Shown here piece by piece: positions 1-64,000 of a stretch of 64,000 bases of DNA. Source of the DNA: Liolophura sinensis (Eukaryota > Mollusca > Polyplacophora > Chitonida > Chitonidae). The DNA lies in contig NC_088301.1 in the NCBI RefSeq assembly GCF_032854445.1, forward strand, positions 28,318,402-28,382,401, written 5' to 3'. Both the position numbers and the translations under genes were made by a program. Every line of letters starts with the position of its first letter. The stretch's first letter is position 1. The notes under the pieces are model-generated. The model saw only the letters and a program-made list of their open reading frames with translations, was not told where the DNA came from and ran no database searches.

Positions 1-60
1 TTGTATAAGTGAAATATTCTTGAGTACAGCGTAAAACACCAATCAAAAAAAACAAAAAAA
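1..60 (+). repeat. SINE family A, 3' end (cut by window edge)
   Basis: The 3' part of a tRNA-derived SINE: the conserved block (gtgaaatattcttgagtac), then a 'caccaatca' and A-rich tail. The head lies outside the window. Family A recurs more than fifteen times here. Full copies have a tRNA-like head (ggctcagttggttagcgcgc as box A region, gagttcaagtcc as box B), a middle part and an (AAATA)n-like tail. Confidence 0.85.
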
Positions 61-203
61 CTATATATGGTATTACTGATATACACAGGTAATTTCTTTA
101 TGTTCATTTTTGGTCGTAAAACCGAATAGTGGAGTAATCTTTAGATTGGCTCAAAGCGCTGAAAACACTGCCCTACTGACAGCATGTGTATATGTTGTTA
201 TAG

Positions 204-343
204 AGCCTTCTGCTACTGATGGGTTGATGGTGCAAGAGGGGGATTCCCCACCCATGGACCTGGACTTGGACGAGGACAGCCTAAATAAGATCAAACCAGG
301 AGACCATGACTACATGGCTTGGGACAAGCCAAACTCGGCACAG
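204..343 (+). CDS. Possible internal exon of an unrecognised gene
   Basis: An open stretch lies between a good acceptor (tgttatag at 203) and a good donor (cag|gtatgt after 343). Its length keeps one frame (phase 1 in, phase 0 out). The peptide is acidic, with a run MDLDLDEDSL followed by KIKPGDHDYMAWDKPNSAQ. I do not recognise the family. The composition looks coding, but partner exons were not proven. An open stretch at 558-860, with an acidic TAWDSGDDDMPVPKED-like part, may belong to the same gene. Both could be chance or decayed exons. Confidence 0.3.
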
Positions 344-557
344 GTATGTATGCATTGGTTAAAATGGATCACCTCTTAGTGTCTTAGTTCTAATGTGGAG
401 AAATGTGCATAAGTCTGACCACAAATCCTCTTTCACCCCTGTTGTGAGTTCTGGAAATCTGGTTCGACTGTAAGGGCGTCTAACTTTCAGTTGTAATCTA
501 TCTTAGTCATGTACGAACGGTCAAAAACAAACAAAAGTTGGGAGAACAGACGCCTCC

Positions 558-870
558 TTGGACATCAAATGGTCCTTTGAGAAAATCACTTTGCTTGGAG
601 TGACTCTTAGTGTGCTCAGCAAACGCAACGGCTGCCGAGAAAAAGAGACTTGCCAGTCACTGTGGAGCACGGCCCCAGATGCAGCTCTGGACACCATTCA
701 TCTGGATAAGGATGTGGTGACAGCTTGGGATTCTGGGGATGATGACATGCCTGTTCCAAAGGAGGACACTCTGAAACGGGGGACTCCGTCATCTGCGATA
801 CTCCAGTGGAAGCTTTTTCGGCTTTCATGCATGGACAGGGCGAGGCTTTGGTGCACGTCACCACTTTCCT
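558..870 (+). other. Open reading stretch, possible decayed exon
   Basis: A 154-codon open frame with an acidic segment (VVTAWDSGDDDMPVPKED) that resembles the style of the possible exon at 204-343. No clear acceptor or donor frames it, the opposite strand is also partly open, and no family is recognised. It is listed because it is the only other coding-like stretch in the first kilobase. Confidence 0.2.
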
Positions 871-1253
871 TTGGGTACATTATTGTGCCATGCGGAAGGA
901 TTCTAAGATTGATAAGGAAGCATAGGCCATTTATCTTATGTGTCTGGACAAGACTGCTGGGAAAAGGTTTACATTGTAGTCCAGGGAGTCCACCCCTTAC
1001 ATTACTTCACATTGTCCAGTGACAATGAGGGTCAAAGTTGAAACGTTTAAAACGTTTTGCTGACCAGCAGTCCACAATAGGTAAAATGTTTGAAGATCTA
1101 CCAGCGGCAGTTTTGTTTCTTCCGTTAGTTTCAGCTAGCATGAATATGGCTTCCTTTATCTCGTGTGGCTCAGTTCTGCCCTTAGTGATTGGAGCGTTCA
1201 TATGGTGGAAATCGCGAAATTTCCACGGGCGAATGAAAAAAAGTCTTGTAAGG

Positions 1254-1390
1254 CGGCTGGGTGTTTTACGCCATGCCCAAAATATTTTAGTTAAACGAGG
1301 GCGGCCAGGATTATGGTAGGAGGAAACCGGGCAAAGCCCGTGGGGAACCCATGGCCATGTGCAGGCTGTTGGCAGACCTCCCCACGTATT
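1254..1390 (-). repeat. SINE family A fragment
   Basis: Diverged family A copy in antisense: 'gggtgttttacgcc', then 'ggaggaaaccgggcaaagcccg' and 'cagacctccccacg'. The tRNA-like head is missing and LINE sequence follows directly. Confidence 0.7.
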
Positions 1391-1830
1391 TGGATAATGA
1401 GAAGGCTTTTAATAGGCTGGAATGGTCTTTCATCGTGGATGTCCTGATCTTGGGTTTCGGTTCCGATTTCAGGAGATGGGTAGAGACCACCTAACGATAT
1501 CCCATTATTCCAGTGATGCTGAACGGGTTCATGGCTAATTTCATTTACCTAGAACGGGCTGTCCGGCAGAGGTGTCTAATACCGGACATTTTGCTGTCTG
1601 CAAGCGTTTTGGGGTCTGCCATTAGGTAGTCCGATTACATGGGCGTCCAAACTTCATTCGTTGATGAGCCTGTTAATCTTTCCCAGGGACCGACAATGGA
1701 TCCCTCTTTGCAGGCTGCGAGGAGGACTAAAAGTTGCACCCTATTCTGGACACTTAAGAGCGGGCATCAAATGATAGAGGCGAGAAAAAGGTCTAGCGGA
1801 CTTTTGGGGGCCCTGGAGAGCCATTAGCCA
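1391..1830 (+). mobile_element. L1-like LINE reverse transcriptase remnant
   Basis: Translation gives DNEKAFNRLEWSFI, a close match to the conserved D-x-EKAFDRxxW block of L1-clade reverse transcriptases. It is followed by FGFG-like, VMLNG and ERAVRQRC segments in family order (GVRQG block degenerate). Stop codons interrupt it, for example after WVETT. The catalytic YADD region is not recognisable. This is a dead fragment of a few hundred bases; the boundaries are approximate. Confidence 0.65.
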
Positions 1831-2359
1831 AGCTGAGCTGAGATTCAAAACTTCAGCATGAATCCAGTCCACTAGTGGGCAAAGTCGCCCCTCTGGAGAA
1901 GGTGTCCTGAACCAGGAATGCCCACTGCATCTGCAGGTGATTTAAACTGGGTCACAGGTCAACCCATCCCCAGTGGGTATACATGTTACCGCACATTCCA
2001 ACCGAGGTTCCTGCGGTGAATTCACAGATACTGAGCTGGCAACCCGTATAAACGGTAGTAGGCCTGCACCAACAGTTATTTATCTTTGATCTTTGATCGA
2101 GAGCTTTATGCAGTAATATGCGGTCTGGCCAGATGTACAAGTGATAAGAAACTCGTAAAACTTGTTCCAACGGACACAGCCTGGACAGCAGGGGATTGTT
2201 GGACAGCGTATAAATATCTCTGGTCGAAAGGACATGCCATATCTGAATTTGTCAGCTGTGGAATAAATACATGTATATCGATCCTTAGTCCAGCAGTTCC
2301 TGTGTTGTTCAGTTTCAGAAAGGTCTTAAGGATATTAAGTCTTACTTGATACTATAGAG

Positions 2360-2495
2360 AAGATATTGGCAGAGCCCGTGGGAAACCCACGACCATCTGC
2401 AGGTTGCTGTCAGACCTTCCCGCATACGGCCGGAGAGGAAGCCGGCATGAGCTGGACTTGAACTCACAGCGACCGCATTGGTGAGAGGCTCTAAC
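2360..2495 (-). repeat. SINE family A fragment
   Basis: Antisense copy from 'gcagagcccgtgggaaaccc' to 'actcacagcgaccgcattgg', covering the middle and the box B region (ggacttgaactc). The tail block and the extreme 5' head are absent. Confidence 0.8.
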
Positions 2496-5135
2496 TGAAA
2501 ATAGCGGTTAGCGAAGATTGGCTTCCTGCCGAAGAAACAGATACATTTGTGTTAATTGTGACGTTGTGGTCTTTATTCACGAATATCTGGGTGATATGAA
2601 ATAGGAATTACTGAAGGATTGCAGGCAACATGTTTTTGTAGTGTACAGCTTTGACATGTTGAGGACAGCATACTCGTAAACATCGAGATTCAGTTTAGTG
2701 AATGGAAGAGTACAGATCTGTATTCCTGAAAGCTAAGCTGGGAAGAATGAAACAGATCTCAGATCTTTGACGTCACATAAGGTGACAAATACAGTCTGCT
2801 AAACTACTACATAAAAATGCATACTTGTACAGAGCCATAAATGCATTAGCTGAATAGACTTTAAAACAAATTATTTCCTAACGGATATATCATTCGTTGA
2901 TGAAGACACTACCGTGCAGCCAGGCATCATTCATTGCTTTGATAATGACTCTGAATCCTTGATATTGCGAGAAGATTCAGTACATGGAACATTCTACGAG
3001 CGGCAACAGAACTTGAACACGGACAATGTCAAAAGTGTAACGATAGCTGGTTCAGTAGCATTTTCACCATGACAAAGATTTGACTGTACTATGCAAACGT
3101 ACTTGTAATTTACCAGTAACTACTAGTATCACTTCTAGATTTTCTAGAGATACACCAACTGCATCCAGAGCGTCCCTTGAAAAGCGATGTTTGATAGATC
3201 TGAAGATATTCACTCTTTATAGATGAAGATGTGCGCGTACTCTCTCCTAGCAGTAAAGGTTACAAAGATGTTTCAAAGATTATCATGCAGGTGCAGTTGC
3301 TCTTTCATGGATGAAAACAAAGCAGCCTCCTATCCAGTTTGCTTAGCTTGGTGCAGATGACAACAGACTTAGAACAGCAATCTAAAAACTTGACCACAAA
3401 ATCTTTACCCAACACCAGGCGGACCTCGATGCTGCTGCTGTGCTTCAGAAGCTCTAGATAGTACGCAAGTAAGAGTCCTCAAGAAATACTTGTGTTAATC
3501 CATAATCATTTTATTCCTCCAAGTAGTGCAGGGGAGGAACAGAAACAGACTGTAGAGTTAATGGAAACGTACAATGAAAAGCTGTTCTTATAACGAATGT
3601 TCTTCTAAATCGAAAAGTGCTACGCTTGACAAATTTAGCATCAAGGTCAACACGTCCAGAAACAAAATCATCTTTCAGAGTGAGTTGGATGAATCACTTT
3701 ACTTTGTTTTTCGGATGAGAAGAGAAATCTTCTCCTTTATCCAGACAGCTTGTCCACACAACGAACCAAAGACTGCCAACACCCAGGGTTCCGTAATTAA
3801 AAGCAACATGCAGTTAAGATGTCAAATTAAGGAGCAACATTTTGATTAAACATCCATGGCGTCCGCTGACAGATAAATGAGAGTATGAATGTCCCTCTGA
3901 AAGAATTAAAAGCCTTGCAGTTTCCATTGGTGTTTGGGGTTATGGAAAAAAAAGACTCCTACTGTGTGCCATTTGGAATTTACCATTCGGATATTTAGAC
4001 CTGAAGTCAACAGTTAATTGTTAAAACAACCATGATAGAGAGCTATAAAATGTTTAAACTTTGTCTTTCGTTTTAAACTTTGCCTTCAGTCCAAAACTGC
4101 TAATGCAGCCCTTTTTGCCCCTGTAGCAGCCTTCTCTCAACCCATAGAAGGCTAAAATGTGATCTTTCAACAAATCTGCCATTATGTTTGAGAAGATGAG
4201 CTTGGTTAAGGAAGTATTTCTAAAGGTAAACACTTTGTTCCTGAGTTGATTGTGGATTCAGATAGCGCTGTTATTGTGTGATGGTTGGCAGTGCAAGAGC
4301 ACATTGAACAATAAGTATGTTTATTAAAGGGGGAATAACCCACTCAAAGCTGCTCATCTATGAGGACTGTTATATTGAAGCATGGATTACCAACTTTTGT
4401 ACATGTACCAACTTTTTTGGCCACCCTGGGTGGTACCAATATGTGAAATTTTTGGCCTTGGCCCATGGACTAGTGGACTTTGAGGTAGTGGGGTTGTGAA
4501 ACAGGGTGGTCATTTGGCCAACATATGGGACGCCATCCCGAAGGCTTGGTTTCAGGTGCAATACACTGATGCGGCCAATCAGCTAAGGTCTCGCGTGTCC
4601 CTCGGAATTCTTCTGAATGTCACCGTAGGCTTGGCAAATTAATGGATTTAGAGGCGACCTGTATGGTGTTGTATCTTGGTTCTGGCAGTCATTCGGACCG
4701 GCAATGTTTTAAAACTGTAATATGATTTTACGGTGTATGTATGATGCTTTCCGTTAAACCTCAGCTCGTATCTATCTATCGGTCGTGACATTTTAGTCCG
4801 GTAACGATGAGCAGGTCGTGTAGACAATGAGTAGGTGGTTTTCTTCCACCGGTTTTCCCGCAGACTAAATTGCTCTGGTGTATTAATAAAAAGAAAAAGA
4901 TTGAGAGATGAAGGAAATCAATATATTTAATCTAGTGATTAAATAGATTCAAATGTCTATGGCAACTGATCATTGAGTAATTATGACAATTTTGTCTTTC
5001 ACAGCTGCTTTATGGAAACAAAAGATTTGCTCCACAACCCAGAACCACAAGTCTTAATGGTAAGACCAGTCGATAAGGGGCACGGAAGTGAAGTAATCAT
5101 ATTTGGGCAAGACACCTGTGAAAACATGCGAACTA
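2496..5135. other. 2.6 kb with no recognised gene
   Basis: AT-rich and full of stops. A 91-codon open frame at 3574-3849 (MKSCSYNECSSKSKS...) is the longest; I do not recognise it and see no splice framework. Parts of 2900-3850 look like a decayed coding sequence, but no family could be named. Confidence 0.4.
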
Positions 5136-5252
5136 TTTGATTGATTTATTTATTTGATTGGTGTTTTATGCCGTACTCAATAATATTTCACTTATATGAC
5201 GGCGACCAGCGTTATGGTGGAAAGAAACTGGGCAGAGCCCGTGGGAAACAGG
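5136..5252 (-). repeat. SINE family A, 3' half
   Basis: Antisense tail (tttatttatttgattggtg), conserved block and the 'gggcagagcccgtgggaaac' part. The copy stops abruptly at about 5252, just before the Jockey-like LINE remnant. Confidence 0.85.
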
Positions 5253-5309
5253 CTAGGCCGACACAAGTACCATTTCCATGTTGCCGCGGATGCGTGTCGC
5301 CCGGCTGTG

Positions 5310-6870
5310 GCTTTTTCTGAAACAAGTACATTGTGTTCGGTTTACATTCCCCCTTATTCTCCTTTGTCAGTTTCTGAGTTCCATAAGTTAACAGAACAGT
5401 TGCCCTTGCAAACTGATATAATGGGGGATTTTGATACCCATAACCCTCTTTGGGACAGTAATAATATAAATGATGAGGGCAGGAAAAACTTTTGTATCTA
5501 AGGAGGATCTGGAAACGAAGGTGTTTTGCATCAAGGTAACTTTGTTCGATTTCAGATTTTCGTTCGAGATGGTTTTATTAATAATGAACATATGGGACCT
5601 ATCTTCTACCATCTTGACAAGGTATACACCGCCTGGAAACAGTGAATCTTTAAAGACCTTTCACATTTTTGAAGATTGCTTGCCATTATTTATGTCAGAA
5701 AGCACGGGTGGGATCCACTGTCTGAGTGATGAGCAAGAAATGGGTGTACGCCAGGGCAGTATACTGTCACTAACTTAGCATCAAAATAAATAGCCTAGCC
5801 AAAACATTAACATCAGGTACAGAGGATTCTTTATTTGTTGATGATTTCTTTAAATGCTACCGTGTTAAAAATATGGATAACATCGAACGTCAGTTGCGAC
5901 TTTGTCTCAATAAGATTGAGAAATGGGCAACTGAAAATGCTTTTAGATTTTCAATGCATTTTTGTCGTGAACGGTCATTTTAGACCCTGGGCTTAAATTT
6001 TGTGGCGAACCAGTATGTAAAAAGGATATCTGTATGATTAAGGTCGCTTGGGGTGCTAACCGTTCTGTTGTAATAAATTTGCATCCATCTTTGGTGAGGT
6101 GTAAATTGGACTATGGGTCCATCATTTCAAGCTAGGAAATCGTACCTAAAAATTTCGGATCCTGTCCACCACAAAGGTTTGACACTCAGTCTTGGTGCAT
6201 TCAGAACCTCACCAGTTGAGGCTGATGAGCCTTCAATAATTACCACAGGCGTATAAAACTCAGCCCTCAATACGCTTAAAAGCTTAAACCTCATTCAACA
6301 AATCCTCCCTGTGACTGCTTTTTTTTTCCGATCCATTATACGTTACAGTAGAGAAATATAATAAATCTAACAAGATTCCTTCGTTCGGTCTGCGTGTTCG
6401 AGACTATATTGTGTGGAAGCTAACATCAAGCTAGAGGAGATTGCTCCTGTGCCTTTCCGGTGTCTCCTTCCTGGCTTCTTCCACAACCTAAATTAATATG
6501 TGATAGACGTAAACTTAAGAAAGCAGATACGAACCGTGTTATAATTCAGAACATCCATTTTTTCAGAATATATACGCCTTATTATATTTTAAATGCTCTC
6601 ATTATCACATCGAATACCATTCACTGCTTCTTGATTTGAACGTGTTCGTGCCACTATAGAGCTGAAATATAGCAGGAGTTTTATGATTGTTATTACAGAC
6701 TCGTTTGCAAGGAATGCGGCAGATGAATCCGGCATGCTGTCACTGATCCCGTCTAAGAGAAAGCGGCTGGGCTTGGAGAGAATGCCAGGCGCTAAAGATG
6801 GCCAGACCCGTCTGTCTTTTTCCTAGCTTTATGACTTCATTTATCCTGGTGTAGTTTTGAAGCTAAAGAT
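5310..6870 (+). mobile_element. Jockey-like non-LTR retrotransposon, broken
   Basis: Degenerate pieces in the right order. An endonuclease segment at about 5325-5490 (VYIPPYSPLS, then MGDFDTHNPLW, the GDFNAHNPLW block). A reverse transcriptase segment at about 5740-6300: GVRQGSILS, SLFVDDF (catalytic box, YxDD-like), ERQLRLCLNKIEKWA, LVRCKLDYGS, PVHHKGL, LGAFRTSP. A later segment at about 6380-6480 matches the IAPVPFP linker before RNase H. Internal deletions, stops and frameshifts show it is inactive. The endonuclease-to-RT gap is shorter than in intact elements, so part of the middle is lost. The 3' end is uncertain. Confidence 0.8.
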
Positions 6871-7629
6871 ATTCATTATGTAAATGTATTGCACTGTTAG
6901 TGTTTTCTACAAATGTTGCTTACAGATGGTTTCTATCCGAGATATAACTTCTTCTTCTAGTCATGAAGAATATACTGAGATTGCTTAAAATAAAATGCTT
7001 TGAAATTCACGTAAGGTAAAATCTGTATATTGTCAGATGAGAACCACCACAGGTAGAAAACTCGCGTTGATTAGCGAGATTTCACTTTTACATGAACTGT
7101 ATCCCCAGTCACACAACGTTAGCAAGTACATATGAAAAACACGTTCTTAAACCGAAACACAACGTTATTTAGGAAGGGTAAATCAACTACACTACACTTA
7201 CTGGAATTGGACAGCAGTCGTCCAGAGCCCTGAAACACAGAGAGACTTCTCCAGAGACCTAGACATCTGTCTGGTCTTCAAAAAGAGTAAGGTCATTTTA
7301 TTTCTGGAGACAAACACTTGCTTTGCCATTCCAGGTCACATTATCTTCATGTCATAATGCATTTATGGCAGTGTGAACTCACTGACCTGGAACTGTACTT
7401 TGGAATGAGGCATGTTTGTAGAAATACCCCAATGAAACAGAATACAAATTGGTAAGAAAAACTGTTTTTTTTTTAATGTGTTTGATATACAGGAAAGGAA
7501 TCTCCTGCATGAGCTTTCCTTACCATGACAACTGAACATTCTTGTTTTAGTTTTGTCTGTATAACCTACCATTCATTCATTTACATGCAACACCCCTTGA
7601 ATATGTGTCATAGTGAGTTCTTCCACATT
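6871..7629. other. No feature recognised
   Basis: AT-rich sequence between the LINE remnant and a dispersed repeat. No splice-framed open stretch or tandem structure is seen on either strand. Confidence 0.4.
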
Positions 7630-8790
7630 TCGTGCTTCTACCGATGCTGCTATCTTTAGCAATAGGTAGAGAGTACAGACTACTATTAATTCTATCCCGT
7701 CGTTCGTTGCGGGCCGTGCGCAAATATACATATTACATGGAGATGACCTTTCAGACAACATCGAATGTGTCATTTGATGCTGTTTATGGCTACAAACAAA
7801 AAAATTTGAGTTTGTTTACTTGTTAGATTTGCTTGAATGATTTATATAGAAGTCATGTACTGAAATTTCCTTCAGTGATAAAAGTGTTATTTTGCACGTT
7901 CATTATATCGCTTTTGTTTTTACGAAACTTTCTATCTCTTTTTGTCTTAAACTTTACATTCCTACATCATGCACCAATGAGACACGTTGTCATACATATG
8001 CAGCTTCAGATGAAATATATACGTCAACTGCACTGGCCTAAGCTTGTCGCTGATTGGGTCTAAAATGCCAGACTTCTGTGGATGGGGGGAAAGAGAATGT
8101 CAGCATGAAATATGCCATTTTTGCCCCATTTTCATCTTTTTTTTTGGATATGATACACTTTAACTCCTTTGTATTGGTGTTTGGTGTGTAACTGCTGAAT
8201 CGGCATCGGGTTTAACACCGCCGTAGTGGTGTTTGTGTGTCGGGTTTCACGCTGCCATTCTGTTTTACTTCCTCCACAGAAATCATGCATTTTAGGCCAA
8301 TCAACGCCAAGCTTAGGCCATAGCAGTAGACCTAGATACGTCAAAGCTACGTATGTATGACGTCATGTCTTATTGTTGCGTGACGTAGAAATGTAAAAGG
8401 TTACTGTACATGCATTATGACATACCACTGAGCTCAGGTTGGAATGTCTTGAAACAAGTGTTTCTTTTTTAGCGTCATGGGTGGGTCTGGGTGTAAAAAA
8501 AAAACAAAAAAAAAAAAAACGATTTCCATAAACTGTGCAAAATAACACTTTTCACTGAAGGAAATACCGATTGTTTGCCTTTATATAAATCATGAAGCAG
8601 ATCTAACGAGTTTTAACTCAAATTCTATTATCTGTAGTCATTAACGGCATGAAATGATATTACTCGGGGAGGTAAACGTACAGGCCAATTTGTTACATGA
8701 CACACTTGATGTTGTTTGATAGGTCATCTGTATTTAATATGTATATCTGCCCACGGCCTGCAACTCACAGCGGGGAAGAATACACAACAA
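7630..8790. repeat. Dispersed repeat E, two copies in inverted orientation
   Basis: The left arm (about 7630-8190) is antisense to the right arm (about 8275-8790). Shared blocks include 'agtttgtttacttgttagat', 'ttcagtgataaaagtgtta' and 'tggcctaagcttgtcg' on the left; their reverse complements are on the right ('aggccaatcaacgccaagc', 'cacttttcactgaaggaaat'). Further copies lie at about 19440-20115 and 25250-25960. No transposase is visible, so this is a non-autonomous element or a fragment of one. Class is unknown and ends were not resolved. Confidence 0.65.
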
Positions 8791-8950
8791 ACACCGCGGT
8801 GTTAAACCCTTAAACAGATGATGAATTAGGCCAGTACTAATGCATTATCGTTTGGAGGGGAGGTGTATCCCTCTGTAAAGAGCAATCATGTCTGAGACTG
8901 TAATGCATTCTCAGGTGTGCAATTGTATCTGAATTTTCCTGTGACTCATA

Positions 8951-8956
8951 TTTATT
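8951..8956 (-). terminator. CLPP: Candidate polyadenylation signal of CLPP
   Basis: TTTATT on the plus strand reads AATAAA on the minus strand, about 250 bases past the CLPP stop codon. It is the nearest canonical hexamer I noted. Cleavage site not determined. Confidence 0.4.
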
Positions 8957-9206
8957 GCCAAAGCTTTATAGATATGCGTTCCACATCTTGCTAGTGATGT
9001 CAGTTTTGGTCTGAAATACCAAAAAGAAAGTCTACATCAGCTTCAGTCAGTACGCAAACTGTTAGAGGCAAATCAAGTTCTCTGTAAGCATACTGCTGTC
9101 TGATGGTTATTGTGAAGCATTACATCCAGGTGATGGACTTGAGAATAATTAGGGCACTCTCGTTTTGTGGACAGAACAACAAAATCGTTTATGCACAACC
9201 ATGGCA

Positions 9207-12200
9207 TCATGTCTCCAATTTGTGCTCGTCTTCCACAGCCGGTGGGTGCTCCAGGACAGAGTCTATAAGACCAAACTCCTTAGCTTCTTGCGGGGACATA
9301 AAGCGATCTCTTTCAATATTTTTCTCTGAAACAAGAAGTGTAGTTGCAGCTGAAAGTTCCACTAGTACACTGCACACCACAACACATACACTTTTTACTT
9401 GATTCGGAGAGGCTACCTGAAATTTATTTATTTATTTATTTGACTGGTGTTTTACAGCGTACTCAAGAATATTTCACTTATGCGAAGGCGACAAGCATAA
9501 TGGAGGGAGGAAACCGGGCAAAGCCCGGGGGAAAACCACGACGATCCGCAGGTTGCCGGCTACCTGAAATACTCCATCTTGCACCATATTTAAAAAAAGG
9601 ACCTTTTTCCATAGGAGAGTCAAGTGATATTTGACGACTTGGTATGTTATTACTGCAAGGAATAAATGCTTTCTCGAAATATTTCTCAAAAGAAAATATA
9701 ATCCGTAAGGCGACAACTTTATGAAATGGTTAAGCAGAAAAACACAAAACCTAGTAGTTTAGCAAGGAAGACAGTAGTATGGCATGCAGCCAATCAGAAT
9801 TGAGTAGTAAATGTAAATGGACTTGGTTTGTGGTAGAATTTTCAGCTTCATCTGTCTTATTATACATTTACCACCCAAATAACATTTTATACACATACCT
9901 GCAATTAAAATCAAAAGTCAACGGAGGAAAAAAGAGTTACTGAGCCATAATCATTTCTCAACAACGAACTTGAGTATCAACAAAGGTTTCCCCTTGCTCC
10001 CCTTACCTATTGTCTCCAGAGCCTGTTTTGTATGTTTTACATACAGCCGGTTTATCTGAGACTTCAGTTTCAGGATTTCCTCAGCTTGTATTTGTATATC
10101 AGTGGCTTGTCCCTGAAAATTATATAAACCCAGTCAAATGTTGTTTAACGCAATACTTGAGATACCCGAGTTTCTCAATGTTTTTGGCATATGAAAGATC
10201 AACCTTCTTAGCTATTTTATGCATCTTTTTAATACCATTTTGGGGTAATTGGTTGGATTGGCAAATTTTAGGGCTTAACAAAAAGTATAATTTTCCCATT
10301 TATCTTGCAAACTCGCAAAAAAAAACTGAAGAACTACAGTAAGATGCTAATCTTGTTCAAGGGCGAACATTGTCATTTGAACTATTCTTGGTTAACAAGA
10401 AAGGTGATTTGATTAGGAAATATGGATTTTATTTTGCCAAAAATCTGTTGTATTACCTATTTAACATGCTATGGACGAATTGTTCCATGACTACCGAGTA
10501 CTCACAGATGCCTGTCCTGAAGGCTGATGTATCATAATCCTTGAGTTAGGTAGGGAATGCCTCATGCCTGGGCTCCCTGCACACAGAAGTAGCGAGGCCA
10601 TACTACATGCCTGTCCAACACACCACGTGGCTATAGGGGGCAGCACATACTGCATGGTGTCGTATATGCCTAACCCTGCAGTCACCGAACCACCTGTACA
10701 AATATAATATTAACAAAGATCCAATGCATTTTGTTGTGGCTAAACCTGCCAAGCACGACACTTAGGCTTTTCTGGCAAACTTACAGTTGTGGCACAAATC
10801 TTTTCAGCATGTATACTGAACAAAAAAAAATTATATTGAAAATGGGTACTACAAAGTAGTTAATATGGGCAAATACGATAATGGCCAATCGTAATTGTGG
10901 TGAACCATGTGTTGGAAAGGAGGGAACGGGTCATGCCGCATGATCTTTTGTCAAAACGCGATTTTGGACTTGTGCGAGGTCACATGACCACAATTTCATG
11001 TGGCTGAACACGTAGGTGTGAGGAGAATTTGCTGGCGATTAGAAAAAACACGCCAACAATCCTTGAGAGAGAATTGGCAACAATTGTCATGCCACACCTT
11101 ACTAGCGCTGAACGTGCAGTCAGCATGCTCCAGGATTACCAGTCTACTGCAGCTTTTGCACGTGCCATGAGATGCAGTACACGGACAATTCACAACCTCA
11201 GGACACATGTTCACTGTTAAGGGTCGCGTAACTGCCCAGACCAGACCAGACCAGACCATCATTATTACCTAACTGCTGGTGCGCTGCTCATCTTCATGCC
11301 AAACTTCCTCATGTTAGGCCGAATCTGACACAGGTGACTGTAATAAAGGTCTATACTGGGAATAGCTTCACCTGCGCTGGAACCAGAGACAATGGACTAA
11401 GGTTGTGTTTAACGGGTGTTGACGTCATGGAGTGTGCCATCGTGATCACCTGACCTCAATCCCATCAAACATAAATGAGATGCGTTTCAAAGACGACAAC
11501 CTCAGAATGTTCAACGTTGCCTTGTTGTGAACGCGAAAGCTGCAATACAGATGGCTAGTCCTTGTGAAATTGAAATGTGACCACATCATGCTCCTGTTGA
11601 CTGTGGAGGGTGCACCAAGCGCACCTTAATGTTTAATCCTGTTTTAGTGCATGCTCAATATGTCCATAAACCAAATTTGTCCAGCAGCAACACACTGTCT
11701 TCTATATGTGGGTATTTGGAACATAAAGTAATACATGTGAAGCTTCTTTTTTTGTTCAGTATACATGTAACAATGATGATAATTATCAAATGCAGATGGC
11801 ATTTGGAGAAAACACAAAATCATCGGAAAAAATGTGTTAACACTGAAACAACAATATACATAAATAAAAATCAAGTGTTTTCACAGACTGATTCTAAAAT
11901 ATTCTATCCGCTTTTTATGGACATTCATGGTCTTGAAAACCTTTCAGTTCATTTACCTTACTTGACTGAATGTTAAAACAGTATACTCGGAAAGTTTTTG
12001 CTTACATGTATTTGACAGCTGTCTCGTTTACAGAGGGGGGAAACCAGAGTGTCCAGTAATAAACCACCCGCTTCTCCTGACATAAAGCCACAGACAAAGC
12101 ACAATAACTCAGGAAAATCTCATGATTCTGAAGGCAGATGAAGTTAGACAACCAACCTGGACTGTTTATGTACATGTGAATGGGCTTCTTATTACTCTCA

Positions 12201-14243
12201 GACTGCAGAAACAACAACTGGGCAACCACCAGGCTGGATAAATCATCCGATATCTAAAACAACATGAGAGTGCCTTTTTACATGAATTTCAGTTCGTATG
12301 AAACCGTGTTCATACAGTGGGATTTGCCACTGTGACAAGTCACAGGACAAGTCAGACTATTTCATATTAAAGCTATGACAAAGCTGTGACTTCTGACAAA
12401 GCGATTCGCTGAAAGCCACAATCGCATGAAATAGCACTCTCTCATTCAAATGACAAGTTGAATATGGTAATCGGCAGCTCACGTGCCTCATGATTGAAAT
12501 CTTAGAACTGCTCACTGAGCTAAGTCCCATTCTTGGCATCACAGATTTATTAATTTGTCTGATTGGTGCCTAAGGATATGGTGAAGAATTTTATGGCTCA
12601 AAGAAAGTATAATGTTTGTGAAAAACAATTAACCAATTTTGACAAGTTACATGTTGGCCTACTGACAATCTCTCCCGCAGATGTACAGAAGACTAGACGT
12701 CTTCAATGCCCACATCACAGAATGACGCGGACTAAGAACACTTGGGCTACATTGATGTGAAATAACACCAGCTTGGCCTCAAAACGACAGAAACCATTAT
12801 GCTCTTTTCACGGAGGACTATGATGACTCTCTCTTGAGATTACAAATGAATTTAATTCATTTTCACTTATTGTGGCACCCTTCCCTGCGTAAATTCTAAC
12901 TGAAAATAAATGTTTCTTTGCCAAATTGTGTATTTCCTAAGTTAAATATGGGAAAAGGTGTTCCATCTTAATATACAGTCATACAATGCATTTTTGGCAA
13001 CTGTCCAAAGTACCAGTAATAGAGTTTACCTTTTTTGTTTTTTAAAGCTGTTTCAATCCATGTAACTGCTGCTTGAGTGAGTGAGTGAGTTAGTGTTTGG
13101 GGCTTAACGTCGTACTTAACAATTTTTCAGTCATATGACGAGGAAGGAATCCTTAAAGTGTGCCTCCTTGTTGCAGGGCGGATTTGCACCCGTCTATCTA
13201 GTGCTGCTTTACTGAGGCGCCTTACCAAAGGCAAGTAAGCTGCCCCGCCCGAGCCATAATACTGATACCACTAGTTGCACTATCCCCTTCATGCCGAACG
13301 CCAAGCGACGAAGTTACAACTTCTTTTTTTAAAGTCTTAGGGGTGACTCGACCCAGGATGGACCCTGGATCTACTACTCCCAAAGGGGACGCTCTACCGC
13401 TGCTTGAAGCTTTAAGCAAACAAATGTCAGTAACTCAGACTGGGCAAGGTGTTGGGAACTCCCCTTTTGAGGGCCTCAGAGAAAATCAACCTCTGGCTGA
13501 CTGAGTTTGCATATCCATGTATACTACCCTCTTGAAATAAAGTTATTTTTTGTTTTTATTTTTTTTATTTTTTGAAATAAAAAACTTTATTATGATTCAC
13601 ATGGGATTTAATCCCCGATGAAATTCAGCTGGTAAAAGACATATCACACGCAAAATATGTTCTTGGTACAAGGCATAAATTCACACATGTTATTTAATCC
13701 CTGATGATCTTGGCAAAAGACATATCACATACGGGATATAAATCCCCAATGATCTGGGTACAAGACATATCACACACAGGACATAAATCCCCAATCACTG
13801 TGGTAAAAGACATATCACATAAAGGATATAAATCCCCAATGATCTGGGTACAAGACATATCACACACAGGACATAAATCCCCAATCACTGTGGTAAAAGA
13901 CATATCACATAAAGGATATAAATCCCCAATGATCTGGGTACAAGACATATCACACACAGGACATAAATCCCCAATGATCTGGGTACAAGATGTATCACAC
14001 ACAGGATATAGGTCCCCAATGATCTTGGTATATACATCACACATATAACCTCCAATGAATTTGTCTACTTACAGGACCCATTACACATATAATCCTCTCT
14101 TTGAGCAGTCGTGAGTAGATGTCGTAAGCTCGCTCTCCCCTTCCCGTCTGCTCGATAACGATGGGCACCATAGGGAGCAGTCTTTTACTGGACTGATGAA
14201 AACTTCTCCTACAGGCCAACTTGGTTGTCTGATGAATTAAATG
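9207..14243 (-). CDS. CLPP: Mitochondrial ATP-dependent Clp protease proteolytic subunit (first exon not found)
   Basis: ClpP forms a double heptamer ring in the mitochondrial matrix and with ClpX degrades misfolded proteins. Five minus-strand exons join in phase: 14243-14073, 12253-12157, 10693-10506, 10112-10007 and 9325-9207 (stop), all with GT-AG ends. They encode 226 residues. Family blocks are [20 protein letters not shown], the [19 protein letters not shown] block, [15 protein letters not shown] with the nucleophile Ser, MIHQPSG with the catalytic His, [13 protein letters not shown], and [15 protein letters not shown] with the catalytic Asp. All three active-site residues are kept. The loop after the His reads GQASGQATD where the human protein, as I recall it, has GGARGQATD. 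The first exon, with start codon and most of the mitochondrial presequence, lies above 14243. An ATG at 17259 was considered, but its donor does not fit the phase. Introns hold SINEs, a Tc1 remnant and a 45-bp array. Confidence 0.95.
9421..9562 (-). repeat. SINE family A, 3' half, in CLPP last intron
   Basis: Tail (ATTT)n, conserved block and middle part up to 'cgatccgcaggttgcc'. The tRNA-like head is missing. It is oriented like the host gene. Confidence 0.9.
10890..11630 (+). mobile_element. Tc1-like DNA transposon remnant in a CLPP intron
   Basis: Reading frames give [14 protein letters not shown]...[14 protein letters not shown], like the N-terminal helix-turn-helix of Tc1 transposases. 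Further on are [14 protein letters not shown] (the RLRW..RHW..V.FSDE block) and PDLNPIK (the D-LNPIEHLWD block with the catalytic region broken). Frameshifts and stops separate these. It lies antisense to CLPP between exons 12253-12157 and 10693-10506. Terminal inverted repeats were not identified. Confidence 0.75.
13075..13410 (-). repeat. SINE family B, near full length
   Basis: A second tRNA-derived SINE family, antisense on the plus strand. It starts with (GAGT)n, then 'acaatttttcagtcatatgacg', 'ctccttgttgcag', 'gcaagtaagctgccccgcc', and ends in a tRNA-like head (ctctaccgctgcttg region; 'aggatggaccctgg' as antisense box B). Copies recur at 21360, 29465 and 37290. Confidence 0.85.
13690..14045. 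repeat. Tandem array, 45-bp unit with 90-bp higher order
   Basis: About eight units of 45 bp. Two subtypes alternate, one with 'gatctgggtacaagacat' and one with 'cactgtggtaaaagacat', giving a 90-bp period in the middle. Because 45 is divisible by three, both strands stay open for about 115 codons; this is a by-product of the repeat, not a gene. It ends about 30 bases from the donor of CLPP exon 14243-14073. Confidence 0.9.
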
Positions 14244-14594
14244 CTGAAAGATCAACCAGTCAAAAAAATATGATGAAATATCAAATAGCATAAGAGCCAT
14301 AAAAAGATGTTAAATCCCTTAGGGGCCATTCTCAACACACTGATTGTATAATGAAATGATCACCTGTTAGCATGGGCTTAATAAACATAGGATCAGATTT
14401 GGTGGAAGATGGGGCGTTTATATTTCCCATACATGCACAGCATACAGATGTGCTATATATAAACGTATTATCAGACATGTCCACAAACCTAAGAAATGTC
14501 AGCACACATGCATGGCACACAGCAATGATAAGTCAAATAAGAGAATGCTAATAAGTACTAATGTTCTTAAGGACTCAGAATTATACCCAAATAA

Positions 14595-14872
14595 ATATAT
14601 TTATTTATTTATTTATTTGATTGGTGTTTTACGCCGTACTCAAGAATATTTCAATTATATGACTGCGGCCAGCATTATGGTGGGAGGAAACTGGGGCAGA
14701 GCCCGGGGGAAACCCACGAGCAAAGAGGAAGGTCGTTGGCAGACTTTCCCACTTATGGCTGGAGAGGAAGCCAGCAAGAGCTAGACTTAAACTCACAGTG
14801 ACCGCATTGGTGAGAGGCTCCTGGGTCTTTACGCTGCGCTAGTGCGCTAAACAACTGAGTGATGGAGGCCCC
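14595..14872 (-). repeat. SINE family A, full length
   Basis: Complete antisense copy: (TTTA)n tail, conserved block, 'gggcagagcccgggggaaac', antisense box B (gacttaaactcac) and head to 'gagtgatggaggcccc'. One short replacement sits in the middle (gagcaaagaggaagg). Confidence 0.92.
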
Positions 14873-15489
14873 CGCAGGTACTGAGATCAGGGCTTGCACA
14901 GATGTACGCTACAATAACATGAGGGGGATATTCCATCATTGCTTCAGTATGTACGTATTAAATACCGTAAATTACCAAATTCCTGACTTTGTGTATTGTG
15001 TATTGCAATCAAAGTTAAACAAGATGTCAGGGGCGGTATCTAAAAAAGTACAGTATGTAATGACTGAAGTTTCACATGGATATAAAGCATGATGTCACAA
15101 CAGAGATGTTCCATTGCTGATGTTCTGTGTGCATATTAAATACTGAAAATTACCAAATTCACCATTTCAGTACTTTATGTATTGAGTTGAAGTTTTGCAT
15201 TCTTGTGCCTCCTACAGATGATCAATTTGGTACCCTTGCTATCATTTCTAAGTCATATATACATTTTTTACATTGAATATTATATGTGGTACAAAGCTTA
15301 CAGATTTATTTATTTCATTTGGGTTTAATACATACCCAAAATTACTTCCTAATACAGCGGTCAGTTATACGGAAGAAATTGGAATGTCTAGTGTAAATAC
15401 ACCATTGGCAACTAACTGTATCAATTCTTTTCCACACATAACATTCAAGAAAATTTCTTTACGACTGTCAAAACAATTACAGGTGTTGT

Positions 15490-15835
15490 CCACTACTTAC
15501 TTCCACTAAGGCCCAGAGAACAGGGCAGTGTGCTTACTTCCACCAAAGCCCTGAGAACAGGGCAGTGTGCTTACTTCCACCAACGCCCTGAGAACAGGGA
15601 GGTGAGCTTACTTCCACCGAGGCCCTGAAAACAGGGCGGTGAGCTTACTTCCACTTTGGCCCGGAGAACAGGGCAGTGAGCTTACTTCCACCAAGGCCCT
15701 GAGAACAGGGCGGTGAGCTTACTTCCACCAAGGCCCTGAGAACAGGGCGGTGAGCTTACTTCCACCGAGGCCCTGAAAACAGGGCGGTGAGCTTACTTCC
15801 ACCGAGGCCCTGAGAACAAAGCGGTCAGACCATTT
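15490..15835. repeat. Tandem array, 37-bp unit with internal hairpin
   Basis: About nine copies of a 37-bp unit, 'cttacttccaccaaggccc' followed by 'tgagaacagggcggtgag'. Each unit contains GCCCTGAGAACAGGGC, a 5-bp stem with a 6-base loop. Variants change the spacer (ccgagg, ccaagg, ctttgg). It is followed at once by a SINE A fragment. Confidence 0.9.
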
Positions 15836-15840
15836 CCAGC

Positions 15841-15955
15841 AGTATAGATTGATTGGTGTTTTACACCATACTCAAGAGTGCCAGCATCATGGTGAGTCGG
15901 GACCATGCTCTTCCTGGCAGACCTTCACACCAGCATGAGATGGACTTGAACACGT
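15841..15955 (-). repeat. SINE family A, internally deleted
   Basis: Has 'gattggtgttttacaccat' and 'gatggacttgaacac' but lacks much of the middle. Confidence 0.7.
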
Positions 15956-16414
15956 AATTAAAATCATAGGAAACAGCTCCTGTGTGACTTTCAGCTATAA
16001 CTTGTCAGATTAGTGCTACCTTACTGATAAACGTACACTATCTCATGTTTTACAGCTCAATCTTTTCCATAAGCTTGAAACCTCCATACTTCTCATATTG
16101 TCCTCGCTATACAAATTTCGTGTCTGTCTGTACTCATAGTCGCCTCAGCTATCAATTCCAGGTGGGTGTACCCATATGTCATCACTGCCAAATTCAACAC
16201 AAATGAAACATGACAAACCTGAAACCCGCGGAAACTGGACAAATTCCATCCCTAATCACCATCAATAAACATGTTTCTTACAGAAATCATTTTCATAATG
16301 GAAGTTGATTATTTATATTGGTAATTACAAGCTAACGTAGATCATTATACTGGCTGGACTGATGACTAATAAAATAGCCCATGAGTGTGAAAAGTTCAAA
16401 CTTGACAGTAAATT

Positions 16415-16615
16415 TGCGGTCGATGTGAGTTCAAATCCAGCTCATGCTGGCTTCCTGTCCGGTTGTAAATGAGAAGGTTTGCCAGCAACCTGTGGATGGT
16501 TGTGGGTTTCCCCTGGGCTCTGCCTGGTTTCTGCCCACCATAATGCTGGCCGCCATTGTATAAGTTAAATATTCTTGAGTACGACGTAAAACACCAGTCA
16601 AATAAATAAATAACA
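16415..16615 (+). repeat. SINE family A, sense copy lacking the first part of the head
   Basis: From box B (gtgagttcaaatccagctc) through the middle part (gtttcccctgggctctgcc), the conserved block and the 'accagtcaaataaataaata' tail. Confidence 0.9.
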
Positions 16616-17099
16616 GTAAATTTACATGATTCCTTCACGTGACGAGTAAGTTCAAGATGGTGAGAGACGGTACCAGTTTCGTCTCTAAGCATGATGACAC
16701 TATTTACACTGACAACTACGCTATATAGGCTTAATGGATGATGAATACTATATAGCAGTGGATCGTTTGACTTCTGGTCAATTAGTAATGGCACATCTGG
16801 ATACCTACCTAGAATTAATAGTTGAGGCGACTGTGAGTATGGACAGACACAATATTTGGCGGACAACATTAGTATATTGAAGACAACACCGGAAGCAGAT
16901 GTGCTTACGACAAGCTTATGGGCCAAGGCAGGGTTGATGCTCAAAATATACGTAATGACAGGCTACAGAGTTTTAGTGTCTGCTCAACACATAGGCCTAC
17001 ATGTAAATTGTCATTGTATCCCGATAAAACACGCATTCATAAAGATAATGCTATTCTGTAATCTGTTACCTTTGTAAACACGAACATGATGGATATTAC

Positions 17100-17348
17100 G
17101 CAAACAGAACAGATAGAGGAACGAAGAGAAACCTCTAACCATTTGCTTTCTCATCTAAGGTCATTTCACGTGGGTTTGCCTATGGCGACTGGAGTTATGC
17201 GCCCCTTTTCCTCACTTCCGGTAGTTGTAGCGCGAGTGGCAGACGCGCGATAGATACATGGCGACAAGATAAACAACTTCGTGCACACCGTTATAACGGT
17301 TAAAAAGTAAATTAATGAACTGTTATTTTACATCTAGAATTATTTGAA
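17100..17348. promoter_or_regulatory. Putative promoter / 5' UTR of the CARD-APPBP2 gene, possibly shared with CLPP
   Basis: GC-richer than its surroundings, with 'cacgtg' (E-box), 'cacttccggtag' (ETS-like) and 'gcgcgagtggcagacgcgcg'. It lies directly before the start codon at 17349 and upstream of the divergent CLPP gene, whose first exon is missing from my model. No TATA box is evident. A shared promoter is inference only. Confidence 0.35.
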
Positions 17349-17508
17349 ATGACCACTGTACGGAGAAACACCTATGTTCTCAACAGGTAGGATTTATTTT
17401 CAGTGACATTCTGCAGGAAAAAAGATTATATACTTCAATTGTTTTTTTTTTGCTCTCTGACTGTGACGCGTTTGGCAGTGCACTGAATTCACTCTTTACG
17501 CTGCTATT

Positions 17509-17569
<61 letters not shown>

Positions 17570-20500
17570 TTAAAGTGATATGTTTCTTGTAATGTGTACG
17601 GAGTTGACCTTGTGTTGCATAAGCCCATCAGAGAGGTCACGTGTTCAAATCCAGCGCCCACTGGTTCAAGGCCCTGCGGGGATGTCTGTCTGGTACCAGG
17701 TGCCATAAAACTGATTGTCTTCATATCAGCCTAAATGAATCAGTCAGTCAATCAATTAAAACTGTTCATAATACTATCATCTGTAAAAAGGGCTAATTAT
17801 GGAAAAGTAAAATGGTGTCCGGGGTATGAAAATAGCACATAGAATCTCTATCCAACGAATTGTCCTCCACCATTGATACTTGGTGTAACAGGGGTTATTT
17901 TTCACAAATAAAGTCACATAATTATTAAATTGATCAACTGACTGGTACACCTGACCTTTATACCTGCAGGAGACCATTAACAATATCCCATCCTGGAAGT
18001 GCTTCAGGCCTGGACCGTCAGAACTTGATGAGAATCAAAGTGAACAGGATTGCCCTGATACAGGAGTTACATGTGGAGCACATTGTACAGTATCTTGTGA
18101 AGACGGGTGTGTTAAATGGAGCCGACCTAAAGCACATTGAGAGAGGAAGTATGCCGCCAGACAGAACTAGGCTTCTTCTGGACTTGCTAGCTTCAAAGGG
18201 CAAAGATACAGAGTGGTACAAACACTTCAGGTGGGCATGGAAATGATTCATGTGTGCATGTATTAGTGGCAGGTTTTGTCTTCGCATTTAAGTTCGTTTT
18301 TTGTTTTCTGCGAAACATTTAATTATGATGTGTTGGGTGGAGGGTCAGATTTCTGCTCCTGTAAAGTGGTCACAGCTATACTTATTATTACTCATTATTA
18401 TTACTCATTATTATTATCATTATGAGCCCTGGAATGAGAAAAATAAGAATAAAATCCATATTTATATGTGATTATTATCATTATACTCATTTTAGGAACT
18501 CCCTACTAAACCCTGATGCCAGCCCCATCCTATCTAAAAGGTACAGATGTCTTGTGGAGTTCCTGGATAACACTATCATCCACAGACCAACCTCACAGGG
18601 CAATCTATTCCGGGACTTCACTTCTCTGCCAGCCTCCAAACTGCCAAACCCAAGTTCCTTTCACCACTACAACACCCTGCCTCCCATACAAAGGAATGGA
18701 GATGCCGTCAACCCTGCCAAACATGAGAGGAAAGTCTCACCAGACATCCTCAAAATCCACGATGGCGATAGCAGCGATTTTCTCAGTCCTAGAGATCCAC
18801 AGGGAGATTCTAAAGATGAGGCCATGGACCATGAAGAGGAAGGCATTGTAAACCCAAGCAGTTCCCCAATAGTTAAAGGTGACATATATGTATAGCCATT
18901 CAGTATACTACGTGTGCTCGCCATAATACTTAAAGTAAAAATTAAATATGTCATCACCAAAATATCCTTAAAAATAAATAATATAGCCTGAAATATCGCC
19001 GATGTGGCCTCAAGCCATATTTATTCATTGATTTAAAGTAAAAGACAGTCTGAGGATTATTAAATTCATTAAAACAGATCACAAGTAATAAAGTCACAGC
19101 CACGTCCTGAAATAGTAAGTTCATGCATACCATATATGTCTCAGTTGATATTTTTGACCAATCATATTGCCTCACTTCTCAAACTTCCAAATAATACTAT
19201 GTACTGTTTCCAATTGGGTATTTGGGCCTAACCCATTTAGTTTTCCTGAAGCATGAGAGAGCTCAGGCCCATGGGTGATAATCCACTGACACAATGGGTA
19301 CTCCCACAACTTTCCATGATTCAGGCTTAGACATTTCTGTTTTCTTTTTTTTTTAAAAGTACTGCTCCATTCACAAGAGAAATCAGGAAGAATATTAAAA
19401 TGATATGAAAGATACCCCAAGGAACAACATGGTTCAAAAATGAATAATACTTAAAGTTTTAATACCTTCGTCTTGAGTTTGTTGTGTATTCTTGGGATGT
19501 GACTTGGTAAGAAACATGGTTCAGCGATATCGGGTCTCACAGCAAACGTCAAGACAGTACTGAAGTCTATTCTGCCCCCAGAAATGAAGAAAATGAGGCT
19601 AACACTGCCTGTTACATGCGTCTTAAATTTTGCTGCCATCCTCTTGCACTCCCTCCTCAGAGGTCATGCATTTTACACCAATCAGTGGCAAGCTTAGTCC
19701 ACTGCAGTTGACCTAGATACTTTATATTGAGTCGTATCTTACTGTTGTGTGACATAGGAACGTAAAAATTTACTGTATTATGAGGTCTATAAATTGGTAT
19801 GAAGTAACACTTTTATCACTGAAGGAAATTCCGATAGTTCGTCTTGTATATATTAAATGATAAAAGCAAATCTAACAAGCAAACAAATTTAAAATCTTAT
19901 ATTTGTAGAAATAAACAACTATAGCATGAACTGTTATTATTCAGGGAGGTAAATGTACCGGCCAGTGTGTTGCTTGACACAGACTGTCACGTTGCTTGAA
20001 AGGTCATCTCTGTCTTATATGTATATCTGCACACGGCCTACAACTAACAGCGTCGTAGAATGTTTAACCTCTGTTAACGTGATAATATTCCCCATGTGAC
20101 GATGAATCAGGCAAATATGACGTCGAGTCTGGCGTTTATTCTGGAATATCATGCAAGCTGGAATATGTGATGTCATTTTCTGCTGCATGTCAATGATGGG
20201 TGATACCAGATGTTCTAGCATAACATCACACCAGGCAAAATTGCAAACGACAGAAAACTGTTTTGGGATAAAAAAAAAATTGTTTTCATTTTGTCCTATA
20301 AAACTAACAACAGCGGTTTTAATGCCGTATTACAATCTTTTTACAGTAACTGTTTAGGAAAGCAGTTCCGATTTTTATCATTTAACCATGCTTTTAAAAC
20401 ATACAGCCCTTGACACTCGAGTAGCTCTTTGAACAGACATGCTGTAAATGTTATGTTTCACAGATTTTTGTTAGGTAATATGCTGTACTGTGGAAATCGT

Positions 20501-23500
20501 CCATCTATACTGAGGTAATTGGTCAGATGTTTAAAATCAATGCTGGTTAATCAATTAATCAATCAATTAGTTAATCATTCAGATCAAACTTTTCCCGGCA
20601 GGTTACATCCACCACTGGGTGCCAGTTCCTGCAAACTTCAGTCACTCTCTTATCCCAGAGCCTGATGACTTGTTTAGGTCTCTGGGGGATTCTCCTCTGG
20701 CTGAGGACAAAGCACAACTGCACCTGGAGCGTCAGGCTCTGAAGACAGCGCGCAGCTTGGAGCTGATGCATCAGCTGCAGCGTAAGAAGATGCTTCCTCA
20801 CAACATGGAGATTATTCAGAGCGAACCCGCCCATGACCTTTTGGCCAGCCCTGACCAATTTCACCTCTATGCCAAACACTTCACGCTGCTCCTGCATAAC
20901 CACGGTGTCAATCTTCTCCATGACCTTGCCAACTCTTTCCTCGTCGTCCTTAAGGCGCTCCAGCCCAGTGACAATATCAACAAGATAGGGGCGACAATCA
21001 AGCAAGGACTCGACCTAACTGACCTTTTTTCAGAGCTTAACCAGAGCAAGGAGGCAGAGCAAACCCTGATCTCTGTGCTTGGTTTTCTGAACAGACATCC
21101 CAGGCTTGAAACTGTGATGGCTACATATAAAGGTGTGCACTTTCGTTTGTTTGATTTGGCATTCATTCGGGTTTGCTGCTTTTAGTTTTAGTTTGGCTGT
21201 ATCATGGTGCAGGACTGTCATGCTGGCACTGGGTTGACCAGTACTTTGCCTATTTACAAGCCCGAAAAGCAACTTCATGTAGTAGACAGCAGATTTAAAA
21301 TTCTTGTGTTTGGTTGATGCAAAGTGTTTGTATAGTCTCAAATGGGATCATGGTGTGCAGCATGAAGGGGATAGCGCAACGACTGGTTGACCCGTATAAG
21401 TATAATGGCTCAGGCGGGGCGGCTTACTTGCCTTCGGTAAGTCCTCTCAGTGAAGCAGCACTAGATAAAAGAGCGGTGGAAATCCGTCCTGCAACAAGGA
21501 GGTACATTCCATGCACCCTAAGGGTTCCTTCGTCGTCATATGACTGAGAAATTGTTGAGCACGACATTAAACCCCAAACACTCACTCACTCACTCACTCA
21601 CTTTAAATTTACCAAAAGCGAAAGACGTCACCAATGTTTGGGAGGATCCTGTGTTAGTTTTACAGTATTAAACATACATGTATAATTTACATGTAGCTAA
21701 TAATTCTAATTATTAAAGGTTAATTACACAGTGTTCTCTGGATCGACACCAATTTTGTTCAGTGTTGTATGGGCTGAGACCAAAAATCCACAACCCCAGT
21801 TTTTATTTTCTCGCTGTTTTATGAATTTCAATTTTTTTTTTTTTACCCATTCCAGTCATGTACATATTTCTTCCACAGGAAAAATTGTAAGAATAGTCAC
21901 ATTTTCCACCATTTAAAAATGGTGGAAAATTTTCAAAATTTTCAAATGGCTTTTTTAAATTTTTTTATTTTCTCCTCTGACTTTGAAAAAATTAACAACA
22001 ATTGAGATTGTTGGGGCCTGTAATAATACCTATAATGGGCTTATATGTCACATTTACTGAACATATAAAAATCACGTGGCATTTTCTCCCACCAGGTTAT
22101 ATAAAGTTAATGCATCTTATGAACAAGGAATACAATTTGAGGAGTACAAGCATCGCCTACTTCCGGATCACAGAGGTGATTTGGCAGATCGAGAAGATGT
22201 CCTTTGGTCAAGATCTTGTGGAGAAAGGAGAGATGTATTTGGAGCTAAGTCACATGATGCTTGAGAGTGGAAGTGTTAATTCTGCTTACAGCTGGGCGTT
22301 CAAATCTTTACAGGTTAGTGTCGAAATTACACTTTCTTGAATCTTGGCTGTCCCTGCATTACAATATTGTGTGATAGGGTAGGTTCCTTTGTGACGCGAT
22401 ATACCTTGACTTTACAGGACAGTCCAGCAAATCATGTACCATGTGACTTGTGAAAAATGTTAGACAACTTTTGTTGACATTGATTTATTTATTTATTTAT
22501 TTGATTGGTGTTTTACGCCATACTCAAGAGTATTTCACTTATACGACAGCGGCCAGAAATATGGTGGGAGGAAACCGGGCAGAGCCCGGGGGAAACCCAC
22601 GACCATCCGCAGGTTGCTGACATACCTTTCCACGTACGGCCCGACAGGAAGCCAGCATGAGCTGGACTTGAACTCACAGCAATCGCATTGGTGAGAGACT
22701 GCTGGGTCATTACACTGCGCTAGCGCACTGACCGACTGAGCCACGGAGGCCCTCATTTGTTGTTGACATTGAACGTTTAGAATGATTGTAATGGGAGACT
22801 GGAGAAGGAGCTACACGGACAGTCCAAATGACAGTAGAACGCATCATTTTCTCCTGAGACGTTGCAGTGCATGTGTATTTTGTATCTGTTTTATTAGCAC
22901 ATATATGCCAATAATTGTGATGTAATAAAGGAAAGAACAAATGAGTCCACACCTTGGACCATCTGGATACAGGTGAGAAGGAATTATATGAGTTCCCCGT
23001 TATTAATATACTCGGTTTAAAAAAGTTACTGTGCCATGGAGTTAAGCAAAAGTTAAGAAAACATGTGAACGAAAAAGATTACACAAGTTCCATTCTTTGC
23101 AGCTTAGCTTTCATAAATACTTTAATATAAATGTATATTTTATTTACTTAGTTATTTGATCGATGTTTTATGCTATACTCAAGAATATTTCACTCATACG
23201 ACGGCGGACAGCATTATGGTTGGGAGGAAACTAAGCAGAGCTCGAGGTGGAAACCCATGACCATCCGGAGGTTGCTGGCAGACCTCCCCACGTACGGCCG
23301 CAGAGGATACCAGCATGAGCTGGACTTGAACTCACAGTGACCACGTTGATGAGAGGCTCCCGGGTCATTATGCTGCGCTAGCGCGCTAACCAACTGAGCC
23401 AAAGACCTTTGAAATTACTTTATATACTGCTGTCTAAAGTAGAGCGTATCATCCTGCCATCCCGATCAGAATTTGCCAGTGTTTATGCTATGTTTGTTAT

Positions 23501-26500
23501 GGACTTATTTATGGCAAATCCATAGTGTCTTTATGTATTGATGAGAATTATTTTAAATTTCCTGCTCAACAATTTCAGGCAAAATTTGATAGCCCCGATA
23601 TATGATTGTAGCCTACTACCAGGAATGTGCATGCACACTCAGAGTACATATAATTCATTGTAGATTTTAACATAGGCGAATCATTAGCTGCAGTAAATCA
23701 TCCGCAGACATCCAACTAGATACATTGTTGTGGAGTTTTCACGCTCCAAGAACATACACATGGAGCAGTTATATTGATGTTGCGGAATGTCTTAAAATCA
23801 TGCTCGTATCATCCGCCCTCGTTGGTACCATGCATGGTGTCATGCATGAATCCTGTTTGGTTTGTGTGCCCATCATACGCATGTAATGGAACATGATCCA
23901 ACCTTGGTGCGCCCACCATGCGCCAACCATGGAGCCATGCGCCAACTATGGAGCCATGCGTCAACCATGGAGCCATGTGCCAACCATGGAGCCATGTGCC
24001 AACCATGGAGCCATGCACCAGCCATGGAGCCATGTGCCAACCATGGAGCCATGCGTCAACCATGGAGCCATGTGCCAACCATGGAGCCATGCGTCAACCA
24101 TGGAGCCATGTGCCAACCATGAAGCAATGTGCCAACCATGGAGCCATGCGCCAGCCATGGAGCCATGCTCCAGCCATGGAGCCATGCTCCAACCATGGAG
24201 CCATGCGCCAACCATGGAGGAATGTGCCAACCATGGAGCCATGATGGGCGTATGATATTCGGCTGGAATACGGCTGTACTGTTTACGTTAAAGACTGAAA
24301 GTTCAACAAGTTAGGGTCATTTTACATTCATTTAAGCTGGTATAATGATCAAAGAAGAATATCTATTTCATGTAGCTTGAAAAATATTAATTTTGGGCCA
24401 GGAAAGTCACAGAAATTTGAAATCTGTGAAGTGTTCAAACTCCGAAAATGGCTCGCAGCACATTAAAAAAAAATTATCACAATACATCTAACATAGTCTA
24501 ATACATAGGGATTTATTTCAAATTTAATAACATTTTTGTAATATACACTGTACATGTATTTTATGAATATTTGTCTGATTTTGATGTCCTGGAAGTTATA
24601 TTAACTTTTTTTGTTTTTTTTCTGATCGATTGAACAAATTTAATATTTAAATGATTTCAGCATGTGTCTGCCGAGGAGAAGACGAGTGTAATTAATGTGT
24701 TGTGCAATGCTGTCATGGCATACTGCAGTAAGTGGAACATTAAGAGGGCTGAACAGTTAGCTGTACAGGCCGTTCAGCTATCCAGGTACAGTATCTCTTT
24801 AGGACAGACTAAGTAATCAGAAAACCACCAAGCTAAGAAACTACATTGTTTTTGTCTACAATACTTCATCAGTTGTTACATTATTATCACCTGCTGCTGA
24901 AACTGTGAAAGTATATCGATATAAGTACAGCTGGCTGGCCAGCGTTTACTGATTAATGATGCGGGAGAGCCATGTATAGAATGCATATTTTACACAGTGG
25001 ACATTTTAACTGAGAGTCACAATGGGGGAAACTTTAAATTAATCCCCAATAGGTCAGTGGTTGGAACATTGTGAAACTCTAGTAATTTTCTGACAGTGAG
25101 GGGTACACAGAAGAACATTGACCCAATGAATAATGCGAAAGTAAGGATAACAGAAGATGTCACTGTGACAGTTTTCAGGGATGTACAAAAAATATGCTCC
25201 CCCCGCCCCCACTTACAGACGGCACTGGTCTTTTTTACTTTAATCTACATTCCTACCCTAACAACTTAGAGTATGTCACGCAAAACACTGGCCAGTAGGT
25301 TTACCTCTCCGAATAATATCAGTTCATGGTATTTATTTCTACAAATGAAAGAATCTGAGTTTGTTTACTTGTTAGATTTGCTTTTATGATTTATGTAAAG
25401 GTGAACTATAGGGATTTATTTCAGCGATAAAACTGTTAGTTTGTACAATTTATAGATATTGAGCTTTGGTTTTTATATTTTTTAAATAATTGACACCCAG
25501 TCACCATGGAAAAAGAAACATTTGTTTCATGACGTTCCAGTCTGAACCCATTGGTATGATGTCGTAATGCATGTACAGTAAACGCTCACATTTCTATATC
25601 ACAAAGTAAGACACGATGTCATACATACGCAGTTGGGAAGTATCTAGGTTATCTGCAATGGCCTAAACTTGTCGTTGATTGGTCTAAAATGCATGACGTG
25701 TGCAAAGGGAGTATAAGAGAACAGCAGCAAAAAGCTGCAGGAAATATACGTTTTTTTTTGCCTCATTATCTTCATTTTTTTTTTTTTTGGTAGAATATAC
25801 TTTAACACCTTCATCATGGTGTAACCGGCCGATAACGCTGAACTTTGTTTCGTACCTCGTCAAATCCCTCAAATGCTGCTCATTCTCGGGATTTGACTCG
25901 ATACCAAGCAAGGTTCAGCGATATCGCATTATATAACAAAGACCGCTACAACAGTGTTAAACCCCTAAATAATATTACAATTCTAAAATTAAGCTTTATT
26001 TACTCTAAAATTAATGCACTCATTTTCTCTCAGGGAATACTTTGGCAGCCGGCATCCCATGTACCTGAAGGCTTTGTTGACATACTGTTACTACTCTAAT
26101 GAGTTTCGTCAGGATGATTCTGGTGTGGAAATAGCTCGGGTAAGCATGTATAGTGTGTTGATTTTGCACATCTGGTACACTGCAACTGCACACCACAGTA
26201 ACTGAAAGAGGCTGGAAATGGAGAACACTGTGTCTATAATTTAGATGTAGAGATTGGTCTCACTGCAAATGAATGGCATGAGTACATGTAGGCCATTATA
26301 AATATTTATTTATTTGACTGGTGTGTCAAGTCGTACTCAAGAATATTTCACTTATACGACGGCGGCCAGTATTATGGTGGGTGGAAACCGGGCAGAGCCT
26401 GGGGGGAAACCCACGACCATCCGCAGGTTGCTGGCAGACCTTCCCACGTACGGCCAGAGAGGTCATTACAAATAAATCTAATAGACTAAATATATAGCTA

Positions 26501-29500
26501 TAAAGCTCCACAAACACCTAAACACTGTTGCTCTGGTGGGTCCATTTCCACAAAGCTTTTGTCGACTATGTAATGGAATTAATGTACTAGTTACCTTGCG
26601 CAGTAGTGTACAGTCTTTGTGTAAGTTTGAAGTGCCAATAATTAGTTATGCCGATTAAGAGTTAGCTTTCAAATTTCGAGGACCAAATGTTTTGACAACC
26701 TGTGAGAGATTCTATTGGCCGACGTTTGGTTGAACACAAGTAATCAATACATATGTCACAAGTGCAATGTACCCACATGGTGAAAGTGAGAAGTTCTGGG
26801 AATATCAGAACACAACTAATCAATACATATGTCTCAAGTGCAGTGTGCCCACATGGAAAGAGTGAGAACTTCTGTGAATGTCAGAACACAGCTAATCAAT
26901 ACATATGTCACAAGTGCAATGTGCCCACATGGAAAGAGTGAGAAGTTTTGGGAATGTCAGAACACAACTAATCAATACATATGTCTCAAGTGCAATGTGC
27001 CCACATGGAAAGAGTGAGAACTTCTGTGAATGTCAGAACACAGCTAATCAATACATATGTCACAAATGGAATGTACCCACATGGTGAAAGTGAGAAGTTG
27101 TGGCAATGTCAAAACACAACTAATCAATACTTAAGTCACAAATGCAATGTACCCACATGGTGGAACTGAGAAGTTTTGGGAATGTCAGAACACAACTAAT
27201 CAATACTTAAGTCACAAATGCAATGTACCCACATGGTGAAAGTGAGAAGTTGTGGGAATGTCAGAACACAACTAATCAGTACATAGGTCACAAATGCAAT
27301 GTACCCACATGGTGAAAGTGAGAAGTTGTGGGAATGTCAGAACACAACTAATCAATACATATGTCACAAGTGCAATGTACCCACATGGAAAGAGTGAGAA
27401 GTTCTGGGAATGTCAGAACACAACTAATCAATACATATGTCACAAATGCAGTGTACCCACATGGTGAAATTCAGAACTTCTGGGAATGTCAGAACACAAC
27501 TAATCAATACATCTGTCACAAATGCAATGTACCCACATGGAAAGAGTGAGAAGTTCTGGGAATGTCAGAACACAACTAATCAATACATATGTCACAAGTG
27601 CAATGTACCCACATGGTGAAAGTGAGAACTTCTGGGAATGTCAGAACACAACTAATCAATACATATGTCACAAATGCAGTGTACCCACATGGTGAAATTC
27701 AGAACTTCTGGGAATGTCAGAACACAACTAATCAATACATCTGTCACAAATGCAATGTACCCACATGGAAAGAGTGAGAAGTTCTGGGAATGTCAGAACA
27801 CAACTAATCAATACATATGTCACAAGTGCAATGTACCCACATGGTGAAAGTGAGAACTTCTGGGAATGTCAGAACACAACTAATCAATACATATGTCACA
27901 AATGCAGTGTACCCACATGGTGAAATTCAGAACTTCTGGGAATGTCAGAACACAACTAATCAATACATCTGTCACAAATGCAATGTACCCACATGGAAAG
28001 AGTGAGAAGTTCTGGGAATGTCAGAACACAACTAATCAATACATATGTCACAAGTGCAATGTACCCACATGGTGAAATTCAGAACTTCTGGGAATGTCAG
28101 TTTCTACATGATCTTGCAGTTTATATAGGCCTACCAACCAGTGTTAATTCAACTCCACAAACATTTGAATCGTTTCAAAACCTCTGAATGAGGTGCGAGG
28201 GAGGTGTAAACTACTGTCACTGATCGACTACCAGTAATCCCCTATTCCCTCCAGAGGGTTTACGACTTAAAAACAGCAGCCCCTACAGGGCACCATGGTT
28301 TATAGTTATACCCAGAAATTGTCTCAGGTTATTGAAAAGGTATGGTATGTGCCATGGGGACTGCCACTTGAACATGTCCCTCTGGAATCAAGGTTTAATA
28401 GTGACATATTATTATTTTGACAGCATACCCTACAGGTGGCCAGAATAACATACGGAATAGAGACGCCCCAGCAGGCGCATGCGCATCGTGCTCTCTGCAA
28501 GGCTCTCATTGTGGCACAGAATTTCAAGGAGGAAGAATATCTAGATCATGCACAACGCGCCTTCAGCATCAGTCAGGCCTGTTACCCTCCAGCCCACCCA
28601 GCCAAGTACCTGTTCCACTTTACGCTGGGTAAGAGGGGCCTCTGGGGCCAAGGTGGTTAGCATGTGAGAAGGGTACAATGACCCAGGAGCCTCTAACCAA
28701 TGCAGTCGCTGTGAGTTCAAGTCATATGCTGGCTTCCTCTCTGGCTGTACATGGGAAGATTTGGCAGCAACCTGCGGATGGCCATAGGTTTCCCCTGGGG
28801 AAACTTAGACTTAGGTTTCAGCATTAGTCAAGCCTATTAACTACCCCGCAATGCCCCCCTCCCCAAGCCCAACCCCAAACCCTCATAAGCCCATCCAGCC
28901 ATACACTGGTTCCACTTTACAATATGTATAAAGATCTTGACTTGAGTTTTAGCATCAGCCAGGCCTGTTACCTCTCAGCCCATACACCATGCACCTTTTG
29001 TCCTTCTTTTAAGATAGCTTTTAAATGTAAAACTCAAATACTTGTGTAAAACACCAATCAAATAAACAAATAAATAGAATACTTATGACTGGAGACACCA
29101 ATACTTGGTTAATTATGCCAGGGTGTGAATTTTTTGTTGTTGTGGTTTTCAGCCTATGCCCAGTACTGGAAAGCTCTGCAGCTTCCACCCAGTGAGCAGG
29201 AGGCTACGTTGAGCTTAGCCCTCCAGGAGATCTCTCATGCACACTCACAGGTGTTACAGCATTTCGGGGACCTCTGTCTGCGGCATGCCCAGGTCCTTGC
29301 TCTAATGGCACAGATCTCCATCAAGATGAACAAGTAGGTTGGAAAGGGATGTGCCCAAAGTGTCATGATAGTTTTCAATGTTAAAGTGAATATAACATTG
29401 GACATACAATGTGGTTAAAATGAAAAACCATTAAAACTATATGTGCATACACATTTTAAATTCTGGTGAGTGAGAGAGTGCTAGAGGTTTAACATCATAA

Positions 29501-32500
29501 TTGTTTTTCAGTCATATGACGACAAAGGAGTCCTTAGACTGCTCTTTTATCTAGTGCTGCTTCACTGAGATGCCTTACCAAAGGCAAGTGAGACGCTCCG
29601 CCTGATCCATTTACTGAGACGTGTCAACCAGTCGTTGCACTATCCCCTTCATGCTGAGCGCCAAGCGAGGAAGTGACAACTTCCTCTTTTAAAGTCTTAG
29701 GTGTGGCCCAACTCTGGATTGACCACTGACCCTCTACGAACTGAGCCATCTGGGCCGGTCTTGTTATGTCCTGCCTCTTAATGAAGGGGAACATACAGCA
29801 ATTGCTCTTTTCATCTGTCTGTCCTTCCCACTCAAATTTATGTAGAGGATATCTTGGCTATTATTATTTATTTGTTTATTTTTTTGATTGGTGTTTTACG
29901 CCGTACTCAAGAATATTTCACTTATATGATGGCGGTCAGCATTATGGTGGGTGGAAACCGAGCAGAGCCCAGGGGAAACCCACGACCATCAGCAGGCTTG
30001 ACTATTATTAGGCAAAGGATTCTCAAACTCACAAGGTATGCAAAATCACCTTAAGTTGTGCATTGTCATGCTATTTTTTCACATTTTTGATCTGTTGTAG
30101 TCATATATCTTTGTGCATATTTTGAATATTATATGGCATATGTTTGTTAAACTCACACAAAGTGTGCAAGATGACCTGAAGTGATGCATTGTCAAATTAT
30201 TTTTTCACATTTTGATTTTTTAAATTGTTGTCTGCACTTGCCCATGTGTCAAAATATATTTGCATCTGGGTATGACATAGCATACTTGTGCATGTAGGAT
30301 ACTGTTAGTTACATGGTTACTCAGGGATAGGACACACAAATATACGGTGTCAGTAATCCTGATAATGGGCTCAGCATTAGCTATATGGTTACTCAGTGAT
30401 AGGACATGCAAATATACAGTGTCAGTAATCCTCATAATGGGCTTGGCCTCAGTTACAAGGTTACTCAATGATAGGACACACAAATATACAGTGTCAGTAA
30501 TCCTCATAATGGGCTCAGCCTTAGCTACAAGGTTACTCAGAGATAAGACATGCAAATATATGGTGTCAGTAATCCTGATAATGGGCTCAGCATTAGCTAT
30601 ATGGTTACTCAGAAATAAGACATGGAAATATACGGTGTCAGTAATCCTCATAATGAGCTCAGCATCAGTTACATGGTTACTCAGGGATAAGACATGCAAA
30701 TATACGGTGTCAGTAATCCTCATAATGAGCTCAGCATCAGTTACATGGTTACTCAGGGATAAGACATGGAAATATACGGTGTCAGTAATCCTCATAATGA
30801 GCTCAGCATCAGTTACATGGTTACTCAGGGATAGGACATGCAAATATACAGTGTCAGTAATCCTCATAATGAGCTCAGCATCAGTTACATGGTTACTCAG
30901 GGATAAGACATGCAAATATACGGTGTCAGTAATCCTCATAATGAGCTCAGCATCAGTTACATGGTTACTCAGGGATAGGACATGCAAATATACGGTGTCA
31001 GTAATCCTCATAATGAGCTCAGCATCAGTTACATGGTTACTCAGGGATAGGACATGCAAATATACAGTGTCAGTAATCCTCATAATGAGCTCAGCATCAG
31101 TTACATGGTTACTCAGGGATAAGACATGCAAATATACGGTGTCAGTAATCCTCATAATGAGCTCAGCATCAGTTACATGGTTACTCAGGGATAGGACATG
31201 CAAATATACAGTGTCAGTAATCCTCATAATGAGCTCAGCATCAGTTACATGGTTACTCAGAGAGAAGACATGCAAATATACGGTGTCAATAATCCTCATA
31301 TTGAGCTCAGCATCAGTTACATGGTTACTCAGAAATAAGACATGCAAATATACAGTGTCAGTAATCCTCATAATGAGCTCAGCATCAGTTACATGGTTAC
31401 TCAGAGAGAAGACATGCAAATATACGGTGTCAGTAATCCTCATAATGAGCTCAGCATCAGTTACATGGTTACTCAGGGATAGGACACACACAAACATGGT
31501 GTCAATAATCCTCATATTGAGCTCAGCATCAGTTACATGGTTACTCAGGGATAAGACATGCAAATATACAGTGTCAGTAATCCTCATAATGAGCTCAGCA
31601 TCAGTTACATGGTTACTCAGGGATAAGACATGGAAATATACGGTGTCAGTAATCCTCATAATGAGCTCAGCATCAGTTACATGGTTACTCAGAGAGAAGA
31701 CATGCAAATATACGGTGTCAATAATCCTCATATTGAGCTCAGCATCAGTTACATCGTTACTCAGAAATAAGACATGGAAATATACGGTGTCAGTAATCCT
31801 CATAATGAGCTCAGCATCAGTTACATGGTTACTCGGGGATAGGACACGCACAAACACGGTGTCAATAATCCTCATATTGAGCTCAGCGTCAGTTACATGG
31901 TTACTCAGAAATAAGACATGGAAATATACGGTGTCAGTAATCCTCATAATGAGCTCAGCATCAGTTACATGGTTACTCGGGGATAGGACACGCACAAACA
32001 CGGTGTCAATAATCCTCATATTGAGCTCAGCATCAGTTACATGGTTACTCAGGGATAAGACATGGAAATATACGGTGTCAATAATCCTCATGATGGGCTC
32101 AGCATCAGTTACATGGTTGCTCAGTGATAGGACATGCAAATATGTCCTTGCACTCTCACTTGACTTTCAACATTTATGAATTATACATTCAGTCATATTG
32201 TAACAGTCCTGCGCAGTTGATCATATATGGAGTACCTTATTGCCAGTTAATAGGCAGTTAGCAAGAGATTTTAGAAACCACTTTTCACAAGATCTTTCCT
32301 GGGTTGTAGAGCCATTGATTTTATATGAGAAGTTAAGAAAAAATTTATTTACAAAGTTTTATGATAAAAGGCCCTGGGTTCAAGCCAAAGTTGTGTCATT
32401 TCTTAAGACTTGATTTTGGCTGTTTTAGTTCCACTTCACATGGGGCTGTAACAAAACGGATCAAGTATGGGTTTTTCTAGTGTGGGCATGTAACCTCAGG

Positions 32501-34795
32501 AGTAATATCTTCTGATATCATGGCATTTCTGTCAATTCTACATTGAAATACAATGCCGACAATATGGTTGTGTGATTATGGAAATGGTATCTACACTTTT
32601 TCTCTCACTTTTTAGAGAATGGCATCTGTTCCATGTGCACGAGCCATATTTTTGACCCATGCACATTAAGGCATGTTATAAACTTGAACCCTCCTTTATT
32701 TTTTATTTCGTTGTTGTTTAACGCCATGGTAAAGAGTTTTTCACTTATGCGATGACCGTCAGGTTTATAAGAAAACTGCAGTGCTCGGTGCGAAGGAGGT
32801 ACTTTTAGCAAGTGACTGATGAACTTTCCCATATACACACCATACTGGTAGAAGACAAGTGGTCATCAACGAATATTAGACTTTGCAAACAGCCACACAA
32901 GCTTTATTGACTACTTGTTGTCACCATGGCCCCATTGACAGCAAGAGTGGTGGAATTCCCTGTTCAAGACTGGGTTTGAACCTGAAACCAGCTCCCTCCA
33001 GCACAGTTCAAATTAAGGAAGCCATGACGATGTTATGATTTGGGCTGAGCATGGCCCCATGTCGTAGTCGTAACTGACATTAGCTTTACGATTCATTTTT
33101 CTTTTGCAGATTTAAGACAGCGGAGTCACTGCTGGTTACCAGTGACAAAATCCTGAGCCTGTGTTTGCCATCTCATAGTAACTACTTGCTGGTTACCCAG
33201 GCAACACTGGCTATGTTTTATGCTATGGATCCAGTTGGAAAGGTGGAAGATGCCAAAATTCTTCTTCAAAAGGTCATCAAAGAATTAGGTAAGAAAATCA
33301 ACCCAGAATTTACTCAGCTATCTTGATATTTTTATGCTCAGTGTTGAAGAACTATTGGATGGTGAATGGCTTTTGGGTTAGAGAGTGCAAGCCAGTGTCC
33401 TGTCATACATTTGGTATAAATTCTATGGCTTGGCATTAAGACTAAGGGGATAAGCTTAGTACAGCTCAGCATGACATCAAATTGCTGTGACTGGGTGGAT
33501 ATCATGGATGGTTGGTTTTTGGCATGTCAGTCCACTCAGATAGCGTTGTAATACTCTGTGATCTAGCTGATTGCATGCTAATGCAGCAGAATTACTCAGG
33601 AGCCTCTCGCCAATGAGTCCAGCTCATGCTGGACTTTCTCTCCAGTTGTACATGGGAAGGTCTTCCAGAAACCTGTTAATGGTTGTGTTCCTCTGTCCAG
33701 TTTCCTTCCACCATAATGCTGGTTACCATTGAATAAAGTGAGATATTCATGAGTATGGCATAAAATACCAATGAAATATATTTATTTATTTATTTGATTG
33801 GTGTTTTATGCCGTACTCAAGAATATTTCACTTATACAACAGCGGCCAGCATTATGGTGGGAGGAAACCCATGACAGAGCCCAGGGGAAACCCATGACCA
33901 TCCGCAGGTTGCTGAAAGACATTCCCACATACGGCCGGAGATGAAGCCAGCATGAGCTGGACTTGAACTCGAATCGACCGCATTGGTTAGAGACTCCTGG
34001 GTCATTATGATGCGCTGGTGCGCTAACCAACTGAGCCACCGCGCCCCCACCCCCCCAGTGAAATATATAAATCAATAAATAATATGTTTATAGGTCCACC
34101 ATGGTGTGAGATTACCATAAAAATGTTAAAAATGTTAAAAATGAAAAACTAAGGCTGTCCGTACCACAGATAAGGTAACCCCCAAAGTCTGTGTTTTCAA
34201 GGCTATTGTTTAATGCTGGAGTTAAATAACTAGCTGGAGGAGGGGTTTACTGGGTTATTCGTCTTACTCAATGTCATTACATTTCACTGTAAATCTCAGC
34301 AACAAACATATAGGCCTGGTCTGGAATTCCAGGTTTTGTTTCTTTGGACCAAATGTATGATTTAAAAGCTGGAAGAGATGAAAGTGCCAGAAATAGTATG
34401 AGCAAGTCAAATCCAGAAGTCATCTGAATTATTTCCACCCACAACTGTCGATAAAATTGTATTCAATGATGCATCTGTTCGGTCAACCTCACAAACTTTG
34501 AACAATCTGTTTTTCAGACTCTCCTGGTGTACTGGTTAACTGGGTCGTATTTGCATTTGATCATCTAGTTGCTCTCCACCAATCAGCTGGTGAGCAAAAG
34601 GAAGCTGCCATAATAGAGGCTCAGAAGGAGGAATGGGTGGCCAACAATCCTCCACACACTTCGAAGATCACCCTCCCAGTACTAATGGAACCTCCCAGGC
34701 CATATGCAGAATTCCTGGCCGATTTTAACATTTGGCAGAAACGGGTAGACAGGTGGAAAGAAGCAAAAGAAAGCGAAGAGTGTTGCCATTTGTGA
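17349..34795 (+). CDS. CARD-APPBP2-like protein (N-terminal CARD plus APPBP2-type TPR region)
   Basis: Eleven coding exons, all GT-AG and all in phase: 17349-17386, 17970-18230, 18496-18878, 20602-21132, 22096-22313, 24661-24785, 26034-26139, 28424-28628, 29153-29333, 33110-33288, 34518-34795. They give 834 residues. Residues about 28-106 read as a CARD: six-helix spacing, with HIVQYLVKTGVL, then DLKHIERG and RLLLDLLASKG, close in pattern to the RAIDD CARD. Residues about 106-227 form a polar, acidic linker. From about 260 on the protein follows APPBP2: a 'KHFTLLLHNHGVNLL' helix, AYSWAFKSLQ, the KRAEQLAVQAVQLSR TPR, and REYFGSRHPMYLKALLTY (APPBP2 has FGSKHPKY). APPBP2 is about 585 residues, binds APP and kinesin-linked cargo, and is a CUL2 ubiquitin-ligase receptor; whether this paralogue does either is unknown. 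The CARD suggests innate immune or cell-death signalling (inference). No frameshift was seen. Exon 1 is the weakest part of the model. Confidence 0.85.
17512..17568. repeat. (TA)n microsatellite, about 28 units
   Basis: An uninterrupted TA run in intron 1 of the CARD-APPBP2 gene. It can form cruciform or hairpin structures and is probably length-variable. Confidence 0.98.
17590..17762 (+). repeat. SINE-like tRNA-derived repeat, family D
   Basis: A box B-like 'cacgtgttcaaatccagcg' is followed by 'ggtgccataaaactgattg' and a 'cagtcagtcaatcaatt' simple tail. Only one copy of this type was noticed, so the SINE call rests on the tRNA-like motif and the tail. Confidence 0.5.
19440..20115. repeat. 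Dispersed repeat E copy in intron 3
   Basis: Same orientation as the 8275-8790 copy: 'ggtcatgcattttacacca', 'gacctagatac', 'cttttatcactgaaggaaat', 'tcagggaggtaaatgtacc', 'tatgtatatctgcacacgg'. It also extends left to 'ggttcagcgatatcg', shared with the copy at 25250-25960. Confidence 0.7.
21360..21604 (+). repeat. SINE family B, sense, 5' truncated
   Basis: From 'gcatgaaggggatagcgcaac' through 'gcggcttacttgccttcgg', 'gcaacaaggaggtacattcc' and 'gaaattgttgagcacgacat' to a (CACT)n tail. It lies in intron 4 of the CARD-APPBP2 gene. Confidence 0.85.
21901..21930. repeat. Perfect 14-bp inverted repeat (hairpin)
   Basis: ATTTTCCACCATTT, two bases, then AAATGGTGGAAAAT. It lies in intron 4. It could be a structured RNA element or the remnant of a palindromic transposon end; no function is evident. 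Confidence 0.85.
22482..22753 (-). repeat. SINE family A, full length
   Basis: Complete copy in intron 5 of the CARD-APPBP2 gene, antisense to it, ending in 'gactgagccacggaggccc'. Boxes A and B of the tRNA-like head are well kept. Confidence 0.95.
23142..23406 (-). repeat. SINE family A, full length
   Basis: A second complete copy in intron 5, same orientation as the one at 22482. More diverged ('gatcgatgttttatgctatac'), head 'gcgctaaccaactgagcca' intact. Confidence 0.95.
23915..24245. repeat. Tandem array, 19-bp unit centred on CCATGG
   Basis: About 17 copies of 'gccatgcgccaaccatgga'-type units. Most contain the palindrome CCATGG. Because three units make 57 bases, open frames appear on both strands; these are not genes. 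It lies in intron 5. Confidence 0.95.
25250..25960. repeat. Dispersed repeat E copy in intron 6
   Basis: Orientation of the 7630-8190 arm. Shared blocks: 'gagtttgtttacttgttaga', 'ggcctaaacttgtcgttgat', 'aaggttcagcgatatcg'. Contains a T-rich stretch near 25750-25790. Confidence 0.7.
26302..26462 (-). repeat. SINE family A, 3' half
   Basis: Tail, conserved block and middle to 'cgtacggccagagagg'; head absent. Intron 7 of the CARD-APPBP2 gene. Confidence 0.9.
26740..28103. repeat. Tandem array, 76-bp unit with 228-bp higher order
   Basis: About 18 units, each with 'aatcaatacatatgtcaca', 'tgcaatgtacccacatgg' and 'gggaatgtcagaacacaact'. From about 27361 to 28075 the array is three nearly identical 228-bp blocks (3 x 76), showing recent block duplication. 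Units are not a multiple of three, so the short repeated open frames are artefacts. It lies in intron 7. Confidence 0.95.
28638..28803 (+). repeat. SINE family A, 5' half; tail-like piece at 29029-29078
   Basis: Head and middle of a sense copy (gagttcaagtcatatgctgg ... gtttcccctgggg). The SINE breaks off and two decayed copies of exon 8 follow. A tail-like stretch (gtgtaaaacaccaatcaaat) appears about 230 bases later, so the SINE may have been split. Confidence 0.75.
28815..29000 (+). pseudogene. Two decayed partial copies of exon 8 of the CARD-APPBP2 gene
   Basis: Exon 8 ends with 'ttcagcatcagtcaggcctg' and 'tgttccactttacgctg'. Just downstream in intron 8, 28815-28925 has 'tttcagcattagtcaagcct' and 'tggttccactttacaata', and 28945-29000 has 'ttttagcatcagccaggcct' and 'gttacctctcagccca'. 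Frame and donor are lost. These are tandem remnants of the exon's 3' part. Confidence 0.75.
29465..29759 (-). repeat. SINE family B
   Basis: Antisense copy in intron 9: 'gtgagtgagagagtg', 'tttttcagtcatatgacgac', 'gcaagtgagacgctccgcc', and head 'gaactgagccatctgggccg'. Part of the middle is deleted. Confidence 0.85.
29865..29997 (-). repeat. SINE family A, 3' half
   Basis: Antisense copy in intron 9, from the T-rich tail to 'cgaccatcagcagg'. Confidence 0.9.
30300..32146. repeat. Tandem array, 72-bp unit, open on both strands
   Basis: About 25 units of 72 bp: 'gtgtcagtaatcctcataat', 'gagctcagcatcagttacat', 'ggttactcagggataggaca', then 'tgcaaatatac'. The unit is 24 codons and stop-free in one frame on each strand, giving open frames of 610 (+) and 639 (-) codons. 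A later variant (caataatcctcatattgagc with acacgcacaaaca) alternates with the main type to give a 144-bp period near the end. It lies in intron 9, and I see no splice framework or start that would make it coding. Confidence 0.95.
32695..33025 (-). repeat. SINE family C, near full length
   Basis: Antisense copy of a third tRNA-derived type: 'tttatttcgttgttgtttaa', 'tttttcacttatgcgatgac', 'ggtagaagacaagtggtcat', and an antisense box B-like 'actgggtttgaacctg'. Related copy at 36668-36915; a head-only piece lies at 37990-38215. Confidence 0.65.
33590..33776 (+). repeat. SINE family A, sense member of an inverted pair
   Basis: From 'gcctctcgccaatgagtcca' to 'aataccaatgaaatat'. It lacks box A. The next copy starts two bases later in the opposite orientation. 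Confidence 0.88.
33778..34050 (-). repeat. SINE family A, full length, antisense member of an inverted pair
   Basis: Complete copy ending 'accaactgagccaccgcgcccc'. With the neighbour it makes a tail-to-tail inverted repeat in intron 10 of the CARD-APPBP2 gene. Confidence 0.95.
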
Positions 34796-36365
34796 AATAT
34801 ATTTTTGTACAGTTTGAGAAAAGCTCTGTCGAGAGTTATTTTTTTTTAGAGTAACTACTTGATTTTTGTGCACACAGCTTGGTAATGTATTAAAGAGCAA
34901 TGCATAGAAGTAATACAGGTTTGTCAAACAATACATGTATTTGAATGGTTCCATCGGTCAGACTCCGTTGCTGATAAAAAAAAAAAACGATAAAGGCAAC
35001 AGCTATAGTTCAGTTGGATTTTTGACTCCACATTGTGTTACAGTATGTCCCCGTCTGTGTTGGAAAGAATGCGATCTGTCAGTTGTGGCGCTTACACGTG
35101 TATGATACCAATAAAAAAATAAAATATAGCTCTCAGGGACAGCGATGCCGGGGTTCAAGTCAGTATATAGGTGCCTGTCTGTATTCTTTCGTTACATTTG
35201 ATGTCCTCTGCTTTTTAACACACTTCAACAAGTTTCAGCAAACATACAGATATAGTGCATATACAGCACTTTGAACTCTGAGATTTTCAGGGTTCACACA
35301 ACTCGCTGGTGTAAATTATTATTAGTGAGTTGAAGGGGATAGGAAATATTAACATGGTGGCTGTGGAAATTGACTTAAACAACCAATAGCAAGCTACTGC
35401 ATTTCTCAACCAATTTGCAGGAAAATTGCAAACATGATATCCCCAGTTGTCTTATATATGCGTATCGATTGTTAATGCAATCGGATCAGCGGCTCTGGAG
35501 AAGACCTCTTTTTTTTTTAAATTTCCATACTTCCCCAATATGGCTGTTGAGTGAGTCTCAAGTAGGTAAAGTTTTTTACTCCAGCAAGTCTAGGTCAAGC
35601 GATTTGGTGATGAACGTGTGTAAAAAAATTAACAACTGCAGTGCACAGTTTTCTCACCAAAACTAAAGGCCTAGTGCAGTAGGGATTCAACACATACAGT
35701 AGGGATTCAAGCCTAAATGATTTGATGGCCTAATGAATAAATATACATGCATACCCTAATGCCTCAACCTTTTCACATTTGAAAGAGAGAGAGCAACTTT
35801 TAGAGCAATTTACACACATTTATAATTTGATTTGGGAGACAAAAGTACATTAGTTGGATTGGCCGGTATTTGGGCTTCAACAAAAAGCATAATTTGACTC
35901 AGTCTACTCATTTGACTCAGTCTACTCATTTGACTCAGTCTACTCGGAATAATGACTTCATAGTATGCTTGAATAAACACTTTGCAAACACGCAAGAAGG
36001 TTGAAGAATTCCAGAACCAGAATCATTTTGGAAGGTTTTTACAAATTTTTTTGTGATTTTTGAAGGACCACTATCTAATATAAAGATTATTATTTTGTCT
36101 GTATGCAATGGAGCCATAAATTAGTTTAAATTATAACAAAAAAAAAACTTTTACAGAGCTGGTTTAGCCTGTTATGGTTGTTGACGGCTATTGATGACTA
36201 TTGATGTACTGGTAACCAATAAACTAGTCTTGTTTTGTATTGAAATATAATTTTTCTTAATTGGTGACTGTTGATGATAAAGTTCTGATATAGTTTCTGT
36301 CCCTTGGCCAGATTTGACGAACAACTGCTTTTTTGAACAAACTGAACCTGATTTGTATTCCATCA
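34796..36365. other. 3' UTR and downstream region of the CARD-APPBP2 gene
   Basis: AT-rich. ATTAAA at 34889-34894, about 95 bases past the stop, is the nearest polyadenylation signal; AATAAA occurs near 35110. An 18-bp unit (gactcagtctactcattt) is repeated three times at about 35894-35945. No other gene-like sequence was seen. Confidence 0.55.
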
Positions 36366-36390
36366 ACACACGCACACGCACATGCACACG

Positions 36391-36444
<54 letters not shown>
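36366..36444. repeat. (CA)n(TA)n compound microsatellite
   Basis: A run of CA with CG/TG interruptions passes into pure TA. No gene context. Confidence 0.97.
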
Positions 36445-36446
<2 letters not shown>

Positions 36447-36667
36447 CACGTCATGTATGAGAAAGGTCGTCAGTAACTGGCCAAAACTTGCTTCAGTCTG
36501 GTTACTCTGATTTCATACATCCCTAGATATAAGTGAGTAAAGCACTAATTAATTAAAGAACAATTAATAAATAAATAAATCAGTAGCAAGAAGACTGCAT
36601 TCTTGATAAAGGAATCACACTGAAGGTATGATAGATATCATGTTTTGTCATATGAAACTGACTCCGG

Positions 36668-36915
36668 GATGTATTTATTTGATGTTCAACACAATAATCA
36701 AGAATGTTTCATTTATGCTAGGGCGGTCGGTTTAATGAGTGTAGGAAACCGGGGCGACGCGCATTAACCACACATCTTTGGTTAAGTTAGAGATCAACAT
36801 TCTCACGTGATGTATGCACACAGGCTTGGTAGAAGACCAGTGGTTTTCAACAAATCATTAGGCAGCGTAAATGGTCACGTGAGCCTCACAGACCTGTCGT
36901 TGTCACTCCATTCCA
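36668..36915 (-). repeat. SINE family C, diverged
   Basis: Shares 'tttatttgatgttcaacaca', 'gaccagtggttttcaacaaa' and the general layout with 32695-33025; head incomplete. Confidence 0.55.
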
Positions 36916-37289
36916 GTACCTGGGGCCGATGTGATTTAAGTCGAACATAATACCTCGTAACAATGCATAGTTTTTAGTACTGGAAGCTGAAATTTTAATA
37001 TGTTTGTCTTAGGATCAAACTCATCAAATGGTCAAAGTTTTAATTTCAAGGGCCCAATAATAAGCTCTAAAATGATACATCATATTTTGACTCAAGTCAG
37101 AAATGGCTTTGTGCTCTCGGCTTCTGGAACCTTGTTACCTCTCCAGTTCTAACAGTGTGTGATAACAACATAGGGTCCGGTACTGGTTACTGCACCACAG
37201 CTCAACTTGCTACCGTTTCATTGGCAGAGATATTCTCAACGCAAAAACAATGAATTCAAAATTGTTAACCGCAAGGGACAGCACAATCG

Positions 37290-37636
37290 CTTGAGTGAGA
37301 GAGTCAGTCCTTGGGTGTTTAATGTGGTAATTGACAATTTTTCAGTCATATAACGACAAAGGGAAGGAGTCCTTAGAGTGCAGGTAATGTGCCTCCTTGT
37401 TGCAGGACGAATTTCCACCGCTCTTTTATTTAGTGCCGCTTCTTTGAGACGACTTACCGAAGACAAGTAAGGTGCCCCGCCATTACACTGAGTCAACCAG
37501 TCGATGCACCATCCGCCAGGTGGGGAAGTTTCAACTTCCTCTATTAACGGCTTTGGTGTGACCCGACCCAGGATTGACCCAGGGTCTACCGCCTCCGAAG
37601 CGGACGCTCTACCAACTGTGCTATCGGGGCCGGTCG
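37290..37636 (-). repeat. SINE family B, full length
   Basis: The best family B copy: '(gag)n' tail, 'caatttttcagtcatataac', 'aggtaatgtgcctccttgtt', and a well-kept tRNA-like head in antisense (accaactgtgctatcggggc; box B antisense 'gattgacccagggtc'). Confidence 0.92.
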
Positions 37637-37989
37637 CAATTGTTTGAGAATTCTCCTCTCAGAAAAAATACTATGCTTTGATGGAACCTGTGCTGGGAGC
37701 GTGCATCTCATTTTCACGGTGAGGAATCCTTTTCAAGTATGCCACATCGCGGATGTGTAGTTCAAAACGAAGACGGGCAACACAACTATTAATTAGGCCT
37801 ACAACCGTGCAAAATACAATTCAGCCAGTCTTTTCAAAAAGGAGAGCTTTTCAGTATCCCGATGGCAAAACTACAATATTACCCAAACGATCCTTCCATC
37901 AATCCACTGGTTTGGGTTGAAGGAAATAATGCACTCATCACGCTTATTTCATTTTAAGGATAAATGTTAGCTATAGTGATAGAAAAGTG

Positions 37990-38215
37990 ATAGCTATACG
38001 GCCATGTCAGCATGGTCTTTGAGGAATTCCCCATGCCCCGATCCATAAATAGCGGACCTGTTCGAATCAAGCGTCTGGACAAGGAATCCCGAAACAGTGA
38101 GAACAGGGGAATCCACAATTTCCTGTCCAAGATTGGATTTGAATCTGCACTGTTTGTGCTCTTGTGATTGAAAGACAAATACCTTTAACCATTTGACCAC
38201 GACCAGCTCCTTGAC
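37990..38215 (-). repeat. tRNA-like SINE head fragment (family C type)
   Basis: Antisense box B-like 'gattggatttgaatctgc' and 'taaccatttgaccacgacc' as box A region. The tail part is not clear. Confidence 0.45.
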
Positions 38216-38469
38216 ACTGTGAAAAATTCCCACTTTGGATTACGTGACTAGAAATTCTTGTGATCCGAGATTTCCAGGTTAACCTGTGTACACATGTAAA
38301 TGTATGCTACCATGATTTTGAACAAAATTCATGTTGAAAAGCGATTTTTCGCATGATATGAATTATATACTTCAAAATCAAATGTATTACTGCTTACACA
38401 GGAAACCTAGGTGGGGAATCAACGTGTTTTAACATGTGGCAGAATATTACAACTTAGGACGATCGGCAC

Positions 38470-38592
38470 GTATGACCCCAGTCGGTTAGCGCGCTAATGG
38501 CCCAGGAGCCTCTCACCACTAATGCGGTCGCTGTAAGTCCGACCGTAAGTGGGAAGATCTTCCACCAACCTGCGGATGTTCGTGGGTTTCTG
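38470..38592 (+). repeat. SINE family A, 5' fragment
   Basis: Sense head 'cagtcggttagcgcgctaat' and 'cctctcaccactaatgcggt', ending at 'ttcgtgggtttctg'. Confidence 0.8.
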
Positions 38593-39441
38593 ATAAGATC
38601 AGAATGTAAGTAATGAAATAGACAGCAGGATCTCATTCAGCAATGACACCAGGTCACAAGATGGTGTTCATTGTGAGAGTTGGTGATGTATGGTGTCATG
38701 AATACTGTATGGTGTTTCGGAGAGTGTATTATGTAACTTGGGGTGCTGAATGGTTTTGGTATCACAAAATTTGTCATCTGCACCAAGCAGTAATAGTTAT
38801 TTTTATTATATTTCTTTCAGTTGTGCTATTACATTGATAAGTCTCTCATCAAGTTTATTAGTTTTTGCTTTCATTTCGTGATGACATGTACATGGTTCTC
38901 AAGCATACACATGCCGTTATACTGATAGTGTGTGATGGTACAATGCTTTTGAGAAACAAGTCTGTCTTAGCGACAACGAACACTGTGATACCCCACCCAG
39001 TGAGGCGACAATACAGGTGACTAAAGGACAATTGCCTATTGGTCATCTGGGGGACTAGGAGCCATAGAGCGTTTCACACTACGTACATTCCATAAGAATT
39101 ACACACTCATAGCTTTGTCTTAATTTTTTGATAAGAAGATTGGTCACAATTCCAATCCATTGCCGGGTGTAATTATAAATTAATGTAAAGTATAAATTCT
39201 TTCATGCACTGCCTTGATTTCTTATCTGAGAATTGTGATAAATCCAGGCATACGTATGTTGTATTAGTTTTTCACTGACAGAAAAAGGAGAGTTATTCAG
39301 TTTACAGAGAGGGAGCTTGATCAGAGTCAGCTGGAGGAAGACTGAAAGAAAGCATTCACGCAGGCTCCAACTTAAACTCCACTTTCGGTTATATCAGATT
39401 TTTTTTTCTTTTGAGGAGCCAGTGCTTGTGGTGAATGTTAG

Positions 39442-41748
39442 AGGACAGTAACTGAAATAAAGACAAAATGGCAAGATTTGAAGAAAACAACGAAATCTAT
39501 GGAAGCTAAGAGAAAGAGACAGCTTCGGCCCAAAGGTGGTGGACCACCACCACTGGAGATCCCAGCCATCAACCAAAGGGTAGGCCAAATCAGTTCACCA
39601 TTCACTTTTTTTACTGCGTATGGAGTATACAAAATATTATTTGCTAATGTACTCCTGCACTTGCCACAACCGATACACATTCAGCAAAATGCTGACAACC
39701 AGAATTTTAGTGGCGGAAAACTGGGCAGAGCCCGGGAGAAACGCATGACCATACGCAGGTTGCTGCAGACTTTCCCCACATATGACAGGAGAGGAAGCCA
39801 GTATGAAATGGACTTGAACTCACAGCCAACGCATTGATGAGAGGATCCTGGGTTATTGTACTGCACTAAATGTTGGAGTTCTTCCCTTGGCGACAGTAAC
39901 CAGATGCCAAAGCTCATGAGGCTATTACTGTTTGTCAAAGACAGTTTGTCTTTAAACAATATAGTGGGCGTATCTCTTTGTCACATGTAAGAAAGTTGGC
40001 AATAAGATGTTGAAGGTTTACCCAGGCTGCTCTGATGTGTTTCACCCTTGAAACTTTCTGACACAATTTAAGTGAAACAACAATCAAATAATAAACATGT
40101 TACGTAAAGTAAAAGGTCTTCTTCCTTCTAAGATATCTTATATTTATGTATGATTGGATTATCATTTCGTATTTGAGGATTTCACTGTGTGCACACTTGG
40201 TGTGCACACAATCAAATATAGAGCTAATATTGTATGCAGGAGACAATAATAGTTCCAATATTCAAACTAGAGTTAACACAAAACCTTGTTGTGCCAATTA
40301 ATGTATTAAAGGATATTGTGTTATTTGCGATACAGTAATAGCTGTACCCTTACACATCACTTCACAAACATGTAGGTCATGTGAGTTTCAGGTGACATAC
40401 CATTCACTTGAATACCAGTGGTTAAAGCGATAGAAACTCAGTGTACAAATGAACTTAGCATAAGAAAAATATCTTTTACAATTTCCTTTTCCTGACCGAA
40501 TTACAGATGATACCAGAACTCTGCTTAAGTAAAATTATGCATTCTGTCCTGTGAAGCTCAAAATATTGATCATACAGTCGTATTATTGTTCTGAGTGATC
40601 ATTTAAAGTTAAAACTTCCAAATTTTTACAAGTTTTGGAGACTGTGTTATTCTTCTGTTTATATCTTTTAAACGAGAAAATATATCATACATTTGTGGGC
40701 GCATTCTTCAGCTTGGATAATTAGCTACATATGTTGGAAATTTCAAAACTTTATGCTTCTTAAATAAGCAAGAAATGACCATCTTAACTATGGACAAATT
40801 GTTAAAAGGGGATGATTCAAATGTCTACTACACTTATCTCATATGTAATAAAATTAGCTATGCAAAATATAGAAGCCAGTAATAGGTTTTGTTAGTGTTT
40901 ACCTAAAATGTGCTCTATCCATATTGTGATAGCTCTCAGCTTTGGTTTCCTTCTTTTCAGTTCCGTTCTGCTCCTTTATTTATCATATATCGTATGTTTG
41001 CCACAATCGCCGATGCTGATTCTTTCTTTTTTTGCTTTTTGTATTTTAATCTACTGTTACCATATCATCACATCTGAAATAAAGGCTTAAAATTTTTCCT
41101 TATTTAGAGAAACAGATTAGTAAGTTTTTTTAGAACTTGTTGCCAACCCCAATGTGTACTACGTAATTAAATGTGTTCATTTCAATGCAGATCTTGAGAA
41201 GGAGCAGGCAGAGCATGGAGGAATCTCAGTTGTCCCTTGCGACCAGTCATGCTCGTCTGACCTCCATGCCTTGTCAAAGGCTGATGTTGCTCCATCTGCA
41301 GGCATCATGCCCTCTTCCACCAATCCATCAGGTAACAGTGATAAAAATATCAAACAATAAAACTGATTAAAAAAGGAAAGAAAATCCACCCTGAAGTTGT
41401 TCCTTAAGCAGGTAGAGAGCCAGAAAATATTAAAATAATAACCATTGATATTAAATAATAATGCCAGATATTTATTTTCCACGCTTGTATTTTTGTGATA
41501 TTTTAATTGTAATCGCATATGTTGATAAATATGTGTTTCATTTTGACTGTTGTTTAGAGATGAAGAGGAAAAGGCCTCAGACTGCTGTCCCTTTTGAGGA
41601 GAGGCTTTTGAGGATTGAAGAAGAGAAGCTCCAGGTTCATAAGGAGATTGCCGCAGGCCCAAAGGAGCTTGTGGCAGAGCCTTTTACAAGCCTCAGAAAG
41701 GGTGCATCAAAGCCCAGATACCTTAAATTGACTGATCTGTTAAGCTAA
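39442..41748 (+). CDS. Myb/SANT-like DNA-binding protein of PIF/Harbinger origin, partial
   Basis: Exon 39442-39579 encodes the end of a Myb/SANT-like domain: TVTEIKTKWQDLKKTTKS and then RPKGGGPPPLE, the signature that follows this domain in Harbinger-derived proteins. Exons 41191-41331 and 41558-41748 join in phase. The last encodes a charged helix (FEERLLRIEEEKLQVHKE) and ends in TAA, typical of the C-terminus. The first exon ends in phase 0 but the second needs phase 1, so an exon is missing or the gene is broken. The N-terminal half of the domain was not found (a weak FTERELD-like piece lies near 39300). A transposase remnant lies just downstream on the other strand. Confidence 0.6.
39690..39868 (-). 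repeat. SINE family A, middle and head
   Basis: Antisense copy inside the first intron of the Myb/SANT model: 'gggcagagcccgggagaaac', 'atggacttgaactcacag'. Tail block missing. Confidence 0.85.
39869..41190. other. Intron-like AT-rich stretch, nothing recognised
   Basis: No splice-framed open stretch found that could supply the missing Myb/SANT exon. Only short T-rich and simple sequence. Confidence 0.35.
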
Positions 41749-42724
41749 CATAATAACTAATCGTTTGCAAAAAAAAAAAAACCAAAAAAAAAAAAAAAAA
41801 AAACGAATCTGGCGAGTATTTTTACTTGTAAAAAAAAATACACATAACACAGAAAAAATTTCAAGCAGAAAACTTTCTCTGCCTTTTAATGGCGCTAGTG
41901 TGCCATACATACATGATGTAATTGTGGCATTTTCGGTTTTGAGGTGCAATTTTATACGTCTCTGAGATGCATTGCGATAATTTTTGCTCGGAAAAAAAAA
42001 ATCATCACAACTGTGTATACTATTACTAGACAGTAGTCTAGGCCTAAACCCAATGTTAAAAGCTATGAGTTCCACATAGCAAAAAAGTAGATGAGCTCTA
42101 AAAACTCGAACAATAACATTTTTTTACATCTTGACATCTGGGCAATGCATCTGCAAGTAACATTTTTTTTCTTTCTCAAAATGTTGACCTGTATTATTAA
42201 GTCACATTAACACTGTATTATGTCAGTAAGACAGCATGCCTATCACCGCAGTTTATTGTGGTAGCCAGAATAATACCTGCAACAGTATATTCCTTTTTTG
42301 CCTTTTGCTGTCAGCTATAAACCAAAGATCAAAGCTGCAATGTTTCGAAGCCGGAATTTTGTTCTAGGTCTATTGTATATGATAATGAATAGCTATGATA
42401 TTGTATATAGATGTTTGCATCTATTTACAACTGTTTCAAAATGCTACTCCTTCAACAGATTTAATCTGTTATCATTGAAGCTTGGTACATGTATATTAAA
42501 ACTACATTAAGATACATATATTGTTGTGCTGATCTTCAATTTTGATTTTTCTTGGCCTGCTATAATGCCTGTCTGCCCAGGTTTTGGTAGCACTTGTTTC
42601 AATATGCTATTTCTCCTGCATTTTATGTCTGATGTCAGTTAAACTTGGTATATGTACAACTAACATGTCTGAGTTATACATAATTGGTAACAAAAAACAT
42701 CAGAGTTATTGCCTCTTGAATTCA

Positions 42725-43255
42725 TAGTACACACCTCGAATTGGCATTGACTATAGCCTGGATGTTGAACGAGTGAAAGCCCTGCCGACACAAAAACGCA
42801 GGGTCGTCAATCGCAGACATGTGCGATGATGGGGATCTGTGTCTCGTCGACAACACCAAGCACGTTTGGAAATGCTGATATTTTATAAAAAGTCAGTCTT
42901 CACTTTAACAACGTCTTGGGGTGACTGGGGGAAGCGGAGGTCGCCGGTGTCGCTTTCGCAAATAACCTTTATAACAGCTAACAAGCAAACACCCGCCGAC
43001 GCCTTACTTATGCCGTGAATATCGGTTTATTTCCGTAAGAAAAGATCCTGTTGCCAGGAATCGCAGAGAGACACAAAACTGAATGACAACAGGAATGGCG
43101 TTCGATCTCAAAGTCACAGCTTATCTACGAACTGCGCAATAACATGACGAGGCAGCCGATATCGTGAAATTACTCCACGGTCAGTGTGCAGTTCAAGTGG
43201 TGAAAACACACTGCTTTCTTAAAGTGTGCCTACGGAACACCACAAGCGCCGCCAT
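42725..43255 (-). pseudogene. PIF/Harbinger (HARBI1-like) transposase remnant
   Basis: The minus strand starts with ATG GCG GCG at 43255. Across shifted frames it reads MAALVVFRRHTLRKQCVF, then ISRLPRHVIAQFVDKL and LRFLATGSF, then FPNVLGVVDETQIPII, then GFHSFNIQAIVNA. These are the ordered blocks of Harbinger transposases (RLPR, LRFLATGSF, the first catalytic D in the LGxxDxT block, and FHSxNxQ). Several frameshifts and stops make it inactive, and the 3' half of the domain is missing. The Myb/SANT gene upstream on the other strand is the usual second gene of such elements. Terminal inverted repeats were not resolved. Confidence 0.7.
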
Positions 43256-43835
43256 ATTTAGTATACTTACGGAATTTACGTCTGCCCAAGGGTAGGTGTA
43301 AATTTGCACCAAACTTTACACCCAGTCGCAGCCTTACTCCAGCTTTGTAAGACGAGCCCCAGGAGCGTGTTCCACAACGTAGTGCTTTTTAATGCCTACA
43401 GTGCTGGTTGCCGTGGAAGTTAAGTGCGCGCAACCCTGAGCGTCAAATCGTCTGAAAACTTTTCATGGTGAAATTCGATGTGCTTGTTGTCACTCTTATA
43501 GCTTTTATTAACACTGAACTAAATTGCAAAGCTCTGACGGCTCGTGGAGGTTTGACTTGTATGGCGTAATTCGGCGGAAAAAATGTATAAAACCAGCCTC
43601 ATTATCTAGTGATAATAGTGAAGTGCCATATTACTTAGATTAATGTGCCCTTTGTAAATATTTTTTACATTCACCTTAACAATATATACAGGGCTATATA
43701 CAGTAGCTGATTATGAATAAATAATAAATCTGGACACTAATCTTTTAAAAATCACTGCTGTCATACAATTAAGTACGAAATTAAACAGCAGTCAAATTAA
43801 AATATGCTGTTATCTTAATTATGTATGTATGTATG

Positions 43836-44050
43836 CTTGGGGCTTTTATGTCGTACTTTTCAAACATATGACGACGAAGAGTTATTATTTACTTGATTGG
43901 TGTTTTATACCGTACTCAAGAATATTTCACTCATAGCACGGCGGCCAGCCTTATGGTGGGAGGAAACCGAGTAAAGCCCGGTGGAAACCCGGGACTATCT
44001 GCAGGTTGCTGCAGACCTTCTCATGTACGGCCGGAGAGGAAATCAGAAGG
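43836..44050 (-). repeat. SINE B fragment joined to SINE A fragment
   Basis: 43836-43881 has the family B end ('cttggggcttttatgtcgta', 'catatgacgacgaag'). 43882-44050 is family A from tail to 'cggccggagaggaaatcag'. This is either nested insertion or a chimera. Confidence 0.75.
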
Positions 44051-44194
44051 GCCAGAAGGGTGTTTGTATATCTATATATAATGTGTCTTCTTATTGGAGT
44101 CCATGCTGCCAAAGTGCTACTGCTACTGGAGTATCATGCCGAAAACACCAGACGTGACACCCCACCTTGAGTTATCTCCCCTGTCCGAAGCATA

Positions 44195-44272
44195 TGACCA
44201 CTTCCACATTCGGGTTTGATCTCTGTCTCCCGACTTCGACGGGAACACTAACCATTAGGCCACAGAATCGGT
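44195..44272 (-). repeat. tRNA-like SINE head, another family
   Basis: On the minus strand: 'gtggcctaatggttagtg' (box A-like) and 'gagatcaaacccgaatg' (box B-like), about 30 bases apart as in a tRNA. It is not a tRNA gene, because acceptor-stem pairing is not evident. Confidence 0.5.
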
Positions 44273-45291
44273 CTATCTTCATTCTGATTGCATTGACTAG
44301 CTGACTGCTATATGAGGCGAGCTGGTTGAATTTAGTGAATACCTTATTTTCATTACCCATCAATACATGCCCATAGGTTTCGTTTGTTAGAATGTGATCA
44401 CCACAGAGCAATGTAGCTTACATCTACTGAGCTACACAGTAACACACATAATTCAAAATAGAAATTTATTAATTCATATTGTGCAACAGATATACTATTA
44501 AATAGATTATGCAATTTTTAGCTTTAACCCATTTTAACATGCACTAGGACCCATTTCAAAACCATTCATGCAATGTAATTTCTACCTCAGACAGTAATAT
44601 GTGGTTCTGATGTTGTCTCAACTGTAGCCAAGACAGACAATAACAACCTCCTGCATGTACTTCTGAGAGACCGATATACTGAATCTGGCAACACAATGGT
44701 TGCTTGCAACTGAACAGGTTACTGCATTTCAGCGAAAACTTTTTTCAAGTAACACACTTTGTTAAACAAATTCTGCCTGATTCATTCACCTTATAGGGTC
44801 ACCTGTGAGGAAAAATTAAGTGTTGGCATCACAAGTGTAATTTTTAAGACTTCTGTGCTTCTTAAAGTGCATTTTCACACACCAAACTTTAGGTGAAACA
44901 CAGTATATTGTCAATGTGCAATGTCTAAAGCTTAGGTGTGTTTATCTTTAAGCAGGAGGTTGACAGCCACATCACTAATACCACAATAAGAAATAAATCA
45001 TGTGAAAATAGTATTCAGTCGAGTGTACAATATTTATTCAGGAAAATCTATACAAAAAAAAAAACATGACTACACGGAACTGCACTCTGTCTTCAGCATT
45101 CCCACGTCAAAAGCACTGTTAAAATCTGCAAATGTAAATAATTATGTCCAAAAATAAAGCCAAACACTGTTCGCAAATAAAAGTTTAGATGAAGCAGTAA
45201 CAAATATGAGCAACTGTTCACTATGACAGACCAAAACGTGCTTGCTGGTAACAACAGATGTGGAATTTCTGACATTTTAAATATTATGACA
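44273..45291. other. No gene recognised
   Basis: AT-rich sequence downstream of COX6C; nothing identified. Confidence 0.4.
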
Positions 45292-45297
45292 TTTATT
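45292..45297 (-). terminator. COX6C: Candidate polyadenylation signal of COX6C
   Basis: AATAAA on the minus strand about 240 bases past the stop codon; another lies near 45032. Confidence 0.4.
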
Positions 45298-45535
45298 ATA
45301 ATAATGATGACTTTTCCTCATCATTAGCAGTAAATGATGCTGCTTGATCACATGTACAAATATGTACAGTTTAAAATCATACGCACATTTAAAGGAATCT
45401 TATAATATTTTTTAGTTCATGACCGTCTTAAGTTTTCAAAATTTTTGACCATCTTATTGCAGTAAGATATAAATACATTCTACAACTTACTCTGTCAGAT
45501 ATATGGTCCTTCGAGTCCAAATTATAGCTAGATGT

Positions 45536-48500
45536 CTACCATTCTCCTACTTTGCCGTCTGGTGTTACTGACTGGAAAACACCCTCTTTCTTCATCCTCT
45601 CGAAATCTGCCTGGGCATCATAGGTCCTAATAGACAAAACAACGAAATAACCAAACTACTCTTTTGATGATGTTTCAGATATTATTTGAACTCAAGAATT
45701 ATTCACTGGCTGTCACCGGCTCAGAAAGACTCTCCAAAACAGGGCCTGAATTTCTTATTGGGCTATTAATGCTCTTTATTTTTGTCTCCATAGGATTTAT
45801 TTAAAACAATAATCTCTTTCATTAGCCAAAATGAAAGAAATTTCCCTACCGACCGAGTGACTATTTTCTCTGTTAGGGTAGTGTTACCCCTAACAAAGAA
45901 TCGCTGAAGGATGGCCTGGTTACCTACAGTTAAACCAATATTTCAGCTGAATGCTTCAGTTAAAACCATTGACAGTTATTTTAATATTCAGAATGTTGCC
46001 ACAGTTTTTCTGAATCTTGTGACAAAATGCCCGGGTTAACCCACTGACCTTTGACAAGTTACTGACAAACTGACTACAGACTTTTACATTCACACAATCA
46101 ATTGGGTGATGTAACATATACATGTAGGTGTCGACGTAGAACAGCAAACCTGGTCTTCAATGAGGTTGCGTGAAGTACTCTTAACTTGCAATTCAATATT
46201 TGGAGAAGGTTTAAAACTCGAACTTGAAGGGCTTCCTTCATCTAAGTAGTTTATTGAATTTTTTCTATTATTCACTGAACAGATCAGTAAAAGAAAATTA
46301 GCATCACCAGAAAGTATAGAAACATCAAAGTGAAACTTCACACATCCACATGCTTCCTGCCAGTTAAATTCAGCGTTTAATGGCGAGAGGAAACATAACA
46401 AGTACAACATGTTTTTTATCGCTGATATTTCCATATTTGATGAGCCAACAGTCGCCATCACGTGACTTCCCTTTTTGCTTTACAAGTCTTGCAAAATAAT
46501 CTGACTTGACTCTCTGACCGGGACAACAAATCACCCCTGTAGTTCCCATACTGAACAAGAAGCCAGGGATCAGTGTTCAGCTGCTACACTTGGGTCACAT
46601 CTGTCAGCAACTTTCCCCTGTGTCTTTTTGTTCACTTGAGATCTTCAGATTGAGCAATAACATTATCAATTAGCGTCTTTATTAGTGAAAGAACTATACT
46701 TGTCAAACTATCTTGGATTTTGGCTTGGAGAAAAGGACGCAATTTTGCACCTGTCTGTTATGATTGCATTTCGAGTAAGAGTACCGAGTCACCCTTTGCA
46801 TAGTTTCACTCATACTTCTTACAGCGCATGTGTCACTCCCTACAAAGAAATGTTTTTTTTTTTTTTTTTCTGATGGCGTTTTACACCGTACTCAAGAATA
46901 TTTCACTTATTCGACAGCGGCCAGCATTATGGTGGGTGGAAACCGGGCAGAACCCGGGGGGAAACCCACGACCATCCGCTGGTAGCTGACAGACCTTCCC
47001 ACAAACGGCCGGGAGAGAAAGCCAGCATGAGCTGGACTTGAACTCAGCTACCGCATTGGTGAAAGACTCCTGGGTCATTACGCTGCGCTAGAGCTCTAAC
47101 CAACTGAGCCACGGAGGCCCCTACAAAGAAATCATGAACAACATCGATGAGGTGGGGTCACGGTGATGAGACAGGAAGTGATGTCAGAAAATACAAAATC
47201 GCGGTCTGAACTTTTGTTTCTATTATTACTTGATGCACATGCATTCTCTTTATCTAAATTACGTTCAAAGTGATTCTAATGATCTCCTGACACAGTTTTA
47301 TTGACGAATGCCAAGTACATGTCCCCGCAAGGACACCAGTGATGAGGCTCACACAAGATCCAAAGGTTAAGCCTGTCACGTGGCAGGGTTGGATGCAGAT
47401 ATTTTTGTGGAGTCCTTATTTGTTTTTTCAGAAAAATTGTTGCAGAGCTCCGTGAGGCAAATTTGATCAAAGTAGCTGGTGGATTATCTCAATGTCTAAA
47501 ATGCATTTTAGGCCGCATTAAGATGTTTCTTATCAACACACAAGACTTGTTGCCAAGCAATACACCAGAACTGGTTACCGTCTCAGAACCCAGAGCTTCC
47601 AGGGTCCTTAGACCCCTGCCTGAGTGGGCTGGGATAGTTAACTGGCACCTTTTCAGTCATGGCTAAGCCGCAGCTCTGTGTCCAACCCAGAGTGATGGCA
47701 GTGATGTACACAAGCATAGAAAGTGGCATATGCCATGTCAGGAGTAGGAGTTTTACCTATACAGAGTGTATCTCCCATATTCTGCTTGCAAGCGATAAGG
47801 TCTATCACCACTGTCAGGGATAGAAATTTGAAGTAGAGCCAGCACGACAATAGTCCTGTTTATCCCTAAAAGTTACCGGACATTTTTGCGACTCACAGGA
47901 CAAAATTTCTTTGAACTGCTGATATATGATTAAATGCACTGTGTACTTAGTTTTAACATCCATCTGTTTTATTAACTGACCAGTTGGGTTATTTGTGGGC
48001 ACTGTAATTTTCACACATTGTGCAATAGATCACTTCCAATCTTCCTTGAAATATCGTCACGCAGCTGACTTTGTTGTTGCATCAGCTTCATTGCTTGGGT
48101 CGGTCCATTAGGCGATTGCTTGGTAAACCCGAATTTAAGTAGGCTGGTCATTTTGAACGATCAATATTTTTCGTTGAAAAATGTGTATCTTAATTACCAA
48201 ATATTCCTCTATTCAACTTATATGCATAATGGGCATTTTCATAGGCGTAAATGACGCCAATACATTCCTTATTTGCAGCACTGAAGGCCTGTAAGGTCTC
48301 AACCGTTATCAAAGTTTCAGCGATTTTTCAGATCAAATTGGGTTATGTTTTTTGGGCCAAAGAATTTTTTGTAAAATTTTTTGCACAAAGAATTAAGATA
48401 GGTACTTACTTATAGAACTCTGCATATTTTGCTTTCCTGGGTTCATTCACCAAGAACTTGTAGGCAACCGTACACACTGCTGAGAAGGCAAAGGCAATAC

Positions 48501-48570
48501 CAAAGTCCCTCTTCACTCGGGACTTCAGCAAGCCTCTCAGCTGAGGCTTGGCTAGCTGAGATGCAGACAT
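45536..48570 (-). CDS. COX6C: Cytochrome c oxidase subunit 6C
   Basis: A small nuclear-encoded subunit of mitochondrial respiratory complex IV, a single-pass protein of the inner membrane. Two coding exons, 48570-48410 and 45626-45536, join in phase (an aa|g Lys codon is split) and give 83 residues, close to the family length of about 75. The start is the first ATG after an acceptor (ttgttgcag), so the 5' UTR is spliced. Family features: KPQLRGLLKSR near the N-terminus, a hydrophobic membrane segment (FGIAFAFSAVCTVAYKFLV), then RKAKYAEFYKTYDAQADFER and KKEGVFQSV. The C-terminus is longer than the human one by TPDGKVGEW. The 2.8-kb intron holds a full SINE. The 5' UTR exon was not located; a GC-richer region near 50640-50720 is a candidate. 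Confidence 0.95.
46852..47121 (-). repeat. SINE family A, full length, in the COX6C intron
   Basis: Complete copy from a poly-T tail to 'aaccaactgagccacggaggcccc', in the same orientation as COX6C. Confidence 0.95.
47122..48409. other. Rest of the COX6C intron
   Basis: Nothing recognised apart from simple AT-rich sequence; the open stretches have no splice framework. Confidence 0.5.
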
Positions 48571-48573
48571 CTG

Positions 48574-50814
48574 CAACAAACAAATTACACAACAGAGTAG
48601 TATGGATAGAAGACACAGATGCCATATTGCTTTGTAGCATAAAACCACATGCAGCCATATACCATGTCATCTTATTTACTGTTCAGATAAAGCATTCTTT
48701 GCTGAACATAGCCACACAATATCAGAAGAAAAAAGGGTCTGTCAATAGGTAATTTTTTGTTTTTTTTTTGTTTTTCATTCTGGCTTATGAAAAAACACAT
48801 GGGTATGAAACTGACATAAGATATCTTAAAAAAGAAACCTGAACATATAATTACGAACTTTGGTCGAGTTATGGCCAACTAACAAATTCTTAATGATGGC
48901 CCCAGCTGACAATGTGCAAGCAAAAACTGGTATACGTTAAAGATAACATCTTGATAACAACTTCAAGGGAAAAGTGACTTCTGTGTGCCCATACCAAGAA
49001 AATAATTCAAGTAACACCAGATATATGATCTAAAGTGCATTAATTTATGCCAGTGTACATTTGTTCAGCTAACTGAGGGTATGACAACAAAACCTTTTAT
49101 TGAATTGCTTGATGAACTCACTTCATAGAAATGTGGTCAGTGTGCCACTATTTCAACTTTTTACAGAAGTCTTATCAAAGCTTTAAGTCACGTTTGCAAC
49201 AGTAGTCCATAATTAAAGTAGTAGTTCCTGTAGATCTGAGATCTGTTTCATTCTTCCCAGCTTGGCTCTCAGAAATACATAATGTGGAAGCTAGGAACAT
49301 GGCCAACCGATCTCAGAGCTATAGTTCTAATACTGTTGTAGCAGTCACGTCTAAATCATACAATTTGAGGTGTACAAAAAAATCACACACATTAAAAGCC
49401 ACAGGCTAGTGGGTTAATTTGAAAATGGAGGCAACCTGGCAGATGGAGACGACTGATTTATTTATATGATTTACTTAAACAATGGCAGCCTGTTTTTGGA
49501 GGGAAAGCTCTGGGGTATCCTGGGTGAAATAGTTGAACTGAACATTGATTGTGGCCATATTTGGCCATATTATAGTTGATAACAAAATGAACATTTAATG
49601 AAATAACTCCCAACCCAGATAGTGGAAAGAATCTCAAATAAAATTGACTCAAAATCCACATGCCACCCTAGCAATCTCTTACCTTTCCCTGTCCACAATG
49701 ATTTTTCCATAGAAATCTGATCACCACAGAGCATATGGCTGAGTGGGAAAGTAGCAACAGTAGAGTTTTGGTGCGGAATGGTATGTGGGTGGGTGTGTGT
49801 TCGTTTGGTGGGTGATTAAGGTAGAATTTGACGTTTTTCTACAGTAGATGTGGGATACCAATGTCAAAGCAGAGCCAAACATGGCGATGGAGGAATACCT
49901 CAAACCTCACATATTGAACAAACAATATGTTGGTTTTACTAAGATAAGCCAAATTGGCATTAAGATTTCAGGAGTCTTGCAAGTTCACTCAAACTAACGC
50001 AGCTAAAAGGTGAAATTTTATGGTACTTAAGACTGAATACACATACAGCATTCAAAGAAATTTTCGAGGTGACATTTTAATCGTTAACTGTTGAGAGGAT
50101 TTTATATCTACATGGTAGGTAATTGCATTCAAATGACACTTTTTCATCCCAGTTTTGACATATCTCATGTTTATAGCAGATATGGCAAATGTGTAGGTAC
50201 ATGGAGGCTGGTTCCTATTCTTTCGCTGTTTCACACCCCTCTCAAAATGGGAGGGTTGGAAAATTTGTGCACATTTCTATGGCCTTAAAGCATAGCTATT
50301 TGGTATGGCTACACTACTACAAATCTAGCATACAGCTGTGTTACTGAAGCTGTCAAACTTTTAACAGGGAAGAATTTACGACGATAGCATGTATGTTAGT
50401 TTAATAACCGTCAGAGCGCTCAGCGCAGACTTTGCGGCTAGAAATCCAGGTACTCGAAAAGTTGTTGAACAAAGAGGTCCACGTTCAATTTAATTAACTG
50501 AACTAAAATATCCTAAAGCCGTAACTCAGACCCACAGTTATCTGAATCGCTGTGCAACACAACATGGTGCATTAAATCAAAGCAGAATGTTAGCAACGTG
50601 ACCACTCGAAGTTGTTGTTGTTTGCATATTCACTTCCATCCTTGATTGCTGCCATTTTTTCCTCGAGCCCCCGGAAATGTCTCGGCTGTCTTTTCGCTAG
50701 AAGTGAAAAACAAAATTACTTGACCCTCCACATATCTTGAACAAAACATACGTACGTTTTATAACTATGGGGTTGTCCAATATGAGCTGACCTTCAAACC
50801 AACAGTACTCGTCA
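48574..50814. other. Region upstream of COX6C coding exons
   Basis: Must contain the COX6C 5' UTR exon and promoter, if these lie in the window. The minus strand near 50640-50720 has 'acatttccgggggctcgagg' with an ETS-like core, the best candidate I see. The rest is AT-rich without genes. Confidence 0.4.
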
Positions 50815-51135
50815 GCCTACATCCACCAGGGGAACGGAAGTACATCCACCAGGAGAACGGACATCCATCAGGAGGACGTTGCAGTGCGCATGACCATACA
50901 TATGGCGCGAAATGCAAAGTAGTGGGGTATAGTTACACATTTGTGTTCAGTAAAAAGACATTCGGATTATATCACTGTATATCTGACACCATTAATTTAA
51001 ATTTTATTTACTACAGTGCTTCCCCAAATTATCGAACTATCGACAACAGATGATGAGTAAGACAAGGTATGTTATAAATTATTGGTATAAATTATCAAAC
51101 TATCGACGACAGATAATGAATAAGACAAGGTATTC
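50815..51135. repeat. Short repeats before the 53-bp array
   Basis: At 50815-50885 'tacatccaccaggggaacgg' is repeated with change about three times at roughly 22-bp spacing; it resembles the 'acatccacgaggaggacgg' core of the big array. At 51015-51135 a unit of about 58 bp ('atcgaactatcgacaacaga' ... 'taagacaaggtat') is duplicated once. Confidence 0.8.
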
Positions 51136-51249
51136 TATATGATAAGGATACAACAGCCCAAGGCCTCTCCAGACCCGTTTTCCCGACATGGGGTTCATAG
51201 GCCTATATGACTATACAATATATAGGTACTTGGTATTTAACTTATTTAA

Positions 51250-54200
51250 CTTCCTGCAGGTATAAAATACAACATCCACGAGGAGGATGGTGGCCTATTT
51301 AATTTCCTGCAGGTATAAAATACAACATCCACGAGGAGGACGGTGGCTTATTTAACTTCCTGCAGGTATAAAATACAACATCCACGAGGAGGACGGTGGC
51401 TAATTTAACTTCCTGTAGGTATAAAGTACAACATCCACGAGGAGGACGGTGGCTTATTTAACTTCCTGCAGGTATAAAAAAAAACATTCACGAGGAGGAC
51501 GGTGGCTAATTTAACTTTCAGCAGGTTTAAAGTACAACATCCACGAGGAGGACGGTGGCTAATTTAACTTTCTCCAGGTATAAAGTACAACATCCACGAG
51601 GAAGACGGTGGCTAATTTAACTTCCTGCAGGTATAAAGTACAACATCCACGAGGAGGACGGTGGCTAATTTACATTCCTGCAGGTATAAAGTACAACATC
51701 CATGAGGAGGACGGTGGCTAATTTACCTTCATATAGGTATAAAGTACAACATCCACGAAGAGGACGGCGGCTACTTTACCTTTCTCCAGGTATGAAGTAC
51801 AGCATCCACGAGGAGGACGGTGGCTAATCTACCTTTCTCCAGGTATAAAGTACAGCATCAACGAGGAGAACGGTGGCTAAATTAACTTCCTGCAAGTATA
51901 AAGTACAACATCCACGAGGAGGACGGTGGCTAATTTACCTTTCTCCAGGTATAATGTACAACATCCACGAGGAGGACGGTGGCTAATTTACCTTCATATA
52001 GGTATAAAGTACAACATCCACGAAGAGGACGGCGGCTAATTTAACTTCCTGCAGGTATAAAGTACAACATCCACGAGGAGGACGGTGGCTAATTTACCTT
52101 TCTCCAGGTATGAAGTACAACATCCACGAGGAGAACGGTGGCTAATTTAACTTCCTGCAGGTATAAAGTACAACATCCACGGCGGCTACTTTACCTTTCT
52201 CCAGGTATGAAGTACAACATCCACGAGGAGGACGGTGGCTAATTTACCTTTCTCCAGGTATGAAGTACAACATCCACGAGGAGAACGGTGGCTAATTTAA
52301 CTTCCTGCAGGTATAAAGTACAACATCCATGAGGAGGACGGTGGCTAATTTACCTTTCTCCAGGTATAATGTACAACATCCATGAGGAGGACGGTGGCTA
52401 ATTTACCTTTCTCCAGGTATAGAGTACAACATCCACGAGGAGGACGGTGGCTAATTTACATTCCTGCAGGTATAAAGTACAACATCCACGAGGAGGACGG
52501 TGGCTAATTTAACTTCCTGTAGGTATAAAATACAACATCCACGAGGAAGACGGTGGCCAATTTAACTTCCTGCAGGTATAAAGTACAACATCCACGAGGA
52601 GGACGGTGGCTAATTTACCTTCATATAGGTATAAAGTACAACATCCACGAAGAGGACGGCGGCTACTTTACCTTTCTCCAGGTGTGAAGTACAACATCCA
52701 CGAGGAAGACGGTGGTTAATCTACCTTTCCCAAGGTATAAAGTACAGCATCCACGAGGAGGACGGTGGCTAATTTAACTTCCTGCAGGTATAAAGTACAA
52801 CATCCACGAGGAGGACGGTGGCTAATTTACCTTTCTCCAGGTATAATGTACAACATCCACGAGGAGGACGATGGTTAATTTAACTTCCTGCAGGTATAAA
52901 GTACAACATCCACGAAGGGGACGGCGGCTAATTTACATTCCTGCAGGTATAAAGTACAACATCCACGAGGAGGACAGTGGCTAATCTACCTTTCCCCAGG
53001 TATAAAATACAACATCCACGAGGAGGACGGTGGCTAATTTAACTTCCTGTAGGTATAAAGTACAACATCCACGAGGAGGACGGTGGCTAATTTACCTTCC
53101 TGCAGGTACAGAGTACAACATCCACGAGGAGGACAGTGGCTAATTTAACTTTCTCCAGGTATAAAGTACAACATCCACGAGGAGGACGGTGGCTAATTTA
53201 ACTTCCTGCAGGTATAAAGTACAACATCCACGAGGAGGACGGTGGCTAATTTACATTCCTGCAGGTATAAAGTACAACATCCATGAGGAGGACGGTGGCT
53301 AATTTACCTTCATATAGGTATAAAGTACAACATCCACGAAGAGGACGGTGGCTACTTTACCTTTCTCCAGGTATGAAGTACAGCATCCACGAGGAGGACG
53401 GTGGCTAATCTACCTTTCTCTAGGTATAAAGTACAGCATCAACGAGGAGAACGGTGGCTAATTTAACTTCCTGCAGGTATAAAGTACAACATCCACGAGG
53501 AGGACGGTGGCTAATTTACCTTTCTCCAGGTATAATGTACAACATCCACGAGGAGGACGGTGGCTAATTTACATTCCTGCAGGTATAAAGTACAACATCC
53601 ACGAGGAGGACGGTGGCTACTTTAACTTCCTGCGGGTATAAAGTACAACATCCACGAGGAGGACGGTGGCTAATTTACCTTTCTGCAGGTATAAAGTACA
53701 AATCCACGAGGAGGACGGTGGCTAATTTAACTTCCTGTAGGTATAAAATACAACATCCACGAGGAGGACGGTGGCTAATTTACATTCCTGCAGGTATAAA
53801 GTTCAACATCCACGAGGAGGACGGTGGCTAATTTACCTTCATATAGGTATAAAGTACAACATCCACGAAGAGGACGGCGGCTACTTTACCTTTCTCCAGC
53901 TATGAAATACAGCATCCACGAGGAGGGCGGTGGCTAATCTACCTTTCTCCAGGTATAAAGTACAGCATCAACGAGGAGAACGGTGGCTAATTTAACTTCC
54001 TGCAGGTATAAAGTACAACATCCACGAGGAGGACGATGGCTAATTTACCTTCATATAGGTATAAAGTACAACATCCACGAAGAGGACGGTGGCTACTTTA
54101 CCTTTCTCCAGCTATGAAGTACAGCATCCACGAGGAGGACGGTGGCTAATCTACCTTTCTCCAGGTATAAAGTACAGCATCAACGAGGAGAACGGTGGCT

Positions 54201-55375
54201 AATTTAACTTCCTGCAGGTATAAAGTACAACATCCACGAGGAGGACGGTGGCTAATTTACCTTTCTGCAGGTATAAAGTACAAATCCACGAGGAGGACGG
54301 TGGCTAATTTAACTTCCTGTAGGTATAAAATACAACATTCACGAGGAGGACGGTGGCTAATTTAACTTTCTCCAGGTATAAAGTACAACATCCACGAAGA
54401 GGACGGTGGCTAATTTAACTTTCTCCAGGTATAAAGTACAACATCCACGGCGGCTACTTTACCTTTCTCCAGGTATGAAGTACAACATCCACGAGGAGGA
54501 CGGTGGCTAATTTAACTTCCTGCAGGTATAAAGTACAACATCCACGAGGAGGACGGTGGCTAATTTACCTTCATATAGGTATAAAGTACAACATCCACGA
54601 AGAGGACGGCGGCTACTTTACCTTTCTCCAGGTGTGAAGTACAACATCCACGAGGAGGACGGTGGTTAATCTACCTTTCCCCAGGTATAAAGTACAGCAT
54701 CCACGAGGAGGACGGTGGCTAATTTAACTTCCTGCAGGTATAAAGTACAACATCCACGAGGAGGACGGTGGCTAATTTACCTTTCTCCAGGTATAATGTA
54801 CAACATCCACGAGGAGGACGATGGTTAATTTAACTTTCTGCAGGTATAAAGTACAACATCCACGAAGAGGACGGCGGCTAATTTACATTCCTGTAGGTAT
54901 AAAGTACAACATCCACGAGGAGGACGGTGGCTAATCTACCTTTCCCCAGGTATAAAACACAACATCCACGAGGAGGACGGTGGCTAATTTACCTTCCTGT
55001 AGGTACAGAGTACAACATCCACGAGGAGGACAGTGGCTAATTTAACTTTCTCCAGGTATAAAGTACAACATCCACGAGGAGGACGGTGGCTAATTTAACT
55101 TCCTGCAGGTATAAAGTACAACATCCACGAGGAGGACGGTGACTAATTTAAGTTCCTATAAGTTTAAAGTACAAAATCCATGAGGAGGACGGTGGCTAAT
55201 TTACCTTCCTGCAGGTATAAAGTACAACATCAATGAGGAGGACGATGACTAATTTATGTTCCTATAGGTATAAAGTACAACATCCATAAGGAGGGCGGTG
55301 GTTGATTGACGTTCCTACAGGTATCAGGTACAAAATCCACGAGGAGGACGGTGACTAATTTACCATCCTTTTTCT
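51250..55375 (+). repeat. Minisatellite, 53-bp unit, roughly 75-80 copies
   Basis: Each unit reads 'gtataaagtacaacatccac', 'gaggaggacggtggctaatt', 'taacttcctgcag'. The 3' end varies by subtype: ttcctgcag, tttctccag, ttcatatag, attcctgcag. Subtypes recur in the same order in several blocks, so block duplication has happened (for example the order around 51720-51900 is seen again near 53280-53460). A few units have deletions (the short 'atccacggcggctac' and 'acaaatccacg' forms). The unit is not a multiple of three, so it does not encode a repeat protein. It has a branch-point/acceptor/donor-like design (see findings). The last units near 55140-55370 are more diverged. Confidence 0.97.
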
Positions 55376-56001
55376 CCGCAGATGGGAAAAGCCCAACACG
55401 AACGAGGACAAACTGATTTTGCCTTTCTCTACATGTACGTAGATGAGAAAATTTTTACAGAGCCTTAGAATATAATCCTCGAATCACAGAATATGAGAAA
55501 TCCATAGACCACCAATTCCGGACAGTTGAATAAAAAAGTCAAGAACCACATTCTATTTTAAATATATGTATTTTAAGGAGCCCTCGAGCAGTGCCATAAC
55601 CCATCCCCATGGAGAGTTTGCCAACAGAAACTCTAATTCAACAAGTTCCATTCCCTAAAACTGGTTACAACATTGTATTCATCTGGTTTGCAAAAACCTT
55701 TACAGAAAAACTATTATAAACTGAAGAACGCTTTACTGAGATGTAAGGATAAAAGTTGTGTTTTAATACATATGCTGCAGTACCCTAGGCAAGTTTATTA
55801 GTGTATTAACTCTCTTGTACATTCTAAGATTCTATACATGTGTAAGTGAGGCAATGAATGGTATGGCGGTGGAATGGAAAATACATTATAGGTGTAGGCT
55901 ATATGTACAAGGCATATAGCCATGATACAATGATAACAATGATATAAAATATACATTGTCAACTCATCAGTCATCTATTATTTACATACACAGCATGCCA
56001 G
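55376..56001. other. No gene recognised
   Basis: Unique AT-rich sequence after the array; 'tttttctccgcag' at 55368-55380 ends the array as another acceptor-like site. Nothing coding was seen. Confidence 0.4.
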
Positions 56002-56206
56002 TTACGATTCAGTACTGCTGATTAAGCGGTGTGCTCTTAATTGTTGACTTTTTTTAAGTGCCGTGTGAAACGATGAATGTTCAGTTTGACAGCATCTTCG
56101 TCTTGCTTCTGTGCCAGATATGTGCAGTTTGTTGGATACAAGTAGTGCGACTACATCCCGAACCAAAGCTTCCTTACATCTCCTATTCCTGAATGTCCCT
56201 TCGTAC
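56002..56206 (-). CDS. Possible last exon of a minus-strand gene
   Basis: After an acceptor (ttctttgtag) the minus strand is open for 67 codons to TAA: basic, with KEALVRDVVALLVSNKLHIS and then RRRCCQ. It is not recognised. It lies downstream of the HMGXB3-like gene and could be its last exon or belong to another gene. Confidence 0.3.
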
Positions 56207-57984
56207 CTACAAAGAAAAAATGTGAACAGAATGCAATCCTGTTAAAGGCTTCCTATTCATTTGTAAAACACTGAAATCTGGAAATGTATATAGATTGCTA
56301 CTGATTAAACATATATGCCTGCACACTTTTTAGCAAGTCATGCGCGGAACAAAATTATGAAATTATAATGATAAATAATTAAACACACATCTACATGTAA
56401 ATGACTATTTGATGACTGCAATATTCTTAGTTACTTTCCTCCTTTTTTATGGCTTTAGTCTTGTCAAATGTTTATACACATTTGAACAGTCTGTATATAG
56501 ATAACTTGAAAGCTGGAAAGCCATTCCGATACTACTCCATGCATAACTGGAACCAAAATAGCCATATCTAATTATACCAAAAAATAAAAACAAACAGATA
56601 AAATACAAGGTAAATACAAACCCATCCACATTTAAAATCTTCTGAATTCGCTCGGTTCCTGATAGCTGGACTAGCTTGTGTACAAGTGCTTTAACTCTGA
56701 TAGAGTGGAGCCCAAAAGTATGTTCTCTTGGACTTTAGGCTGATGGTTCCCCACGTCCACTTTCAGAAGTATTGGCGATCTCTTCATTCGTCTCGCCATG
56801 TTCATACTCCCAGTCGACAACAATTTCAGATCGAACAGGCGTCTGGATGGTGTCATCCGTCAGTGTGGGTTGCACAACTTCGGTTAGATATTTCTGACAG
56901 ACCTGTCCAAATTGATTGTAGAACAATCCCTGTCCAAATCTTGTCGTTTGTTTACGAAGGAGTTCTCCGTTTCATCTGACGTTTCTGAGCTGTATAATGA
57001 GTCGAAAAAGAAAAATATGTTTGACCGGGGACATGTTATTTAAATAATAGATGTCCCGTTTCAGAGAGCTGAAGAGTTGCTCCACCGCTTGGGTGTCAAT
57101 GATTCCACTAAGCTCAGGTAGCAGGGAACACCGTCGAAGTATCTCTTGCCTGCTCTTACAGTTTTCTTGGTGGGACCAGTCTATGAGCGCATAGTGTACG
57201 TCAGATCCTGTGACGGGGATTTTGTTCGATTCGACACAGTCGGGGGAAAAAATGGGATTTGTCAGAAATTCGGCCCCGCAATCCAGCTCTCTTTTTTTTC
57301 GGCTCTTGCAATGTTTAAATCTGTATCAGGTGCCAGTCTTCCTTCGTTTGGGGAATAAAAATGTGGAATTATTTTGTGGGCCTGTCTTGCCAGTAGATAC
57401 GCTATGTCGCAGATGGTGATATTAGGTCGATGTTTCATAGATCTTTCAATGTCGAGATAATCCCTTGAACTTTCAGATCGCAACACCGTGATGGCAACAA
57501 CCAACCGCCCATCCTCCTAGAAGAATAAAGAACGTATTTAAGGATAATAAACTTCTTGATGGCTGAGTGATTTTAAGCGTCACAGCCAAAGAGAACGATT
57601 TAATAAATACAATGACAGTTTAACTGATGTTGTATCACCTAAAAATGCTCATGTGAGGAAACCTGCCATGTTTATACTTGGCCATATCTAATTGAGTTTA
57701 TGCGGTTCACTCCAGGTGTCCAAGTTAAGAAATAATTAGGCGGTATTGCGTCTTCTCACCAGAGCATCCAAATAATTTCTCTAAGCCTTGTCGAATGAAC
57801 CACGTGAAATCGACAAGTCTCTCAACCTCCTGATCACATCAACAGAGGACCCTTCTGCTTTAACACCCACTTCACGACACATTTTTCGGATTGTCGACAC
57901 CTGTCAAAAGATATGAGAATTTTTTGGTTTGAGCTGTGTTGAAGCTTTTGTGTTCATCATTATTTCTTTACAGTCTTTATAAAT

Positions 57985-58087
57985 ATGGTCGTGGGTTTCC
58001 CCCGGGCTCTGCCCATAATGCTGGCCGCCGTCAGCATAAGTGAAATATTCTTGAGTACGGCGTAAAAAAACCAATCAAATAAATAAC
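57985..58087 (+). repeat. SINE family A, 3' part
   Basis: Sense copy (gtgggtttcccccgggctct to 'caatcaaataaataac') inside an intron of the HMGXB3-like pseudogene. Confidence 0.88.
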
Positions 58088-58599
58088 TAAATCTTCATAG
58101 TACTATTCCACCCTATATATCCGCGAAATTTAAATCCAGCGAATTTGTTTTCGAAGCAAATCACCGAAAATTAATGTCAGAGAAAAAAGGCATTTGCATT
58201 ATACAGATAAACGTTGAGAGAATATAGGATAAAATATCCCCAGATAAGTACATGCACTTTGAAGTAAGTGCAAATACCCTTAACTCTTAAACGTTCTCTT
58301 TTCACTTGAGTGCATACAGTAAATTGTTATTACATCCTACACTGGAAATACCTTTTCATCCTTTAACATCTTCATGATGGTTTCTTCTGGCATCGGTTCG
58401 GACACGGGGTCTTCATTATCCTTGTTTATACTTTGAGAACATTTCTTTATTTCCGTGTTGTAAATCAAGTCACCACTGCGAGAGTTTTCGCCAATCCAAG
58501 GACTCCAAAACTCGTAGGACGGAGTTATGGTATTTTGTTCTAAAGCAAGGGAGAACAACCTGTTAGTAGTTAACCTCATTTGCTAATCACCTGGCCTCT

Positions 58600-58835
58600 G
58601 TTCCACAAAGCAGTCGTAAACTAGGTTGATTGTAACTACCATGACAACTCATGTTAAAGAGATAGGTAGCTATGGTGGTTACAATCAGCTTAGCCTACGT
58701 TTGCTTTCGGCCCTGTTCCACAAAGCAGCCTTATTCTAAGCTGATTATAACTACCATGACAACCCATGTAAAAGAGATGGGCAGCCATGTTAGTTACAAT
58801 AACCTTCGCCTACGATTGCTTTGTGGGACAGGGTC
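58600..58835. mobile_element. MITE with terminal inverted repeats, preceded by a partial copy
   Basis: 58706-58835 begins 'ccctgttccacaaagcagcc' and ends 'gattgctttgtgggacaggg', an imperfect inverted repeat of about 20 bp. The interior repeats 'taactaccatgacaac'. 58600-58705 is a second copy in the same orientation lacking its right end. The TIR resembles those of Harbinger-like MITEs; class not proven. No coding capacity. Confidence 0.7.
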
Positions 58836-61800
58836 GAGATCAATCATTGCTTTCAGTTGAAAATACACACTGTCCTACATTTTCGGACTGGAAGATTGTA
58901 TCGTGAAAGGTCTTTAAATTTAGACGTAGAGCTTCACTAGTTGTGCAGTAAATTTTGTAGTCAATTGCCAAAACAATAATTAAAATTTGACTACTTTTAG
59001 CATATTGATATCTTACCCGGTCGAGTGCCAGGGTTTCTTACGCTGTTCTCAACTGCAGACCAGAAAGCCTTAGCATCCACCGTGTCAGAAACTTCGCCAG
59101 ACGGAATGGACAAATCAGACACTGAAAGATAACAAAGTGACGTCGTTATTGACTTATAGTTGAGTGTGTAGCATTTTCATGTGACCACAAAACTTTCCCC
59201 ATAACAGGTGTATATCATTGAATAACTTGTACTTCATTTGCGTGTTGGTACATATATACATCTACCTCCACCTTCATGACGTGTAAAGTATCTGCCCTTA
59301 CTTATGGCAAGCCATTTCGGCCTAATTCAGATATCTTGAATTAATTTTCAGATATCTACAATTCATTTCTAGATTTCTTAAATAGCAGTCTTGTGTTAAT
59401 ATATAGATTATGTATTTCACATATCTGCAAATCCTTTCCAGACATCAAAAATTCTTTTGAACATATCTCGGAATAAAAAACAAGGATGCAGATAACCGTA
59501 AAAGAGCCACAGAAATTGCGCCAAAATGTACAAAATGCAATAACTGCTCCCTGAGAATAGTACACTTTCAAATTTATGCCTTTGGCATGAAAGTTGACAT
59601 GTATGGGTAGGTAATCGAATATGTATTTATGGTTTTGCTGTTGGGGTGTTAATGTTAATATTGCTGGATATCTAGAGCGCTTTTCAACCACGTTTATACA
59701 TGTCATTAAATCTAATCTTCTGATTCAGAATATTCAGAAATGTATATCATCCAATTACATGTCTTGTCATATACATATGTCCACAAAGGACACAATGGAA
59801 ACTGTAATCGTGGTCAGTACATGCCTCGAAATGTAGGTATGCTTGATGTAAAGTGTAGGTATCAACATTCTCTCCGATCATTTCTTGAAGCATGGCAACA
59901 GACCGCCCTATTGCAACGTGGTTCTGAAAACAATTAAACGTCAAAATTTTATCTTCAATATTGATAACTGAAGTTTTAGTAAGTATATCCTGACTTGAGA
60001 TAACATTAAACTGGAAGGTTTGTTGATGTTAAATTTTCTGTATAAATCTACATGCTGCATGCTCAATAGAGTAAATAAATAAAATAGAGTAAATCTGACA
60101 TTTTATCATTAATAAACATAAAATACTTCAGAGTACCTGTAGTCCAGCTCTGATGAAAAGACATACATCAAGCCCAAGGATATGACATCATTGAAGTTAT
60201 GAATGCTCTCGTTCCATTCTTTATATTGATACAACAGTTGGCATGGTTTGCATACCTTGTTGTATACGGTTATATCTGACAGAGAAGGCGTTTGATAATT
60301 CTAAAATTTTATACTTAATTATATTAACTATTATTAATTATATAACGGCGAACCATTAGGATATCCAGACATGGTCTAATTTCAGATAAATGTAACCAAA
60401 TAGAAAATCAAGGAACTATGAGAACTGCCATGCTAAACCATTCCATGCTGAATCATTAATACACTACATCATATTTACGTATATCACTCTCTCCAAAAGC
60501 TTTTGTGTTTTTTTATGAGAACATTTCCACCGTTGATGTATATTTGACGAAATATCCACATAATCTTTTCAATTATCGGACAGCTTTGCTCGCGATGCCG
60601 TGAGCGTATGATATATAGGATCAGACATAAAGGCTTAATATGATTATTTAACAGTGAATATATTACAATGTCATGTTTAATATTAAGCCAAGCTGGTTTT
60701 TTCATTGTTCAGTTCTCCTTGGTGTCCTGAATATGGACCTAGCTTGTGCCAGGATACCGTATGACAAGAATATTGTCGATATATCATGTCCATAACCATT
60801 CATTCCTTCAGTTGTTCTGAGCACAGTGACCTAAAGTTCTTGATAGTTGGAGACCTTACCTTTTACCACTAGTTGTAAATGTATTATTTCCGACTTGTTG
60901 GAAACAAGACGAACATCGAGTGGTCCTTGGCATTGAACACATGATGTTTCTCTTGGAGTGATTTCGAGGATACCGTCTCTTTTGTGATTTCTGATAATTT
61001 GCCTGACTTCCAGAGGGATATCCGTTGGTATACTCCTTGGTAATGATCGGAAATGTTGGCTATTATTTCTCAGTGGAACTTGCCTTTGGCTCCCGTTTAC
61101 CTATTCGGTGTAAGATTCTTGTTGGTAGCTCTTGTTTTAAATACCATTTGCAGATGAGTTTATGGAGGCATGTGTGAATGCTTTTTGTGCACCTGCATAT
61201 TGTGGTGTTTCTTTGTTTATCGTACGTTACTATAGTCCGTTGTAGTTTGCACCAGAACCTTTTTTCCCCGTGTACACAGACAGATGAATATGTCTAGGAT
61301 AATAGGTCGACTGATGGGGTGGAATGAGTACTACAAATGGGCGTCCTGAGCTTTCAGCTGTTTCTTGGCACTGCTTTAGTTCATTGTATCTACTTTCGGT
61401 GATGAAATTTTCACTCCGCATGCATTCAAGCGTGTCTTGTCTAAGAATCGTTTCTTTTCCAGGAATGGCATAAGGAACGGAACGAACGTGATCACACTCA
61501 AAGGAACTATTCCCACCTCTTCTTGCCGCCGATTTCAACTCAATACATGAGTTGTTTTCACAAATGCTGATCGGAGCATTTGTGAGCGTATTTTTCTGCA
61601 GATGTATCGGGATCTGAGGACCACTTCTTGATTTGGACGAACAATACACTCCTTTGGCTGGATCGATTACAACAGTATGGTGATGATTGTGGACATTAAC
61701 ATCATGCTGTAGAGACTGGTGAGATTTCAAGTGCGATTTCATCCATTTCACTGTTATAATTTTACCACATAGTGTACAACTTGCTCGAAGGGATGACGTC

Positions 61801-62189
61801 TTTGTTGAAATCTGGGAATCCAATGATCTAGAACAAGTCGTCTTCAGATTAATACTCTGGGTGGCATAGCAATGGTCTTTGTCACTTGTCACCGCGTCAC
61901 TTTCCTGTGCCTCTACTGCGTTATTCTGATGGTTTTCTGATCTGTGTTTTGCACGCGACGAATAAGAATTTTTCGCTGTACGGGTAGAGGGGATTAATTT
62001 GGATGCAACAGGCGTGTTAAGACTATTAACACATGTTTGAACGTGGTGCTTGAAGTTCTCTTTGCGAATAATTATCCTTGAACATGACGTGCAGTGGAAA
62101 TGCCGTGAAGAACTGTGTTCAGTTAGATGGCAAAGAACGACACTTTTACCTACAAAAATAAACACGTCTTTTGAACATTGTGATAATTT

Positions 62190-62275
62190 AGTTATTTATT
62201 TCAATGGTCTTTTACGCCTCAAAAACAGCTCGATTTACAGCCCATGTGATGGCGGTCAGTTTTATGGACTTATGT
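62190..62275 (-). repeat. Diverged SINE-like tail
   Basis: 'tatttatttcaatggtcttt', 'tacgcctcaa' and 'gatggcggtcagttttatgg' recall the family A end, but the match is weak. Confidence 0.4.
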
Positions 62276-63346
62276 GCATGGACTGTAATATATAGCGCAG
62301 ACTTAAAGCCTAATTAGATTGCTCGCGCAGTGAAGCCTTTGGAAAGAAGATTAAACCCGTGCAGAGCTGATCCGATTTTTTGTGTGAATATATACAGTGT
62401 AATTTGACAAATAGATTATGAATCTGGCTTTGCTTTTGTTCTAGCTTTGTTCTAGCTTCAAAAGTTTGGCCACAATTTACCTACTGTTCATGCATTAGGC
62501 ATAAAGAGCTAACCACGAATGTGGCTTTGTTTTGGTTCTAAAGACGTTTTCGCTTTTAGGCACACTTTATTCTGATTTTTGAGACACGATGAGAAAAGCA
62601 GTAATGGTGCAATGTTGAAAGTTGGTCAGCAGAACAAATTGTGCTCTTCTCTCGTATCAAATTATTTCAGATGAATAGTTTTCCAGTGATTGGCATAAAA
62701 ATTTTTGCCACCATTCATGCATTATGTAAGAAAAACATCTGTTGGCTTTCAAGTTACGGTTAGCGCAGCGGGAGCGTTCTTTACATTGTGTGGTATTAAA
62801 ACATACACGCCAAATGACTAATCTGTTGGTCTAATAGAGAGAATATGTAAACAAACACTACGCAACTACTATTTACATGAAGCCATTGAGTAGAAGTTCA
62901 ATTGCAGGTATAGATGATCTGATCTATTTGTGTTAGTTATTTTTTCCCTTGCAAATTAGACACTTGCATTTGTCCGACCGGAAGTTGATGGCATCTTTTT
63001 GTTTTACATCCATCGCCGGGGCCAATCACGAAAATAAGATCTGTAAGTTTAGATTTGCTTTGATACCTATTTTACTCTGCCTCATCACTGGAAGAATATT
63101 TTAAATTGGCGTCACCTACAGAGCCGATAAATCTGCATTTACGTCTGGATGACCACTAGGAGTATACATTTCGAAAAAAGATGTAGAAAAATAATTTAAG
63201 AACATATCATCTCATTGACAGGGAATGTATCTATTTTTTTAACATGAAAAGTTAATCAAAAAGCTCGCCTATCATATAAAGCCGCAGACGATAACTATAT
63301 ATGTACACAGTATTTTAGATGAAAACGTATTGATGCTTAATTTTAC
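62276..63346. other. Intron of the HMGXB3-like pseudogene
   Basis: Lies between exons 63555-63347 and 62149-60860. AT-rich; no other feature seen. Confidence 0.45.
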
Positions 63347-63555
63347 GTATCGTTTTGTCCCTCAACGCGTGCTTTCCACTGTACAGCTCTCAAATGGTTC
63401 TCTACTTTCTTCTTCCTTGTTGGCTTGAACTTTGACGGTGGACATAACGGACAATGGAATGAAATATAGTCTCCTTTGCAACAATCCTTGCAACTTTTTA
63501 CACAACTTAACAATTCATCCACAGATTGAATCACGACAGGTCGGTGTGCTGTCAT

Positions 63556-64000
63556 TGTTACATTGCAGCGTCCAGAAATAAACTCGTCGGAAAAGTGGAA
63601 AGCTTTTATAAAAGCTATGTACTACATTAGCCAAACTGCAAAGCTAACAAGTCAGCCTGAGATAGTATTACTTCAGCAGACATGCGATGGGAAACTGTGT
63701 TTACAAACACACCGCCACCTCAGCTTTCCACGGTCCAGACACACGAAAGTTACCCATAAATTTGTTTTGTTTAGACATTGTGCCAAGTGATGCACGGAGG
63801 TATAAAAGTGTAGAAAGAGCAGGCCTATACACTGAATGTTCTTAGAAACTCCACGCTTTTAACTTTAACTGGAAATGTTTTATCCTATAATCGAATTAGA
63901 AAATCATTTATACCTCTATCAACATCGAGTTTTTCCAAATATTGTATTGCTCTGGCGTCCGAAATACATAAACAAACTCGTACATGATAGAACTCGTTAA
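63556..64000. other. Upstream of the HMGXB3-like pseudogene
   Basis: Possible promoter or 5' UTR of the minus-strand gene. A 75-codon plus-strand open frame at 63563 has no recognised family. Nothing else seen. Confidence 0.35.

Follow-up and report, generated by a model that had tools for sequence, protein, structure and literature searches.

The window, meaning the whole 64,000-nt stretch of Liolophura sinensis DNA that we analysed, carries on its forward strand a predicted gene at 17349-34795. Rebuilding it from the sequence gave 11 exons and 2505 nt including the stop codon, which encode 834 aa. All of its introns are GT-AG, the phases agree and internal stops are absent, which reproduces the 11-exon, phase-consistent and stop-free model claimed in an earlier note on this DNA. 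The exons, and the short read-through that follows the third one, are:

17349..17386, + strand: exon 1; contains the start codon; 12 full codons, left in phase 2; donor CAG/GTAGGA
17970..18230, + strand: exon 2; residues 13-99, the bulk of the CARD, matched by Pfam CARD and by the chiton-CARD HMM
18496..18878, + strand: exon 3; residues 100-227, the end of the CARD and then a polar acidic linker of ~100 aa
18879..18895, + strand: read-through of the exon 3 frame if its donor is unused; about five codons, then a stop
20602..21132, + strand: exon 4; residues 228-404, APPBP2-like body, N-terminal section
22096..22313, + strand: exon 5; APPBP2-like body, PDB and chiton APPBP2 matches
24661..24785, + strand: exon 6; APPBP2-like body, its 3' intron (phase 2) being an APPBP2 intron
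26034..26139, + strand: exon 7; APPBP2-like body, its 3' intron (phase 0) being an APPBP2 intron
28424..28628, + strand: exon 8; APPBP2-like body, PDB and chiton APPBP2 matches
29153..29333, + strand: exon 9; APPBP2-like body, PDB and chiton APPBP2 matches
33110..33288, + strand: exon 10; APPBP2-like body, PDB and chiton APPBP2 matches
34518..34795, + strand: exon 11; C-terminus and stop codon, chiton APPBP2 match

Splice sites were scored with a PWM trained on the 13 introns of chiton APPBP2 and 7 introns of the body, and the exon 1 donor ranked third of 1052 GT sites; an in-frame stop is present 33 nt 5' of exon 1. The edges of exons 8 and 10 were placed with the APPBP2 alignment as a guide. 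A pseudogene was ruled out, because every exon is open.

The CARD module and its kinship

The N-terminus had been described as CARD-like, and both profile searches bear this out. Pfam places a CARD (PF00619) at residues 35-107 with E 3.1e-8 and 33.9 bits, against a gathering cut-off of 23.9. Moreover, an HMM of other chiton CARDs, built from 18 of the 19 other matches in the genome (C8:57972744 was left out), scored the window CARD at 49.4 bits, far above the best of 1000 shuffles (8.4 bits). In the genome-wide CARD scan itself, C7:28336435-28336605 (18034-18204 in the window) was the 18th of 20 matches. The HMM score was 45.2 bits before exon 3 was included, and 6 of 1000 shuffled tails reached the score obtained with it; the CARD runs on into exon 3. 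NCBIfam profiles gave no match to exons 1-3. An AF2 model made without alignment from exon 2 alone, while the CARD spans exons 2-3, had a pLDDT of 55 and helices at 16-22, 26-32, 35-45, 50-58, 63-76 and 82-85, and a Foldseek search with this low-confidence model returned 15 matches, none of them a CARD and none with an E below 2.2. Judged by the profile scores, exons 2-3 encode a real CARD.

The likeness to RAIDD that had also been proposed holds only in part. When the window CARD was compared by HMM with 18 other chiton CARDs, those closest to it were RAIDD-like; the nearest one precedes an exon for a Death domain, and among PDB entries it matches RAIDD best. Its open frame and that of the Death domain are located at C1:33317932-33318755, and a genome search with exons 1-3 gave this C1 CARD as the best match outside the locus (E 1.7e-4); this search yielded only CARD-type or weak matches there, and hence no second copy of exons 1-3. 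The PDB matches of the window CARD itself are weak, the top ones being NOD1 (E 0.0096) and RAIDD (E 0.017), and in a tree of the window CARD and 17 of the 18 other CARDs (L016 was dropped as the shortest) it takes no supported place, L005 being nearest by path. We take ‘RAIDD-like’ as a lead.

The APPBP2-like body

Residues 290-768 match PDB 8jal, a human APPBP2 chain, at E 4.5e-23, and BLASTP against the chiton's own APPBP2 aligned residues 248-801 with nearly all of that protein (E 5e-20, 22% identity). The chiton ortholog is a separate gene of 576 aa at C10:4625676-4639989, it matches human APPBP2 at E 1.4e-245, and the genome-wide CARD scan gave no CARD match near it. Two of the seven body introns, those following exons 6 and 7, are exact in position and phase compared with chiton APPBP2, and the other five are located elsewhere; under a uniform model two identical introns of seven would arise by chance with a probability of ~0.001. 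Both hold in all five alignments, three of which are MAFFT variants that agree. These introns, the PDB match and the BLASTP match confirm the APPBP2-like body of the earlier note. A third common intron (exon 8/9 against APPBP2 11/12, both phase 1) was rejected as alignment-dependent, being exact in none of the five alignments. Read by eye from the human APPBP2 alignment, the exon 8/9 intron would be exact, and we make no claim for it.

Among the columns identical between human and chiton APPBP2, 96 of 362 are kept in the body. AF2 without alignment gave exon 4 a pLDDT of 40, too low to be of use. A genome search for a second copy of the body found outside the locus only C8:16640574, at E 0.095 and with stops. 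In the exon-wise genome searches, C10 APPBP2 was not listed with the body as query, nor was the window locus with human APPBP2 as query, and the kinship of the two loci is visible only on the spliced proteins. Since these searches join neither locus to the other, a distant paralog could be missed. By homology and the two common introns, exons 4-11 encode an old, strongly diverged and fast-evolving APPBP2 paralog.

One gene or two, and the proposed ligase role

The CARD and the APPBP2 paralog appear to be joined in one predicted gene by phase, splice sites and coding signal, and the join has weak points. The exon 3 donor ranks 27th of 1052 GT sites and leaves phase 1, as exon 4 needs, and the linker has an in-frame codon score of 0.06, whereas none of 2782 overlapping windows of intron scores above 0.05; its codon usage is coding-like. 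Exon 4 itself starts ~20 residues before the BLAST match, which begins at APPBP2 residue 11. In the exon 4 frame a stop is present just upstream at 20568-20570, with no ATG from there to the acceptor; thus the body can be full-length only if a coding exon further 5' supplies a phase-1 donor. The weak points would suit two adjoining genes, a CARD gene of exons 1-3 and an APPBP2-like gene starting in intron 3 or at Met283, or else one locus with alternative promoters. The CARD gene would then end at the stop about five codons past the exon 3 donor, by which a CARD-only product is possible if the donor is unused, or at an unseen exon. Moreover, the exon 3 acceptor scores poorly (rank 168 of 1098), and intron 3 contains eight A(A/T)TAAA hexamers and, at 20453-20474 (MFHRFLL), what may be another first exon, with a donor of 7.4 bits against 7.1 bits for the exon 3 donor. 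In total, 49 alternative ATG-to-phase-1-GT stretches were listed in intron 3, at least one of which is invalid, overrunning the exon 4 acceptor. However, in A+T-rich introns one would often expect hexamers and short ATG-GT stretches of this sort. Met283 is the first Met in exon 4 and precedes the start of the human APPBP2 alignment at residue 290; a start there would give a slightly shorter body, but would cut into the segment alignable with chiton APPBP2 (from residue 248 by BLAST and 269 by phmmer). We regard two genes or alternative promoters as unlikely, though well worth bearing in mind.

Even within a single gene, the body could be read differently. As a generic TPR array merely resembling APPBP2, it would have all its TPR models under the Pfam cut-off, as is found (the best is TPR_10, 26.2 bits against 27.5; chiton APPBP2 has TPR_10 and TPR_12 above it), and the low identity and the unconnected exon-wise searches would fit as well. 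However, at E<=0.1 the PDB search yields no TPR protein other than APPBP2, neither kinesin light chain nor another TPR chain, and the match is long and co-linear and includes the two exact introns; we reject this reading on the APPBP2-only PDB match and give it hardly any weight. The earlier note instead tied the CARD to a CUL2 substrate receptor. Such a receptor would target CARD-bound proteins to degradation or bring caspases to the ligase. The body belongs to the APPBP2 family, and human APPBP2 serves CUL2 as a receptor for C-degrons according to excerpts of PMC7458402 and PMC11053023. However, when the consensus in an excerpt of PMC4878042 is used (BC box, (S/T/P)LXXX(C/S/A)XXX-phi; Cul2 box, phi-PXX-phi-XXX-phi), both boxes are present in human and chiton APPBP2, the positive controls, whereas the motif search of the window body found no N-terminal BC box, and nowhere the pair of BC and Cul2 boxes that the VHL box test looks for. 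Of the columns identical in human and chiton APPBP2, the window body keeps 3 of 9 where the BC box lies in those proteins and 2 of 13 where their Cul2 box lies. Docking through another surface lies outside the reach of a motif test; nevertheless the claim finds no support in these results, and we consider a CUL2 receptor with a CARD very doubtful. Because the docking motifs are missing, a signalling scaffold seems a better description of the body than a component of a ligase.

A putative CARD adaptor and its relatives

We favor, with a probability of roughly 0.62, a single gene for an 834-aa CARD adaptor of two modules, with an APPBP2-derived solenoid as its binding arm, and not for a ligase receptor. 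The interpretation of the earlier note is thereby kept for the true CARD and the APPBP2-family body in one open in-phase model, and given up for the CUL2 role. In this adaptor the N-terminal CARD, identified by its sequence, would be the signalling plug, the linker is probably flexible given its composition, and the C-terminal body is an anciently duplicated APPBP2 helical solenoid that lacks the elongin/CUL2 docking motifs. The solenoid may bind a partner peptide or complex and so bring several protein copies together, whose clustered CARDs could seed homotypic CARD assembly; candidate partners in this are an initiator caspase, the RAIDD-like adaptor of the chiton or a CARD protein of the NF-kB branch. 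Through such clustering, the protein would thus serve as a scaffold for signalling in cell death or immunity rather than as a ubiquitin-ligase receptor. It likely originated when CARD exons were joined 5' of an APPBP2 duplicate and replaced its start. A rewired degron sensor, in which the solenoid still binds tails, the CUL2 link is lost and the CARD is gained, seems to us quite improbable; if true, exposed C-terminal tails, e.g. of cleaved or mislocalised proteins, would set off signalling by caspases or NF-kB in place of degradation.

In the literature searched, we found no description of a CARD on an APPBP2-derived solenoid that lacks ligase motifs. If real, the protein would show how a receptor of protein quality control was converted into a death-fold adaptor, and with it one could test cleanly whether recognising degrons can lead to CARD signalling. 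APPBP2 (PAT1), the CRL2 C-degron substrate receptor, shares with the window body its long co-linear extent and the two introns at 22% identity, but has the BC and Cul2 boxes that the paralog lacks as a pair, and no nearby CARD. RAIDD/CRADD likewise has an N-terminal CARD, of the nearest type found, and a two-module plan with no enzyme domain detected; however, its second module is a Death domain, for which the 834 aa gave no Pfam match at E<=1, in the place of the TPR solenoid. Animal immunity is known to use death-fold domains mounted on repeat scaffolds. Excerpts of PMC2246300 and PMC6321704 describe Apaf-1 relatives and placozoan NLR-like proteins with TPR in the WD40/LRR place, in which CARD or related adaptor domains go with TPR arrays as in the window protein; they differ by their nucleotide-binding domain, for which no Pfam match was found in the window protein at E<=1. 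Oyster TIR-TPR proteins and TRADD-N/TTC28-like TPR fusions, as excerpts of PMC4346834 and PMC8195603 present them, likewise combine a signalling adaptor domain with TPR, but with another adaptor domain and another TPR family.

Predicted gene and its surroundings

The genome searched comprised 609 Mb in 632 contigs, with the window at C7:28318402-28382401. We rebuilt the splice junctions of the window gene and reproduced the 11-exon model proposed in the earlier note: a protein of 834 aa, GT-AG borders in all introns and consistent phases, the edges of exons 8 and 10 being set with the APPBP2 alignment as a guide.

Features in window coordinates
17349-17386, +, exon 1
17970-18230, +, exon 2
18496-18878, +, exon 3
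20602-21132, +, exon 4
22096-22313, +, exon 5
24661-24785, +, exon 6
26034-26139, +, exon 7
28424-28628, +, exon 8
29153-29333, +, exon 9
33110-33288, +, exon 10
34518-34795, +, exon 11
26732-28100, large intronic minisatellite, 76-bp unit
30307-32143, large minisatellite of intron 9, 72-bp unit
~10490-12253, -, two ClpP protease exons (Pfam CLP_protease), upstream neighbour
~48570, -, cytochrome c oxidase subunit 6C exon (Pfam COX6C), downstream neighbour
37559-37630, -, tRNA match (Rfam, 38.3 bits)

Open frames of 632 codons (+) and 648 codons (-) at 30220-32179 are the translated 72-bp minisatellite of intron 9 and are not likely to be genes. The ClpP exon frames begin at 12253 and 10709, and a third piece was seen by eye at 9347.

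The CARD and the APPBP2-like body

Both halves of the architecture claimed earlier were recovered. The Pfam CARD search of the whole genome gave 20 matches at E<=0.001, among which window exon 2 alone ranked 18th with 32.7 bits; once it was joined to exon 3, residues 35-107 reached 33.9 bits against a cut-off of 23.9. With an HMM trained on 18 of the other 19 genomic CARD matches, the window CARD obtained 49.4 bits, the top score in 1000 shuffles being 8.4, and neither the window body (exons 4-11) nor chiton APPBP2 was among the best 8 matches listed for this HMM. The best BLAST matches among the 18 other chiton CARDs were two loci on other contigs, L005 (C1; 32% identity, E 1e-10 in this small set) and L003 (C4), both with RAIDD as top PDB match (E 2.2e-11 and 4.9e-11, respectively), and the L005 site was again the top match beyond the window locus in a whole-genome search with exons 1-3 (E 1.7e-4). 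A Death domain exon comes after the L005 CARD; the surroundings of L003 gave no Death match at E<=0.001. However, PDB matches of the window CARD itself were weak (NOD1, E 0.0096; RAIDD, E 0.017), and it received no supported place in the CARD tree; a RAIDD type is a lead, not proof.

Among TPR proteins, only APPBP2 (three sequences, E 4.5e-23) was matched when the full-length window protein was searched against the PDB at E<=0.1; the one further match was a CARD chain (NOD1). The ordinary chiton APPBP2 lies at C10:4625676-4639989 (14 exons, 576 aa; E 1.4e-245 to the human chain), and the sole CARD match of that contig in the genome search is 4.5 Mb away. Residues 248-801 of the window protein align to it with 22% identity (124/575; BLAST E 5e-20), and 96 of the 362 columns identical between human and chiton APPBP2 are retained. 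Moreover, the introns at exons 6/7 (phase 2) and 7/8 (phase 0) coincide exactly with APPBP2 in position and phase in each of the five alignments, three of them being MAFFT variants that agree; the other five of seven body introns had no exact match in these alignments, and the chance of at least two exact matches is ~0.001 under a uniform model (13 introns, 1728 positions). Speaking against such kinship, no TPR model reached the Pfam cut-off in the body, while several did in chiton APPBP2, and exon-wise genome searches linked the two loci in neither direction. We read the body as a putative old, fast-evolving APPBP2 paralog.

At the ordinary gene, the 3' end of exon 9 and its splice donor are repeated ~21 times in a 92-bp minisatellite running into the next intron (L002:774-2733 on a DNA piece around APPBP2, C10:4634774-4636733), an exon-edge array that might yield alternative mini-exons. 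A second, partial copy of APPBP2 exon 1 (VTAIVTYYSKHRKELKALPENVQFDIYYK), which includes the Cul2 box and misses the start of the BC box, lies ~0.9 kb past the first (~2124-2210 of the DNA piece L001).

One gene or two

We put the probability of a single fused CARD-APPBP2-like gene, judged from sequence, at about 0.7. The first 20 residues of exon 4 precede the BLAST match to APPBP2, which starts at residue 11 of that protein; in the MAFFT alignment the opening residues of the exon, GYIHHWV, face ACALEWV at the start of APPBP2, a short match. Because exon 4 opens with an acceptor, and an in-frame stop (20568-20570) lies upstream with no ATG in between, an earlier coding exon that ends in a phase-1 donor is required for a full-length body. 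Exon 3 supplies one. In favour of two genes, 49 ATG-to-phase-1-GT stretches were listed for intron 3, at least one of them invalid as it runs past the acceptor, and one has a donor as good as that of exon 3 (7.4 versus 7.1). Alternatively, Met283 within exon 4 could begin a shorter body.

Separate genes are also favoured by the splice sites of exon 3, whose acceptor ranks poorly (168 of 1098 AG sites; donor 27 of 1052), and by a stop ~five codons beyond its donor in the exon 3 frame (18879-18895). Against this, the exon 3 linker has an in-frame score of 0.06 bits per codon, with both other frames negative, and the maximum in 2782 overlapping intronic windows is 0.05, although exon 2 itself scores 0.05 and the score rests on a small training set (1182 codons) with background from the same introns. 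Exon 3 lifts the chiton-CARD HMM score from 45.2 to 49.4 bits, and 6 of 1000 shuffled tails attain that value, in support of joining exons 2 and 3. Retention of intron 3 would yield a CARD-only protein, reminiscent of CARD-only regulators.

Ligase docking and possible assembly

According to PMC4878042, CRL2 receptors generally bear a VHL box, in which the BC box reads (S,T,P)LXXX(C,S,A)XXX-phi and the Cul2 box reads phi-PXX-phi-XXX-phi. Chiton APPBP2 carries SLFNTAVTAI and LPENVQFDI at the same spacing as TLYNTAISAV and LPENIQFDV in human APPBP2. In the window protein, BC-like motifs occur at residues 689 and 699 and a single Cul2-like motif at 236, and the motif search found no pair in the right order; shuffling produces such a pair in 0.9% of cases for chiton APPBP2 and in 8.75% for the window protein. 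The proposed tie of a death-fold adaptor to a CUL2 substrate receptor depends on this feature and is therefore less likely, though the protein could still dock on the ligase by another surface.

TPR scaffolds combined with death-fold or TIR domains are already a known theme, with these examples in the literature: Apaf-1 relatives in which TPR replaces WD40 (PMC2246300), placozoan NLR-like proteins combining CARD or Death-like domains with WD40 or TPR repeats (PMC6321704), TRADD-N joined with TTC28-like TPR (PMC8195603) and oyster TIR-TPR proteins (PMC4346834). No CARD-APPBP2 protein was seen in the accessible text of an amphioxus (PMC2575513) or an Aplysia (PMC9334734) survey, nor was the fusion found in the literature searched, which covers subscription journals thinly; it may already be present, unnamed, in public annotations.

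Our analysis of the predicted protein establishes a CARD, an APPBP2-derived body and the absence of a VHL-box pair. The linker would be flexible and the solenoid would serve as a binding arm, and clustered CARDs could seed homotypic assemblies with partners of the initiator-caspase, RAIDD-like or NF-kB-branch kind. Counted per exon, possible partner families in the genome comprise 20 CARD (including that of the window), 29 Death and 29 Peptidase_C14 (caspase-type) matches.
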